A stretch of 64,000 nucleotides of DNA from Bacteroidota bacterium (lineage in GTDB: Bacteria > Bacteroidota > Bacteroidia > B-17B0 > Aurantibacillaceae): the NCBI GenBank assembly GCA_030681615.1, contig JAUXSA010000067.1:1-64000 (forward strand). Direction: 5' to 3'. Every line of letters starts with the position of its first letter. Within the stretch, counting starts at the first letter, position 1. A model generated the notes under the pieces. The model made no database searches. It was not told where the DNA came from and saw only the letters and a list, made by a program, of their open reading frames with translations. Of the stretch, positions 1 to 64,000 are shown one piece after another. The position numbers and the translations under genes were made by a program.

Positions 1-3000
1 ATGAAGGGGCAGCAGAAACAGAAAGAGTTGGTGCTGGGTTCACAGTTATACTAATAGTTTTAGTATCAGGGCAGCCCGGTGTGTTTTCACCAGTTACAGT
101 ATAAGATGTAGTTACAGATGGAGTAACTGAAATAGAACTTGTAGTTGCAGCTGTATTCCATGTATATGTAGTAGCACCAGATGCAGTTAAATTAACAGAA
201 GCGCCGCTACAAATAGTTGTTTGAGATGCAGAAAGAACTACAGTTGGTGTTGCACAACCACCTGTAATGTTAATGCAATAATCTTCAGTTTCACCCCATG
301 TATAACCAGCACATTCGCCTGTACCTGTATTACCTTCTTCAGCAATAACTCTCATACGTGTTATACCTAAAGATGCGCTGGCAGGAATTGTAATTACTGT
401 ACTGTTTAAAGTTCCAACAACAGCCCATAAAGTACTCGCTGAAGCATAAACCTGTTCTCCCGGATCAGCGAATGATCCATTTTGATTAAAGTCCATATAA
501 ACTGTAACACCACCCGAATAAGCGTTTGAACCACATTGTCCAACAGTTACGTCAAGCGTATAAGTATTATTTTGTCCAAGATTTGGAGCAGCTACTATTC
601 CTGTGTAATTTGAATACATACTTAATGTAGATGTTGGAGCACTACCAGTTTGACTACAGTTTGAAGTATTATTTAATGTGCCAATTGTTACATTAAAAAT
701 TTCGTCATCAGCGGTCGAACTTGCAGCAGATGTTAAGCAATATCCACCACACTGACAAGGACTGCCGCCAACCATTATCTGAACAGGTGTAGCAGTTGTG
801 CTTGCAGGACCATTTGTACAAGTAATAACACATTGGTAGAATGTTGTGGTTGCAATATTAGTTGCTGTATAAGCACTTGATGTTGCGCCTGAAACAGGTG
901 TGTAAGGACCTGAAAGAGCCGGTGCAGAGAACCATTGGTAAGTTAATCCACCAACAGTATAAGAAGTTGCTAAACCTAAATTAGTAGAAGCATTAGGGCA
1001 AACGTTTGTTGTTGTAGCAACTGAAGTGTTAGCTCCAGGAGCACCCGAACAAGCAGCGGCAGCAACAATGTTTATACAATAATCTTCAGTTTCACCATAA
1101 CCATAAGAAGCACAAGGCGCAGCACCTATAACAGATTCTGCTGCAATTACTCTCATGCGAGTGATACCAGGGTTAGCAGTTGGAGGAATAGTGATAACAG
1201 TACTATTTAAAGTTCCTACTACTGCCCATAACGTACTTGCAGACGCATAAACTTGCTCGCCCGGATCGGTGAACTGACCATTATTATTAAAATCCATATA
1301 AACAGTAACACCACCAGAATATGCATTTAAATTACACTGTCCAACAGTTACGTCTAAGGTATAATTTGAACCCGCGATAAGATTTGGCGCACCTACTATT
1401 CCGGTATAATTTGAATATTTACTTAATGTAGAAGTTGGAGCACTACCTGTTTGACTACAGTTTGAAGTATTATTTAATGTACCAATTGTTACATTAAAAA
1501 TTTCATCATCAGCAGTTTGACTTGGTGCAGAGGTTAAGCAATAACCTGAGCATTGGCAAGGGTTACCACTCACTACTACCTGAACAGGAGTAGCAGTTGT
1601 ACTGGCAGGACCATTAGTACACGTAATTACAACTTGGTAAAAAGTTGTAGAAGCAACGTTCGTAGCTGTATAAATAGCTGAAGTAGCACCACTAATTGGA
1701 GTATAAGGACCAGCTAAAGCTGAAGCACTGCTCCATTGGTAAGCTAAACCTCCAACAGTATAAGAAGTAGCTAAACCTAATGTTACTGTTCCGTTAGGAC
1801 AAACCGTTGTCATACTTGCAACTGCAGAGTTAGCGCCTGGCGTACCAGAACATGCTGTTGCTGCACCAATAGTTACAATATAATCTTCAGTTTCTCCAGA
1901 TCCAAAATTAGTACAAGGATCTGTTGGGCCATTTGGATTACCTGTGCCTCTGGTACGTACACGCATACCGGTTTGACCAAGTAATGCAGATCCAGGAACA
2001 GTAAATGTTGCAATGGTTGGTACGTTAGCCGTAGATGAAAGTGTAATTTGTGTATGCTCACTAACATCAAAGGTTCCGCTTTGGTTATAATCTATCCAAA
2101 CCGATTCGATATTACTGGCAGTAGTATTTACACTAATAGAATAGGTGATCCCTATGTTTAAAGTAGCCGTTGTTGAAGGGCCCGGAGGGAATTGAGTATA
2201 AGTACCGTTAATAGCATTTGAGTTACATGTTGAATTATTATTTAACGGTGTACCTAATATAGATACATTAGTAATATTATCACCTGTACAACCACTACCA
2301 CCTAAACTTGTATTACAATAACAAAGAGTAACAGGGTTATTTGGATTTACAGATGTAACAGCTGTAGTAACGCTTTGTGCAGAGTTAGTACATGTAATTA
2401 CTAATTGGTAAAAAGTTAAAGATGTTAATGATGTTGTAGTTAAAACCTGTGTATTAAATCCCGAACCTGTAGATACGTTAGTCCATGGACCCACTGCTGC
2501 CGGAGCTTGCATCCATTGGTATGTAATACCTGTAAATGAATTTGAACTTGTATTTGAAACAACCGCAGTTGTATTTGGACAAATACTTTGTGATGGACTA
2601 ACAACACCTGCACTTGGCGCACCAGTACAAGCAAGTGGTGGTGTCCAACGATAGATCTGACCGCTAGATGGCGTAGTGGTTGCACCAAAAGCAGCTGTAG
2701 CAGAGTTTACAGGACCTGCTGTTGAAGCAGCGTAAGAACCTGTATTAGCGATCGCACGATTATTAAAATCAGCATTCGTTAAACCTTTTAAGCCGATTTC
2801 ACCTGTACTTAAAAAAGCATTATTCGTACCACAATTACCATACACAATTTCAACTATGTCAGTTGTTTGATATAATTTAATTTGTACATTATAATAATCA
2901 TCTACACCTGTAGATTGATTCCAATATCTTCCTGTTCTTCTCCATTGCACAGTAAATACCTGGTTAGGAGCAACTCCTGAAACCTGGTATGAAATAGATC

Positions 3001-3565
3001 CTCTTGGTATAACAAGATTACCATTTGCTGTAGCAGGGGATGAAATGATCAGATTTCCTGCAGAAATAGCAGAAACTGTTGCATTTAATGGAATACCTGT
3101 ACCCGAAACAGTATCTCCAACCGCAAAGTTGTTGGCAGCAGCTGCCGGATAAGCTAAAGGAATAATGTTACTACCAGAAGTAACAGTACACGTTTGGCCT
3201 GGACCCATTTGAAGATCGCGGGCCCAAAAAGCGATCACATTTGTAGGTTGGCCAGCCGCACTAATAGGATTATAAGAGTTAAATGGTGGTGTTGGTGATC
3301 CCATACTTATCCAACCATTAACACAAAGATCTATAGAAGTATAAGAAGATCCGTTAAAATTAAAATTAAATCCAATTGGAATGTTTGTATAAACATTATC
3401 ATCCTGATTACCAATAGCAATTGCTGTAGTTGTTGGTCCGCTAATTGGAATAGCGTTGTAAGCCCCGCTTAACTGCGAAAAGCTATAGGCAGATACCTGT
3501 GCATTACTTTTTACTCCCGCAAAAAGTAACGATAAGCCTAAAATTGATCTGTAAAATTTTGTCAT
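1..3565 (-). CDS. Large secreted protein with N-terminal signal peptide, three GEVED-type units and Ig-like repeats; 3' end lies outside the window
   Basis: Open minus frame from ATG at 3565 (MTKFYRSILGLSLLFAGVKSNAQ...) to the window edge, absent from the ORF track because it has no stop in the window. GEVED-like motifs (GETEDYCINITGG, VYMDFNQNGSFADPGEQV). Confidence 0.85.
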   Translation of the reverse strand, partial: MTKFYRSILGLSLLFAGVKSNAQVSAYSFSQLSGAYNAIPISGPTTTAIAIGNQDDNVYTNIPIGFNFNFNGSSYTSIDLCVNGWISMGSPTPPFNSYNPISAAGQPTNVIAFWARDLQMGPGQTCTVTSGSNIIPLAYPAAAANNFAVGDTVSGTGIPLNATVSAISAGNLIISSPATANGNLVIPRGSISYQVSGVAPNQVFTVQWRRTGRYWNQSTGVDDYYNVQIKLYQTTDIVEIVYGNCGTNNAFLSTGEIGLKGLTNADFNNRAIANTGSYAASTAGPVNSATAAFGATTTPSSGQIYRWTPPLACTGAPSAGVVSPSQSICPNTTAVVSNTSSNSFTGITYQWMQAPAAVGPWTNVSTGSGFNTQVLTTTSLTSLTFYQLVITCTNSAQSVTTAVTSVNPNNPVTLCYCNTSLGGSGCTGDNITNVSILGTPLNNNSTCNSNAINGTYTQFPPGPSTTATLNIGITYSISVNTTASNIESVWIDYNQSGTFDVSEHTQITLSSTANVPTIATFTVPGSALLGQTGMRVRTRGTGNPNGPTDPCTNFGSGETEDYIVTIGAATACSGTPGANSAVASMTTVCPNGTVTLGLATSYTVGGLAYQWSSASALAGPYTPISGATSAIYTATNVASTTFYQVVITCTNGPASTTATPVQVVVSGNPCQCSGYCLTSAPSQTADDEIFNVTIGTLNNTSNCSQTGSAPTSTLSKYSNYTGIVGAPNLIAGSNYTLDVTVGQCNLNAYSGGVTVYMDFNNNGQFTDPGEQVYASASTLWAVVGTLNSTVITIPPTANPGITRMRVIAAESVIGAAPCASYGYGETEDYCINIVAAAACSGAPGANTSVATTTNVCPNASTNLGLATSYTVGGLTYQWFSAPALSGPYTPVSGATSSAYTATNIATTTFYQCVITCTNGPASTTATPVQIMVGGSPCQCGGYCLTSAASSTADDEIFNVTIGTLNNTSNCSQTGSAPTSTLSMYSNYTGIVAAPNLGQNNTYTLDVTVGQCGSNAYSGGVTVYMDFNQNGSFADPGEQVYASASTLWAVVGTLNSTVITIPASASLGITRMRVIAEEGNTGTGECAGYTWGETEDYCINITGGCATPTVVLSASQTTICSGASVNLTASGATTYTWNTAATTSSISVTPSVTTSYTVTGENTPGCPDTKTISITVNPAPTLSVSAAPS
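262..2660 (-). repeat. Three tandem GEVED-containing coding units, period about 802 bp; the two nearest the window start are most similar
   Basis: Equivalent motif 'ataatcttcagttt' recurs near 272, 1077 and 1880; long similar blocks, e.g. 'gcactaccagtttgactacagtttgaagtattatttaatgt' near 630 and its near-copy near 1440. Confidence 0.75.
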
Positions 3566-3726
3566 TTTTTCTTTGTTTAATAAATATTAAGGACGATTCA
3601 ATAAATAGAAGAACTATATTACCGCAAAGTTAACCAATTAATAAACTATTTGTTTAACAAATTTGAAGAAATTTCATAAATTTTCGACAAAATTAAAATT
3701 AACATTTATCTAAATGTTAATTATGT

Positions 3727-4359
3727 TTATTTTAGAAAATGGATCGGATGCGCCTCATTGTATTTTCTAATATATCTGAAAATTTGTTCTTTTTGTTTTC
3801 TTCGGTTCAGTTTTTTAAACTCCGCGTATATTAATTTATCCCTGCTTAATAATAATTCAGCTTCGTCCATCTTAAATTCGGTGATAACGCCGTCGTAAAA
3901 ATTAATTAAAAACTCTCTTACCTCCTGTCTCCTACCCGATCCATAACCAAACATAGGGTCATAAAAACCTGCGCCAACTATTTCTACAGTAGCAACTAAA
4001 TAACAAACAGACCCAAAAACAGGTACCCGATAAAAACTACCTTTATAATTAATGTACAATGTTTTGTTTTGAACAAAGCCCCATACTGTATTGGATTTTA
4101 CCTCATTTGTTTTTTGACCGTCAGAATAACTAAAAATTTCTTTATCAAGTGATTTACCTACAAAATCCAACTGTTCTTTATCTAAAGTAGACGCGATTTG
4201 CTCTTTTAAAATAGCTTTATTATGCCTGAAATCGTAATAACTAATATAAACAGCATCTGCAATACTCAGATCGGCCGGCACTATAACACTATCTGTTTGC
4301 CCAATTAAAAAACTTTTTAAAAGTGTACAAAACAATAATGCTAATAAATTACCTCTCAT
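3727..4359 (-). CDS. Hypothetical secreted protein (about 210 aa)
   Basis: ORF with signal-peptide-like start MRGNLLALLFCTLLKSFLIGQ; start set to the ATG at 4359. Confidence 0.6.
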   Translation of the reverse strand: MRGNLLALLFCTLLKSFLIGQTDSVIVPADLSIADAVYISYYDFRHNKAILKEQIASTLDKEQLDFVGKSLDKEIFSYSDGQKTNEVKSNTVWGFVQNKTLYINYKGSFYRVPVFGSVCYLVATVEIVGAGFYDPMFGYGSGRRQEVREFLINFYDGVITEFKMDEAELLLSRDKLIYAEFKKLNRRKQKEQIFRYIRKYNEAHPIHFLK

Positions 4360-4411
4360 GATACACAAATGTCGGGTTTTTTCATTAATTTTAATCGAAA
4401 TAACCTGTAAA

Positions 4412-6544
4412 ATGAAACTTAAATTTTTATTTGTCTTATTTTTTGTTCGATCCTTTTTATTTTCTCAAAATACAAACTTTAACAACGCATTAAAAATCAA
4501 ACTTAATGCGGGCGATAATTTTATTCAACACAACATTTTAGTACAAGGCGATATTTCTAAACTTATCTCATCGCAAAAAGAATTCAATTATAAATTCAAA
4601 TACTCTTCAGGCAATATTGCTTCCATCTCTTGTAACTTATCTGTTCTCTCAAATCTTATAGAAAATAAAATTATTTCTTATGCCGAATTTATTGAACCCG
4701 GCAAACAAACTACCAACGATACAATGGTTATTAAGAACAAGATAAAACCTGTAAAACTTGGACAAGCTCCTCTAACAATGGCTTACGATGGAACCGGTAT
4801 TGTAGTTGGAATAATTGATACCGGCACCGATTTTACACATCCCGATTTTAAAGATGCTTTAGGAAATACACGCATAAAATTTTTGTGGGACCAGGTGCAA
4901 ATTACAGGCTCAACTATTCCTCAACCATATAATTATGGTATTGAGTGGACAGACGCACAAATAAACGCCAACCAATGTACGCATAACGATCTGCCTCATT
5001 ATGGCCATGGCACACATGTGTGTGGGATAGCTACCGGTAATGGTTTAGCTAATGGCACACACGAAGGTATTGCTTCGAAGGCGGATATAGTTGTAGTTGC
5101 TTTAGACTTTAATGCCAGCGGCTCAACCATTGCAGATGCTGTACAATATATTTTTAGTAAAGCAACATTGCTTGGGAAACCTTGTGTAATTAACGCGAGT
5201 GTTGGAAATTATTATGGCAGTCATGATGGAACCGACCTTGAAGCAAAATTAATTTATAACATGGTTCATAATATTCCCGGTCGTGTTATGGTAGCATCTG
5301 CGGGCAATGCAGGAAATGTAAAATTCCACGTAAAAACACAGCCACCTTTAAACGATACAAGTTTTACATGGATAAAAAAAACTACCGCTATTTTAGATTA
5401 CTGGTGTTACGCTGATACAAACGATATTAAAAATATACAAATTAGTGTTGGTGCCAACAGAAATAATAATTTTAACCTTGGAAGAATAGGTTTCAAAAGT
5501 TACAATTATGGCTTAACCTCTATTCAAAGCGATACATTAAAATTTAATGGTAATCGTATTGGAATTGTAAAGACATCTGCAAGTATTAATCCTGATGGGG
5601 TGTATGAACTTTATTTACAAATTACGGCAGACACTTTAAATTTAAAATGGCGTATAGAAAGTAAAGGTGTTGGTTTGCACGATGCCTGGAACTTTGATTT
5701 TATTTCTACCGGTTTGCCTTCTTCAACATCATACCCCTGGATAACAAAATACGCCATGCCAAATTTTAATAGTACCATGGTTTCAAGTTTTCAATGTTTG
5801 GATGATGTGACTACGGTTGCCAATTACGTAAATGTAAACCAGTATTACGATGTGAACAATGTGACACAAAGTTGGGCTGCGTTAAACCCTGGCGAGAATG
5901 TAAATACCTTAGCGGCCAGTAGTAGTTGGGGGCCTACGCGCGATAATAAACAAAAACCCGATATCTCAGCAACCGGTGCCGGCGTTTTTAGTGCCATGGC
6001 TTTGGGTATGCAAACAAATTTAATTACTAACGCGCCGCAGGTTGTAGCACAAGGCAGTTTTCATGTGCAGGGCGGTGGCACCTCGGCGGCGGCGCCGGTT
6101 GTTAGTGGTTTGGCTGCATTGTTCTTGCAAAAATATCCAACCGCTACAAGCATACAGGTTAAAAATGCCATTACAAATTGTGCCTACCAGGACACTTATA
6201 CCGGCGCTGCTTTACCAAATTATAAATGGGGTTATGGAAAATTAGATGGACATGCAGCAATGACTTGTATTATCACAGACATAAAAAACCATGTAATAAC
6301 CAACAATGTAAAGTATTTTCCAAATCCGTTTTCAGATAACATTACTTTTAATTTTGAGAGGAATTTAATTGGTCAGATCTATGTTTACAGTATTGATGGT
6401 AAATTAATTTATGAAGATGTTGTAGATAGCAATTCGTATAAATTATCTTCAGATCAATTAACCGAAAAAACCACAGGTTTATTATTTGTAAGAATAATAA
6501 CAGCAAACGAAAACATGGCTTTTAAAGTAGTTAAAGCTAATTAA
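4412..6544 (+). CDS. S8 (subtilisin-like) serine protease with C-terminal T9SS type-A sorting domain
   Basis: Catalytic motifs IIDTGTDFTHPDF, GHGTHVCGIA, GGGTSAAAPVVSG; C-terminal YFPNPFSDNITF...; signal peptide from ATG 4412. Confidence 0.9.
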   Translation: MKLKFLFVLFFVRSFLFSQNTNFNNALKIKLNAGDNFIQHNILVQGDISKLISSQKEFNYKFKYSSGNIASISCNLSVLSNLIENKIISYAEFIEPGKQTTNDTMVIKNKIKPVKLGQAPLTMAYDGTGIVVGIIDTGTDFTHPDFKDALGNTRIKFLWDQVQITGSTIPQPYNYGIEWTDAQINANQCTHNDLPHYGHGTHVCGIATGNGLANGTHEGIASKADIVVVALDFNASGSTIADAVQYIFSKATLLGKPCVINASVGNYYGSHDGTDLEAKLIYNMVHNIPGRVMVASAGNAGNVKFHVKTQPPLNDTSFTWIKKTTAILDYWCYADTNDIKNIQISVGANRNNNFNLGRIGFKSYNYGLTSIQSDTLKFNGNRIGIVKTSASINPDGVYELYLQITADTLNLKWRIESKGVGLHDAWNFDFISTGLPSSTSYPWITKYAMPNFNSTMVSSFQCLDDVTTVANYVNVNQYYDVNNVTQSWAALNPGENVNTLAASSSWGPTRDNKQKPDISATGAGVFSAMALGMQTNLITNAPQVVAQGSFHVQGGGTSAAAPVVSGLAALFLQKYPTATSIQVKNAITNCAYQDTYTGAALPNYKWGYGKLDGHAAMTCIITDIKNHVITNNVKYFPNPFSDNITFNFERNLIGQIYVYSIDGKLIYEDVVDSNSYKLSSDQLTEKTTGLLFVRIITANENMAFKVVKAN

Positions 6545-6545
6545 A

Positions 6546-7418
6546 ATGCGTATCGCCTCTAATTCCCTTGCCCACCTTATTGGTTTTTATCATTCTGAGT
6601 TAAACTCTATTTATGAACTTTCTGAAATTGATGCTATTCTTAATTTGGCGTTGGAGCATTATTTAGGTTTTTCAAAAGCAGATGTTGTAAGTAAAAAAAA
6701 AGAAAACCTAAACCAAAGCGATCTTTTGAAATTATACTTTTGTTGCAAGGAGTTAAAAAAGAATGTGCCAATACAATATATTTTAAAAGAAGCCTGGTTC
6801 TACAATTTAAAATTCTACGTCAACCAACATGTTTTAATTCCACGGCCTGAAACCGAAGAATTGGTGGGTCTTATTTTAAAGGAAAACCCAACAGCCGGCT
6901 CATTTTTAGATATTGGAACAGGCAGCGGCTGTATTCCAATAGCTATAAAAAATAATTTAAAGAACAGTAACGTTTCGGGTTGCGATATAAGCCCTTCAGC
7001 TTTAGAAGTAGCTAAAAAAAATGTCGAACTAAATAAAACAGAGGTCCATTTTATTGAAGTAGATATTTTGAATGAACAGGAATCTTCAAAAAAAATTGAA
7101 ACTACCTTTGATGTGATCATCAGCAATCCCCCTTATATTAAAGCAGACGAAAAAAATTCTTTAAGTGAGCACGTAATTAATAACGAACCACATTTGGCGT
7201 TATTTGTTAATGAACAAGATGATATTATCTTCTACAAAAAGATCATCGATCTTTGTCAACACAAATTAAATGCAAAAGGAAAATTGTATTTTGAATTAAA
7301 TCCGTTAACTGCTCAAAATGTTTTAGACTACGCCAATGCAAGCAAACAATTTGTTAAAGTAGAGCTCATAAAAGATATGAGTGGAAAAATGAGGTTTTTG
7401 AGAGCTGAAAAAAATTAA
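6546..7418 (+). CDS. prmC: Peptide chain release factor N5-glutamine methyltransferase
   Basis: RPETEELV, DIGTGSGCI and NPPYI motifs. Confidence 0.93.
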   Translation: MRIASNSLAHLIGFYHSELNSIYELSEIDAILNLALEHYLGFSKADVVSKKKENLNQSDLLKLYFCCKELKKNVPIQYILKEAWFYNLKFYVNQHVLIPRPETEELVGLILKENPTAGSFLDIGTGSGCIPIAIKNNLKNSNVSGCDISPSALEVAKKNVELNKTEVHFIEVDILNEQESSKKIETTFDVIISNPPYIKADEKNSLSEHVINNEPHLALFVNEQDDIIFYKKIIDLCQHKLNAKGKLYFELNPLTAQNVLDYANASKQFVKVELIKDMSGKMRFLRAEKN

Positions 7419-8353
7419 TTCTCTTTTAATCCTCTACCCGTTTTAGAGATCTTATTATCGCGTTTTAATTCGGCAATAATTTTATCAAGTACACCATTTA
7501 CAAATACTTTAGAGTTGGGTGTACTGTATTCTTTACTAATATCAATGTATTCATTTAACGATGCTTTTACCGGCACATTTGGTATGTGCATGATCTCGGC
7601 CAAAGCCATTTGCATTAACAGCATATCCATATTGGCAATACGTTCTACTTCCCAGTTTTGTGTATGGCGCCCAATTAATTCTTCGAAACTCTGACGATAA
7701 ATAATTGTTTTTTTAAATAACAGACTCATAAACTCCATGTCATCAGTTTCGTCTTTTAAAAGCGGACTTAATTTAAACTCACCGTTAAAATCTTCAAAAT
7801 TCCTGATCACAGAATTAAATGCTACAAAAGTGTCATCAGCCCAGTGCATATTTTTTTCTTCAAATAAAGATATCAATACTTCATTCTCACTTAAATGTTC
7901 TGTTATCATCGAGATCACAAAATCCCTGTCCTCTACAGTTGTTGAAGAAGTAGATGCCATGTAAGCTTTATACGATTCGCCATTCCTTATCTCTACAAAT
8001 AATTTACGCACAACATCAAAATCGTTTTGCCACGAAATTTTCCGTTTCTCGAGAAGTTGTTTTAATTCTTTGTTTTCGGAGATACCAATAAGTAAAGAAT
8101 TTTTTACGAATTTTAAATTAGGGTCAAGATCAGCAGAATTTGGAATGCGTTTGTTTTTATTCTCATCCATCATTACCAATGCCACATGATGAATATCGCT
8201 AACAAGGCCTAAAATAGAAAGGTATAATTCGAAGATCTTGTCAAGGCTCTTGAACATTTCTTTCTCGAATTGAGCCATATCCGCTTTTTCATGTTGAAAG
8301 AACGAGTACAGAGATTGCATTACTTTTATTCTTAAAAACCTTCTGTTTAACAT
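7415..8353 (-). CDS. nusB: Transcription antitermination protein NusB (long Bacteroidota form)
   Basis: MLNRRFLRIKVMQSLYSFFQ start; C-terminal NVPVKASLNEYIDISKEYSTPNSKVFVNGVLDKI. Confidence 0.9.
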   Translation of the reverse strand: MLNRRFLRIKVMQSLYSFFQHEKADMAQFEKEMFKSLDKIFELYLSILGLVSDIHHVALVMMDENKNKRIPNSADLDPNLKFVKNSLLIGISENKELKQLLEKRKISWQNDFDVVRKLFVEIRNGESYKAYMASTSSTTVEDRDFVISMITEHLSENEVLISLFEEKNMHWADDTFVAFNSVIRNFEDFNGEFKLSPLLKDETDDMEFMSLLFKKTIIYRQSFEELIGRHTQNWEVERIANMDMLLMQMALAEIMHIPNVPVKASLNEYIDISKEYSTPNSKVFVNGVLDKIIAELKRDNKISKTGRGLKEN

Positions 8354-8409
8354 TTTTTTTAGTCGTTAGATAATAGTCGTTAGTTGCTAGTCAGCAAGGT
8401 TATTTAAAA

Positions 8410-9513
8410 TTACAATACTGCGTTAATTCTTGCAATTGCTTCAATACGTTGTTCGCCTAATTTATTTGCAGCCTGGTAAGTTAAAATATTTTCTTTTTTA
8501 GCTAACTGAAATAAATTAAATGTTGTATCATAAATTTTTTCGGCATGCGCAAGGGCTCTCTCCCTGTTATAACCTTCTAATTCGTAATACACATTAATAA
8601 TACCACCGGCATTAACCACAAAATCGGGAGCATATAAAATTCCTTTTTTTGCTACTAATGCTCCGTGAACATTTTCATCTGCTAACTGATTGTTTGCAGC
8701 ACCGCAAATTATCTTACATTTTAATTTATTCAATGTATCATCGTTTACAGTTGCCCCCAATGCGCAAGGTGCGTAAACATCAATATCCAGATCAAACATT
8801 TTATCAGCCGTAACAACTTCAGCTTTGTATTTATCGGCCACAGCTTTTAAACGCTCCTGGCTAATATCATTAATATAAACCTTCGCGCCTTCTTTAGTCA
8901 AATGATCAACCAATACTTCGCCAACATGGCCAATACCTTGTACTAAAACTTTTTTACCGCTTAAGCTATCGTTACCCCAAACTTCTTTGGCACTGGCTTT
9001 CATGCTTACATAAACACCATATGCAGTAACGGGACTAGGGTCGCCGCTACCACCCATATTTTCGGGTAAACCGCTTACGTAATCAGTTTCCATTTTAATG
9101 ATCTCCATATCGCGGCTGGTCATGGCCACATCTTCGGCAGTAATATATTTACCACCAAGGCTATCTACAAATTTTCCAAAACGACGCAGTAAAGCTTCGC
9201 TTTTAATTTTTTTAGAATCGCCAATTATCACCGCTTTTCCGCCACCAAGATTTAAACCTGCAACCGATGACTTGTAGGTCATGCCACGCGACAGGCGTAA
9301 CACATCATGCAAGGCTTCCATTTCGTTAGCATAATTCCACATACGCGTTCCACCTAAAGATGGTCCAAGTACGGTATTATGAATTGCTATAATTGCTTTT
9401 AAACCGGTTGCATTATCATTACAAAATAAAATTTGTTCATGATTATGAAGGCTCATTTGGCCAATAACCGGATCTTTAGATAGATCGGTGTTTTTTAAAG
9501 TTGTGACTTCCAT
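8410..9513 (-). CDS. Leu/Glu/Phe/Val dehydrogenase family protein
   Basis: GGGKAVIIGD, YITAEDVAMTSRDMEII, GIGHVGEVLVDHL Rossmann motif, VVNAGGIINV. Confidence 0.9.
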   Translation of the reverse strand: MEVTTLKNTDLSKDPVIGQMSLHNHEQILFCNDNATGLKAIIAIHNTVLGPSLGGTRMWNYANEMEALHDVLRLSRGMTYKSSVAGLNLGGGKAVIIGDSKKIKSEALLRRFGKFVDSLGGKYITAEDVAMTSRDMEIIKMETDYVSGLPENMGGSGDPSPVTAYGVYVSMKASAKEVWGNDSLSGKKVLVQGIGHVGEVLVDHLTKEGAKVYINDISQERLKAVADKYKAEVVTADKMFDLDIDVYAPCALGATVNDDTLNKLKCKIICGAANNQLADENVHGALVAKKGILYAPDFVVNAGGIINVYYELEGYNRERALAHAEKIYDTTFNLFQLAKKENILTYQAANKLGEQRIEAIARINAVL

Positions 9514-9535
9514 GGGGTTTTTTGTTGAAGTGTGG

Positions 9536-9565
9536 CAAAGTTAGGGTATTTTTTGGTATTCCAAA
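9536..9565 (-). promoter_or_regulatory. Bacteroidota-type promoter of the dehydrogenase: -33 TTTG (9562-9565), 18 nt, -7 TAACTTTG (9536-9543)
   Basis: Consensus match on the minus strand, 22 nt upstream of ATG 9513. Confidence 0.6.
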
Positions 9566-9584
9566 CAAAAGAAAACCGTATTTA

Positions 9585-9616
9585 TTGTATTAGGAATAAT
9601 ATTAAAATTAACTTTG
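9585..9616 (+). promoter_or_regulatory. Promoter of the ABC transporter: TTG (9585-9587), 21 nt, TAACTTTG (9609-9616), 5 nt before GTG 9622
   Basis: Consensus match on the plus strand; divergent from the dehydrogenase promoter. Confidence 0.6.
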
Positions 9617-9621
9617 TACCC

Positions 9622-11361
9622 GTGAAACACCTGAAGGTAATAAATGCCTATTTTCTTAAATACAAATGGCACTTTTTGTGTGGTCTTTTATTTGTTTCGC
9701 TCTCAACTATATTTAGTACTTACCAGGGGGTTATTGTTAGAAATGGTACCAATAAAATAATTGAGGTATTTAAAAACAATCAAACAGACCAAACCGGTGT
9801 TTTTTTAGGTTATGGTTTCACCATAATTGTTCTTGCGCTTACAAGTGGTTTATTTTTATTCTTAATGCGCCAAACAATTATTGTTATGAGTCGACATATT
9901 GAATACGATCAAAAGAATGAGATCTATAATCATTACCAGATTTTGGATGCCAGTTTCTTTAAACAAAATACTACCGGCGACCTGATGAACAGAATAAGCG
10001 AGGACGTTGGAAAAGTGCGCATGTACAGCGGTCCGGCCATTATGTATCTTGCTAATACTATTGTTACAACTATTACTGTTTTAATTTTTATGCTAAGCGT
10101 AAATGTGAAGTTAACGCTGATCGTTTTTTTACCATTACCACTACTCTCTTACCTTATCTATCGCGTTTCGGATATGATAAATAAACAAAGCGGGAAAGTG
10201 CAAAAAGAACTAGGGAACTTAACCACACAGGCCCAGGAAACTTTTAGCGCTATAAGGGTAATTAAAGCTTACGCAAGAGAAACATTTTTTGTTGAAAAAA
10301 TGCAGGAAAAAAATGAGCTCTATAAAAAAACTGCTTTAAAATTAACAACTATCGAATCATACTTTGGTCCCGCAATGGTATTAATGGTGGGCCTGAGTGT
10401 TTTATTAACTGTTTGGTACGGCGGCAAATTAACCATTCAGGGTAAAATAGAACCGGGCAATATTACAGAGTTTATATTGTACGTTTATAAATTAACCTGG
10501 CCCTTCGCTTCTTTAGGGTGGGTAACATCGTTGATACAGCGTGCTGCGGCGTCGCAGGAACGAATAAACGAATTTTTAGATACAAAACCTTCTATTACAA
10601 ATTCAAACAGTAATACTTATTTAATTAATGGCGAGATAGAATTTAGAAATGTAGATTTTATTTACCCTGAAAATAATATACAGGCCATAAAAAATATTTC
10701 TTTTAAATTAAAACAAGGGCAAGTCCTTGGCATAACAGGTAAAGTAGGAAGCGGAAAATCGAGTATCCTGAATTTAATTACCCGTCAGTATGATGTTACA
10801 AAGGGCGAGATATTAATAGATGGTAAGAACATTAAACAACACAATTTACATTTATTAAGAAAGAACATGGGCGTTGTGCCGCAGGAAGTTTTTTTATTTA
10901 GCGATACCATCTCTAACAATATTTTATTTGGCAGCTCTGATAAGAACACAGGCAAAACAAAAATTGAAGATGCGGCAAAACAAGCGCAGGTGCATGATAA
11001 CATTATGACCTTTCCGGCCAATTATGATACTATTGTTGGTGAGCGTGGTGTTACTTTAAGTGGCGGGCAAAAACAACGCATCTCAATAGCACGCGCATTA
11101 ATAAATAAACCTCAGTTGTTGATCTTTGATGATTGTTTAAGTGCTGTTGATACCGAAACAGAAGAATTGATCTTAAATAATTTAAACAAGGAAATGAAAA
11201 ATAAAACGGCGATCATTGTCAGTCACCGCATTTCGAGTTTAAAAAATGCTGATCTGATACTTTACATGAAAGATGGTGAGATCGTTGAAATGGGAACACA
11301 TGAAGAGCTTTTGGCTTTAAGAAAAAGTTATTTTCAATTATATCAAATGCAAAGCAATTAA
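9622..11361 (+). CDS. ABC transporter, fused permease and ATP-binding (multidrug/lipid exporter type)
   Basis: GKVGSGKSSIL Walker A, LSGGQKQRISIARAL signature, LLIFDDCLSAVD Walker B. Start moved from 9532 to GTG 9622 because the upstream codons overlap two promoters. Confidence 0.88.
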   Translation: MKHLKVINAYFLKYKWHFLCGLLFVSLSTIFSTYQGVIVRNGTNKIIEVFKNNQTDQTGVFLGYGFTIIVLALTSGLFLFLMRQTIIVMSRHIEYDQKNEIYNHYQILDASFFKQNTTGDLMNRISEDVGKVRMYSGPAIMYLANTIVTTITVLIFMLSVNVKLTLIVFLPLPLLSYLIYRVSDMINKQSGKVQKELGNLTTQAQETFSAIRVIKAYARETFFVEKMQEKNELYKKTALKLTTIESYFGPAMVLMVGLSVLLTVWYGGKLTIQGKIEPGNITEFILYVYKLTWPFASLGWVTSLIQRAAASQERINEFLDTKPSITNSNSNTYLINGEIEFRNVDFIYPENNIQAIKNISFKLKQGQVLGITGKVGSGKSSILNLITRQYDVTKGEILIDGKNIKQHNLHLLRKNMGVVPQEVFLFSDTISNNILFGSSDKNTGKTKIEDAAKQAQVHDNIMTFPANYDTIVGERGVTLSGGQKQRISIARALINKPQLLIFDDCLSAVDTETEELILNNLNKEMKNKTAIIVSHRISSLKNADLILYMKDGEIVEMGTHEELLALRKSYFQLYQMQSN

Positions 11362-11386
11362 TTTTTATCTTTATAGAAAGTTTAAA

Positions 11387-11725
11387 ATGAAACTACTTAC
11401 ATTCATACTTCTTCTCTCGCTGTTGTTTGTTTTTTCGTGCAAAAAAAATAACGACACTACGCCTCAGGGTGATAATGAGGTTTGGTTATTATACAAACGT
11501 TTTAACCCTACTTTTATAGACATTAAAAAAGGAACCACTTTGACCTTTATTAATAAAGACAATGCTAACCATTCTATTACCGAAGTTAACAAAGCTTTTT
11601 CGAGTGGAAGAATAGAGACTGGCGATCAATTCGTACAAACCTTTAACGATTCTGCCACTTATGGTATTTATTGCAGTTACCATCCGGATAATTTACAGGA
11701 ACAGATCTCGATAAGCGTTAAGTAA
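11387..11725 (+). CDS. Cupredoxin-like lipoprotein
   Basis: Lipobox-like LLFVFSC; plastocyanin-like NHSITEV...GIYCSYHPDNLQEQISI. Confidence 0.7.
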   Translation: MKLLTFILLLSLLFVFSCKKNNDTTPQGDNEVWLLYKRFNPTFIDIKKGTTLTFINKDNANHSITEVNKAFSSGRIETGDQFVQTFNDSATYGIYCSYHPDNLQEQISISVK

Positions 11726-11729
11726 TTAT

Positions 11730-12932
11730 TTACTCTTTTACTAAACGTTTTGTTATGAAACTATTATTTCCACTTATTTTAAGGATGTAAATTCCTTTAG
11801 GCAGATCGGATAATTCCATTTTCAATTTATTTCCTTCAATACTATTTTTAGCTTCAATCTTTTGACCAACAATAGAAAATAAATCTATTTTAAATTCAAA
11901 ATCATATACCGCATCAATATATATGTTGTCCGTTACTGGATTTGGATAAATATTTATGCCTCCTATCCTGTCATCTTCATTGATATTTGTTGGAACACAG
12001 CCAAGAACACCTAATTGTTGTTTAGCAAATATAACCTGAGATAAATTCAAACTATCCATAAAACGGGTTCCTTCTGTACAAATACCTTTTAAATTATAAT
12101 CTAAAAAAGGATTTACAAAATTCATGTACAATTTTAATGCTGTTGTATTAGTTACAGTACTCGGGCAATTACTGGTATTTTGACCAAACGTGCAGTTAAA
12201 ATTTCCTCCATTACCGAAATCGCAGTGCGTTAAATTTTTAATAATAATCTCGAATTTTTTTGTTGAAGCTGTGCTATCCCACATTTTATTTTGATTGGTT
12301 GCCGCTGGCGCCACACAATCATTCTGACCGCCTATAATTAATGTTGGCACAACCACTTGTTTTGCAGCCTGACTGGATGCCGGATTAGTTTGCGCAGCTG
12401 CAAAATTAAATAAGCAGGTTACACTTGGGTTATTTTTTGCTGCTAAAAAAGAAGAGCCGCCTCCCATAGAATGCCCGGCTAATGCAAGTTTTGGAATGAC
12501 CTTTCCAGTAAAAATCGGCGCTAAAGTGTTGGTAGAATTTAAAAGCATTACTTTATTACCAACTAAAGCCAGATCTAAACCAAACTCAGAATGGCTTGGA
12601 CTAAAGCCACCTTCGGTTCTTGGCAAAGCAACTATATAGCCACGTTTAGAAAGTTCGGAGTAAATATTATCGTAACTGTTCCAATCCATTACAAAGCCAT
12701 GTCCTATTACAACCACAGGAAATGAACCTGTTGCCACAGCTACATTTGATCCCGCAACTGTAGCCGGATAATAGATCTCTGTTTGAATCTGTCTTCCAGG
12801 GCCACCACCACTGCCAAAACCTCCGGTTCTTGCAGGGTCATTAAAAGTAACTGTTAAAGTTCCTGTTTGAAAAGTTTGACTACTTAAAAGTGTAGTGAAA
12901 AATAAAAGGCCAAGTAAAATTATTTTTTTCAT
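11730..12932 (-). CDS. Secreted alpha/beta hydrolase with T9SS type-A C-terminal sorting domain
   Basis: GHSMGGGSS nucleophile elbow; IYPNPVTDNIYID...LPKGIYILKI C-terminus; signal peptide from ATG 12932. Confidence 0.85.
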   Translation of the reverse strand: MKKIILLGLLFFTTLLSSQTFQTGTLTVTFNDPARTGGFGSGGGPGRQIQTEIYYPATVAGSNVAVATGSFPVVVIGHGFVMDWNSYDNIYSELSKRGYIVALPRTEGGFSPSHSEFGLDLALVGNKVMLLNSTNTLAPIFTGKVIPKLALAGHSMGGGSSFLAAKNNPSVTCLFNFAAAQTNPASSQAAKQVVVPTLIIGGQNDCVAPAATNQNKMWDSTASTKKFEIIIKNLTHCDFGNGGNFNCTFGQNTSNCPSTVTNTTALKLYMNFVNPFLDYNLKGICTEGTRFMDSLNLSQVIFAKQQLGVLGCVPTNINEDDRIGGINIYPNPVTDNIYIDAVYDFEFKIDLFSIVGQKIEAKNSIEGNKLKMELSDLPKGIYILKISGNNSFITKRLVKE

Positions 12933-13037
12933 ACTATTTTCTTGTAAAAATAATCTCAAAAATAGATTAGAAAAATAAAAAGGGAACTACGGTAAATTAC
13001 ATTTTCTAAATCAATGTAATTTAATGATAAGTGGAAA

Positions 13038-13601
13038 TTAAAGAAATTTTTCGATGGCCTTTGGTAAATGTTCAAACTCCAAAGCCTGGATCTTTTTTGC
13101 TAGTGACTCCGGCGTTTCGTTCGCATCTATTGTACATTTTGCCTGCAGGATTATTTCGCCTTTATCATATTCCTCATTCGCAAAATGAACAGTAATGCCG
13201 CTTTCTTTATCCTTATTCGCAATAACAGCCTTATGTACATTAATTCCATACATACCTTTACCACCGTAATTTGGAAGTAAGGCCGGGTGAAGGTTAACGA
13301 TCTTGTTGGGGAACGCTTTGATAAAGGCCTCTGGGATCTTAATTAAAAAACCAGCTAAAATAATAAGGTCTATTTTTTCAACTTTTAAGAACTCAATAAA
13401 TTTATCAGTATAATTCTCTAATGCTGCCTTGCTTATTATCTGCACATTTTTTTTGTGTTTTTCGGCACGGGCAATTATCCCCGCATCATCCCGGTTGGTA
13501 ACTACCAATTTTATTTTTATGCGCGGGTCGTTTGCAAAATAAGTGAATAAATTCTCGGCATTTGTACCTTCTCCACTCGCAAATATGGCTGCATTGATCA
13601 T
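13038..13601 (-). CDS. purN: Phosphoribosylglycinamide formyltransferase
   Basis: INAAIFASGEGTNAENL, LAGFLIKIP, VNLHPALLP. Start set to ATG 13601. Confidence 0.92.
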   Translation of the reverse strand: MINAAIFASGEGTNAENLFTYFANDPRIKIKLVVTNRDDAGIIARAEKHKKNVQIISKAALENYTDKFIEFLKVEKIDLIILAGFLIKIPEAFIKAFPNKIVNLHPALLPNYGGKGMYGINVHKAVIANKDKESGITVHFANEEYDKGEIILQAKCTIDANETPESLAKKIQALEFEHLPKAIEKFL

Positions 13602-13606
13602 TGGCA

Positions 13607-13614
13607 CAAAATTA
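13607..13614 (-). promoter_or_regulatory. TAATTTTG -7-like box ending 5 nt before the purN ATG
   Basis: Reverse complement reads ctttgtTAATTTTGtgccaATG. Confidence 0.5.
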
Positions 13615-13703
13615 ACAAAGATTTGCGATTTAATATTTACAATTATCAGCTGTAAATAAAAAATTGTCATTAATCCATCTTTATATTCTTATTTTTACAC
13701 TTT

Positions 13704-14558
13704 ATGATTTTAACCTACATAAATTGGAATCCCGCACCTGAGATCTTTACAATTCCAGGTATTGATTGGCCCGTGCGTTGGTACGGACTCATGTGGGCAC
13801 TGGCTTTTATTGCCAGCCACTTTTTTATGAATCGAATCTTTAAGACCGAGAAGCGTGCTGAAAAAGCATTAGACACATTAACCCTTTATATAATTTTAGG
13901 AACTGTTTTAGGAGCAAGATTAGGACATTGTTTGTTTTATGGTCCCTGGTTTGACGAGACGCTTGCTAATGGCGCTGTTATTGAAGGTTATTTATCGCAT
14001 CCATTAAACATCTTAAAAATTTATGAAGGTGGTTTAGCCAGTCACGGTGGCGCTTTAGGTATTTTAACTGCTATGGTATTATATTGCCGTAAAGAAAAAG
14101 AAAACTGGCTCTGGTTATTTGACCGTTTGGTAGTAGTTGTGCCTTTAGCAGCTATGTGTATTCGTTTAGGTAATTTAATTAATAGCGAAATTATTGGAAA
14201 AGTAACCGATGTACCATGGGCCTTTATTTTTGTACAGGAAGATAACTTACCTCGTCATCCTGCTCAATTATATGAAGCAATTTTTTGTTTCTTCTTATTT
14301 ATTTTAATGTACTGGCTTTGGAAAAACAAACGCGATAAAGTTGGCCCAGGTTTTATGTTTGGTTTAATGTGCGTGTTACTTTTTACCGAACGTTTTTTTG
14401 ATGAATTTTTAAAAGAGAACCAGGTTGATTTTGAGAATAATAACCTGTTAAATCAAGGTCAGGTACTTAGTATTCCATTTGTTTTAATTGGTGCTTTTAT
14501 GATCTGGCGTTCGTTTAAATTAACGCCGGGCGCTTATCGTAAAGAAGAAGCTGAATAG
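13704..14558 (+). CDS. lgt: Prolipoprotein diacylglyceryl transferase
   Basis: GARLGHCLFYGPWF, YEGGLASHGGALG, RLGNLINSEIIG, RHPAQLYEA. Confidence 0.95.
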   Translation: MILTYINWNPAPEIFTIPGIDWPVRWYGLMWALAFIASHFFMNRIFKTEKRAEKALDTLTLYIILGTVLGARLGHCLFYGPWFDETLANGAVIEGYLSHPLNILKIYEGGLASHGGALGILTAMVLYCRKEKENWLWLFDRLVVVVPLAAMCIRLGNLINSEIIGKVTDVPWAFIFVQEDNLPRHPAQLYEAIFCFFLFILMYWLWKNKRDKVGPGFMFGLMCVLLFTERFFDEFLKENQVDFENNNLLNQGQVLSIPFVLIGAFMIWRSFKLTPGAYRKEEAE

Positions 14559-14563
14559 ACTTT

Positions 14564-14791
14564 ATGAAAGTAATTTCTTCAATGGAAAAAAAATCAAAAA
14601 AATTTTGTTGTAAAATGATGTCATCTCAATTTGATAAAAAATGTGACATACATGATTCTATATATGATTGCCCAGATGTGCTTTTAGACGTTAATAAAAC
14701 TAAAACAGAGTACAGAATTCTAATCCATGACGGTGGCACCTCAGGTATTGTAATTAAATACTGCCCGTGGTGTGGTAAAAAAATAAAATAG
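14564..14791 (+). CDS. Small cysteine-rich protein, CPWCGKKIK C-terminus (DUF6980-like, from memory)
   Basis: FCCKMM...CDIHDS..DCPD...IHDGGTSGIVIKYCPWCGKKIK; likely zinc-binding. Confidence 0.55.
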   Translation: MKVISSMEKKSKKFCCKMMSSQFDKKCDIHDSIYDCPDVLLDVNKTKTEYRILIHDGGTSGIVIKYCPWCGKKIK

Positions 14792-14793
14792 AT

Positions 14794-16059
14794 TTACATT
14801 CTAATGGTTTGTTTCCTATCCGGACCAACAGATACAATGGTGATCTTAGTATCAACTGCTTTTTCAATAAAACGCACATACTCCATTAATTCTTCTGGAA
14901 GATCGTTCTTATTTTCAATTGCAGTAAGATCTTTGTTCCATCCTTTTAAAGGTGTTGTAATTGGCTTAAGATAATTAGGGTCGATGTTGTATGGCAGATA
15001 ATCAATTACCTGTCCATTATAATTATAATGCGTGCAAACTTCAATGGTTTCAAACTCGCTTAAAATATCGGCTTTCATCATCATTAATTCAGTAACACCA
15101 TTTACCATTACAGCATATTTTAAAGCAGGAATGTCTAACCAACCTGTGCGGCGTGGCCTTCCGGTAGTACTTCCAAACTCACGACCTATTTGGCGAATTT
15201 TTTCACCAACCTCATCTTCCAATTCTGTAGGAAAAGGTCCGCTGCCAACGCGTGTGCAATAAGCTTTAAAAATTCCAATAACATTACCAATTTTATTTGG
15301 TGCAATTCCTAAACCATTACAGGCGCCTGCGCAAATTGTATTGCTACTTGTTACAAAAGGATACGATCCAAAATCAATGTCTAATAAACTTCCTTGTGCA
15401 CCTTCTGCTAAAACACGTTTTCCTGAAACCATGGCAGTATTTAAATAATGTTCAGTCTCAACAAACTGCAATTCTTTTAATGATTCAATGGCTTCAAACC
15501 ACGCTGGCTCTAACTCAGCTAAATTGTATTCAAAATTATAGAACGATAATAATTGTTTGTGCTTTTCAACTAGTGTGTTATATTTTTCTCTGAACTCATT
15601 TGTTTCAATATCTCCAATGAGTAAACCATTTCTTCCGGTCTTGTCCATATAAGTTGGCCCAATACCTTTTAAAGTAGAACCAATTTTATTTTTTCCTTTG
15701 GCGGCTTCGCTCGCAGCATCAATTAAACGGTGCGTAGGTAAAATTAAATGCGCACGTTTACTGATCAATAATTTTGCTTTTACATCAACACCTAATTTTG
15801 ATAAGGCATCAATTTCTTTTTTAAAGATGACAGGATCTATTACAACCCCATTACCAACTATATTAATAGCAGTAGGATGAAATATCCCACTGGGGATAGT
15901 ATGCAACACATGCTTAATTCCGTTAAACTCTAAGGTGTGTCCTGCATTTGGCCCACCCTGGAAACGGGCAATAATATCATAATCAGGAGTTAAAACATCA
16001 ACAATTTTACCTTTTCCTTCATCACCCCATTGTAATCCTAAAAGTACGTCTGCTTTCAT
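14794..16059 (-). CDS. purA: Adenylosuccinate synthetase
   Basis: QWGDEGKGKIVD, GGPNAGHTL, STTGRPRRTGWLD. Start set to ATG 16059. Confidence 0.95.
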   Translation of the reverse strand: MKADVLLGLQWGDEGKGKIVDVLTPDYDIIARFQGGPNAGHTLEFNGIKHVLHTIPSGIFHPTAINIVGNGVVIDPVIFKKEIDALSKLGVDVKAKLLISKRAHLILPTHRLIDAASEAAKGKNKIGSTLKGIGPTYMDKTGRNGLLIGDIETNEFREKYNTLVEKHKQLLSFYNFEYNLAELEPAWFEAIESLKELQFVETEHYLNTAMVSGKRVLAEGAQGSLLDIDFGSYPFVTSSNTICAGACNGLGIAPNKIGNVIGIFKAYCTRVGSGPFPTELEDEVGEKIRQIGREFGSTTGRPRRTGWLDIPALKYAVMVNGVTELMMMKADILSEFETIEVCTHYNYNGQVIDYLPYNIDPNYLKPITTPLKGWNKDLTAIENKNDLPEELMEYVRFIEKAVDTKITIVSVGPDRKQTIRM

Positions 16060-16077
16060 AGTATCTTTATTAAAGGG

Positions 16078-16085
16078 CAAATTTA
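16078..16085 (-). promoter_or_regulatory. TAAATTTG -7-like box upstream of purA
   Basis: Consensus match 18 nt upstream of ATG 16059. Confidence 0.45.
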
Positions 16086-16203
16086 AATTAAAAGCAAAAG
16101 TGAACCACCCTTTTTAATAACTTTTTAAAAGTAAAAAAATGAGTCTATTAGTCGGATTCATGTAGAATGTTGGTTTTTTTACAAAAAAGAAATTTGTAAA
16201 TTT

Positions 16204-16926
16204 ATGGCAATGCAAAAAATAACCATAGCTATAGACGGATACAGCAGTTGTGGAAAAAGCACACTAGCCAAAGCTTTGGCTCACAAACTCGGTTATAATT
16301 ATATTGATACCGGTGCTATGTACCGTGCAGTTACTTTATATGCCCTGGAAAATAAGATCATAAATGATAATGACGAAATTAACGTCAATGCCCTCATAAA
16401 AAGCCTTCCAAAAATAGAAGTGGAATTTGAACTGAATCCTAAGACACATAATTCGGATGTGCTTTTAAATGGTGTGGATGTGGAGCGTGAGATAAGAACA
16501 ATGAAAGTGAGCGGTCTTGTAAGTAAAGTGAGCGCGATCAAAGAAGTACGCGAAAAAATGGTAGCGTTGCAGCGTGTTATGGGCAAAAAGAAAGCAGTGG
16601 TAATGGATGGGCGCGATATTGGAACACATGTTTTTCCGAAGGCAGAATTAAAATTATTTATGATCGCCGATCCGGATGTACGTGCCAAAAGAAGACAAGA
16701 TGAGTTTAGCAGTAAGGGCCAGTATTTTACTATTGAAGAAGTGGAGATGAGCTTATTAAAACGTGATATGGCAGATATCAGTCGTGAAGAAAGTCCTTTA
16801 ACACAAGCAGATGACGCAGTGATACTTGATAATAGCGACCTTAGCAGGGAAGAACAATTAGAATTCGTTTTAAAATTAATTGCCGATCTTCAGTTCATTT
16901 CGAGGGACGAACAAGCGCACCACTAA
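16204..16926 (+). CDS. cmk: Cytidylate kinase
   Basis: ITIAIDGYSSCGKSTLAKALA, YIDTGAMYRAVT, MDGRDIGTHVFP. Confidence 0.94.
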   Translation: MAMQKITIAIDGYSSCGKSTLAKALAHKLGYNYIDTGAMYRAVTLYALENKIINDNDEINVNALIKSLPKIEVEFELNPKTHNSDVLLNGVDVEREIRTMKVSGLVSKVSAIKEVREKMVALQRVMGKKKAVVMDGRDIGTHVFPKAELKLFMIADPDVRAKRRQDEFSSKGQYFTIEEVEMSLLKRDMADISREESPLTQADDAVILDNSDLSREEQLEFVLKLIADLQFISRDEQAHH

Positions 16927-16946
16927 TTCCCCGTTTTAAATTTAAA

Positions 16947-17040
16947 CCACATAGAAACATAGTTTTCATTTTTCTATTTCACACAAAAATAAGGAACACA
17001 AAGTTTTCATCTTTACCTATGTGCTTAAGTGATTAAAAAA
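16947..17040. repeat. Intergenic imperfect palindrome (cacatag ... ctatgtg)
   Basis: Inverted arms at 16948-16954 and 17017-17023 in a noncoding gap. Confidence 0.4.
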
Positions 17041-17041
17041 T

Positions 17042-17419
17042 CTACTGCAATACAATTGTTTCTTTTAACAGGAAAAATGTTGACACTAAACACATGTTGT
17101 GTATCAATTGATCAAAACCTATCATTACAAAAAAGAAACGCATATTCTTTTCTTCCCAAAATCGCGATGTTACTTTTGAAGTAAAAAAATCAGTTATAAA
17201 ATGTAATGCAACATTTATACTCCACCAATAAAAAGCAAAAAGAATATTTCCATACGTAATTGCTAAAACAGCAAACGTAAGAAGGGAAACAGATGCGTAA
17301 ACACCAACATGGATACTTAACCATTTTAAACTTTTACTTTTACCTGTTGCCATTTTAGAAGATTGAAAAACAAAATCTGCTAAAAAATGAACAACAAATA
17401 TTATTAAAAGTGTCATCAT
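17042..17419 (-). CDS. DUF3307-like integral membrane protein
   Basis: HFLADFVFQSSKMATGKS...WLSIHV..., NVALHFITDF, GFDQLIHN. Confidence 0.75.
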   Translation of the reverse strand: MMTLLIIFVVHFLADFVFQSSKMATGKSKSLKWLSIHVGVYASVSLLTFAVLAITYGNILFAFYWWSINVALHFITDFFTSKVTSRFWEEKNMRFFFVMIGFDQLIHNMCLVSTFFLLKETIVLQ

Positions 17420-18228
17420 TAAACTGCTACATTATTTTCACGCAAGGCGTCGTTCAAAGAAGTTTTAAGATCGGTGCTTTCTTTACGTTTACCAATTATT
17501 AAGGCGCATGGCACCTGGTAGTCGCCTGCAGGAAAAGTCTTGGTATAACTTCCTGGAATAACAACGCTTCTTTCTGGAACATAACCTTTTGTTTCAACAG
17601 GTTTGTTTCCTGTAACATCAATTATTTTTGTAGACATTGTAAGAACTACATTAGCGCCCAACACTGCTTCCTTACCTACCCTCACACCTTCAACTACAAT
17701 ACAGCGTGACCCAACAAAGCAATTATCCTCTATAATAACCGGCGCAGCCTGCACAGGCTCTAACACACCACCAATACCAACACCGCCACTTAAATGCACG
17801 TTTTTTCCTATTTGCGCGCAACTACCCACAGTAGCCCAGGTATCAACCATGGTGCCGCTATCAACATAGGCGCCAATATTTACATAACTTGGCATCATAA
17901 TTACTCCGCTGGCTAAGAACGACCCATAGCGGGCAACAGCAGGTGGCACAACGCGCACTCCTAACTGCTCATAGTTAGTTTTTAAAGACATTTTATCGTG
18001 AAATTCGAAGGGACCAACCTCCATGGTGGCCATTTTACGCGTTGGAAAATACATGATCACAGCTTTTTTTACCCAGTCGTTCACCTGCCAGTTCCCGTCT
18101 TTTAAAGGCTCTGCAACACGCAAGGTGCCTTGATCCAATAATTCAATTACTTCGTTAATGGTAGTTAAAGTTGTTTTTTCCTTTAGTAGTTCCCGGTTCA
18201 GCCATGCGGCTTCTATTATGTCTTGCAT
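17419..18228 (-). CDS. dapD: 2,3,4,5-tetrahydropyridine-2,6-dicarboxylate N-succinyltransferase
   Basis: PPAVARYGSFLASGVIMMPSYVNIGAYVDSGTMVDTWATVGSCAQIG left-handed beta-helix. Confidence 0.94.
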   Translation of the reverse strand: MQDIIEAAWLNRELLKEKTTLTTINEVIELLDQGTLRVAEPLKDGNWQVNDWVKKAVIMYFPTRKMATMEVGPFEFHDKMSLKTNYEQLGVRVVPPAVARYGSFLASGVIMMPSYVNIGAYVDSGTMVDTWATVGSCAQIGKNVHLSGGVGIGGVLEPVQAAPVIIEDNCFVGSRCIVVEGVRVGKEAVLGANVVLTMSTKIIDVTGNKPVETKGYVPERSVVIPGSYTKTFPAGDYQVPCALIIGKRKESTDLKTSLNDALRENNVAV

Positions 18229-18247
18229 AGGTCTTTTAAATAAATCC

Positions 18248-18279
18248 TTTGCAAGGTATTAAAAAAATGTATATTTTTG
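18248..18279 (+). promoter_or_regulatory. tRNA-Arg promoter: TTTG (18248-18251), 20 nt, TATTTTTG (18272-18279)
   Basis: Consensus match 14 nt upstream of the tRNA. Confidence 0.6.
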
Positions 18280-18293
18280 CAGACGAATTTTAC

Positions 18294-18367
18294 GGTTATG
18301 TAGCTCAACTGGATAGAGCACCTCACTACGGATGAGGAGGTTTGGGGTTCGACTCCCTACATGACCA
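18294..18367 (+). tRNA. tRNA-Arg, anticodon ACG; 3' CCA not encoded
   Basis: Cloverleaf folded by hand: acceptor ggttatg/catgacc, anticodon stem cctca/tgagg with loop ctACGga, T arm tgggg-ttcgact-cccta, discriminator A. Confidence 0.95.
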
Positions 18368-18379
18368 CATTCAAGAATC

Positions 18380-18414
18380 AAAAAAGCCCTTTCATCTTTA
18401 TGAAAGGGCTTTTT
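18380..18414 (+). terminator. Intrinsic terminator of the tRNA
   Basis: aaaagccctttca-tcttta-tgaaagggctttt hairpin with T tract. Confidence 0.8.
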
Positions 18415-18474
18415 GTTATCGCAGGAGTGGGCTATATGGGAACTTTGCCGAAGGTAAAACTCCCTCGAACACAG

Positions 18475-18510
18475 AAAAAGCCTTTTCGATTAATTTCGGA
18501 AAGGCTTTTG
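18475..18510 (-). terminator. Hairpin terminator, probably for the minus-strand surface-protein operon
   Basis: aaaagccttttcg ... cggaaaggctttt; symmetric A/T tracts. Confidence 0.65.
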
Positions 18511-18538
18511 TTATTTTCAGGATCCTATAATATAATAA

Positions 18539-20821
18539 TTAATTTAACAGTGTAACATGTCCAACAAGCGTTTTAGCTACGCCACGTTGGCTTCCGTAAA
18601 GAAATTTATATGAGATTTTGTATATATAAGTATCCATCTTACATTCTTGTCCTTTGAAGGTTCCATTCCAACCCTGGGTAGGATCGTTTGTTTCATAAAT
18701 TTTTTCTCCCCATCTATCAAAAATAAGCATAGTAAACTCATTAAAGTTAATGCCTTTTACTGCAAACACATCGTTTAAGCCATCTCCATTTTTAGGTGTA
18801 AATGCATTTGGAACAAAAATAGTAGGTATGTCCTTAATTTCAATTTGTTTAGTAACAGAATCAACACAATTATGAATATTAGAAACAATAAGTGTTACAT
18901 TAAAAAAACCAACATCATAGAACGAATGAGATGGATGTGTTTGATTTGTGAAACTTCCGTCGCCAAAATTCCAGGCTGAAGAAGAATAGTTGCCTGAAGA
19001 AGAATTTTGAAATTCGATCTTAGGGTTCATTATATCTATATCCATTATTGAGGAATAAATAAAATCGGCGTTTGGTTTTGGATGAACGGTTATATAATTA
19101 TTTTTTGTGTTTGAATTTACACAACCGCTATCTGATGTTGCAATTAAAGAAACATTATATGTTCCGGCATTATTAAACACAATAGTTGGTGATGCTGAAT
19201 TAGAGGAACTTCCATTATTAAAATCCCATTGATAGAAACTAATTTTTGGATCATTACCTGAAAGATTTGTAAAGTTTACTAATAGTGGTTGACAACCCGA
19301 TTTAATAGCTGCATCAAAATTTACAACAGGCAACTGATTAACGTTGACAGTTATTGTATCATGTATCAAACAATTATTTTTATCAGTCAATATGGTGCTG
19401 TATTGACCGCTGTTAGTTGGTGTTAATACAATGGCAGAAGAACTATTCAATAAATTCGTATAAGTAACTCCGGTACTCCAGTTTAATACATATGGTGTTG
19501 TACCTCCTCCATAAATTGCATTTAGTTGTAAAGGTTGATTTCTACAAAACGAATAATCGTTTGCAGTTAAACTATGCGTTAAGATCGTGGGTTCAAAAAC
19601 ATTTATATTATCCAGTGTATCAGAACAACCCATAACATCGGTTGCAATAATTGTATAAGTACCGGCAATTAAATTTGTTTTTATTGTGTCGGTAGAGGTC
19701 AAAGAATTCCAACTATATGAATTAACCCCATAACCTGGTGTGGTTGAGAACTGAATAACACCGTTATTTTGTCCAAAACATTTTACACTGTCTACATTTA
19801 AAAGGCCAATACTTAATTGTTTGTATTCGCCCAAGGTAAACACGCCATAATTGGTATTGGTTGTTACTGTTTGTTCATTTAATATTGAGTTATTACTACT
19901 GGTAATTGGCGTCCAGCCATTTGTTGAATAATACCAGGTGTTTAATAGTGGCTCTGTTATTAAATTAGTGCTTGAAGCATTGGTATTCCATTCATCATCC
20001 ACATAAGTTACTTTTTTGGTAACGGTTGGCAATGTACTGTAATTATTAGCGTTGATCACCCAAAAACGATCCAACATTTTTATAGCATGCTCGGTACCGC
20101 AATTATTAATTAGATCTGCAACACCAGTTGGAAGTGGCCTGTTATTAATAGCTGCGCTTGTAATTGTTGGGTAGGTGGAGGCACTAATGCTGCCTGTGGC
20201 GGTTTGTGTTCCTGCAGCCGATATATTATAATAAAATGGAATGTAAGAAGCTGTAGCCGTGCCAAAAGGAAATTCATAATTACCTATGTTATTTCCAAGA
20301 TTCCATTGGATAGTTCCGTATCCCGGAACGGCCGGCGTTTCACTTAAAATATAACCACTTGTTCTTATTATGGCAGATTGCAAAGCGTTAGTAACAAATA
20401 GAGTATTACTATTCAGGTCTAATGTCCTTGAAGTTAAATTTAAAACACCCGTTGTGCCGCCAACAATTGTATTAATATTTAAGCGTTTTATATTAGTGCC
20501 TAGTAATGTTAAATTATTAAATGTTGTTGTTGTTGTTCCTGTAATTAGTTGTAAGGCCCCGTTTAATTCAACCATTCCGGTTGTGGCCGTAAGTGCAGAT
20601 GTTGTGGAGTTATTAGTCCAGTCTCCGGATAATGCTATCGTGCCTGAGTTATTTATTAAACCAATATTTACCCCGTTATCTGTGTTGATCACCTCACCCT
20701 GAACAAAAATTAAACCACCACTTTGCACTGCAATTGAACTTCCGTTATTAAAAAATTCGTTTTGAGACGATAAATTAATTGAAATAGTACAGAGCAATAA
20801 TATTTTAAATAAGTTCTTCAT
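18539..20821 (-). CDS. Secreted PKD/SprB-type protein with gliding-motility-associated (T9SS type-B) C-terminal domain
   Basis: YQWDFNNGS and WNFGDGS PKD motifs; C-terminal VPNAFTPKNGDGLNDVF...IFDRWGEKIY...GWNGTFKG...YIYKI...GHVTLLN. Confidence 0.88.
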   Translation of the reverse strand: MKNLFKILLLCTISINLSSQNEFFNNGSSIAVQSGGLIFVQGEVINTDNGVNIGLINNSGTIALSGDWTNNSTTSALTATTGMVELNGALQLITGTTTTTFNNLTLLGTNIKRLNINTIVGGTTGVLNLTSRTLDLNSNTLFVTNALQSAIIRTSGYILSETPAVPGYGTIQWNLGNNIGNYEFPFGTATASYIPFYYNISAAGTQTATGSISASTYPTITSAAINNRPLPTGVADLINNCGTEHAIKMLDRFWVINANNYSTLPTVTKKVTYVDDEWNTNASSTNLITEPLLNTWYYSTNGWTPITSSNNSILNEQTVTTNTNYGVFTLGEYKQLSIGLLNVDSVKCFGQNNGVIQFSTTPGYGVNSYSWNSLTSTDTIKTNLIAGTYTIIATDVMGCSDTLDNINVFEPTILTHSLTANDYSFCRNQPLQLNAIYGGGTTPYVLNWSTGVTYTNLLNSSSAIVLTPTNSGQYSTILTDKNNCLIHDTITVNVNQLPVVNFDAAIKSGCQPLLVNFTNLSGNDPKISFYQWDFNNGSSSNSASPTIVFNNAGTYNVSLIATSDSGCVNSNTKNNYITVHPKPNADFIYSSIMDIDIMNPKIEFQNSSSGNYSSSAWNFGDGSFTNQTHPSHSFYDVGFFNVTLIVSNIHNCVDSVTKQIEIKDIPTIFVPNAFTPKNGDGLNDVFAVKGINFNEFTMLIFDRWGEKIYETNDPTQGWNGTFKGQECKMDTYIYKISYKFLYGSQRGVAKTLVGHVTLLN

Positions 20822-20836
20822 ATAATTGAATTCATT

Positions 20837-22930
20837 TTAAAATTTAATACATGGCATTAATGCAACATTTCGCGGCCTTGAGGCGCTGATCATACCTTGA
20901 GCAGGCGCACCTGCATATACTACCCAGTTAGCAACCGGTGATGCGGCATTGCCACGCCCCCAATAAGCATTAGGAATTGAACCAACAGTAACAGTTGGCC
21001 ATGGGTCGGATAATGTTGTAGCTGCATTATCCATAGAAAAATCCGTGTCCTGAGCTGCTGCACCAGGAGTATCATCATGAATTAATGGTGATGGACTTTG
21101 CCAGGTTCCTATAGTGCGGCCGGGATCTGACCCCTTACCATTATCAAAACCTCTTACAAACTCACCTCTCAGATCGGGTAAATTAAAAGTTGTAACACCG
21201 TCGCCCGGGCCATATGTTATACCAATGGCTGCAAATAGTTCGGCATAGGTTATTCTGTTAACGGCGGCGCCATTGCATTCTAAATAACCATTTGGTGCGG
21301 TTGTATTAGCAAAATATTGTACTGTGCCGGCAGGATTATTTGCACAATCCCATTTAGTGCCATCCCAGTAATAAAAACCCAAAAGATTTGTGTCGTATAC
21401 CTGCACACCAGCCACTGGAGCAACGATCGCTTTTCTTTGAGCGCTTGTCATACGAGGCATTGCAAAGCCATTAGCGGTACTTACCACATCTAAATATGCC
21501 TGTGGGGCAGTTGTACCAACGCCAACAAAACCACCATAAGGATTAATTGCTAAAACACCTGTACTGGCAACATTTTCTAAAGCGGGCGGCGCACTACCAG
21601 CTGGTGTATAAAATTGAATCACACCGTTCGTATTCGCATCAAATGTAATATGAGAGTTAGAATTATTATCGTAAATTCTTAAACTATTATCTGTGTAAGG
21701 TTTTATGTTATCTGCAAAAATAATTGTAGCAGAACGTCCAACCGCGAAGTTACCAGCGGCAAAAACATTATCAGCTATATAAGCATCGCCATTTAAAACA
21801 TCAAATTTTCCGCGAGGGTTGTTTGTACCAACTCCCACAAATCCGTTTCCTTTGGCAGTAAGAACAGGAGCTCCGGCAGTTCCTTGCACTCCGGTTGATG
21901 CGTCAAAAATAGTATTACTTGCCGCGGTTCCTAAAATTTTAACCATTAAACCGTTGGCATTTCCTAAAAGACTTTGATTATAAAACGATCCGGCATAACC
22001 ACCATTATTAAGTCTCCAAAATAAAGATGCCCCTCCTCCCGCACTACTATTAGCACCTTGACCATCAGAGCCAATAGTATTTATAAAAGCGCCTTGCATA
22101 TTGTGAAACAAACCTGAATTTTCAAATCTGGCTTGTTCAATATTATTTGTTCTAAATACGAGTGCAACATTATCTGTAGTACCTAAAAAATTGGTTGCCG
22201 GAACTGTACCGGCGTTACCCAACAAGTTCCAAAAAGTACCATTTGTAGGGGTCCAGCTTGTGCCGTTAAACTGTAAAATTTGTCCTGTAGTTGGAGTAAC
22301 TGCTGCAACAGGTGTAGTTTGTAAACCAACTACTGTTAATGCAGGGTAAGTTCCGCTTACATCATTAGTGCCAGGTGGTAAAGGTGGCGCGCAAAGCGAT
22401 TGCCAGGCAGTTAAAGCAGCATTATAAAAAAACAAACAGTTAATGGTAAGATCGTAAACTAATAAACCATTTGCAGGTGTGGCAATAGCAGTACGCTGCG
22501 CAGTTGTCATCCTTGGAATTAATAAACCGCCGGTAGTAGAAACCATTTCTACCAAAGCAGAAATATCTGGAGCGGCTGTTCCAATACCAAACCTACTTGC
22601 AGCTGTAAAACGCGCTACTTCTATATTATTAGTTCTAAAAATAAGGTCGTTGGCATTTGTGGTTCCTAAAAAATTAGTTAAGCCAATATTTGCATTCCCG
22701 TTAATAAGCCAATCGGCAGCGGCAGGCACCACAAGGCTGTCATAAATACGGCCATTAGGGGTGGAAAACACATGTCTTACAGCTGGGCCGGTATAAATCA
22801 AAGTGTCAGATCGTATTGCACCACTAACGTGTAATTTAGATTGAGGGTTATTGTTACCAATACCAACGTTTTGCGAATAAATACAAAAGCAAGAGTGAAT
22901 TAAAATTGTTATGAAGGCTATTTTTTTCAT
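20837..22930 (-). CDS. Secreted tail-fibre-like protein ending in a phage tail-collar-type domain
   Basis: QNVGIGNNNPQSKLHVSGAIRSDTL N-terminus; C-terminal YLECNGAAVNRITYAELFAAIGITYGPGDGVTTFNLPDLRGEFVRGFDNG. Start set to ATG 22930. Confidence 0.82.
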   Translation of the reverse strand: MKKIAFITILIHSCFCIYSQNVGIGNNNPQSKLHVSGAIRSDTLIYTGPAVRHVFSTPNGRIYDSLVVPAAADWLINGNANIGLTNFLGTTNANDLIFRTNNIEVARFTAASRFGIGTAAPDISALVEMVSTTGGLLIPRMTTAQRTAIATPANGLLVYDLTINCLFFYNAALTAWQSLCAPPLPPGTNDVSGTYPALTVVGLQTTPVAAVTPTTGQILQFNGTSWTPTNGTFWNLLGNAGTVPATNFLGTTDNVALVFRTNNIEQARFENSGLFHNMQGAFINTIGSDGQGANSSAGGGASLFWRLNNGGYAGSFYNQSLLGNANGLMVKILGTAASNTIFDASTGVQGTAGAPVLTAKGNGFVGVGTNNPRGKFDVLNGDAYIADNVFAAGNFAVGRSATIIFADNIKPYTDNSLRIYDNNSNSHITFDANTNGVIQFYTPAGSAPPALENVASTGVLAINPYGGFVGVGTTAPQAYLDVVSTANGFAMPRMTSAQRKAIVAPVAGVQVYDTNLLGFYYWDGTKWDCANNPAGTVQYFANTTAPNGYLECNGAAVNRITYAELFAAIGITYGPGDGVTTFNLPDLRGEFVRGFDNGKGSDPGRTIGTWQSPSPLIHDDTPGAAAQDTDFSMDNAATTLSDPWPTVTVGSIPNAYWGRGNAASPVANWVVYAGAPAQGMISASRPRNVALMPCIKF

Positions 22931-22958
22931 TATTAAAATATTAATTAAAAGGATCTTA

Positions 22959-25142
22959 TTATTTAGTTTCAAGCTTCGAAATACGCTTTAATAATTCATC
23001 ATATTTCTCATTTAAAACTTTTATTTCAGCTTTTTGTTCGTTAATGATCGTCTGTTGCTCTTTCATGCCCTGCAACAGGTATAAACCAAAGCGGCTATAA
23101 TCAACCGACCAGGCCTCTTTACTATCATCTTTTGGCTTATATACAACACCGGGAAACAATTCATATAATTCCTGCACCAAAACACCAAAATCATTTTCTT
23201 TAATAACAGCGCCTTTTTCTATTGCACCGCCATTTTTTGAAACAGGTTGGTGCATGTTATAGGTATAAGTTTTTACCTGCATTAATTTTTCTAATACCGG
23301 CTGATTAAATGCAGTTATAGAAGTTTTAAAACGTCTATCGCTTATTGCAAATGTACCGTTGCTAAAAAATTGTCCTAATCCGTCAATACGCGCCATCGTA
23401 CGTTCAGCATAGGCATTATCGTAGCCTCTGAATTCAAATCCCCTGTCAGCATTTGTATTTGCGGCAACCTGGGTAACGTCAGAAGTATTCCAAAAATCCA
23501 CGTGGCTTCGTCCGGCATTCCGGTTCATACCAACAGCCATTGCGCCAACACCGCCTATCCAGGTTGTTCCGGGGGCTTGTCCTCCAAGTGGATCAGCATT
23601 ATAATTTCCTGCTAAAAAATAACCATATCCAACAGTCATTTTATGAATTACGTTATCTGCAACAGCTGGATTTATACAAGTAGATAATCCATTTGGTAAG
23701 CCAACCCTAACACCTCCTCCGGTTGGATTTAGAGATAAGATTGCTTCAGTTCCCGGAATTTCTAATGCGTTAGGATTAGCGCTAGTAGTGCTGTTATACG
23801 ATTGAATAATACCTTGTGTATTGGATTCTAAATGCAAATGCGATGGAGAGTTTCCGTCATAAATTCTAAATCCATTATCCGTATAAGGACGAATATTATC
23901 AGTAAAAATAGTTGTATTTGACCGCCCAACGTTAAATGCATATTGTGGGAAAACATTATCAGCTACATAAGCATCACCATTTAAAACATCAAATTTTCCG
24001 CGCGGGTTTGTTGTTCCAACTCCCATTCTTCCGTCATTTAAAATATCAACTAAAGGCTGCCAAACATTTCCCGGAAAAGTTGTTCTGCCAAATACGATCC
24101 TATCTATTGTAGCAGGTGCTATAGCATCGTCCGTAATATTAAAACGCCATTCAGATTCGTCAGGTAATCTATTAAAACGTGCCATCCAAAAATCATCTGT
24201 ATTGTTAAATGTATTTGATAAATATAATTTATCGCCTAATACATTTGTTGCAGCTAATGGATTACCAAGTTGAATGTTCCCATTAACATGAAGGCGCTCT
24301 GTAGGTGCGTTTGTTGCTATGCCCACATTTCCACCGGCAAGTATCCTTGCCCTTTCGGTATTATTGGTTCTAAAAACAAGGTCTATATTATCGGTCGTTC
24401 CTAAAAAATTAAGCGCTGCGTTTGTTCCGGCATTTCCTAATAAATTCCAAAAGGTTCCGCTTGTAGGTGTCCAAGCAGTTCCGTTAAATTGTAATATCTG
24501 TCCATTAGTGGGTGTTACGGCGGCAACTGGTGTAGTTTGCAATCCTACAACTGTTAAGGCAGGATAAGTTCCGCTAACATCATTCGTACCCGGTGGTAAT
24601 GGCGGGGCGCATAAAGATTGCCAGGCTGCTAAAACTGAATTATAAAAGAATAAACAATTTATAGTTATATCATATACTAATAAACCATTGGATGGCGCAG
24701 CAATAGTGGTTCGCTGAGCAGTTGTCATCCGGGGAATTAATAAACCGCTAGTGGTAGATACCATTTCTACCAATGCAGAAATGTTTGGATTTGCAGTACC
24801 GATACCAAAATTTCCAGCAGCCTTAAATCTTGCTACTTCAATATTGTTTGTTTTAAATATTAAGTCGTTAGCATTTAAAGTTCCTAAAAAATTAGTTAAG
24901 CCAATATTGGCATTTCCATTTATCTCCCAGTTTAGAGTTGAAGGCATAACCAAACTATCATATATGCGACCATTTGGAGCTGCAAATAAATTCCTTACAC
25001 CAACACCAATTAGTGTATCTGCTCTTATAGCACCACTAACATGTAACTTCGACTGTGGATTATTATTACCAATACCAACATTTTGCGAAAAAACAGAGAA
25101 CGAGGTAAGACTTAAAACAAGGGCAAGTAAAAATATTTTCAT
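22959..25142 (-). CDS. Secreted tail-fibre-like protein ending in an S74/endosialidase-chaperone domain
   Basis: Same N-terminus as its neighbour; C-terminal AISDRRFKTSITAFNQPVLEKLMQVKTYTYNM...FGVLVQELYELFPGVVY and terminal coiled coil. Confidence 0.85.
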   Translation of the reverse strand: MKIFLLALVLSLTSFSVFSQNVGIGNNNPQSKLHVSGAIRADTLIGVGVRNLFAAPNGRIYDSLVMPSTLNWEINGNANIGLTNFLGTLNANDLIFKTNNIEVARFKAAGNFGIGTANPNISALVEMVSTTSGLLIPRMTTAQRTTIAAPSNGLLVYDITINCLFFYNSVLAAWQSLCAPPLPPGTNDVSGTYPALTVVGLQTTPVAAVTPTNGQILQFNGTAWTPTSGTFWNLLGNAGTNAALNFLGTTDNIDLVFRTNNTERARILAGGNVGIATNAPTERLHVNGNIQLGNPLAATNVLGDKLYLSNTFNNTDDFWMARFNRLPDESEWRFNITDDAIAPATIDRIVFGRTTFPGNVWQPLVDILNDGRMGVGTTNPRGKFDVLNGDAYVADNVFPQYAFNVGRSNTTIFTDNIRPYTDNGFRIYDGNSPSHLHLESNTQGIIQSYNSTTSANPNALEIPGTEAILSLNPTGGGVRVGLPNGLSTCINPAVADNVIHKMTVGYGYFLAGNYNADPLGGQAPGTTWIGGVGAMAVGMNRNAGRSHVDFWNTSDVTQVAANTNADRGFEFRGYDNAYAERTMARIDGLGQFFSNGTFAISDRRFKTSITAFNQPVLEKLMQVKTYTYNMHQPVSKNGGAIEKGAVIKENDFGVLVQELYELFPGVVYKPKDDSKEAWSVDYSRFGLYLLQGMKEQQTIINEQKAEIKVLNEKYDELLKRISKLETK

Positions 25143-25570
25143 ACAAATAAAATAGATTGCTAAAGATATGATAAAATAAATTTATTAGGGTTATTAAAAG
25201 TTTAATTCTTTCCTACTTTTCAACCTCTAAATCAATTTAATATTGTTTAGATGATTTTATCAATGAATTCTATCTAATTTATTTAAAGTTTCATTTTATG
25301 GCAACTAAAACCCTAAAAAATGATCAATTTGTTTCTTTTGCAATTTTAAAAGAAAACAAAACTTTAATAAATCTAAAATGAGTAAAAATTGGAAGATCAA
25401 AACAATGGAGTTCTCCATTTTAAAGGTTGCCTATTTATGGAAAGAAAATAACTTCTGCATCTAAATAACAAAAGCAATGAAAAACAGCCCTATTCACTTT
25501 AAACAACTATTCATAATTAATTTTGTAAAAAAATGCAATTTTGCTTACTTTTAAAATCCACTTTATAAAA

Positions 25571-27859
25571 ATGATGAAGAACTATTTTAAAGCCATATTT
25601 ATTTTTTTATTTTTTAGTACAAAAATATTTTCTCAGGATTGGGTATTTGTTTTTAGCAGTACTATAGAAAAAGAAGGCAAAGGCATGGGTGGCGCCAGCA
25701 TCAAACTTCTAAAAGGCTCAACGGTTGTTTCAGAAACAACTTCTGATGGCAGCGGACGTTTTAAATTAGACATACCCCCAAATGGTGCTTACATGATTGT
25801 AATGAGCAGTCCGGGCCTAAGCACAAAAAAAGTGGCTGTTTCAACTATGGATGTACCTGCCGATAAAACAGCTAAAAATTTTAAATCTGCCCTTAATATT
25901 GAATCGTTTACTTTGTTTGAACCCTTACCCGGAATTGATTATTCTGCTTTAAATCAGCCACTATTAAATATTGCATATAACGGTTCAAAAAAAGCTTTTT
26001 CGGATGATGCCTCTTATACAGATCAAATGCTGGGTGTACTTTCGCGAATTAAAGAAGCAGAAAAAGCATTAATACAAAAATACGATGCTGCCATTGCTGC
26101 AGCAGACGGGGCTTTTACAAAACAAGACTGGACCAACGCTAAATCGAATTACGAAAAGTCGCTTACACTATTACCAGGAAAAAAATATCCTAAAGATCGT
26201 TTGGAGCTGATCCAAAAAATTATAAAAGAAGAAGAAGACCTTAATAAAAAAGCAGAAGCAGATAAATTAGCTGCAGAGAAAGCAGCAACAGAAAAAGCAG
26301 CGGCGGATAAATTAGCAGCAGAAAAAGCAGCTGCTGATAAAATTGCCGCTGAGAATGCAGCTAAAGAAAAAGCGGCGGCAGATGCGGCGGCTAAAGCAAA
26401 AGCAGCGGAGGAAGCAAAATTAGCAGCAGAGAAAGCAGCTGCCGATAAACTTGCCGCAGAAAATGCTGCCAAAGAAAAAGCAGCAGCAGAAGCAGCAGCT
26501 AAAGCAAAAGCTGCAGAGGAAGCAAAATTAGTAGCAGAGAAAGCTGCGGCCGATAAACTTGCTGCAGAAAATGCAGCCAAAGAAAAAGCGGCAGCAGAAG
26601 CAGCAGCTAAAGCAAAAGCTGCAGAAGAAGCAAAATTAGCAGCAGAGAAAGCTGCGGCCGATAAACTTGCTGCAGAAAACGCAGCCAAAGAAAAAGCGGC
26701 AGCGGAAGCAGCCGCTAAAGCAAAAGCAGAGAAGGAAGCAGCAGATGTGGCAGCTAAAGCCAAGGCAGAAAAAGAATTAGCAGACAAACAAGCTGCGGAA
26801 AAAGCAGCAGCAGAGAAAGCAGCGGCTGATAAACTTGCTACGGAAGCAGCAGCTAAAGCAAAGGCAGAAAAAGAATTAGCAGACAAACAAGCTGCGGAAA
26901 AAGCAGCTGCAGAGAAAGCAGCTAAAGCAAAGGCAGAAAAAGAATTAACAGACAAACATGCTGCAACAGAAAAAGCCGCTGCCGATAAATTAGCAGCAGA
27001 AAATGCAGCCAAAGAAAAAGCAGCTGCAGAGGCAGCTGCAAAAGCCAAAGCAGAAAAAGAATTAACAGATAAATCAGCTAAAGAAAAGGCAGATGCAATA
27101 GCTGCTGAAAAAGCAAGAGCCGAAAAAGAAGCTGCTGATGCTGCCGCAAAAGCAAAAGCTGCCGAGGATGCGAAATTAGCCGCCGAAAAAGCAAATGCAG
27201 ATAAAATTGCTGCTGATAAAGCAGCGAAAGATAAAGCTGTTGCCGATAAATTAGCTGCGGAAAAAGCTGCAGCTGATAAAAATGCAGCCGACAAAGCAGC
27301 AAAAGATAAAGCCGCGGCAGATAAATTAGCTGCAGAAAAAGCAGCCAATGAAAAAGATAAAGCCGATCAACTTGCAAAAGAAAAAGCGGCGGCAGACAAA
27401 GCAAAGCTTAAAGCCCAAAAAGAAAAAGAAGCAATAGAAAAAGATAAGGCAGAACAACTCGCATTAGAAAAAGCAGCAGAGGATAAAGCAAAACTTAAAG
27501 CGCAAAAGGAAAAAGAAGCAGCTGAAAAAGAAAAAGCAGAGCAATTGGCAAAAGATAAAGCTGCGGAAGCAGAACGCCTTGCAAAAGAAAAAGCTGCAGA
27601 AGATGAGAAAATTAAAGCTAAAGAATCTGAAACCACAACAAACGGACAAATTGGTCATAAAGAAGCCAAACACAGTATTGCAACACCAATTGGAAAAGAT
27701 CTGCATAAAGAAGCTGTTGTGAAAGCGGATGGTTATTTTAAAATGAAACGTTACGATGAAGCTAAAACTGCCTATGAAGAAGCGCTTCAAATGAAGCCAG
27801 AAGATGCTTACTCTAAAGGAAAACTAGAGCAAATATCAAAGTTATTGGCTCCTAAATAA
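25571..27859 (+). CDS. Secreted Ala/Lys/Glu-rich TolA-like coiled-coil protein with N-terminal carboxypeptidase-regulatory-like domain and C-terminal TPR-like region
   Basis: Signal peptide [60 protein letters not shown]; long (A)[12 protein letters not shown] repeats; C-terminal [37 protein letters not shown]. Confidence 0.85.
26330..26730 (+). repeat. Tandem in-frame repeat, 108 bp / 36 aa, about four copies ([36 protein letters not shown])
   Basis: 'gataaacttgcYgcagaaaaYgc' recurs near 26445, 26553 and 26661. Confidence 0.8.
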
Positions 27860-27960
27860 ATTGCTTTCTTTTCTTATTTATTTTAGTAAAGCGTTTTTTT
27901 CTGTATTTTCTAAACTTAAACACAACCAATTTGTTGTTCTGTAAATACTAATTAGAAACT

Positions 27961-28386
27961 ATGAAACGTACAGCAAAAGCACATTGGGAAGGCACATTAA
28001 AAGATGGCAAAGGCACATTAACCTCAGAAAGTGGAATTTTAAACGACACAAATTATAATTTTAAAACTCGTTTTGAAGGTGATTCCGGAACCAACCCGGA
28101 AGAATTATTAGCAGCAGCGCATGCAGGTTGTTTTACTATGTCGGTTAGTGCCATGATCGCTAAAAAAGGCATTACACCTGTTTCATTAGATACTGAAGCA
28201 ACTGTTACGTTGGAAGATCTTAAAATAATGGGTGTGCATTTAAATATTACCGGTAATGTTCCCGGCTTAACATTGGACGAATTTAAAACTATAACAAAAG
28301 ACGCAGAACAGAATTGTGTCATATCAAAGGCTTTAGCAGTGCCTATAACTTCTGAAGCCAATTTTTATGTAGAAGATTTGCCCTAG
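27961..28386 (+). CDS. OsmC family protein
   Basis: NPEELLAAAHAGCFTMSVSAMIAKKG; second Cys in EQNCVISKAL. Confidence 0.9.
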   Translation: MKRTAKAHWEGTLKDGKGTLTSESGILNDTNYNFKTRFEGDSGTNPEELLAAAHAGCFTMSVSAMIAKKGITPVSLDTEATVTLEDLKIMGVHLNITGNVPGLTLDEFKTITKDAEQNCVISKALAVPITSEANFYVEDLP

Positions 28387-28483
28387 CAGAGTTTTTCACC
28401 TACAAAATGTTAATAATTGAAAAATAGCCGCATCGAAAAGGCCTTTTCATGATATAGCTTTATTATACTAAAACAATCTCCTG

Positions 28484-28657
28484 ATGATGAAGCAAAACCA
28501 AAAAGGCACAAAAGCTGTCCAAAAAACAAAAGAAGAAAAAGTTTCTGTTGAAACAACTAATTCTGCTAAATCAAATAATAAAACCTTGAAAGGCATTATA
28601 CCTTCGTTATTCAATAATAAAGACCCGGAAAATAATCTGGTCTTTTTATACTGGTAG
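28484..28657 (+). CDS. Small hypothetical protein (57 aa), Lys-rich
   Basis: ATG-to-TAG ORF MMKQNQKGTKAVQKTKEEKVSVETTNSAKSNNKTLKGIIPSLFNNKDPENNLVFLYW; below the ORF track's size cutoff. Confidence 0.35.
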   Translation: MMKQNQKGTKAVQKTKEEKVSVETTNSAKSNNKTLKGIIPSLFNNKDPENNLVFLYW

Positions 28658-28668
28658 ATCTCAAAAAA

Positions 28669-29019
28669 TTAAGCAGCCTGAGCGTGTTGAACAGTATATT
28701 TATATGGTGTTCTTATCTCTGCTTCCTTAAATGATTCCCTTATGGAGTTAAAGATCTGTCTTGTTTCACTCAATTTATTCTCAAAGATGGTTTTATGCCT
28801 GTAAGTAAATCTTACTGCAAGGTATTCATTCAAAAGCCAGTTAGTCCCTTCAATGGCTTCCATTTGTCTTTCAAGACTTTTTAACGGACGCAACAATTTT
28901 AAAACTTCCCTTGAATAAGCCATAAACTGAATGTAAGCATAAGCCCCGCCATGTTCATTCTCGTATTTAATGTTCTCGATCATATTAAAATACGTTTCCA
29001 TTTTTTTTGGTGTTTTCAT
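28669..29019 (-). CDS. Hypothetical protein (116 aa)
   Basis: ORF with ordinary composition in an otherwise empty interval; family not recognised. Confidence 0.55.
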   Translation of the reverse strand: MKTPKKMETYFNMIENIKYENEHGGAYAYIQFMAYSREVLKLLRPLKSLERQMEAIEGTNWLLNEYLAVRFTYRHKTIFENKLSETRQIFNSIRESFKEAEIRTPYKYTVQHAQAA

Positions 29020-29118
29020 ATTCTTTCTTTTTTATAATACGAATTTACTACATAAAGTAGTTACACTTTGCTACGATTTATAGTATTAACAAATCCTTTA
29101 AATACGTCTACATTTTTA

Positions 29119-29126
29119 TACCTTTG
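29119..29126 (+). promoter_or_regulatory. TACCTTTG -7-like box 4 nt before ATG 29131
   Basis: Sequence reads taTACCTTTGttacATG. Confidence 0.5.
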
Positions 29127-29130
29127 TTAC

Positions 29131-30060
29131 ATGAGAAAATTTGCACTTGCAATACACGGAGGCGCCGGAACTATTTTACGTTCGAGCATGACCGCCGAAA
29201 AAGAAATGGCTTATAAAAAAGCATTGGAAGATGCAATGATTGCCGGTGAAGGTCTTTTAGTAAAAGGCGGACGTAGTATGGATGCAATTGAAGCGGCCAT
29301 CCGATCGCTGGAAAATAACCCTCTTTTTAATGCGGGCAAAGGTGCGGTTTTTACAAACGAAGGCAAACACGAAATGGATGCTTCTATTATGAATGGAAAG
29401 GATCTTATGGCAGGCGCAGTTGCGGGTGTACAGAATATTAAAAATCCAATTAGCCTTGCGAGAGCTGTTATGGAAAAATCGGAACATGTATTTATGGCTG
29501 GCTTGGGCGCGCAGGAATTTGCAAAAAAAATAAATGCAGAGTTTATGCCGGATGATTATTTTTTTGTGCAACAACGTTACGATCAATTACAAGAAGCAAA
29601 AAAAGAAGATAAAATGATCCTTGATCATACCGATAAAGAGAAAAAATTTGGTACTGTTGGTGCCGTTGCAATAGACCAGCATGGAAATTTAGCTGCAGGC
29701 ACAAGTACCGGAGGTATGACGAACAAAAAACACGGGCGTGTGGGCGATACGCCTGTAATAGGTTCTGGTACTTATGCCAATAATAAAACATGTGCTATTT
29801 CGTGTACAGGCCATGGCGAATTTTTTCTTCGCGCAGTGGTGGCTTACGATATCTCCTGTTTAATCGAGTACAAAGGTCTCTCACTAAAAAAAGCCTGCGA
29901 TATTGTAGTAATGGATAAACTGGTTAAGATCGGTGGCGAAGGTGGATTGATAGCGCTGGACGCAAAAGGGAACATTGAATTACCATTTAATTCAGAAGGA
30001 ATGTACCGCGCTTCTAAAAAAGAAGGCGAAGATTTATTTATTGGAATTTATAAGGATTGA
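29131..30060 (+). CDS. Isoaspartyl peptidase / L-asparaginase (plant-type, Ntn hydrolase)
   Basis: LAIHGGAGTI, NAGKGAVFTNEG, catalytic KKFGTVGAVAIDQHGNLAAGTSTGG. Start set to ATG 29131. Confidence 0.9.
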   Translation: MRKFALAIHGGAGTILRSSMTAEKEMAYKKALEDAMIAGEGLLVKGGRSMDAIEAAIRSLENNPLFNAGKGAVFTNEGKHEMDASIMNGKDLMAGAVAGVQNIKNPISLARAVMEKSEHVFMAGLGAQEFAKKINAEFMPDDYFFVQQRYDQLQEAKKEDKMILDHTDKEKKFGTVGAVAIDQHGNLAAGTSTGGMTNKKHGRVGDTPVIGSGTYANNKTCAISCTGHGEFFLRAVVAYDISCLIEYKGLSLKKACDIVVMDKLVKIGGEGGLIALDAKGNIELPFNSEGMYRASKKEGEDLFIGIYKD

Positions 30061-30063
30061 TCT

Positions 30064-30942
30064 TTATTCTATTATCTTAACCGGGCGTGTATGAAAGGTC
30101 AGCCGCTTTGTCTTAAGATCAAAATGATCTCCAAAGGACATCACATGAATCGTTAAATTTTCAATAGATACAGGCTCTCCCATCTCTACTTCAAAAATAT
30201 TTGTACGGCGCATATGTGTGCCGTCCACTAAAATAACAAGTCCAGAACCAATGGCTTCCATATCGTTGCCATCTTTTATTAGTAGACCTGTATCTTCTCC
30301 CAAACCAATTCCTAAGTTAATAGGATTACTGGCGCAGGCATACATTAAACGGCCAATACGGCCACGCTGTACAAAGTGAGTATCAATAATAACATTATTT
30401 ATAAAACCTAAACCGCCGGTAATTTTTACTTCACCTTTTAATAAGGCTTCACTACTACTTCCCTGGTAGATCATATTATTAGAACTTGCCGCGGCTCCTG
30501 CAGAAGTTCCTGCAATTATAAAATTCTCATTCTCGTATCGGTCAAGCAGCATGTGATGAAAAGCAGTGCCGCCATATATGGAAGTAAGTTTTAACTGGTC
30601 ACCACCAGTAAAAATAACAACATCTGCCTTTTTTAATCTTTCAATATTCTCAGGCGCATTGGCATCTTCGCGGGTACGTATATCTAAAATGGCAACGTCC
30701 TGAATGTTCAATGATTGAAAAGCTTTTACATATTCTGCGCCAACTTCTTGCGGTATACTACTAGCCGTTGTAATAACTTCTATCCGCGATAGATTTTGTT
30801 TTGCCGATTCAGTGCTGATCCTTTTCAAGATCCCACGTTCAAAAAATTTAAGGTTAAGCGGTAAATCTGCTTGTGCAACAAAATGACTTCCTTTATCAAC
30901 CGAACCGCCAATTATAATTAGTTTTCCTTTAGGTACCGCCAT
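30064..30942 (-). CDS. cphB: Cyanophycinase
   Basis: LIIIGGSVDKG, VIFTGGDQLKLTSI, IIAGTSAGAAASSNNMIYQG, DTHFVQRGRIGRLM. Confidence 0.9.
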   Translation of the reverse strand: MAVPKGKLIIIGGSVDKGSHFVAQADLPLNLKFFERGILKRISTESAKQNLSRIEVITTASSIPQEVGAEYVKAFQSLNIQDVAILDIRTREDANAPENIERLKKADVVIFTGGDQLKLTSIYGGTAFHHMLLDRYENENFIIAGTSAGAAASSNNMIYQGSSSEALLKGEVKITGGLGFINNVIIDTHFVQRGRIGRLMYACASNPINLGIGLGEDTGLLIKDGNDMEAIGSGLVILVDGTHMRRTNIFEVEMGEPVSIENLTIHVMSFGDHFDLKTKRLTFHTRPVKIIE

Positions 30943-30961
30943 TTAATTTTTCTGATTTATA

Positions 30962-30969
30962 CAAAACTA
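30962..30969 (-). promoter_or_regulatory. TAGTTTTG -7-like box upstream of cphB
   Basis: Consensus match 19 nt upstream of ATG 30942. Confidence 0.45.
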
Positions 30970-31087
30970 CCTTATTTATCAAACAATATTGCCCAAATTG
31001 TGTTTCATTTATCATGTTATTTTAAACACGCTATTGTTTAAATAAAAAACAAATAGTACTTTCAAACAAATTGCTAAATTAGAATTA

Positions 31088-33703
31088 ATGAAGATTATTG
31101 AAACAAAAGCTCTGAGAGGCCCTAATTACTGGTCAAATTACAGGAAAAAACTGATCGTTATGAAACTTGACCTCGAGGAACTGGAACAATCACCCACCAA
31201 TAAAATACCCGGTTTTTTAGAGAGGCTTGAAAAAATGATTCCCACTATGGGGTCGCACCGTTGCTCTAAGAGCCACGCCGGTGGTTTTTTTGAGCGTGTT
31301 AAAGAAGGTACCTGGATGGGTCATGTTATTGAACATATAGCTTTAGAAATACAGTCGCTTGCCGGCATGGAATGCGGTTTTGGTCGCACCCGCGGTACAG
31401 GCAAAGAGGGTGTTTATAATGTGGTTTTCTCTTATATGGAAGAAAAGGTTGGTCTTTATGCCGCCAAAGTTTCTGTTGCTATTGCCGAAGCGCTTATTGC
31501 TTCAAAAGAATATGATCTTACAGCAGATATTAAAACCATGCGCGAAATGCGAGAACGCGAACGTTTAGGGCCAAGTACCGGTTCTATTGTGGACGAGGCG
31601 GTTGCCCGCGATATCCCTTTTATTCGCTTAAATGGCGAATCGTTAGTGCAATTAGGTTATGGCAAGAACCAGGTACGATTTAGGGCTACCATGACAGACC
31701 GCACCAGCTCTATAGCAGTAGATCTTGCAAGTAATAAAGATGAGACCAAACGCATGCTTGCAGAAGCAGCAATACCGGTTGCAAAAGGTATGTGCATTTC
31801 TACACTGGAAGAAGTAAAAGAAGTTATTGAAAAAGTAAAATTCCCTTTAGTATTTAAACCACTGGATGGTAATCATGGTAAAGGCGCTTCTATTAATGTA
31901 AAAACAGAAGCTGAAGCTATTGAAGCTTTTCACCATGCAAAAAAATATTCACGTAAAATTATCGTAGAAAAATTTATTACGGGATACGATTTCAGGGTTT
32001 TAGTAATTAACCACCGTTTTATTGCAGCGGCTTTGCGTGAGCCGGCTCATGTTATTGGAGACGGAAAATCTACTATAAAACAATTGATCGATCAGGAAAA
32101 TAAAGATCCAAGAAGAGGTTACGGGCATGAAAATGTATTGACCGAGATTAGCATTGATAAAGAAACGCATGACCAACTTGCAAAATTTAATTACACGTTA
32201 GATACCGTTCTTAAAAAAGATGAACAATGTTATTTAAAAGGTACAGCTAACTTAAGCACTGGTGGCACATCTACTGATGTTACAGATATTATGCACCCAA
32301 CAAACATCTTTATTTGCGAACGCATATCGCGCGTTATTGGTTTGGATATTTGCGGTATTGATATCATGGCGCAGAATTTAAGTGAGCCTTTAGAAACCTC
32401 TGGTGGCGTAGTTTTAGAAGTAAATGCCGCGCCGGGTTTTAGAATGCACTTAGCGCCAGCAAAGGGTTTGCCAAGAAACGTAGCCGCACCGGTAATTGAT
32501 ATGTTGTATCCTCCGGGAAAAAGTTGCAGGATCCCAATTATTGCAATTACAGGCACCAACGGTAAAACTACAACTACCCGCTTAATTGCACACATTGTAA
32601 AAAATAACGGTTATCGTGTTGGTTATACAACCTCTGATGGTATTTACGTTCAAAACTCCATGCTAACAAAAGGCGACACAACCGGACCCGTTAGTGCTGA
32701 ATTTATTTTAAAAGACCCTACAGTAGAATTTGCAGTGTTAGAAACAGCGCGTGGCGGTATCTTACGTTCGGGTTTAGGTTTTGGCAGATGTGATGTGGCT
32801 GTTGTAACAAACATACAGGAAGATCATATGGGCCTTTCGGATATTAATACTTTAAAAGACATGGCCAATGTTAAAGGCGTTGTTGTTAAGAGTGTGAAAC
32901 GTAATGGTTATGCTGTATTAAATGCAGATAATGAATATTGTGTTGGTATTGCAAAAGATGCAGATTGCAATATTGCTTATTTTAGTTTGAATGAAAATAA
33001 CAAAGTAATTGTTGAGCATTGTAAAAAAGGCGGCGTTGCAGCTATACTTGAAAATGGATTTATTACCATTAAAAAAGGCGAATGGAAATTCAGGGTATGT
33101 AAAGTTACAAATGTGCCGCTTACATTTAATGGTAAAGTATCATTTATGATAGCAAACGTTTTGGCGGCTACATTGGCTTCTTATGTTTATGGTTTTACCA
33201 TTGAAGATATAAAGACGAACCTGGAAACGTTTATTCCTTCGGCCTCGCAAACACCAGGCCGTATGAATGTGTTTGATTTTAAAGAGTATAAAGTACTTAT
33301 AGATTTTGCGCATAACCCCGACGGTTTTAATGGTATAAAAGAATATTTATCATCTATAGATTCTCCAAAAAAGATCGGCATCATTACAGGAACCGGTGAT
33401 AGGCGAGACGAGGACATTCGCAAAATGGGAAAAATTTCTGCCGAAATGTTCGATCATATTATTATTCGTCAGGATAAATTTTTACGTGGCCGCGAGGCGC
33501 AGGAAATTGTTGATCTGTTAGTAGAAGGAATTAAAGAATCTGACACAAATAAATCTTACGAATATGTTCCTAAAGAAATAGAAGCCTTGAAACATGCATT
33601 CTCATTAGCAAAACCGGGTACATATATTGTTGCCTTAAGTGATGTGATAGATAATGCTATTGAAGTAGTGCAATCGTATCTAGATAAAGAAAGAGCGTCG
33701 TAA
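31088..33703 (+). CDS. cphA: Cyanophycin synthetase (ATP-grasp plus Mur-ligase-like domains)
   Basis: RGPNYWSNYR start, MGHVIEHIALEIQSLAGMECGFGRTR, ATP-grasp VFKPLDGNHGKGASIN, ITGTNGKTTTTRLIAHI P-loop. Confidence 0.94.
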   Translation: MKIIETKALRGPNYWSNYRKKLIVMKLDLEELEQSPTNKIPGFLERLEKMIPTMGSHRCSKSHAGGFFERVKEGTWMGHVIEHIALEIQSLAGMECGFGRTRGTGKEGVYNVVFSYMEEKVGLYAAKVSVAIAEALIASKEYDLTADIKTMREMRERERLGPSTGSIVDEAVARDIPFIRLNGESLVQLGYGKNQVRFRATMTDRTSSIAVDLASNKDETKRMLAEAAIPVAKGMCISTLEEVKEVIEKVKFPLVFKPLDGNHGKGASINVKTEAEAIEAFHHAKKYSRKIIVEKFITGYDFRVLVINHRFIAAALREPAHVIGDGKSTIKQLIDQENKDPRRGYGHENVLTEISIDKETHDQLAKFNYTLDTVLKKDEQCYLKGTANLSTGGTSTDVTDIMHPTNIFICERISRVIGLDICGIDIMAQNLSEPLETSGGVVLEVNAAPGFRMHLAPAKGLPRNVAAPVIDMLYPPGKSCRIPIIAITGTNGKTTTTRLIAHIVKNNGYRVGYTTSDGIYVQNSMLTKGDTTGPVSAEFILKDPTVEFAVLETARGGILRSGLGFGRCDVAVVTNIQEDHMGLSDINTLKDMANVKGVVVKSVKRNGYAVLNADNEYCVGIAKDADCNIAYFSLNENNKVIVEHCKKGGVAAILENGFITIKKGEWKFRVCKVTNVPLTFNGKVSFMIANVLAATLASYVYGFTIEDIKTNLETFIPSASQTPGRMNVFDFKEYKVLIDFAHNPDGFNGIKEYLSSIDSPKKIGIITGTGDRRDEDIRKMGKISAEMFDHIIIRQDKFLRGREAQEIVDLLVEGIKESDTNKSYEYVPKEIEALKHAFSLAKPGTYIVALSDVIDNAIEVVQSYLDKERAS

Positions 33704-33716
33704 AACATAAAATTCA

Positions 33717-33798
33717 TGTCAGTTCGAGTAGCCGCATTTTAGCGGCGTATCGAGAACAATAGAGACTTCTCGATACGCTATCGCTACTCGAAGTGACA
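33717..33798. repeat. Palindromic REP-like intergenic element
   Basis: tgtcagttcgagtagc...gcgtatcgagaa / ttctcgatacgc...gctactcgaagtgaca with inner hairpin gccgc-attttA-gcggc. Confidence 0.65.
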
Positions 33799-33814
33799 GT
33801 AAATAACTTGTAAA

Positions 33815-34135
33815 CTGAAAAAACAATTCTTAATATTTATTTTTTGTTTTTCATTTCTGCTTTATAAAGCTCAGTTTAAAAATAACGGAATTACTTTGCC
33901 TGCATTTACATATTCTTCTCATAGTAACTTAAATTTTTCAGTAGATCGTTATTATGGCATTAATCCGTATTCGCAAAATTCAAATTATAGTATTTGTATA
34001 AAAAGTCAATTACCAAAACTGCCTTTCTTTTGTAATATGGAAGATAAATTCAGGAACAAATTCAGCATTTTTTTAAAGATCCGTGCAGGTAATGATGAGT
34101 CTTATATGAGAATGATCACATTCTCCACAAAATAA
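33815..34135 (+). CDS. Possible small secreted protein without an ATG start (CTG-initiated or decayed)
   Basis: Frame reads [L/M]KKQFLIFIFCFSFLLYKAQFKNNGITLPAFTYSSHSN...; in-frame stop at 33800-33802 and no ATG/GTG/TTG before the signal peptide. Confidence 0.4.
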   Translation: MKKQFLIFIFCFSFLLYKAQFKNNGITLPAFTYSSHSNLNFSVDRYYGINPYSQNSNYSICIKSQLPKLPFFCNMEDKFRNKFSIFLKIRAGNDESYMRMITFSTK

Positions 34136-34138
34136 AAG

Positions 34139-34218
34139 CCACAGATTACACTGATTAACAGAAATTTTTTGTTTAAACAATTTAAAATTATTTCGAGCAA
34201 TCTGTGAAATCCGTGCAA
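34139..34218. repeat. Intergenic imperfect palindrome (cacagatt ... aatctgtg)
   Basis: Inverted arms at 34140-34147 and 34199-34206. Confidence 0.4.
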
Positions 34219-34323
34219 TATGCGGCTTACTTATCTACTAATAAAAATCCCCCATTTAGGGTGAGCGCATTTATTTTGGTTGTCAGATAAAAAATAGTAT
34301 TTTCATATCATAAAATCTCCATT

Positions 34324-37300
34324 ATGAATCGTTTCATTTTTACTGCGTTATTCTTAACATGCTTCGCATTTTCTCAAAAGGCTGAAACCCCTTTGTGGAT
34401 GCGCTACCCATCTATTTCACCTGACGGAAAACAAATTGCTTTTAGTTTTAAAGGCGATCTTTATAAAGTGGATGCTGCTGGCGGCATGGCCACAGTATTG
34501 ACCTTAAGCGAAGGGCATGATTTTATGCCGGTTTGGTCGCCAGATGGAAAATGGATCTCGTTTGCCTCAGACAGATTTGGTAATTATGATGTATTTATTA
34601 TGCCTGCCGAAGGCGGTAATGCTAAACGTTTGACGTATTATTCTACGCCTGATTTTCCATATTGTTTTACACCCGATGGTTCGCAGGTTTATTACGGTTC
34701 AACACGTGTTGATGTGAACACAAGTGTGGTTTTTCCTAGCGGCCGTTTACCTGAATTATATTCTGTACCTGTCACCGGCGGAAAAGAAAGTATGGTTACT
34801 TCGTGGCCAATGGAAGATGTGAAATTAGATGCAAGTGGAAATAAATTTTTATTTCATGATAAAAAAGGTGGCGAAGACCAATGGCGCAAACACCATACCT
34901 CTTCTATTACACGTGACATTTGGATGTACGAAAAAAATTCGGATACCTATACAAAACTAAGTGATTTTGAAGGCGAAGACCGTAATCCTGTTTTACAAAA
35001 GAACGATGACGTGTTTTTTCTTTCAGAAAAAAGCGGCACGTATAACATCTGGAAATTTAATTTAAAAGATCCTTCCAATAAAACACAAATAACAAAATAT
35101 GAAAAAGATCCTGTGCGTTTTTTAAGTTCGTCGCAAGATGGTGTATTGTGTTTTGGTTACGATGGAGAGATCTATACAATGCTGCAAAATGGTGAAGTGA
35201 AAAAGGTTGCCATTACAATTATTACCGACGATCGTTTTAATAAACAAAAAAATTATGTACAAAATACCGGTGCTACTGAAATGAGTGTTTCGCCAAACGG
35301 AAAAGAAGTTGCTTTTATTTTACGTGGTGAAGTTTTTGTTACTTCTGTTGAGGGTGGCACCACTAAACGTATCACCAATACGCCCGAGCAGGAACGTTCT
35401 ATTGACTTTAGTCCAGATGGACGCTCGATCGTTTATGCAGCAGAAAAAAATAACATCTGGGGTATTTATCAAACAAGTTTAACGCGTAAAGAAGAGTCAT
35501 ATTTCTTCAATTCAACTGTTCTAAAAGAAGAAACAATTATCAAGTCATCAAAAGAATCGTTTCAACCCAAATATTCACCAGGTGGTGATGAAGTTGCTTT
35601 TTTAGAAGACAGAACAGCGGTTAAAATTGTGAATTTAAAAACAAAATTGGTTCGCGAAATTCTCCCTGCAAATAAAAACTATTCTTATTCCGATGGAGAC
35701 CAGTGGTTTGATTGGTCACCCGATGGAAAATGGTTACTTGTAAATTATTTAGAAGACAATAACTGGTTATCACAGGTAGGTTTAATTGAAACAACGGGCA
35801 AAGGTAAATTGATAAATCTTTCGCAAAGTGGTTATGATAATTCTAATCCTAAATGGATGTGTGGTGGTAAAATGATGATCTGGTTCTCTAACCGTCATGG
35901 CATGAAAAACCATGCAAGTCATGGTACTCAATCGGATGTGTATGGCCAGTTCTTTAATAAAGAATTTTATGAAAGTTTTAAATTAAGCAGCGATGAATAT
36001 GCTTTGATCAAAGAAGTGGAAGAAAAGAAAAAAGAAGTTGAAAAAGCAAATGAATTAAAATCATTAAAAACAGCAACCGCCATTGTAACAGAAACAAAAC
36101 TAAACGATATTAAAATTGATATGGAAGGTTTATGGGATCGTAAAGAACGTTTAACCATACACTCTTCTGATCTTGCCGACGCAGTAATGACAGAGAACGG
36201 CGACCACTTATACTATTTATGTAAGTTTGAAAAAGGCTACGATCTTTGGGTAAATAATATTAAAGACAACGAAACAAAATTGTTCTTAAAATTGGGTGCA
36301 CATTCTGTAGGAAATTTAGCAATAGATAAATCCGGCAAACATTTATTTTTAATGGCTGATGGAAAATTAGTGAAAGTTGTTATAGCCAATAAAGAGAAAA
36401 AAGATATTTCGTTTAAAGCAGAAATGGAATTAAGAACTGCCGAAGAGCGTGAGTACTTTTTTGAGCATGTTTGGCGTCAGGTAAATAATAAATTTTATGT
36501 AAGCAATTTACAAGGAACCGATTGGAACTATTATAAAAAGCAATACGAGAAATTTTTACCATACATAAATAACAACCGCGATTTTGCAGAAATGTTAAGT
36601 GAATTTTTAGGTGAGCTAAATGCTTCGCACACCGGTTGCCGTGCCAATCCTAAATTTGAGAATCCTGACGAGACCGCTGCTTTAGGAGTGTTTTATGATG
36701 AAAGCTTTACTGGTAATGGTATGAAAATAATTGAGGTAATGGATAAGAGTCCGTTATTAACCGCAACAACACCAATAAAAGCCGGCGTAGTAATTGAAAA
36801 AATAGATGGTGTAACGATAGACCATAAAAAAGTAAATTATTGGGAGTTACTAAACAGGCGGGCACACAAAACTATTTTATTGAGTTTATTTGATAGTCAA
36901 ACCGGGAAACGTTGGGATGAGACTATTAAACCAATTACATTGGCAGAACAAGGCGAGTTGTTATACCAACGTTGGATCAAAAAAAGACAGGAAGAAACAG
37001 AAAAACTATCAGGCGGCAAGTTGGGTTTTATGCACGTAAGAGCTATGGATAATGAGGGTTTTAGGGCTTTTTACGAACAAACTTTAGGTAAATATCCAAA
37101 CAAAGAAGGTTTAGTTGTTGATACACGTTTTAATCCCGGTGGTTGGTTGCACGATGACCTTGCTACGTTCTTAGGAGGAAAAAAATATTTGGATTTTATA
37201 CCACGCGAACGTAAAATTGGCGAGGAGCCGGGCCATAAATGGAGAAAACCATCAGCGGTTTTAATGTGCGAAGGCAATTATTCTGACGGGCACATGTTTC

Positions 37301-37572
37301 CGGTAATTTACAAAACCTTAGGCATTGGTAAGCTTATAGGGATGCCTGTTCCGGGCACAGGTACTGCGGTTTGGTGGGAAAATTTACAGGATAAAGAATT
37401 AACTTTTGGTATTCCACAAGTTGGTGTAGTAGATATGAATGGTAAATATTATGAGAATACTAACCTTGAACCGGATATTAAACAAACACTTGATCCTAAG
37501 TTTGCATTAAAAGGCCGTGACCAACAATTAGAAAAAGCAGTGGAAGAGCTATTAAAGACCATTAAAAAGTAA
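34324..37572 (+). CDS. Tricorn-like protease: WD40/PD40 propeller repeats plus PDZ and S41 peptidase domain
   Basis: YPSISPDGKQIAFSFKGDLYKVDAAGG and repeated WSPDGKWI; C-terminal DTRFNPGGWLHDDLATFLGG and tail-protease-like domain. Confidence 0.9.
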   Translation: MNRFIFTALFLTCFAFSQKAETPLWMRYPSISPDGKQIAFSFKGDLYKVDAAGGMATVLTLSEGHDFMPVWSPDGKWISFASDRFGNYDVFIMPAEGGNAKRLTYYSTPDFPYCFTPDGSQVYYGSTRVDVNTSVVFPSGRLPELYSVPVTGGKESMVTSWPMEDVKLDASGNKFLFHDKKGGEDQWRKHHTSSITRDIWMYEKNSDTYTKLSDFEGEDRNPVLQKNDDVFFLSEKSGTYNIWKFNLKDPSNKTQITKYEKDPVRFLSSSQDGVLCFGYDGEIYTMLQNGEVKKVAITIITDDRFNKQKNYVQNTGATEMSVSPNGKEVAFILRGEVFVTSVEGGTTKRITNTPEQERSIDFSPDGRSIVYAAEKNNIWGIYQTSLTRKEESYFFNSTVLKEETIIKSSKESFQPKYSPGGDEVAFLEDRTAVKIVNLKTKLVREILPANKNYSYSDGDQWFDWSPDGKWLLVNYLEDNNWLSQVGLIETTGKGKLINLSQSGYDNSNPKWMCGGKMMIWFSNRHGMKNHASHGTQSDVYGQFFNKEFYESFKLSSDEYALIKEVEEKKKEVEKANELKSLKTATAIVTETKLNDIKIDMEGLWDRKERLTIHSSDLADAVMTENGDHLYYLCKFEKGYDLWVNNIKDNETKLFLKLGAHSVGNLAIDKSGKHLFLMADGKLVKVVIANKEKKDISFKAEMELRTAEEREYFFEHVWRQVNNKFYVSNLQGTDWNYYKKQYEKFLPYINNNRDFAEMLSEFLGELNASHTGCRANPKFENPDETAALGVFYDESFTGNGMKIIEVMDKSPLLTATTPIKAGVVIEKIDGVTIDHKKVNYWELLNRRAHKTILLSLFDSQTGKRWDETIKPITLAEQGELLYQRWIKKRQEETEKLSGGKLGFMHVRAMDNEGFRAFYEQTLGKYPNKEGLVVDTRFNPGGWLHDDLATFLGGKKYLDFIPRERKIGEEPGHKWRKPSAVLMCEGNYSDGHMFPVIYKTLGIGKLIGMPVPGTGTAVWWENLQDKELTFGIPQVGVVDMNGKYYENTNLEPDIKQTLDPKFALKGRDQQLEKAVEELLKTIKK

Positions 37573-37714
37573 AATAATAGGTTTTATTTTTAATTTTCTT
37601 ACATTACTTGCTGTCAAAGGATTTCAGAGCTTCTTTTTTCTGTTAAAAACATGCTTATTTGTTACATTAACGCTATTTGGCAAAAGAAAATAGTGTTATT
37701 GTTAATAAAATGTG

Positions 37715-37722
37715 TACATTTG
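37715..37722 (+). promoter_or_regulatory. TACATTTG -7-like box upstream of the helicase gene (predicted leader about 140 nt)
   Basis: Consensus -7 match; no well-placed -33 element seen. Confidence 0.3.
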
Positions 37723-37867
37723 TGGAACTTCTTTAGAAGATTGTATCTCAATCACGTTTGTAACACCTTAATTGCAATTCGATTCAACTTTACATTTTTC
37801 TTAGATCAAAACAAAAAATGCTTGGCCAAAAGTCATGCGTGTAAATTTATAAACGAAAAAACAATTA

Positions 37868-38998
37868 ATGACATTTTCAAACTTAAGACTTATTAAGCCA
37901 CTAGTCCTGGCATTAGACAAAAAAGGGTATACTACACCCACCCCCATTCAGGAACAATCCATCCCACATATATTAGCAGGAAAAGATATTTTTGGTTGCG
38001 CACAAACAGGTACAGGTAAAACAGCAGCATTTGCATTACCCATTTTACAATTATTATCAGAAAGAAAAACAAATCAAAATCCACGCACAATTAAAGCGTT
38101 AATATTAGCGCCAACCCGCGAACTTGCTTCGCAGATAAGCGAAAATTTTGCAGCTTATGGTTATAATTTAGGTATTTCGCATTGCACCATTTTTGGTGGC
38201 GTATCGCAAGGGCCACAGGTTAATAATTTAAGAAGAGGCGTAGATGTGTTGATAGCAACTCCAGGCCGTTTATTAGACCTTATGAACCAGGGATTTGTAA
38301 AACTAAACAATATTGAATTTTTTGTATTGGATGAAGCAGATCGCATGCTGGATATGGGTTTTATTAATGATATTAAAAAGATCATTCCAAAACTTCCCGC
38401 AAAACGTCAAACTTTATTTTTCTCTGCCACTGCAGCTCCGGATATTATGAAATTAGCTAATACGATCCTTAAAGATCCTGTTAGTGTGGCAGTTACGCCT
38501 GTTTCTTCTACAGCAACTTTGGTAACCCAAACAGTTTATTATGTTAAAAAAGAAAATAAACGCCTTTTATTGAAGCACGTTTTAAGCAACGGTAAGATAG
38601 AACATGCTCTGGTTTTCACGCGTACCAAGCGTGGAGCCGATAAAGTGGCCAAAGATCTTAACGCAATGGGTGTTTCTGCGGAGGCAATCCACGGAAATAA
38701 ATCACAAGGTGCAAGAGAAAGAGCATTAAAAGGCTTTAAGAACAGAACTATTCGTATATTAGTAGCCACAGATATTGCATCGAGGGGAATTGATGTAGAT
38801 AAATTATCACACGTAATTAACTACGAAATTCCTGAGCAGGCAGAAACTTATGTTCACCGTATTGGGAGAACAGGTAGAGCCGGCGAATCGGGAGTAGCAA
38901 TGTCGTTTTGCACACATGAAGAAATGCCATATTTAAAAGACATAAATAAATTAATCAAGAAAAATATTGAGGTTGTATCTACTCATCCATTTAATTAA
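37868..38998 (+). CDS. rhlE: DEAD-box RNA helicase (RhlE-like)
   Basis: AQTGTGKTAAF, PTRELA, DEADRMLDMGF, FSATA, HRIGRTGRAG. Confidence 0.93.
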   Translation: MTFSNLRLIKPLVLALDKKGYTTPTPIQEQSIPHILAGKDIFGCAQTGTGKTAAFALPILQLLSERKTNQNPRTIKALILAPTRELASQISENFAAYGYNLGISHCTIFGGVSQGPQVNNLRRGVDVLIATPGRLLDLMNQGFVKLNNIEFFVLDEADRMLDMGFINDIKKIIPKLPAKRQTLFFSATAAPDIMKLANTILKDPVSVAVTPVSSTATLVTQTVYYVKKENKRLLLKHVLSNGKIEHALVFTRTKRGADKVAKDLNAMGVSAEAIHGNKSQGARERALKGFKNRTIRILVATDIASRGIDVDKLSHVINYEIPEQAETYVHRIGRTGRAGESGVAMSFCTHEEMPYLKDINKLIKKNIEVVSTHPFN

Positions 38999-39034
38999 TC
39001 AGATACAGAAATAATAAAACAAATAAATAAACCA

Positions 39035-39054
39035 GTTTGGTGTAAGAACCAAAC
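39035..39054 (+). promoter_or_regulatory. Hairpin in the cold-shock gene leader: gtttggt-gtaaga-accaaac
   Basis: Perfect 7-bp inverted repeat 16 nt upstream of ATG 39071. Confidence 0.5.
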
Positions 39055-39070
39055 AAAAAACAACAACAAA

Positions 39071-39259
39071 ATGAAAACAGGAGTAGTAAAATTCTTTAAC
39101 GAAGCAAAAGGCTTTGGATTTATTAAAGAAGACGGTGGACAAGAAATCTTTGTACACGCATCAGGATTAAAAGAAGATATTCGTGAAAACGACAATGTAG
39201 TATTTGAAATCCAAGAAGGAAAAAAAGGCTTAAACGCTGTTAACGTTAAGTTAGCTTAA
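39071..39259 (+). CDS. Cold-shock domain protein
   Basis: MKTGVVKFFNEAKGFGFIKEDGGQEIFVHASGL. Confidence 0.95.
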   Translation: MKTGVVKFFNEAKGFGFIKEDGGQEIFVHASGLKEDIRENDNVVFEIQEGKKGLNAVNVKLA

Positions 39260-39284
39260 TCTTTTTTTAGATTTCCTGCTTATT

Positions 39285-39316
39285 AAAAAAGCCTCTCATT
39301 TCTGAGAGGCTTTTTT
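39285..39316 (+). terminator. Intrinsic terminator after the cold-shock gene
   Basis: aaaaaagcctctca-tttc-tgagaggctttttt. Confidence 0.88.
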
Positions 39317-39471
39317 ATTTTCCGGGAGCCTGGATTAATTAAAAGAATTTAGAAATTATACGATATTGCATTTAATGGGATATTTGTTGAGTGAATGCTA
39401 TTATTGGGTTAGGGAAATTCTTGTTTTTTTTGTTAAAATCTCTTATTTTCAGTAACTTAAAACATCTCCAA

Positions 39472-39966
39472 ATGAAAAAAATCTATATTTTATTTTTTTT
39501 GACCTTTACTTGGTTTATTTCCAAGAGCCAAAATCCAAACATTCCATTTGAAAATATAAAACAGCTGATCAAACTAGCAGATCCAAAAGTAAATATTGAT
39601 GATAAATTAATTATTGTTTCGTTTTGGACACCAGCCAATAATGAAAGCCGTGACCTTAATAAAGAGATCAAAAGAGTGCAGAATATTTATCAGGTAGCAA
39701 AATTAAAAGGAGGTACTAAAGGACTTTACTTTTTTAACTATTGCGTTGCCGAAGATGTTTTGAATTATAAAGTAGCTTTAAAACGCGACAGTCTGGATGC
39801 AAGATCAAGTCTGATTCAAAACGAAAATAATAAGGAGCTCATAAATAATGTGAGTGTTGCACAGGTTCCACTAACGATCTTATATAACAGTGCTGGAGAG
39901 GTTCTTGAAAACAGCATAAAAAAAGAAGATGTTTTTAAATTGATCTCAAAACAAATAACCAGGTAA
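39472..39966 (+). CDS. Secreted thioredoxin-fold (TlpA-like) protein lacking CXXC
   Basis: MKKIYILFFLTFTWFISKSQ signal; LIIVSFWTPANNESRDLNKEI where CXXC is expected; cis-Pro-like VAQVPLTILYNSAGEVL. Confidence 0.65.
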   Translation: MKKIYILFFLTFTWFISKSQNPNIPFENIKQLIKLADPKVNIDDKLIIVSFWTPANNESRDLNKEIKRVQNIYQVAKLKGGTKGLYFFNYCVAEDVLNYKVALKRDSLDARSSLIQNENNKELINNVSVAQVPLTILYNSAGEVLENSIKKEDVFKLISKQITR

Positions 39967-39967
39967 T

Positions 39968-42900
39968 ATGAAAAAAATTATATCAATTAGTTTACTATTA
40001 TTACTTGGCTTTAGCAAGGCAAGTTTTTCGCAGGTAACAGCAACACAGTGCAGCCAAGCCGTTAATATTTGTAGTAATGCAAGTTTTGGTATCAACCCAA
40101 ATGGCAATGGCACCCTTCCTCCTTCAGGTTCATTTGGAAATCCAAGTAATGCAACTTTTCCGTTGACAGGAGTTGGTGGTTTTGGTTGTTTATTATCAGG
40201 GGCTTTAAATAGTACATGGATGATTATCAATGTGCAAACTACAGGTATACTTGAATTTTCTTTTGGTGCTGGTGCTATTAATCCGCAGGCAGGTTGTTAT
40301 GACTGGATCATGTATCCATATACAAATAACTGCGCGCAAATTACAGGTGGCACCATAGCTCCTATTCGTTGTAACTGGAACTCAATGTGTAGCGGTGGTA
40401 CAGGAATTGCCAATACAGTTCCTGCCGGAGGAACTGCGGCAGATTTCCCTCCTGGCTTGGCCGTAACCTGTGGACAAAAATTTATTGTTTGTTTTTCTAA
40501 TTACAGCAGTGTAACTACAAATGTGAACTTAAACTTTTTCGGATCTGCGCAAGTTAGTTGTAATCCAATTCCAAACCCTTTAACTTTAGGCAATCAAACT
40601 ATTTGCCAGGGTAACTCAGTTAACTTAACCGTTACTGGTTCTGCAGGAAATACTTATACATGGCAACCGGGTAACTTAAATGGAAATACAATTTCTGTTT
40701 CACCAACTGTAACTACAACTTATTCTGTTGCAGGTAGTGGTGGTTGCGGAAGTGTTACAGGAAATACAACTGCTGTTGTTACCGTTAATCAATCAAATGC
40801 AAATTTTACAACTGCTAACTCAGGTCCGGGTGGCGCGGGCGATCCAACACCGGCGCAACAATGTTTAACCGGCAACTCATTTAATTTTACAAGTGCTTTA
40901 GCGGGCGGAACACACCAATGGAATTTTGGTCCTGCTGCCACTCCGCTTACATCAACAGCCGCAAACCCAACAAATGTTACTTTTAATACACCGGGCATTT
41001 ATACAATTTCGCATACAGTTACCAACGCGCCTTGTGTGCAAGTGATCACACAAACTGTAAATATTAGTCCAATGCCTTTAGCAACAGTAACAAATACAAA
41101 TCCTATTTGCTCACAAAATAACGGAGCTATACAAATAAATAACACATCACCTGCAGGACAAACTGTTGTTGGTTTTTCTGTTAACTCTGTTGCTATTCCT
41201 TCTCAAACATTAACAGGATTAGGTGCCGGATCTTATGTTGTTTCTATGGTAAATAATTTTGGTTGTACATTTTCACTTACAACTAATTTGGCCAATACAC
41301 CCGGTATTACAAATGTAGGTTTAACTGCTGTGAACGCGCCATGTGCCGGAAATGCAGGTATTGTTAACGTTGGAGCAGTAACCGGAGGATCTGCGCCGTA
41401 TCAATATAATATTAATGGCGGCCCTTTTGGAACAGGAACATCATTTACCAGCTTAGCGCCCGGCACTTATACAGTAGGTGTGCTTGATATTAATAACTGT
41501 CCGTTTACAAAAACGATAACTGTTGTAGGATCACTCCCTCCCACCAACGTAACCTTTACCACTTCCCCTACAGCCTGTGTGGGCAATACAGGGGTGTTGG
41601 GTATAACAGGCGTAACAGGCGGCGTAGCCCCCTTTACTTTTAGCGTTAATGGAGTAACAACGGGATCAGTAACAAATAGTTTAGCAGTAGGCCCTAAGAC
41701 GATAACAGTAAAAGATGTGAATGGTTGTACGTTTACTATTACAGCCAATATACCTATGGTAACGGGCCCAACAGCAGCCACCATTGCAGTTACCCCTGCA
41801 GCCTGCGGTAATGCAAATGGAAGTGCAACAGTTACTAACGTAACAGGCGGTGCGCCAGGATACCAATACTCCTTTAATGGCGGGCCATTTGTTGGTAGTA
41901 CCATTCAGGGCGGTATGCTAGCCGGCCCAAAAAATGTAGTTATTATAGATGTGAACCAATGTACATTAACGGTAAACTTTAATATAGGTAATACAGGCTC
42001 CCCTGCTTCAGCAATTGCAACACTAACCAATGTAAGTTGTTTTGGCGGTACAAACGGAGGGTTTAGCTTAACAACCAGTGGAGGAACACCAGGATATAGT
42101 TACACGTTAACGCCAGGTAACATCACTAACGGTTTTGGGGTTTATACAAATTTAACAGCACAAGCATACACTGTAAATGTAAAAGATGCTTTAGGTTGTA
42201 TTACAACAGTTACAACAACCATAGGCCAGCCAAGCGCTCTAACATTAACAGTAAGTTCGGTTCAGCCATCTTGTAATGGTGGCAATAATGGCACCGTTAC
42301 AGCAACGGCAGGCGGTGGAACAAGTCCATATTCATACAACATCAATGGAGGGCCCAACCAACCAGGCAATATATTTACAACTAATATCTCAGCGGGTGCT
42401 TATAACGTAACGGTTATAGATAACTTAGGTTGTTCATTAAGTCAAACAGTTGCAGTTACTCAGCCCTTGCCTATAACATTAACACTTACAAGTGTACCTG
42501 CCAATTGCTCTAGCGCAAACGGTTCGGCAAGTGTTGCGGCCAGTGGAGGCACTCCAATTTATACTTACACCTGGTTACCACTTGGAGGTAACAGTGCCCA
42601 ATCAAGCAGTGTTGTGGCAGGAAATTACACAGTAACGGTAAAAGACACGAAGAACTGTACAGTTACAGGTGTTGTTACAGTAAGTGCCACTCCGGGAGGA
42701 ACAGCAGTAATTACCAATACAAGTAACGTTACTTGTTTTGGTGCTGCCAACGGAAGCCTGACAGCTAACATGATCGGTAACGTAACAGCACCATTAACTT
42801 ATTCATGGAGTAATACTTCTATCTTACAAACAACGGGGCCTTTAGCTCCCGGCAACTATACGGTAACAGTTACCGACTTCTTTGGTTGTAAATCAACCAC

Positions 42901-45900
42901 AGTTGGAACAGTGACCCAGCCAAGCTCATTGACCCTTGTTCCTGCCAGCTCACCAGCCTTATGTTTTGGTGGGGCAACAGGAAGCGCCAGCGTTATTGCA
43001 GCAGGCGGTACCCCGGGTTATAATTACTTGTGGTCACCCGGTGGAGGAACAACAAGTGTTGTTTCAGGTTTATTTGCCGGAACATACAGTGTACAATTAA
43101 CCGATGCTAATGGTTGTACGATCACAAGAACAGTGAACGTTACCCAACCAACATCAGTAACAATTAATACAAGTACCTTAACAGCAAACTGTAACCAGGC
43201 AAATGGTGTAGCTTCTGCAACCGCTGTTGGGGGAACAGGACCTTATACCTATACATGGAGCACCAGTTTTGTTGGCCAAACATTATCTAACGTTACCGCG
43301 GGAACCTATACCGTTCAGGTAAAAGATGCCAACGGATGTTTATATACTTTAGCGGCAACCGTTCCTAACGCTTCTGGTCCTGCCATCGGTATCAGCAGCT
43401 TTACCAACCCAAGTTGTTTTGGTGGTAATAATGGAATTGCCACAACAACAATAAGTGGTGGTACACCCGGTCCGGGCTTCCCGATCTATAGTTGGAGCAA
43501 CGGACAAAATACAGGAACAGCAACTAACTTATTAAATGGCGTATATACAGTAACATTAACCGATGCTACAGGTTGTATCGCATCAGCCAGTGTAACTATT
43601 ACCCAACCAACTTCATTAACATTAATTGTTACAGGAACCAATCCAAAATGTTTTAACGCTACTAACGGTTCTGCTAACGCAGGTGTGTTAGGTGGAACCC
43701 CTGGATATACTTATGCATGGCTTCCTGCACCAGGCGCAGGTGGAACAACAGCCACACCAAGTGGTATGGGTCCAGGTAACTATGGTGTAACAGTAACAGA
43801 TAGTAAAGGATGTGTTATACAGGGTACTGTGAATTTAGCAAACCCTGCACAAATGTTATCAAGTGTAACAACCACTGCTGCTACCTGCTTTAACGCTTGT
43901 AATGGTTTAGCTGTTGGTTCTGTAACAAATGCAATTGGTGCTGTTTCTTACTTCTGGACCGGTGGTCCTGTTCCATTAACAACTCAAAATGTGAGCGGTC
44001 TTTGCGCAGGAACTTATACCATGTTAGCAACCGATCAAAATACATGTACATCAACAACTGTTTTAAATATCACCCAACCACCTTTATTAACAGTTAGCTT
44101 AAGCGCTGTTGGAAGTGTTAGTTGTAGTGGTGGAAGTAATGGTTTTGCTACAGCCTCGCCAAGTGGTGGAACGCCGGGTTATACTTACAACTGGAGCAAC
44201 TCTCAAACAACGGCAACAAGTAATAACTTAATAGCGGGCAGCTATACAGTAACTGTTACAGATACTAAATCTTGTACAGCTACTGCAGTGGCAGTTATAA
44301 ATCAACCTGCAGGCTTAACAGCTAATATTACCGGAACCAACATTACCTGCTTTAATTTAAATAACGGTATTGGTAATGTGAGTTACGCTGGTGGTACAGG
44401 TATACCAAATATATTATGGCAACCAAGTTTAGGAACTACCCAGTTAACAAATAACCTAGCTCCGGGAACACATACAGTAACATTAACAGATGGTAACGGT
44501 TGTATTATCACAAAAACAATTACACTTACCCAGCCTACACAGTTAGTAGTAAATACTTTCTCGGGAACCACAAATTGCGGCCAGGCAAACGGAACAGCAT
44601 CTTGTGTTGCAAGTGGGGGTGCGGGTGGATATACTTACCAATGGAGTTCTAACCCTAGTTTTACAAATACAATTATAAATAACGTTACCCAAGGCGCCTA
44701 TACTATTACTGTTACTGACGCTAACAATTGTAATGTAAGTGGTATTGCTATTATTAATGATATCGCCGGACCAACGGTTGCTGTTACTAATACAGTAAAT
44801 GTAACTTGTTTTGGTTTAGCAAATGGTGGGGCCACGGTTTCTGCCAGTGGTGGTGTTGGAACATTAACTTACCTATGGTCTTACTTAGCACAAACCACAC
44901 AAAACGTAAGTAACTTACCAAACGGTTTACATAGTATTACTGTTACCGATGCTGCCAATTGTGCGGCAAGTACAACAGTTAATATTACACAACCTGCACA
45001 ATTAGTAACCGCAATAGGTTCTGTAACCAATGTAGCTTGTAGCGGCCAGTTCAATGGTGCGGCGCAAATGCTTGCTGTGGGAGGTACAACTAACTACGCT
45101 TACTTATGGTCGCCTACAGCACAAACCAACTCAGTATTGACTGGTGTACAAAGTGGCGTTTACTCTTGTACTGTTACAGACGCAAACAATTGTACAAGTA
45201 CCAAAACGGTAAACATCGCTCAGCCAAATCCTTTATTAATAACTACAAACACAGTTATTCCTAATCTTTGTAATAGTTTTAGTACAGGTATTGTAAATAC
45301 AAGTATTACCGGTGGGTCTCCAACCTATACACTTACATGGACACCTGTTCAACCTGCTAACCCTATCATTACAAACTTAGGGGCAGGTTCTTATAGCTTA
45401 GCTGTTCTTGATGCTCAGGGCTGTACAACAAATAGTGTTTACACATTAGTAGATCCTCCTGCATTAGTGATACAATCAACTGCTACTACACAGGCTACTT
45501 GTGGTAACTCAAATGGTACTGCAAGTGTAAGTGTTACGGGTGGTTCTCCGGCTTATGCTTATAACTGGAATACTTCTAACCCGCAGTTAACGGCTGGTGC
45601 TACAGGTTTACCTCCCGGACAATGGGTATTAACTACAACCGATAGTAAGGGTTGTGTAATTACTGCCTCGGTAAATGTTACTGCCGCTGCTTTACCTTCT
45701 GTTAGCGCTGTATCAAATAACATTAGCTGCGCTAATATGAGCAATGGTAGTGCAACATTAACGGCAAGCGGCGTGGGTGGTTTTTCATATAACTGGATGC
45801 CTACAGGTTTAACAACTGCTATCATTAATGGACTTGGGCCTGCTATTCATACCGCAACTGTTACTGATCTTAATGGTTGTAAAACATTTACAAGTGTAAA

Positions 45901-47269
45901 TATCAGCGAGCCAAATCCTTTAGTTGCAAACGTATCTCCTGCGCAAACAATTTGTTTTGGAAATATTGCTGCCATATACTGTCAGGCATCTGGTGGTACA
46001 ACACCATACAACTATACATTAACTGATCTTACTACCAATATTACAACTAATTCCTTAACTCCTAATGGAATGAACGCCACACCAACTTTAACTTCTACAA
46101 CCCAGTATACAGTTGCAGTGGTAGACGCTAACGGTTGCTCTTTCGGTCCGCAAACTATTATCGTTAATGTTAGACCTGCTCTTATTGCTACGGGAGCAAC
46201 ATATACAAGTTGTGCTACCGGAACAGTTGTGTTAACCCCTAATATTACAAGTATTGGTAACGGTGGTCCTTATACTTATAACTGGACAGGAAGTAGCGCA
46301 ACAGTTGCAAATAATACGGTTATAGCAAATTATCAGGCTAATAATCCTGCACTTAATCCAAATACTTATACTGTAACAATTGATGATGCTTGTTCTATAC
46401 CTAACACATCGGCAACATTTAGTGTATTTGTATTGCCTTTACCAGACGCCAGATTCACCCCAACTTTAAGTGAAGGTTGTGCTCCATTAACGGTAACTTA
46501 TATGGGTATTGGCGATTCAACAACTACTAATCCAAATCCATTCTTTTGGACATTTAGTGGGGGAACTGAGCCTGCAAGCCCATCATTAAATCCACAAACC
46601 ATCATGTTTGCAGATCCGGGAACTTATTCTTTAACATTAACCGTAACAAATAAATATGGTTGCAGGCAGGAAATTAAAGCGCCTGTAGTTGCAAAAGCTT
46701 ACCCTGTGCCGGTTGCGGGTTTCTTCCCAACACCGCAAAGCGCAAGCTTGTTAGAGCCTACAATTAATTTCACTAATACATCTACCGGGGCTGTTCAATA
46801 TGTATGGGATTTTGGTGATTATAGTTACCCTAATACGAACTCATCTTCAGCTATGAATCCAAATCACCTTTACAATAACGTTGGGCAATATCAAATATAT
46901 TTGGTTGCAATTAATTCATTCGGTTGTAAAGATACTGCTACTACTACTATCGACATCACGCCTGATATGGGTATCTATATTCCAAATGCATTTACGCCGG
47001 ATAAGAACGGACGTAACGATGTATTCATGCCTTATGGATATGGTATCAAAGAAGATAATTACAAAATGGAGATCTTTGATCGTTGGGGTGAATTGATCTT
47101 TACTTCAAGCGAGTTCAAAAAAGGTTGGGATGGCAGTGTAAAAGGTTCGGATATTAACTCTGACAATGGTGTTGCACAGGACGGTGTTTATATCTACAAA
47201 ATAGTGGTTACTGATCTTGAAAATAACAAGAAAAGTTATGTTGGACATGTAACATTACTCAAACAATAA
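39968..47269 (+). CDS. Giant SprB-repeat surface protein (2433 aa) with PKD domains and gliding-motility-associated type-B C-terminal domain
   Basis: About 22 repeats by eye of the form CFGG.NG....GGTPGY.Y.W......L..G.YTVTVTD..GC; C-terminal IPNAFTPDKNGRNDVF...IFDRWGELIF...VGHVTLLKQ. Confidence 0.92.
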   Translation: MKKIISISLLLLLGFSKASFSQVTATQCSQAVNICSNASFGINPNGNGTLPPSGSFGNPSNATFPLTGVGGFGCLLSGALNSTWMIINVQTTGILEFSFGAGAINPQAGCYDWIMYPYTNNCAQITGGTIAPIRCNWNSMCSGGTGIANTVPAGGTAADFPPGLAVTCGQKFIVCFSNYSSVTTNVNLNFFGSAQVSCNPIPNPLTLGNQTICQGNSVNLTVTGSAGNTYTWQPGNLNGNTISVSPTVTTTYSVAGSGGCGSVTGNTTAVVTVNQSNANFTTANSGPGGAGDPTPAQQCLTGNSFNFTSALAGGTHQWNFGPAATPLTSTAANPTNVTFNTPGIYTISHTVTNAPCVQVITQTVNISPMPLATVTNTNPICSQNNGAIQINNTSPAGQTVVGFSVNSVAIPSQTLTGLGAGSYVVSMVNNFGCTFSLTTNLANTPGITNVGLTAVNAPCAGNAGIVNVGAVTGGSAPYQYNINGGPFGTGTSFTSLAPGTYTVGVLDINNCPFTKTITVVGSLPPTNVTFTTSPTACVGNTGVLGITGVTGGVAPFTFSVNGVTTGSVTNSLAVGPKTITVKDVNGCTFTITANIPMVTGPTAATIAVTPAACGNANGSATVTNVTGGAPGYQYSFNGGPFVGSTIQGGMLAGPKNVVIIDVNQCTLTVNFNIGNTGSPASAIATLTNVSCFGGTNGGFSLTTSGGTPGYSYTLTPGNITNGFGVYTNLTAQAYTVNVKDALGCITTVTTTIGQPSALTLTVSSVQPSCNGGNNGTVTATAGGGTSPYSYNINGGPNQPGNIFTTNISAGAYNVTVIDNLGCSLSQTVAVTQPLPITLTLTSVPANCSSANGSASVAASGGTPIYTYTWLPLGGNSAQSSSVVAGNYTVTVKDTKNCTVTGVVTVSATPGGTAVITNTSNVTCFGAANGSLTANMIGNVTAPLTYSWSNTSILQTTGPLAPGNYTVTVTDFFGCKSTTVGTVTQPSSLTLVPASSPALCFGGATGSASVIAAGGTPGYNYLWSPGGGTTSVVSGLFAGTYSVQLTDANGCTITRTVNVTQPTSVTINTSTLTANCNQANGVASATAVGGTGPYTYTWSTSFVGQTLSNVTAGTYTVQVKDANGCLYTLAATVPNASGPAIGISSFTNPSCFGGNNGIATTTISGGTPGPGFPIYSWSNGQNTGTATNLLNGVYTVTLTDATGCIASASVTITQPTSLTLIVTGTNPKCFNATNGSANAGVLGGTPGYTYAWLPAPGAGGTTATPSGMGPGNYGVTVTDSKGCVIQGTVNLANPAQMLSSVTTTAATCFNACNGLAVGSVTNAIGAVSYFWTGGPVPLTTQNVSGLCAGTYTMLATDQNTCTSTTVLNITQPPLLTVSLSAVGSVSCSGGSNGFATASPSGGTPGYTYNWSNSQTTATSNNLIAGSYTVTVTDTKSCTATAVAVINQPAGLTANITGTNITCFNLNNGIGNVSYAGGTGIPNILWQPSLGTTQLTNNLAPGTHTVTLTDGNGCIITKTITLTQPTQLVVNTFSGTTNCGQANGTASCVASGGAGGYTYQWSSNPSFTNTIINNVTQGAYTITVTDANNCNVSGIAIINDIAGPTVAVTNTVNVTCFGLANGGATVSASGGVGTLTYLWSYLAQTTQNVSNLPNGLHSITVTDAANCAASTTVNITQPAQLVTAIGSVTNVACSGQFNGAAQMLAVGGTTNYAYLWSPTAQTNSVLTGVQSGVYSCTVTDANNCTSTKTVNIAQPNPLLITTNTVIPNLCNSFSTGIVNTSITGGSPTYTLTWTPVQPANPIITNLGAGSYSLAVLDAQGCTTNSVYTLVDPPALVIQSTATTQATCGNSNGTASVSVTGGSPAYAYNWNTSNPQLTAGATGLPPGQWVLTTTDSKGCVITASVNVTAAALPSVSAVSNNISCANMSNGSATLTASGVGGFSYNWMPTGLTTAIINGLGPAIHTATVTDLNGCKTFTSVNISEPNPLVANVSPAQTICFGNIAAIYCQASGGTTPYNYTLTDLTTNITTNSLTPNGMNATPTLTSTTQYTVAVVDANGCSFGPQTIIVNVRPALIATGATYTSCATGTVVLTPNITSIGNGGPYTYNWTGSSATVANNTVIANYQANNPALNPNTYTVTIDDACSIPNTSATFSVFVLPLPDARFTPTLSEGCAPLTVTYMGIGDSTTTNPNPFFWTFSGGTEPASPSLNPQTIMFADPGTYSLTLTVTNKYGCRQEIKAPVVAKAYPVPVAGFFPTPQSASLLEPTINFTNTSTGAVQYVWDFGDYSYPNTNSSSAMNPNHLYNNVGQYQIYLVAINSFGCKDTATTTIDITPDMGIYIPNAFTPDKNGRNDVFMPYGYGIKEDNYKMEIFDRWGELIFTSSEFKKGWDGSVKGSDINSDNGVAQDGVYIYKIVVTDLENNKKSYVGHVTLLKQ

Positions 47270-47285
47270 TAATACTTTAACAAGT

Positions 47286-47327
47286 AAAAAGCCGTTCTCC
47301 GATAACCATCAGGAGAACGGCTTTTTT
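47286..47327 (+). terminator. Intrinsic terminator after the SprB-repeat gene
   Basis: aaaaagccgttctcc-loop-ggagaacggcttttt. Confidence 0.9.
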
Positions 47328-47427
47328 GTTAACGGCATATCTCATCCAATGCTAATAAACTCGTTTATGTGTTTTTTTGCTTTTGTGAATTTTTTTCACT
47401 TAATTTATTATAATAAAATTGGAAAGC

Positions 47428-50400
47428 ATGACAAAAACAACACATTTACTACTAATAATTTTTTCTGTATTAATTGGTAAACTAAGTTTCGCGCAAATAA
47501 ATAAAACAGTTGGACAAACAACACCAATTAGTATCGGCGAATTACCTAATCGTGGTTGTGCAACGCAGGTGCCTTCTCAGCAATGGGAAACACAATTTCA
47601 ACAATTAATTACAGAGTATCTTCAACAACACCCTGAAGAGGCAAAAATGATGTCTAATGCTTCGGTAATGGCGGGATATAGTATCCCGGTGATCATGCAT
47701 GTGATACATGGAGGGCAAGCTGTTGGCACTTTCCCTAACCTGGCACAGGGGCAGTTAACATCGCAGGTAACTGTTTTAGACAACGATTTTTCTGGCATTG
47801 GACAGAACGTAGGAAATTATCCGGCAACAGCCTTTCAAAATTTTGCCACTAACCCTTTGATATCTGCCGCAAGTAAAGATGCAAGCGGAAGAATTGCTAT
47901 TATGAATTGCAATATTAATTTTTGTCTGGCAACACAAGATACGTTAGGGAACATTTTAGCCGAGCCCGGAATTCATAGGGTAAACTATAACTCTTTGCCG
48001 GCAACAGCCTTCCCTTCAAAAAATCCGGCAGCAGCCAATTACAATACACAAGGCACTTTTGTAAATTTTATAAATAGTTATATAAAACCAAATACGATCT
48101 GGAATGTAGGTAAGTACTTAAATATTTGGGTAACCGATAGACAAAATGCAACCGGGCTTTTAGGATATGCTACATTTCCACCGTTAAGCACACTTAGCGG
48201 CATACCAGGAGGCGTTGGTACTGCAACAAGCGATGGTTTCTGGAGTTGGGCTGCATCATTTGGCTCCAGCACTATCTTTCCCGCAGGAACTTATGCGCCG
48301 CCTTATGATAAAGGAAGGACCTGTACGCATGAGATCGGACACTGGTTAGGTTTAAGACATATTGGGGGTGACGGATCGTGTGCCACAGATTATTGTAACG
48401 ACACGCCTCCAGCAAACGCAAGTAACGGCGGATCTCCGGCATACCCTCTTGATGCTAACAGTTGTAACGCCGCTTCGCCTCCAAACGGCGCAAACGGAGA
48501 AATGTTTATGAATTTTATGGATTATACAAATGACCTTGCCATGTATATGTTCACCTCAGATCAGCGCGTTCGTGCGCATGTGGCCATGAGCAACAGTCCA
48601 TACAGAAAATTTTTAGGCACACATGGCTTATGTAATTTACCTGTACCAATTGCAAATTTTAGTGTAGCGCCAAACCCTGTTTGTGTGGGTTCAACACTTA
48701 ATATTGGTGATCTGTCTTTAAACGTTCCAACATCCTGGTCGTATACAATGACTGGCGGAACTCCTTCACTAGCAACTGTACAAAACCCAACTGTTTCTTA
48801 CTCAACAGCCGGAGTTTATACAATTACTTTAGTAGCAACTAATGGCACTGGATCAAGTATTCCGGTTACAAAAACAGTTTCTGTAGTGCAAGGCCTTGCA
48901 TTTATAATTAACTCAACACCTGCCGCAACAGTTTGCGCCGGTAACAATGTGACCATTACGCCATCAGGCGCAACAACTTATACTTTAATTAACACGGGTG
49001 CAACGGCATCACCGTTTGTTGTTACACCAACTACCGCAACTATCTATTCTGTTTCTGCTATTACATCAGGAACTAATACATGTAAGAGAACACAAACTTT
49101 AAGCATCACTATCGGAACTATCAACATTAATATTAATCCACCCACACCAAGTGTTTGTCCCGGACAATCAATAACATTAACCGGAAGCGGCGCTACTACT
49201 TATACGTGGAGCAGCGGGCCGAATACTGCCGCAATTACTGTTACCCCTGCCGTTACAATAACATATACATTGAACGGAACTAATTCAGGATGTACAGGAA
49301 CAAAAACCGTGCAGGTAAACGTAAACCCTATACCAACTGTTACAGTAAATAGTCCAACAATATGTCCTTCAAGTACGGTTGCATTAATTGCTAGTGGGGC
49401 CAATACGTATTCATGGAGCACAACAGCAACCACATCATCAATAATTGTTTCACCTGCAGTAAGCACAAATTATACTGTTACCGGATTTAATGCATTTGGT
49501 TGTAAAGCTTCAGTAGTTTCCACAGTTACAACCAGCGGCTCTTTAAATATTATAGCCACAGCTAATCCAACAGTTGCCTGTGCTGGTCAATCCAGAACTT
49601 TAACAGCAAGTGGGGCAACAACTTATACATGGAATCCGGGAGCTTTAAGCGGATCGAGCATTGTTGTTTCACCTACTGTTGCAACTACTTATACTGTTAA
49701 TGGTTCAAGCGGAACTTGCAGCGGAACAAACACATTAAGCGTACTTGTTAATCCGAATCCAACTGTTAACGCAACTGCAACTTCTCCATCAGTTTGTATA
49801 GGAAGCGGCACTAATTTAAATGCAACAGGCGCTACCGGATATACATGGAACCCGGGAAATTTTATTGGAGCAACTTTTTCAGTGACCCCGGCAATAACTA
49901 CAAATTATACAGTTGTCGGATCCAACGGTTTCGGCTGTACCAATACCAGAACTGTTACTGTTTTTGTGGTTCCATTACCTACAATAACTGTTGTGGCCAA
50001 CCCAACAGCAGTATGTTCAGGTCAGTCAAGTACTTTAACGGCAAGCGGCGCATCATCTTATACATGGAGTGGTGGTGGAACTGGCACAACTAAAACGGTT
50101 ACACCTCTAACAACATCTGTTTATACTGTTACTGGTACATTTGGCATTTGCAACAATTCAAATACAATTAGTGTTACAGTTAATCCAACACCAACGGTTA
50201 CCGTAAACAATGCAACAGTTTGTCCCGCGGGCACGGCAACATTAACCGCTACTGGCGCCAATACTTTTTTATGGAGCACGGGAGCAACCACCTCGGTTAT
50301 TACCGTTTCTCCTCCTGTAAATACTACTTATACGGTTACCGGAACCTCGTTAGGTTGCACCAACACCAAAACCGTTAGTGTAACGATTGGCTCATCTATC

Positions 50401-51579
50401 AGTATTAACGCAATGGCCAGTCCAACAAATATCTGTGTCGGTGGTTCAAGTACACTTACGGCAACAGGCGCAACAACTTATTCGTGGAGCACTACTCAAA
50501 ATGGTTCTAGTATTATAGTTACCCCCTCCGTAAATGCTACTTATACCGTTATTGGTACAAGTGGATCTTGCACAGGTTCTACAACTGTGAATGTTGTTGT
50601 AAATCAATTACCAACCTCGTCACTTGCGGGACCTAATCAAACAATTTGTATTAGCAATCCGTCAGTAACTATGAATGGAAATACACCTTCGATTGGGACT
50701 GGTAGCTGGACCTTATTAGCCGGTACAGGAACTGTCGTGAATCCAACTTTACCAAATACGGCCATTACAGGTATTGCAATTGCAGGGTTAAATATTTTCC
50801 AATGGCAAATAACAAATGGCGCTTGCTCATCTATTTCAACAGTTACCATAATTGCAGACGGTGCAGGGACAATTGCATCGGCGGGACCTTCGCAAACAAC
50901 CTGTGCAACAAGCGCTACACTAAGCGGTAATACACCAATCGTTGGCACAGGAGTTTGGACATTGGTTTCAGGTTCGGGTGCAATTACATCTCCCGGCTCA
51001 CCGGTTACATCAGTTACAGGTTTAGGTGGTGGAACAAATGTATTCCAGTGGACCATCTCTAACGGTGTATGCGCTCCTTCAAGTGCAACAATTGCAATTA
51101 CTAATAGCAGTACACTTGTTGTAACGGCAACTACTGCATCGAGTATAATTTGCGACGGTACCCCTGTTAGTTTAACTGCCAGCGGCGCTAATACTTATAG
51201 CTGGAGCACAGGAGCCACCACCTCAGTTATTGTTGTTAGTCCATCGGTTACCACAACTTATACTGTAAATGGAAGTAACGGTATCTGTTCTTCATCAGCC
51301 GTGATCACACAATCTGTTACGATCTGCACAGGTATAAATCAAATAGCTAAAGCAAGTTATAATGTGATGGTTTATCCTAATCCATTTAAAGAAGAATTAA
51401 CCATTAGCGCCGGCGAAATTGTAAACGCCGAAGTATTTAACACTTTGGGCCAGTTGGTTATTGTAAAAATAATAAATGACACAGGCGCTATTAATACAAG
51501 CGAATTAGCCAAAGGCGTTTATTATTTAAGCGTAAAAGGTATTAGCGGCAGCAAAACACTTAAAATAATAAAAGAATAA
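47428..51579 (+). CDS. M43 (cytophagalysin-like) zinc metalloprotease with PKD, many Ig-like repeats and T9SS type-A sorting domain
   Basis: HEIGHWLGLRHI zinc motif, NFMDYTND Met-turn; repeated TATGATTYTWS...; C-terminal VYPNPFKEELTISAGE...LAKGVYYLSV. Start set to ATG 47428. Confidence 0.9.
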   Translation: MTKTTHLLLIIFSVLIGKLSFAQINKTVGQTTPISIGELPNRGCATQVPSQQWETQFQQLITEYLQQHPEEAKMMSNASVMAGYSIPVIMHVIHGGQAVGTFPNLAQGQLTSQVTVLDNDFSGIGQNVGNYPATAFQNFATNPLISAASKDASGRIAIMNCNINFCLATQDTLGNILAEPGIHRVNYNSLPATAFPSKNPAAANYNTQGTFVNFINSYIKPNTIWNVGKYLNIWVTDRQNATGLLGYATFPPLSTLSGIPGGVGTATSDGFWSWAASFGSSTIFPAGTYAPPYDKGRTCTHEIGHWLGLRHIGGDGSCATDYCNDTPPANASNGGSPAYPLDANSCNAASPPNGANGEMFMNFMDYTNDLAMYMFTSDQRVRAHVAMSNSPYRKFLGTHGLCNLPVPIANFSVAPNPVCVGSTLNIGDLSLNVPTSWSYTMTGGTPSLATVQNPTVSYSTAGVYTITLVATNGTGSSIPVTKTVSVVQGLAFIINSTPAATVCAGNNVTITPSGATTYTLINTGATASPFVVTPTTATIYSVSAITSGTNTCKRTQTLSITIGTINININPPTPSVCPGQSITLTGSGATTYTWSSGPNTAAITVTPAVTITYTLNGTNSGCTGTKTVQVNVNPIPTVTVNSPTICPSSTVALIASGANTYSWSTTATTSSIIVSPAVSTNYTVTGFNAFGCKASVVSTVTTSGSLNIIATANPTVACAGQSRTLTASGATTYTWNPGALSGSSIVVSPTVATTYTVNGSSGTCSGTNTLSVLVNPNPTVNATATSPSVCIGSGTNLNATGATGYTWNPGNFIGATFSVTPAITTNYTVVGSNGFGCTNTRTVTVFVVPLPTITVVANPTAVCSGQSSTLTASGASSYTWSGGGTGTTKTVTPLTTSVYTVTGTFGICNNSNTISVTVNPTPTVTVNNATVCPAGTATLTATGANTFLWSTGATTSVITVSPPVNTTYTVTGTSLGCTNTKTVSVTIGSSISINAMASPTNICVGGSSTLTATGATTYSWSTTQNGSSIIVTPSVNATYTVIGTSGSCTGSTTVNVVVNQLPTSSLAGPNQTICISNPSVTMNGNTPSIGTGSWTLLAGTGTVVNPTLPNTAITGIAIAGLNIFQWQITNGACSSISTVTIIADGAGTIASAGPSQTTCATSATLSGNTPIVGTGVWTLVSGSGAITSPGSPVTSVTGLGGGTNVFQWTISNGVCAPSSATIAITNSSTLVVTATTASSIICDGTPVSLTASGANTYSWSTGATTSVIVVSPSVTTTYTVNGSNGICSSSAVITQSVTICTGINQIAKASYNVMVYPNPFKEELTISAGEIVNAEVFNTLGQLVIVKIINDTGAINTSELAKGVYYLSVKGISGSKTLKIIKE

Positions 51580-51596
51580 TATTTCTAAACACAGAT

Positions 51597-51635
51597 AAAG
51601 GTCCCGGTTGTTAATTCAGCCGGGACCTTTTGTTT
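51597..51635 (+). terminator. Intrinsic terminator after the M43 protease gene
   Basis: aaaggtcccgg-loop-ccgggaccttttgtttt. Confidence 0.88.
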
Positions 51636-51770
51636 TGTGCGCAATAAAACTCTATCGATTTAGGAGGAAAAAAAGCTAAAACTGTATTAAGAATTTGAGT
51701 TTTGAAATAAATTATTTTGTTATATATTTATTGTCCGTTTTCAAACTTAAAAGATCTTTCTATCAAAATA

Positions 51771-54700
51771 TTGAAACATATTTTAATTATTTGTTTGCTA
51801 ATTGGTTTTAAGATCAACGCTCAACCAATTCTTGTTCATTCAAATCAATATGCCGAAGAAGTTAGTTCAGTCGCATACGATTCTATAAATAATAAGATCT
51901 TTTATAACATTGCACAAGGATGTGCTGCCTGGAATATCCCCTGCGCGTTGTCCTATACACCTTCATTAAAGAATTTAATAAACAAAGTTGATTACGGAGA
52001 TAATAGTTTAACTACTTACGTTAATTCTAATCTCCAGGCAAATGAACCTTACTACAGCGTGGCGGGTTACCAATCAACTTTGGCAAAACAAACATCTTTT
52101 CAGGGTGATTGTATCTATTCTAATTTTGGATATTATTTTAATAAAATAGATACAACAAATCTTACCGCAATTTGGTCTTACTCCGTTAATACTGGTATAA
52201 AAGAGATCTCCACTTTTGAAATGAAGAACGATTCGTTGTTCTTATTTGAACGGGATTCTACTTCTGGAAAAAATTATTATTCAGTTATTTTAAAGAATAA
52301 ATTAACAGGTAATACTATGCCTTATAATTCCTTGTTGGCAAGTAACCCTTTTAGCACGAATGGAAACATTGAAGGCTTTGTGTATGCCTCGGCAAGAATA
52401 AATGATAAAATAATTTTATGCGGAGCTTTCACTGCTTCTTTATCCGGCACATTTATAGCAAGAAACTTAGTAATATTTAATATTGCAACGGGACAGTTGC
52501 AGGCGCCTCCAATATCTATGTCGCCTAATAGTATTATTTATGATCTTAAGTGTAAAAACAATAAAGTTTATATTGCAGGACTCTTCTCAAGCATTAGTTT
52601 CCAGATTCGCCGCAATTTTGCCGTGCTTGATAATAATTTAAATCTCTTGCAAGACACTGTACAATTTACCGGGCTAGGGGCTCCTTTTACTCTATGGGTA
52701 GATAAGATAACTTTTTACGATAAATATCTTATTGCAAAAGGAAATTTTAATAAGATCGATAATATAGTGGTGTCTGCATCTGATTCTTATTCTGTAAGAG
52801 TGATTGACATGACCAACAATACGGTAATGCCATGGACAATTAATTTACCGCCCGGCGCTGTTCCAAATTATGGTTACACGTATGAAACGGTAAAAAATAA
52901 ATTGTATTTAAAAAAACGTGGTAACCTCTCGCCATTTTATATTTATTGTTTTGATCCGATAAAATATTCTCCAAATATATTATTTCCGGGAAGTACGGCA
53001 GCAAATCCTAGTCCCTCTATCGCAATTTGCGCGCCTGATACAATAATTTTTACAGCGCCAATAAAATATATCACTACATGTAACTGGACCTACTCGGGAG
53101 CTAATGCAACCCTTGTTCCAATTGGTAATGGCAGTACGGCAAAATTAATTGTTGCACCTAATGGAGCTAATGGTCTGCTAACTGTTGGTGGCATAAACGA
53201 TTGTGGCTTGTCAGCCACAGCAACATTGAATGTGGTGGTTAAACAAAAACCGCTTTTTAACCTTCCTGTATCCCCGCAATTATTAATTTGTAATCCCGAT
53301 TCAACTTTATTGCAGGGTGCAAGTTCAAACACTTCAACTACAATTTGGTGGCGAAAAAATTTAACAAGCACTATCAATCCCCAACCTTTTTATGCTAAAA
53401 CACCCGGTAATTATTATATGGTAGTTTTAGATAATTTAAATGGCTGTAAAGACAGCGGGCTTGTTAGTGTAAATAGTTTTAAAGCAAAACCAAACGCAAA
53501 GATCACGTCGCATATTTATCCCGGCGTTTCAATACCAATTGATACTGTAACTTGTTTTACACCAACCGTTAGTATTACAGCAGGTTCAGATACGGTCGGT
53601 GTTACAATTACATGGAAAAGTATTGCCACCAATTCTGTTTTTACAAACCCATTAAATATTTCGGCACAAAATAATTTAAAAATTATTGTTAATCGCAACA
53701 GTAATAACTGTGTAGACTCTTCTATGATCGTTTTAGTTGGACAAAATACTGTGAAACCAAACGTGGTGACAAACACTTCAAACCTTTCCATAAACTGTAG
53801 TTATTATACAGCTTCATTAAACGCTGTTTTTTCTCCGACAAATTGTAGCACACAATGGACGGGCCCTCTAAGCTTTACAGCAACTAACCCTGCAACTACA
53901 ACTAACCCTGGTAAATATATTATTTCGGTTAACGATCCTGCAAATGGTTGCACAAAAATAGATTCTGTTTCTGTTATTTCCTCAAACGCATTGATGTTAC
54001 ATTCAAGCAACGATACAACCGTTTGTAAACAATCTCCCATAACAATTATTTCTTCGGCAATTGGCACTTTAACCGGAGTTACTTTTACATGGAATACCGG
54101 TAATAATAATAACTCAATAAATGTAGCGCCAAATGTAACCACAAACTATATTATAAATGCAAATGGTCCGGGTGGTTGCAACGGCACAGATACCGTTAAA
54201 GTTATTATTCCATCAGACATACAAGACTCTGTACTTGCTTACAGAAGTTGCGATAATAATCTTACAGGAAGTATTGTGATGTTTGCAAACGGAGGCATTC
54301 CTCCTTATAAATTCTCCATAAACAATGGCGCATCTTTTTCAAGCACTAACTCTTTTACAAATATTCCTTTTGGAAATTATAGTCTTGTCATTAAAGATTC
54401 TTTAGGTTGTGTAAGAACAACAACTGCAAATTTAAATTCTTCGAGCAGCTTACCTGTTCCAAAATTTTTAGCAAGCACACAAAATTATCGTAGCGATACA
54501 ATTGTGTTGGTAGACATCAGTATTCCAAAAGCTGATTCGGTACAATGGTTATTACCTTCACAAGCTTCTATTATTGGCGGCAATATGTTTAATCCCGTGG
54601 TTATAATAAACGATACCGGAATATTTGTAATTACCATGAAAGCTTTTTATGGTAATTGTATTATCAACGCAACAAAATCTATTCGTTTTTCTCCGCAAGA

Positions 54701-54986
54701 TTCATTACAAGCAAATTATAATAATGCGAACGGTATAAAAATCGTTAACCTTTATCCAAATCCAAACACCGGGCAGTTCACTGTATTCGTAGAATTCTAT
54801 AAAAAACAAAATGCGAGTATCCAGGCCTGGGATGCGAGTCCATACAAACATTTTCAACAAAATTTTTACGATGTGGATACTATCAGCTTACCCGTTAATT
54901 TATCGCAGTTACAAAACGGCGCTTATATTTTAAGAGTTATAGGTGAGTTTGATTCGCGAAATAAGCCATTTATTATAAGTAATTAG
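51771..54986 (+). CDS. Secreted T9SS type-A protein, probable beta-propeller N-terminus; TTG start
   Basis: Signal peptide (M)KHILIICLLIGFKINAQ from TTG 51771; C-terminal LYPNPNTGQFTVFVEF...LQNGAYILRVIG. Confidence 0.8.
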   Translation: MKHILIICLLIGFKINAQPILVHSNQYAEEVSSVAYDSINNKIFYNIAQGCAAWNIPCALSYTPSLKNLINKVDYGDNSLTTYVNSNLQANEPYYSVAGYQSTLAKQTSFQGDCIYSNFGYYFNKIDTTNLTAIWSYSVNTGIKEISTFEMKNDSLFLFERDSTSGKNYYSVILKNKLTGNTMPYNSLLASNPFSTNGNIEGFVYASARINDKIILCGAFTASLSGTFIARNLVIFNIATGQLQAPPISMSPNSIIYDLKCKNNKVYIAGLFSSISFQIRRNFAVLDNNLNLLQDTVQFTGLGAPFTLWVDKITFYDKYLIAKGNFNKIDNIVVSASDSYSVRVIDMTNNTVMPWTINLPPGAVPNYGYTYETVKNKLYLKKRGNLSPFYIYCFDPIKYSPNILFPGSTAANPSPSIAICAPDTIIFTAPIKYITTCNWTYSGANATLVPIGNGSTAKLIVAPNGANGLLTVGGINDCGLSATATLNVVVKQKPLFNLPVSPQLLICNPDSTLLQGASSNTSTTIWWRKNLTSTINPQPFYAKTPGNYYMVVLDNLNGCKDSGLVSVNSFKAKPNAKITSHIYPGVSIPIDTVTCFTPTVSITAGSDTVGVTITWKSIATNSVFTNPLNISAQNNLKIIVNRNSNNCVDSSMIVLVGQNTVKPNVVTNTSNLSINCSYYTASLNAVFSPTNCSTQWTGPLSFTATNPATTTNPGKYIISVNDPANGCTKIDSVSVISSNALMLHSSNDTTVCKQSPITIISSAIGTLTGVTFTWNTGNNNNSINVAPNVTTNYIINANGPGGCNGTDTVKVIIPSDIQDSVLAYRSCDNNLTGSIVMFANGGIPPYKFSINNGASFSSTNSFTNIPFGNYSLVIKDSLGCVRTTTANLNSSSSLPVPKFLASTQNYRSDTIVLVDISIPKADSVQWLLPSQASIIGGNMFNPVVIINDTGIFVITMKAFYGNCIINATKSIRFSPQDSLQANYNNANGIKIVNLYPNPNTGQFTVFVEFYKKQNASIQAWDASPYKHFQQNFYDVDTISLPVNLSQLQNGAYILRVIGEFDSRNKPFIISN

Positions 54987-54991
54987 AAATA

Positions 54992-56731
54992 TTGAAACAC
55001 ATTAAAAAAATAGTTTGTGTTCTTTGCTTTTTACTTTACGCAACTTTTTCTATGGCGCAAGATCTTGAAAAGATCGGGAAGAAAGATATGGTTAAAATTA
55101 CCGGAGGCTTAAATTATTCTTCAGTTCTTTATAATGCACAAGGCATTCAAAACCGCAGGCAACCGTTTACTTATTTTTTAAATGGGAATGTGACCGCCAA
55201 TTTTATAGGTATTACTTTGCCTTTTACTTTTAATTACAGCAACAATCAGGTTAATTATACCCAGCCTTATAACATACAAAGTTTTAATCCAACTTATAAA
55301 TGGATAAAAGGGTATGCCGGAATTACCTCTATGAATTTTTCGCAATACACAATGGCCAATCATATTTTCACCGGAGGTGGGATCGAATTAACACCAAAGA
55401 ATTTTAAGTTTGCTGCTTTATATGGGCGTTTTAAAAAAGCAACAGAGTTTGATTTTGAAAATAATTCAGATATAAACATGGCCTATAAGCGCATGGGCTG
55501 GGGAGCTTCTGCAGGATATGAAAAGAACGGGCAATCTATAAAATTAATTTATTTCTCTGCTAAGGACGATCCACGCTCCTTAACGTTTGTTCCAATTAAT
55601 ACAAATGTAACGCCAATGGAAAATACAGTAGTGAGTATTGCCGGGAAAACTACATTGTTTAAAAAAATTACACTCGAAGGCGAGTATGCATTAAGTGGCT
55701 TAACAAGATCTGTCAATTCGCCCGCTGATGTAAATGTTCCACCAAGAAATCAATTGCCTTTGATCTTTTCTCCAAATGCGACTTCACAATTCTTTTCTGC
55801 TTATAAAGCCAGTTTAGGCTATCGTTTAAAATTGTTTGGCATAAATCTTAATTACGAAAGAGTAGCGCCGGAGTATAAGTCACTAGGCGCATATTATTTT
55901 AATAACGATCTTGAGAATTATACGCTTGCGCCATCCTTAACGCTTTTAAAAGGGAAGTTAAATTTAAGCGTGAACACAGGTTTGCAACGCAATAATTTAA
56001 ATAACGAGAAGCTAAACACAACCAGCAGGTGGGTAGGGTCTACCAACATTAATTACGCTCCAAACAACCATTGGAATTTAAGTGGCGCCTTCAGCAATTT
56101 TAGCACCTATACAAAACAACGACCACAGAACGATCCTTTTTATAGAAACACATTAGACACTTTAAATTTTTACCAGCTTGCGCAAAGCTCTATGCTAAGT
56201 GTTGTATATAATTTTGGAAAAAACGAGATAAAACAAAATATGATGCTAATGGGCAATTATATGATCACCGGGCAAAACCAGGGCGCTATTGCCAACCCGG
56301 GTTTGTTTGGAAGTACAACAGACATTAAATTACCTTCAAAAATTATTAATGCCAACCTCGGACATAATTTGATGCTTACAAAAACCAAAACAGGCATTAC
56401 AACTGCCTTTAATATAAACAACAGTATATTAACCGGCTTTAATATTTTATATATAGGACCAAACTTAAATGTAAGCCAGGGCTTTTTAAGGAACATTTTA
56501 AAAGTAAGTGTTGGTTCTTCTTACAACCAGGTAATTACAAATGGAACTAAAACAAACGAAGTATTAAACCACCGTATAGCCGCTAACTATTCTCCAAAAT
56601 TAAGCAACGAAAAAATTGGCAAATTTAATTTTACCTTAAGTGCCACGTACCTGCAAAAATTAAAAAGCATACCAACCGCACAAGCCTTTAATGAGTTTAC
56701 AGGGAATGTTGGTTTGAGTTATAATTTTTAG
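54992..56731 (+). CDS. Outer-membrane beta-barrel-like protein; TTG start, co-transcribed with the preceding gene
   Basis: Signal peptide (M)KHIKKIVCVLCFLLYATFSMAQ; alternating amphipathic strands and terminal aromatic strand NVGLSYNF. Confidence 0.7.
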   Translation: MKHIKKIVCVLCFLLYATFSMAQDLEKIGKKDMVKITGGLNYSSVLYNAQGIQNRRQPFTYFLNGNVTANFIGITLPFTFNYSNNQVNYTQPYNIQSFNPTYKWIKGYAGITSMNFSQYTMANHIFTGGGIELTPKNFKFAALYGRFKKATEFDFENNSDINMAYKRMGWGASAGYEKNGQSIKLIYFSAKDDPRSLTFVPINTNVTPMENTVVSIAGKTTLFKKITLEGEYALSGLTRSVNSPADVNVPPRNQLPLIFSPNATSQFFSAYKASLGYRLKLFGINLNYERVAPEYKSLGAYYFNNDLENYTLAPSLTLLKGKLNLSVNTGLQRNNLNNEKLNTTSRWVGSTNINYAPNNHWNLSGAFSNFSTYTKQRPQNDPFYRNTLDTLNFYQLAQSSMLSVVYNFGKNEIKQNMMLMGNYMITGQNQGAIANPGLFGSTTDIKLPSKIINANLGHNLMLTKTKTGITTAFNINNSILTGFNILYIGPNLNVSQGFLRNILKVSVGSSYNQVITNGTKTNEVLNHRIAANYSPKLSNEKIGKFNFTLSATYLQKLKSIPTAQAFNEFTGNVGLSYNF

Positions 56732-56777
56732 CATGTTGAATTTGTTCAAACGAATTTACACTGCCCGCGTAAGAAAC

Positions 56778-56812
56778 AAAAAACCCCTTCCAGTTTAGGA
56801 AAGGGTTCTTAA
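56778..56812. terminator. Bidirectional terminator between convergent genes
   Basis: aaaccccttcc-agttta-ggaaagggttctt with flanking A/T tracts. Confidence 0.65.
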
Positions 56813-56830
56813 TTGTAAGTATAATTTTTC

Positions 56831-58096
56831 TTATAGTCCCAATAACACCTCTTCAGGTAATTTGCCGCCAAATAAAATACGGCTTGGGTTCTCTAACATT
56901 TCTTTTACTTTTACTAAAAAGCCAACACTTTCTCTGCCGTCAATAATACGGTGATCGTAACTTAAAGCTACGTACATCATAGGGCGTATCACCACTTGTC
57001 CGTTAATGGCCATTGGGCGTTCAACCACATTGTGCATACCTAAAATGGCACTTTGCGGAGGATTTATAATTGGTGTGCTCATCATACTTCCAAAAACACC
57101 ACCGTTGGTAATTGTAAATGTTCCGCCGGTCATGTCTTCAATAGTTAATTTACCATCTCGCGCTTTTAGCGCAAGTTCTTTAATTCCTTTTTCAATATCT
57201 GCAATGCTCATTAATTCGGCACTACGTAATACAGGCACCATTAAACCTTTTGGTGCGCTTACTGCAATTCCAATATCACAATATTTATTGTACACAATTT
57301 CTTCGCCATCTATCATAGCATTAACTGCCGGGAAATGATATAATGCTTCTGTTACTGCTTTTGTAAAAAAGCTCATGAAGCCAACATTGCTTCCGTAAAC
57401 TTCTTTAAATTTATCTTTGTACTTAGCGCGTATAGCATAAATAGCACTCATGTCAACTTCGTTAAAGGTTGTTAACATAGCCGTTTCATTTTTTACCGAA
57501 ACTAAACGCTTAGCAACGGTTTTACGAAGCGAGGTCATTTTTGTACGATCCTGTGTTCTTTCGCCTTTCCATGAATTAGAAAGAACATCGCCAACAGTTG
57601 GTAAACCGTTGGATAAAGCAGCCAACACATCTTGTTTGGTTATGCGACCATCTTTACCAGTACCATTTAACTGGCCAGATTTAATATTATTCTCTGCCAT
57701 TATTTTAGCAGCAGAAACACTTGGTGTTCCGGTAGCATAGGTAGAGTCTTTCTTAGTTTCTTTGCTAAGTGAACTTGTCGAAGTTTCCTTCTTCGGCTCT
57801 TCTTTCTTAGCCTCAACTTTTTCTGTTTTTGGAGTTTCCTTTTTTGCTTCGGGCTTAAACGATGTATCAATTTTTACAACTACCTGGCCCACTTTTACAG
57901 TATCGCCTTCAGCAGCTAATACTTCTATTTTGCCCGACTCTTCTGCATTCAATGTTAAAGTTGCTTTATCAGAATCTATTTCTGCAAGCACATCATCTTT
58001 TTCAACTACATCGCCGGTATTTTTTACCCAACGCGCTATTACAACTTCTGTAATTGATTCTCCGGGACTTGGTACTTTTAATTCTACAATTGCCAT
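56831..58096 (-). CDS. sucB: Dihydrolipoyllysine-residue succinyltransferase (2-oxoglutarate dehydrogenase E2)
   Basis: Lipoyl [47 protein letters not shown]. Confidence 0.94.
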
Positions 58097-58135
58097 ATAC
58101 TAAATGTTAGATTTTAAATTATAAATTTTGAATTA

Positions 58136-60856
58136 TTATTTCACCAATACTTTAGAAAAAATAGTTGTCATAATTTCTTCGTTCTCGGCGGCATGACGTT
58201 TTGCAAAACCTGTTGCCGGGCTTGCAGCTTCTTCCCTGCCAACATATTTTAAATTCATGGCGCGTAAACACTTGTCTACAAAACGCCACGGGCCCATGTT
58301 CTCAGGCTCTTCCTGTACAAATAAATATTCTTTTGCCTTGTTATATTTTTTTAAAATGGCATCTACTTGTTTTTGCGGGAAAGGGTACAGTTGTTCTAAA
58401 CGGATAAATGCAATATCTTCAGCACCTTCTTTTTCTCTACGTTCTATAAGATCATAATAAACTTTACCCGAACAGAATGCCACACGCGTTACTTTTTTAG
58501 CGTCAATACTATCATCCAACACTTCCTGGAAGTTTTGTTTTGTAAAATCACTTAACTTACTTACACAACTTGGGTAACGCAACAATTTTTTAGGAGTAAA
58601 ACAAATCAATGGTTTTCTAAAATCGCGTTTTAACTGGCGACGGATGACATGGAACTGTTGTGCAGGAGTTGTAGTATTTACAATTTGCATATTGTTCTCG
58701 GCACAGGCCTGTAAAAAACGTTCCATCCGTGCGCTTGAGTGCTCAGGACCCTGACCTTCGTAACCATGCGGTAATAATAACACCAGACCGTTCATACGAC
58801 GCCATTTGTATTCTGCCGAAGTTAAATATTGGTCTATTATAATTTGTGCACCATTGAAGAAATCACCAAACTGCGCTTCCCAAATAGTTAATGTATTTGG
58901 TGCGGCAAAGGCGTAACCGTATTCAAAACCTAAAACACCATACTCACTTAAATGCGAATTATAGATGCTTAATTTATCTTTAGAATCTATACTGTTCAAT
59001 GGTGTATATTCTTCCTCACTATCTTCTACTTTAACAACAGCATGGCGGTGAGAGAAAGTTCCGCGTTCCACATCTTGCCCGCTAAAACGCACCGGAAAAC
59101 CTTCTTTCATTAAGCTGGCGTAGGCTAATAATTCGCCCATGGCCCAATCATAATTATCATTGGTGATCATGGCCTTTCTGTCATCAAATACTTTCTGGAT
59201 CTTATTAAAGAATTTTTTATCTTTTGGAAGCTCAGTAGTTTTTTTTGCTAGCTCTAAAAATACTTTTTCATCAAGTGCAGTTTTTGGCGACTCTTCAAAA
59301 TCTTTGTCGGTAGCCATTTTTACGCCTTTCCAGTTTCCTTCTAAAAAAGAAGTGATCTTTGCTTTGTCTGTTTTTTTAGCTTCATCTAAATTACTATCCA
59401 ACTCAGCTTTAAAAGCGGTCTCTATTTCTTTAGCTTCGTTAGCCAGTTCAGAACCTTCGGCTGCTAATTTTTTTACGTAAATATCCTTTGAGTTTGGATG
59501 TGCCGCAATTGCCTTGTATAATAATGGTTGTGTAAAACGCGGCTCATCACCTTCGTTATGGCCATATTTACGATAACACAATACATCCACAAATACATCA
59601 CGGTGAAAAGTTTGACGAAACTCCATTGCTAACCTTGAAATAAAACACAGCGCTTCCACATCATCACCATTCACGTGAAACACCGGACTCAATACTACCT
59701 TTGCAACATCAGTGCAATAAGTTGACGAGCGCGCATCAATAAAATTAGTTGTAAATCCAACCTGGTTATTTATCACATAGTGAATGGTACCACCTGTTTT
59801 ATAACCATCCAATTGGCTCATTTGTAACACCTCGTAAACTATACCCTGGCCCGCAACTGCGGCATCGCCGTGCAAAATAACGGGACATGCTTTAGAATTA
59901 TCGCCTTTATGTAAATTATCTATTTTGGCACGTACAATACCTTCAACAACCGGCGCCACAGTTTCTAAGTGCGATGGGTTTGGTGTTAAACTAATATGTA
60001 CTTTTTTTCCTTCATCACTTGTTTGGTCGGATGAATACCCCATGTGGTATTTAACGTCACCGTCAAATAAAGAATCTTCACTTGGTCTGCCTTCAAACTC
60101 TGTAAAAACATCTTTGTAGGTTTTATTCATGATGTTTGTAAGCACATTTAAGCGACCGCGGTGGGCCATGCCAATAACGTAATCCTGTATTCCCAAATTA
60201 ACGCCATGTTCCATTAAGGCATTAATAGCAGGAATTACAGCCTCGGCACCTTCTAATGAGAAACGTTTTTGACCAACAAATTTTGTATGTAAATAATTTT
60301 CGAACACAACTGCTTGTGTTAGTTTTTTAAGGATGGTTTTTTTCTCTTGGTTATTAAAAGTAGGCGTGTTGCGGTTCTTTTCCATGCGGTCTTGTAACCA
60401 TTTAACCACTAGGGGTTCGCGCATGTATAAATATTCTACACCAATACTTTGGCAATAGGTTTGTTCTAAATGGGCAACTATATCTTTTAATTTTGCAGCA
60501 CCAATGCCAATAACACTTCCGGCCTGAAAAACAATTTCACTATCCTTATCAGAAAGGCCAAAATTCTCAAGGGCTAATGTTGGATCGTAAGTACGGCGCT
60601 GACGCACAGGGTTTGTTTTGGTGAACAAATGGCCGCGTTGGCGGTATCCATGGATCAAACCAATTACCTTAAATTCTTTGCTTACATTTTCAGGAATCGC
60701 TCCGCCATCCCCATCATAAGAGGTACGGGCAAATTCAAAGCCTTTAAAAAAATCGCGCCAGGAAGCATCAACCGAATTAGGATCCTGTGCATATTGTAAA
60801 AACAATTGCTCAATCGCGTTTACATCACTTGTTCCAACGTATGAAAATTTGTCCAT
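58136..60856 (-). CDS. sucA: 2-oxoglutarate dehydrogenase E1
   Basis: IGMAHRGRLNVL, HGDAAVAGQGIVYEVLQMS, LLPHGYEGQGPEHSSARMERFLQ. Confidence 0.95.
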   Translation of the reverse strand: MDKFSYVGTSDVNAIEQLFLQYAQDPNSVDASWRDFFKGFEFARTSYDGDGGAIPENVSKEFKVIGLIHGYRQRGHLFTKTNPVRQRRTYDPTLALENFGLSDKDSEIVFQAGSVIGIGAAKLKDIVAHLEQTYCQSIGVEYLYMREPLVVKWLQDRMEKNRNTPTFNNQEKKTILKKLTQAVVFENYLHTKFVGQKRFSLEGAEAVIPAINALMEHGVNLGIQDYVIGMAHRGRLNVLTNIMNKTYKDVFTEFEGRPSEDSLFDGDVKYHMGYSSDQTSDEGKKVHISLTPNPSHLETVAPVVEGIVRAKIDNLHKGDNSKACPVILHGDAAVAGQGIVYEVLQMSQLDGYKTGGTIHYVINNQVGFTTNFIDARSSTYCTDVAKVVLSPVFHVNGDDVEALCFISRLAMEFRQTFHRDVFVDVLCYRKYGHNEGDEPRFTQPLLYKAIAAHPNSKDIYVKKLAAEGSELANEAKEIETAFKAELDSNLDEAKKTDKAKITSFLEGNWKGVKMATDKDFEESPKTALDEKVFLELAKKTTELPKDKKFFNKIQKVFDDRKAMITNDNYDWAMGELLAYASLMKEGFPVRFSGQDVERGTFSHRHAVVKVEDSEEEYTPLNSIDSKDKLSIYNSHLSEYGVLGFEYGYAFAAPNTLTIWEAQFGDFFNGAQIIIDQYLTSAEYKWRRMNGLVLLLPHGYEGQGPEHSSARMERFLQACAENNMQIVNTTTPAQQFHVIRRQLKRDFRKPLICFTPKKLLRYPSCVSKLSDFTKQNFQEVLDDSIDAKKVTRVAFCSGKVYYDLIERREKEGAEDIAFIRLEQLYPFPQKQVDAILKKYNKAKEYLFVQEEPENMGPWRFVDKCLRAMNLKYVGREEAASPATGFAKRHAAENEEIMTTIFSKVLVK

Positions 60857-60919
60857 TTTTGTGAATTAGAATAGAACGTAAAATTAACAAATTTTGCAAG
60901 ATTTGAGCTAATTTTACCT

Positions 60920-60927
60920 TACTTTTG
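60920..60927 (+). promoter_or_regulatory. TACTTTTG -7-like box 5 nt before ATG 60933
   Basis: Sequence reads ctTACTTTTGtagagATG; possible TTTG -33 at 60893-60896. Confidence 0.5.
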
Positions 60928-60932
60928 TAGAG

Positions 60933-61328
60933 ATGAAACGCCCTTTTAAAACAATTTTTCCCTTATTTTTTCTAATAACAGCGGCCTCTTTGCCTGTTTT
61001 TAGCCAAAATAGCCAAACACAGACCCAATTAAAGGTTAAACAGCTTGTAGATAAAAAGGCAGAGTATAACCGTTTAACAAATGGCGAAATGGATGGTTAC
61101 CGCATAAAAATTCACTTTGGCGGCGATAGGGATGAAGCGAAAATGGTTAGAAATAAGTTCTCAGCAAAATTTACTGATTATAGTACCTCAGAAGAATATC
61201 AACAACCAAATTTTGTGGTTTTAATAGGCGATTTTAAATCAAAGTTAGAAGCATTTGAAGCTTTAAAAAAGATCCAGGTAGAATTTCCAAATTCCTTCAT
61301 CGTTAAAGGAAGAATTAAAGCAAAATAA
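60933..61328 (+). CDS. Secreted SPOR-like domain protein
   Basis: Signal peptide MKRPFKTIFPLFFLITAASLPVFSQ; GYRIKIHFGGDRDEAKMVRNKF...PNFVVLIGDFKSKLEAFEALKKIQVEFPNSFIVKGRI. Confidence 0.7.
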   Translation: MKRPFKTIFPLFFLITAASLPVFSQNSQTQTQLKVKQLVDKKAEYNRLTNGEMDGYRIKIHFGGDRDEAKMVRNKFSAKFTDYSTSEEYQQPNFVVLIGDFKSKLEAFEALKKIQVEFPNSFIVKGRIKAK

Positions 61329-61329
61329 T

Positions 61330-62190
61330 TTACAGTTTTTGTAACAATAAATTTCTGATCAACTCCGGATGCTCGTATGTAACCTGGTGGCCTGTATTTT
61401 CTAATTTCATAAATACAGATTTGCAATTGTTTAAATGATTTTTTGCAAAAGTATAGTTGCAGGTATCGGCAATTTTATCGTTTGCGCCTGTAATTACATA
61501 CGTAGAGGTATTTAATTTTTTCCACTCGGGCAACATCAGTGTCATTTCGTGAGCGTGCGAATATTTTTCTTTAGTTGCAACGTTAAGCATTTTTGGTAAT
61601 AACCATTGCACGGGCTTCCACTTTCCAATACCGCTAAACCAATAAAATTTTTCTTTTTGCGGATCGATCACCGGCGAGATCATAAATAATTTTTCCACCT
61701 CTTGTGGGTAATTGATAGAGAGCCAGGCCGCAATTGGCGCGCCATACGAACGACCAAGCAATACCACCTTTTTACCTGTATGATTTTCCTGGTCGATGAT
61801 TTTTTTTATGGCCATTGCCTGAAGTTCAATAGATGTTTCAGCTTTGCCGTAATTTGATTTGCCATAACCTAAACGATCAATGGCAACAAGTTTGTAATTT
61901 TTTTGCAATAAAGTATCATCCATTAAATTAAGGTAACCATACCACGCGCCGGGCGCACCATGTACAAATACAAGTAACGGTAACGAATCATTCTTGTTCA
62001 TTACGGCGTAATGTAACGTGTGATCAAGATATTGAATGTTTTTGTAAATGGGTTTAATTGTTTCGTGCTCGTAATGTAGTGCAAGTTCTTTATCGGTATA
62101 CACATATTTATTTAGCATAAAACAACCGGTTAAAAAAACCGAGAGGCTCAATAATAAAATGGTATAAAGGATATATTTTTTGATTTGCAC
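61330..62190 (-). CDS. Alpha/beta hydrolase lipoprotein
   Basis: VFVHGAPGAWYGY, LLGRSYGAPIAAWL nucleophile elbow; lipobox VFLTGC. Start moved to GTG 62190 because the ORF-track start (62208) lies across a -7 box. Confidence 0.78.
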   Translation of the reverse strand: MQIKKYILYTILLLSLSVFLTGCFMLNKYVYTDKELALHYEHETIKPIYKNIQYLDHTLHYAVMNKNDSLPLLVFVHGAPGAWYGYLNLMDDTLLQKNYKLVAIDRLGYGKSNYGKAETSIELQAMAIKKIIDQENHTGKKVVLLGRSYGAPIAAWLSINYPQEVEKLFMISPVIDPQKEKFYWFSGIGKWKPVQWLLPKMLNVATKEKYSHAHEMTLMLPEWKKLNTSTYVITGANDKIADTCNYTFAKNHLNNCKSVFMKLENTGHQVTYEHPELIRNLLLQKL

Positions 62191-62195
62191 GCATA

Positions 62196-62203
62196 CAAAG
62201 GTA
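62196..62203 (-). promoter_or_regulatory. TACCTTTG -7-like box 5 nt before GTG 62190
   Basis: Reverse complement reads ctTACCTTTGtatgcGTG. Confidence 0.5.
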
Positions 62204-62266
62204 AGCACGGAATAAGGGCTTTTTTTGTTAAATCTTAATAATGTTAGCCAAATAAGCTGTTAAATT

Positions 62267-63715
62267 TTAACTCTTTTTAGCGGACCCTTTTAGTTTATCC
62301 ATTTCTTTGCCCACGTATTTTTCGCTTGGCAACAATGCCAATTGTATACGTTTGGCGTAATGAATACTATCGGTAATTTCTTTATTCTTTTGCTCAACAA
62401 TTATTTTTTGATTCTCGATAATTTTGTTTTGTTTTTTAGTGATACGAAAACGTTGTAAAAGCACATAAGAAAAAATTAGAACCAAAAGAAGAACAGCTAT
62501 TGCTATATAAATAATCCTACGTTGTTTTGCTTTTTCCTCTTCCTGTTTTTGAAGCTCTGCAACAGCCTTTGCTTTAAGATCTGTTTCTTGCCTGTCTAAC
62601 GCAAACTGAGTCTTTAAACTATTTAGAGATTCGTTTTTTGTAGAGTTATAAATACTGTCATTCAGCTTTCTTGCGATTTCGTGATAGAACAACGCTGACT
62701 TATGATCATTTTTTTCTTTGTAGATCACATACAGATCTTCTGCTGCTGATTTTTGTTCATAAATTATGCCCGACTCTTTTGCAATATCATAGGCTTTTCC
62801 GAGGCATGAGATAGCCTCTTTTTTATTGTCTTGTGCTTTATATGCAGCTGCCATCAAGGTGTAAATAGAAGCTAAATTCTTTTTGTCACCGGTCTCTTCA
62901 ATAAGTTTTTTACTTTTAAGGAACATTGTAAGAGCATCGTTTGTTTTACCCATTGCAAAATAGATCGTTCCAATATTACCAACGCACATTTTCAATCCGT
63001 CTTTGTCATTAATTTCGGTTGCAATTGTAAAAGCTCGCTGATGATAATCCATAGCTTTTTCAAATTGTTTTTTTCGTTCATAAAGATTGCCGAGGTTGCT
63101 CAATGATCTGATCATGTCTTCACGATTGTTCATTTTTTCATGCATGGTATAGCTTTGAAGTTGATATACCAGCGAAAGACTGTCTTCATGAAGATGACTG
63201 TATACTACAGCTATATTGCCAATAGACGCGGCCATCATATGCTTATTATCAAGTTCTTCCTGTATCTTTAATGCCTTTTGAAAATATTCTATCGTTTTTG
63301 GATAATCTGCCAGACTGTAATAAACAACACCAAAGTTATTATAAGTAGAAGCTATTTTATCTTTATTATTTGTTTCAAGTGCTATTTGCAATGCTTTATT
63401 ATGATGGCCCATTGCCTTGGTATACTGCGACATGGCAACATATGTACCCGCAATTTGGTTTTGGATAGCCCAATACACCGTTTTAAATCCTATTTTTTCA
63501 GCAAGCGAATATGCTTTTTCAAATAATTCTATGGCTTTAGCAGGCTCGTTCCCGATTCTTAATTCGTAAGCTAACTTGCTCATTGTTTTTACCCTAACCG
63601 TATCATGAATGTTAGCTGCCAATACTTTTTGCAGACTGTCTGTTTTTTTTGTAGACTGTGCATTTGCACAATACAAACAAAGAATGAAACAAACTAATGT
63701 ATAAATTTTTTTCAT
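62267..63715 (-). CDS. TPR-repeat membrane protein with cytoplasmic coiled coil; no C-terminal SpoIIE domain
   Basis: Multiple TPRs (NNFGVVYYSLADYPKTIEYFQKALKIQEEL), one TM (RIIYIAIAVLLLVLIFSYVLL), then ENQKIIVEQKNKEITDSIHYAKRIQLALLPSEKYVGKEMDKLKGSAKKS. Confidence 0.85.
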   Translation of the reverse strand: MKKIYTLVCFILCLYCANAQSTKKTDSLQKVLAANIHDTVRVKTMSKLAYELRIGNEPAKAIELFEKAYSLAEKIGFKTVYWAIQNQIAGTYVAMSQYTKAMGHHNKALQIALETNNKDKIASTYNNFGVVYYSLADYPKTIEYFQKALKIQEELDNKHMMAASIGNIAVVYSHLHEDSLSLVYQLQSYTMHEKMNNREDMIRSLSNLGNLYERKKQFEKAMDYHQRAFTIATEINDKDGLKMCVGNIGTIYFAMGKTNDALTMFLKSKKLIEETGDKKNLASIYTLMAAAYKAQDNKKEAISCLGKAYDIAKESGIIYEQKSAAEDLYVIYKEKNDHKSALFYHEIARKLNDSIYNSTKNESLNSLKTQFALDRQETDLKAKAVAELQKQEEEKAKQRRIIYIAIAVLLLVLIFSYVLLQRFRITKKQNKIIENQKIIVEQKNKEITDSIHYAKRIQLALLPSEKYVGKEMDKLKGSAKKS

Positions 63716-63716
63716 A

Positions 63717-63833
63717 CTATATTTTTATTCCAATGATACAAATATCGTCTACCTGTTCTCAATTGCCTTTCCATTTTTGAATGGTTGCATTTAAGATCTC
63801 TTTCTTGCTATTCATAGGGTTGTTAACGTGCGC
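63717..63833 (-). pseudogene. C-terminal remnant of a SpoIIE-type (PP2C) phosphatase with an in-frame TGA
   Basis: Minus frame reads AHVNNPMNSKKEILNATIQKWKGN*EQVDDICIIGIKI*, ending 1 nt before ATG 63715 of the TPR gene. Confidence 0.7.
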
Positions 63834-63907
63834 CTACAATAATTACTACTAACGAATGTACCATGAATTTAATACAGTCACAAAAAAAGTTTGGCACAGT
63901 ACAATAT

Positions 63908-64000
63908 CTACTTCTCGAACTGGTAATGGGTGTAATCCATTAACAAGGTCTTTAAAAAAGCGTCGTCTTTTTGGCTGAGGTCTGTAATGGCGTATTTGTT
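63908..64000 (-). CDS. C-terminal 30 aa of a protein whose gene extends beyond the window
   Basis: Open from the window edge: NKYAITDLSQKDDAFLKTLLMDYTHYQFEK*. Confidence 0.45.
   Translation of the reverse strand, partial: NKYAITDLSQKDDAFLKTLLMDYTHYQFEK

Follow-up and report, generated by a model that had tools for sequence, protein, structure and literature searches.

The closest described counterpart of the locus reported here is the Mosaic Adhesive Trimer (MAT) superfamily of Bdellovibrio bacteriovorus, whose members are chromosomally encoded trimeric fibres, S74 and non-S74 (NS74), located at the cell surface (PMC10769870). The S74 domain of MAT fibres self-cleaves at the Ser of an SDxxxK motif, capping loops related to a VGIGT-type motif have been described in both S74 and NS74 members, and the surface element that holds the fibres in Bdellovibrio is unknown, with no known T9SS-type partner (PMC10769870). 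A second point of comparison is offered by the T9SS type-B cargo proteins of Flavobacterium and Porphyromonas, which are collected and anchored by PorP/SprF proteins; orphan type-B cargo can be served by a shuttle whose gene lies at another place in the genome (PMC9143113, PMC12618676). A literature search for S74 or collar fibres in connection with the T9SS or in Bacteroidota found nothing relevant. The initial annotation of the present DNA overlooked the MAT fibres, and also how widely fibre genes recur beside the domain of gene 3 described below.

The locus lies in a window of 64,000 nt (the whole stretch of DNA that was analysed) from a 4.28-Mb metagenome-assembled Bacteroidota genome, and consists of a minus-strand operon at 18539-25142 in which an S74-ended fibre (gene 1) and a collar-ended fibre (gene 2) are followed by a PKD/type-B CTD protein (gene 3); its features are collected in Table 1. 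The coordinates agree with the initial annotation, which had placed three minus-strand genes about 28 and 15 nt apart: the gap between genes 2 and 3 is 15 nt, and that between genes 1 and 2 is 28 nt when the ATG at 22930 is taken as the start of gene 2 (the listed TTG at 22972 would overlap gene 1). Inspection of the three products placed a signal peptide on each, with QN as the mature N-terminus. The Bacteroidota promoter pattern TTTG..TAnnTTTG was absent upstream of gene 1, and sigma-70-type promoter matches occurred at chance level only. The hairpin directly 3' of gene 3 is a match to the terminator consensus, in a region where the count of terminator-like sites was not above that of shuffled sequence.

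Table 1. Positions of the operon genes, their domains and the downstream hairpin in the window
Feature	Position	Strand	Content or basis
Gene 1, fibre, 727 aa	22959..25142	-	Signal peptide, mature QNVGIG..., C-terminal S74 domain, coiled-coil-like tail
Fibre base of gene 1, residues 20-185	24588..25085	-	Common to gene 2; alignment
Exchangeable stalk cassette of gene 1, about residues 286-372	24027..24287	-	Replaced in sister species G019
S74 intramolecular chaperone/protease domain of gene 1, residues 601-727	22962..23342	-	PF13884, SDRRFK, 6f45
Gene 2, fibre, 697 aa	20837..22930	-	Signal peptide, base common to gene 1, collar tip
Collar-type tip of gene 2, residues 525-697	20840..21358	-	Homologous to phage tail-collar tips over its full length
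Gene 3, T9SS type-B cargo, 760 aa	18539..20821	-	Signal peptide, repetitive beta-rich N-domain, PKD repeats, CHU_C/TIGR04131 CTD
Gene 3 N-terminal domain, residues 20-341	19799..20764	-	Profile (model A2); recurs beside fibre genes across Bacteroidia
T9SS type-B C-terminal domain of gene 3, residues 669-760	18542..18817	-	TIGR04131, CHU_C
Terminator-like hairpin, 14 pairs	18476..18509	both strands	Consensus match, directly 3' of gene 3

The different ends assigned to the two fibres in the initial annotation were recovered by profile search, each above its cut-off. Residues 601-667 of gene 1 matched Peptidase_S74 (PF13884; E = 3.8e-9, 37.2 bits versus a gathering score of 22), and residues 588-712 matched 6f45, the distal subunit of a phage long tail fibre. 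The hexapeptide SDRRFK at residues 601-606 fits the SDxxxK catalytic motif, which is kept in four of four S74-fibre orthologs, and autocleavage is predicted to fall before Ser601. Gene 2 matched Collar (PF07484) at residues 535-592 (E = 1.6e-22, 79.7 bits versus a gathering score of 24). Its collar tip matched 758 phage records, the best of them being 40-50% identical across 94-99% of the query, and had a single collar relative in the viral contigs searched; structure matches were to 8kec and, weakly, to 1ocy of T4, and the AlphaFold model of the tip was of low confidence (pLDDT 32.1). Neither fibre had an NCBIfam match, and a T9SS CTD was undetected in both.

Gene 3 carries the type-B CTD proposed for it at the outset, with TIGR04131 scoring 57.9 bits against a cut-off of 35 and CHU_C matching at E = 4.7e-16, and its PKD match also exceeds the curated cut-off. 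The genome encodes SprA together with 16 PorP/SprF genes above cut-off, all of them on contigs other than that of gene 3; no PorP/SprF gene adjoins gene 3, and the next downstream gene is a dapD-type succinyltransferase. Gene 3 thus shares with the type-B cargo/PorP-SprF pairs SprB-SprF and PG1035-PorP its type-B CTD, in a genome with SprA, but differs from them in being an orphan whose N-terminal domain (N-domain) is linked to fibre genes and not to SprB-type repeats. The AlphaFold model of the N-domain had a low overall pLDDT of 39.6; in its first ~60 residues (pLDDT roughly 60-75) the short, closely spaced strands of the model suggest a beta-solenoid-like arrangement.

The flanking genes that were examined have housekeeping or otherwise unremarkable functions (neighbouring families include a formyltransferase, the dapD-type enzyme, OsmC, an asparaginase and an S51 peptidase), and no phage or virion structural genes were found among them. 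The chromosomal, phage-free setting given by the initial annotation therefore stood, no capsid or terminase genes having turned up among these flanks to make the operon a prophage remnant. A search of the genome for tail-tube families returned no match, but its control search did not either, so that this absence carries no weight. If the operon descended from a prophage, a tailocin or an extracellular contractile injection system whose tail fibres persisted or now serve in trans, this would account for the homology of its tips to the C-terminal domains of phage fibres, among them the S74-bearing endosialidase and T5 L-shaped fibre and the collar-bearing gp12 of T4; both S74 and Collar are phage families. 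We regard this origin as highly improbable, however, given the flanks, the reading frames that stay open across species, and the signal peptides and T9SS partner of both fibres, in which they are unlike phage tail fibres.

The MAT superfamily provides a closer parallel. Stalk residues 248-294 matched the Bdellovibrio MAT structures 8ojn, 8ol4, 8ond and 8oml (best E = 2e-4), and the two systems have in common a chromosomal location, signal peptides, a conserved base, a beta-helix stalk, the capping-loop sequence GxVGIxTxAPTxxLHV, S74 and non-S74 tips, SDxxxK, and paralogs with different tips. The sequence comparison covered stalk and tips; at the N-terminus, MATs carry a conserved beta-rich domain of ~130 aa directly behind the signal peptide, and the present fibres have a conserved base of their own. 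Unlike the MATs, the present fibres belong to another phylum, are co-encoded with a T9SS cargo protein in one operon, and include collar tips, which the discussion of MATs does not name among the tips that it lists (PMC10769870); and MATs are the prey-recognition fibres of a predator, which the present bacterium is not known to be. YadA trimeric autotransporter adhesins are a further point of comparison in that the partner fibres at two loci of other families, L143 and L146, combine YadA_head repeats with S74, but in these fibres the YadA membrane anchor was unmatched, the end is S74, and a T9SS cargo gene is adjacent.

Genes 1 and 2 are paralogs that align over about 480 residues (64%, E = 2e-172), with common blocks in the N-terminal region, at GTNDVSG (185/187) and at GKFDVLNGDAY (382/374). 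The last of these is the common middle block of the initial annotation; the shared N-terminal region that it reported is likewise present, although its near-identity is confined to short protein blocks. At the DNA level, orthologs in the sister species are about 83-93% identical and the paralogs about 56-89% in shared blocks. Because orthologs are mostly closer than paralogs, the gene 1/2 duplication predates the sister-species split, and gene conversion between the two genes was ruled out by the same comparison. Every complete fibre aligned has the invariant base (QNVGIGNNNPQSKLHVSGAIR...PNGRIYDSLV) with minor changes at most, and the first ~50 residues of this base persist also where the fibre of a relative is shortened; the G007 fibre has lost the stretch that separates the base from PLPPG.

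Exchange of modules was clearest in the stalk. Between the S74 fibres of G000 and G019, a ~90-residue cassette has a nucleotide identity of 33-52%, compared with about 87-93% on both sides of it, and its bounds are exactly two VGIGTxxPxxxLxV repeats, VGIATNAPTERLHV and MGVGTTNPRGKFDV. Motifs of this type are present in four copies in gene 1 and four in gene 2, and since the swapped cassette ends at the repeats and the motif aligns with Bdellovibrio MAT structures, the repeats look like joints for the exchange of stalk modules. The initial annotation had instead proposed exchangeable tips. This stood in so far as three tip types (S74, collar and HxH-rich collar) occur on the same base in different operons, and a six-fibre tandem array in another family (L256) combines near-identical bases and collagen-like stalks with differing tips; within the genus, however, the collar tip is nearly invariant (95% mean column identity), and the clearest recent swap was of the stalk cassette and not of a tip. 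So little change in the collar tip points to a target that is itself conserved, and away from an arms race.

The search for related operons covered 60 relatives, 37 of them genus members, and recovered this operon type in 8 of the 37; one further MAG (L093) also has it. Each of the nine genomes has gene 3 together with one fibre or two: an S74 fibre, a collar fibre and gene 3 in G000 and G019; a collar fibre and gene 3 in G006, G034 (two contigs), G007, G002 and L093; and an S74 fibre, a short HxH-rich collar-like fibre and gene 3 in G016 and G029. The operons occupy four genomic contexts, with one site common to five genomes and G002, G016/G029 and L093 elsewhere; the fibre or fibres and gene 3 remain together although their surroundings change. 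A lack of co-occurrence, which had been named as grounds for discarding the grouping, was thus not what the relatives displayed, and because gene order is kept in them, the operon arrangement is not due to chance. Integration at tRNA-Arg was considered as the means of operon movement and was unsupported, the tRNA adjoining the operon only in G000, G006 and G034. The operon is real and conserved, and its fibres are probably a MAT-type variant within Bacteroidota, accompanied by a candidate T9SS partner.

Beyond the genus, a profile of the gene 3 N-domain had a match in 77 of 395 Bacteroidia genomes (E <= 1e-20), and the new observation of this work is that the domain recurs in T9SS cargo beside fibres across Bacteroidia families. 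From 60 N-domain loci, which yielded 58 usable genes, the three upstream same-strand genes were scored, a fibre-type gene being called by regular expression. A fibre was found within these three genes for 22 of the 58 N-domain genes (immediately upstream in 18), compared with a background of 2 of 328 other genes in the same loci (Fisher p = 3e-18, a value inflated by relatedness); such p-values are too small because the sampled genomes are related. None of 10 type-B cargo genes without the N-domain had a fibre upstream. In the reverse direction, an N-domain lay downstream in 5 of ~50 S74/collar loci versus 0 of 87 genes in control loci. The pairing of N-domain cargo with fibres extended to at least 11 Bacteroidia families, and since the partners checked carry either a type A or a type B CTD, it is the N-domain and not the CTD type that tracks the fibres. 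Fibres beside N-domain genes carry collagen repeats, YadA heads, S74 ends and collar ends, and one locus (L249) presents an S74 fibre, a small unrelated gene, an N-domain/CTD-B cargo gene and two PorP/SprF genes in a run. S74 fibres themselves were present in 80 of 119 Bacteroidia genomes. The remaining 36 of the 58 N-domain genes were without a fibre by the regular-expression test, and the majority of sampled S74/collar loci were without an N-domain downstream; because many of each occur unpaired, fibre and N-domain gene are not strictly interdependent.

The reading that we favour, with a modest degree of confidence, is that of an adhesive fibre system of the MAT kind, anchored to the cell, with gene 3 as its T9SS-delivered partner. 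The products of genes 1 and 2 would be exported by Sec and fold as homotrimeric fibres consisting of a conserved cell-proximal base, a stalk built from beta-helix modules with VGIGTxxPxxxLxV loops as the joints between them, and a tip at the C-terminus. The S74 domain of gene 1 would template trimerisation and then excise itself before Ser601, leaving the mature end exposed, while gene 2 would end in a phage-type collar tip. Gene 3 would be exported by the T9SS, and its N-domain, to judge by the genomic association, would most likely dock the fibre bases or carry the CTD-less fibres out. We infer trimerisation, autocleavage, surface location, docking and an adhesive function for the fibres, and from the genomic association we infer that gene 3 may be a T9SS-delivered dock or export partner for them.

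Two alternatives differ from this model in the role given to gene 3. In the first, the fibres are MAT-like surface adhesins that use some other surface route, and gene 3 is an independent, co-transcribed adhesin; the absence of the N-domain partner near most sampled S74/collar loci points this way, as does Bdellovibrio, which has MATs without a known T9SS-type partner (PMC10769870). We consider it rather unlikely in view of the enrichment of the N-domain beside fibres in many families, with both CTD types, and of an operon that stays intact in four genomic contexts. In the second, fibres and gene 3 N-domain associate in the periplasm and the complex exits through SprA, after which the fibres either stay attached or are released. 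This is consistent with fibres in which a signal peptide but no CTD was found, beside a partner that has one, and with a gene arrangement that implies co-expression, but trimeric fibres with globular tips are bulky, separate export followed by docking fits equally well, and we judge the route improbable. Such hitchhiking is a special case of the docking model.

As a more tentative extension of the model of a MAT-type system with a T9SS-delivered partner, to which we give somewhat less than even credence, CTD-less phage-like trimeric fibres may be displayed widely in Bacteroidia by a dedicated T9SS cargo protein through its N-domain. The recurrent partner is a testable candidate for the export and anchoring of phage-like fibres in Bacteroidota. 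If the model is true, the T9SS carries or displays proteins that lack its secretion signal, and a T9SS route exists for the display of MAT fibres.

The fibre genes at L256, a locus from another member of the Bacteroidia, form a tandem array whose products have bases (the conserved N-terminal parts) that are near-identical to one another and collagen-like GxxG stalks, and they differ in their C-terminal tips, which include several collar tips along with HxH-type and S74 ones. A short third fibre at two further loci, L086 and L087, carries HxH motifs in its tip, a feature also of the metal-binding needles of some phage fibres. Several members of the window's genus possess a second operon type, in which a divergent fibre (QNVAIN.TGAAP...) accompanies a gene encoding the gene-3 N-terminal domain (loci L167, L168, L160, L164, L172 and L179); the CTDs of these partner proteins are mostly type-A-like. 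Small collar proteins (~180-220 aa) occur in tandem runs in many Bacteroidia genomes, including G119, G037, G144, G113, G067 and G039, and these runs represent a collar locus of another kind than the fibre operon.

The tRNA gene beside the operon recurs in the genus members G006 and G034 and is absent from the remaining genomic contexts. The position of the repeat protein beside gene 1 is kept in five genomes. Besides the fibre operon, the window holds a second large cluster of T9SS surface proteins (39968-54986), and its asparaginase and cyanophycin-type genes look like a cluster for making and degrading cyanophycin.

Positions of fibre genes in relatives and of other features in the window
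Feature	Location	Remarks
Tandem fibre gene array	L256 (G134:C49:44500-59000)	at least 6 genes
Short third fibre	L086:9269-10351; L087:597-1691	four HxH motifs in tip
tRNA-Arg (acg)	window 18294-18368	immediately past operon end
772-aa protein	window 25541-27859	very long Ala/Lys/Glu-rich repeat segment; divergently oriented neighbour of gene 1
Genes for Asparaginase_2, a cyanophycinase-like S51-type peptidase and a cyanophycin synthetase-like protein	window 29068-33703	adjoining
SprB-repeat protein, 2433 aa	window 39968-47269	SprB repeats (13 stretches), PKD, type-B CTD
M43 peptidase-like and more T9SS-tailed genes	window 47419-54986	next after SprB-repeat protein
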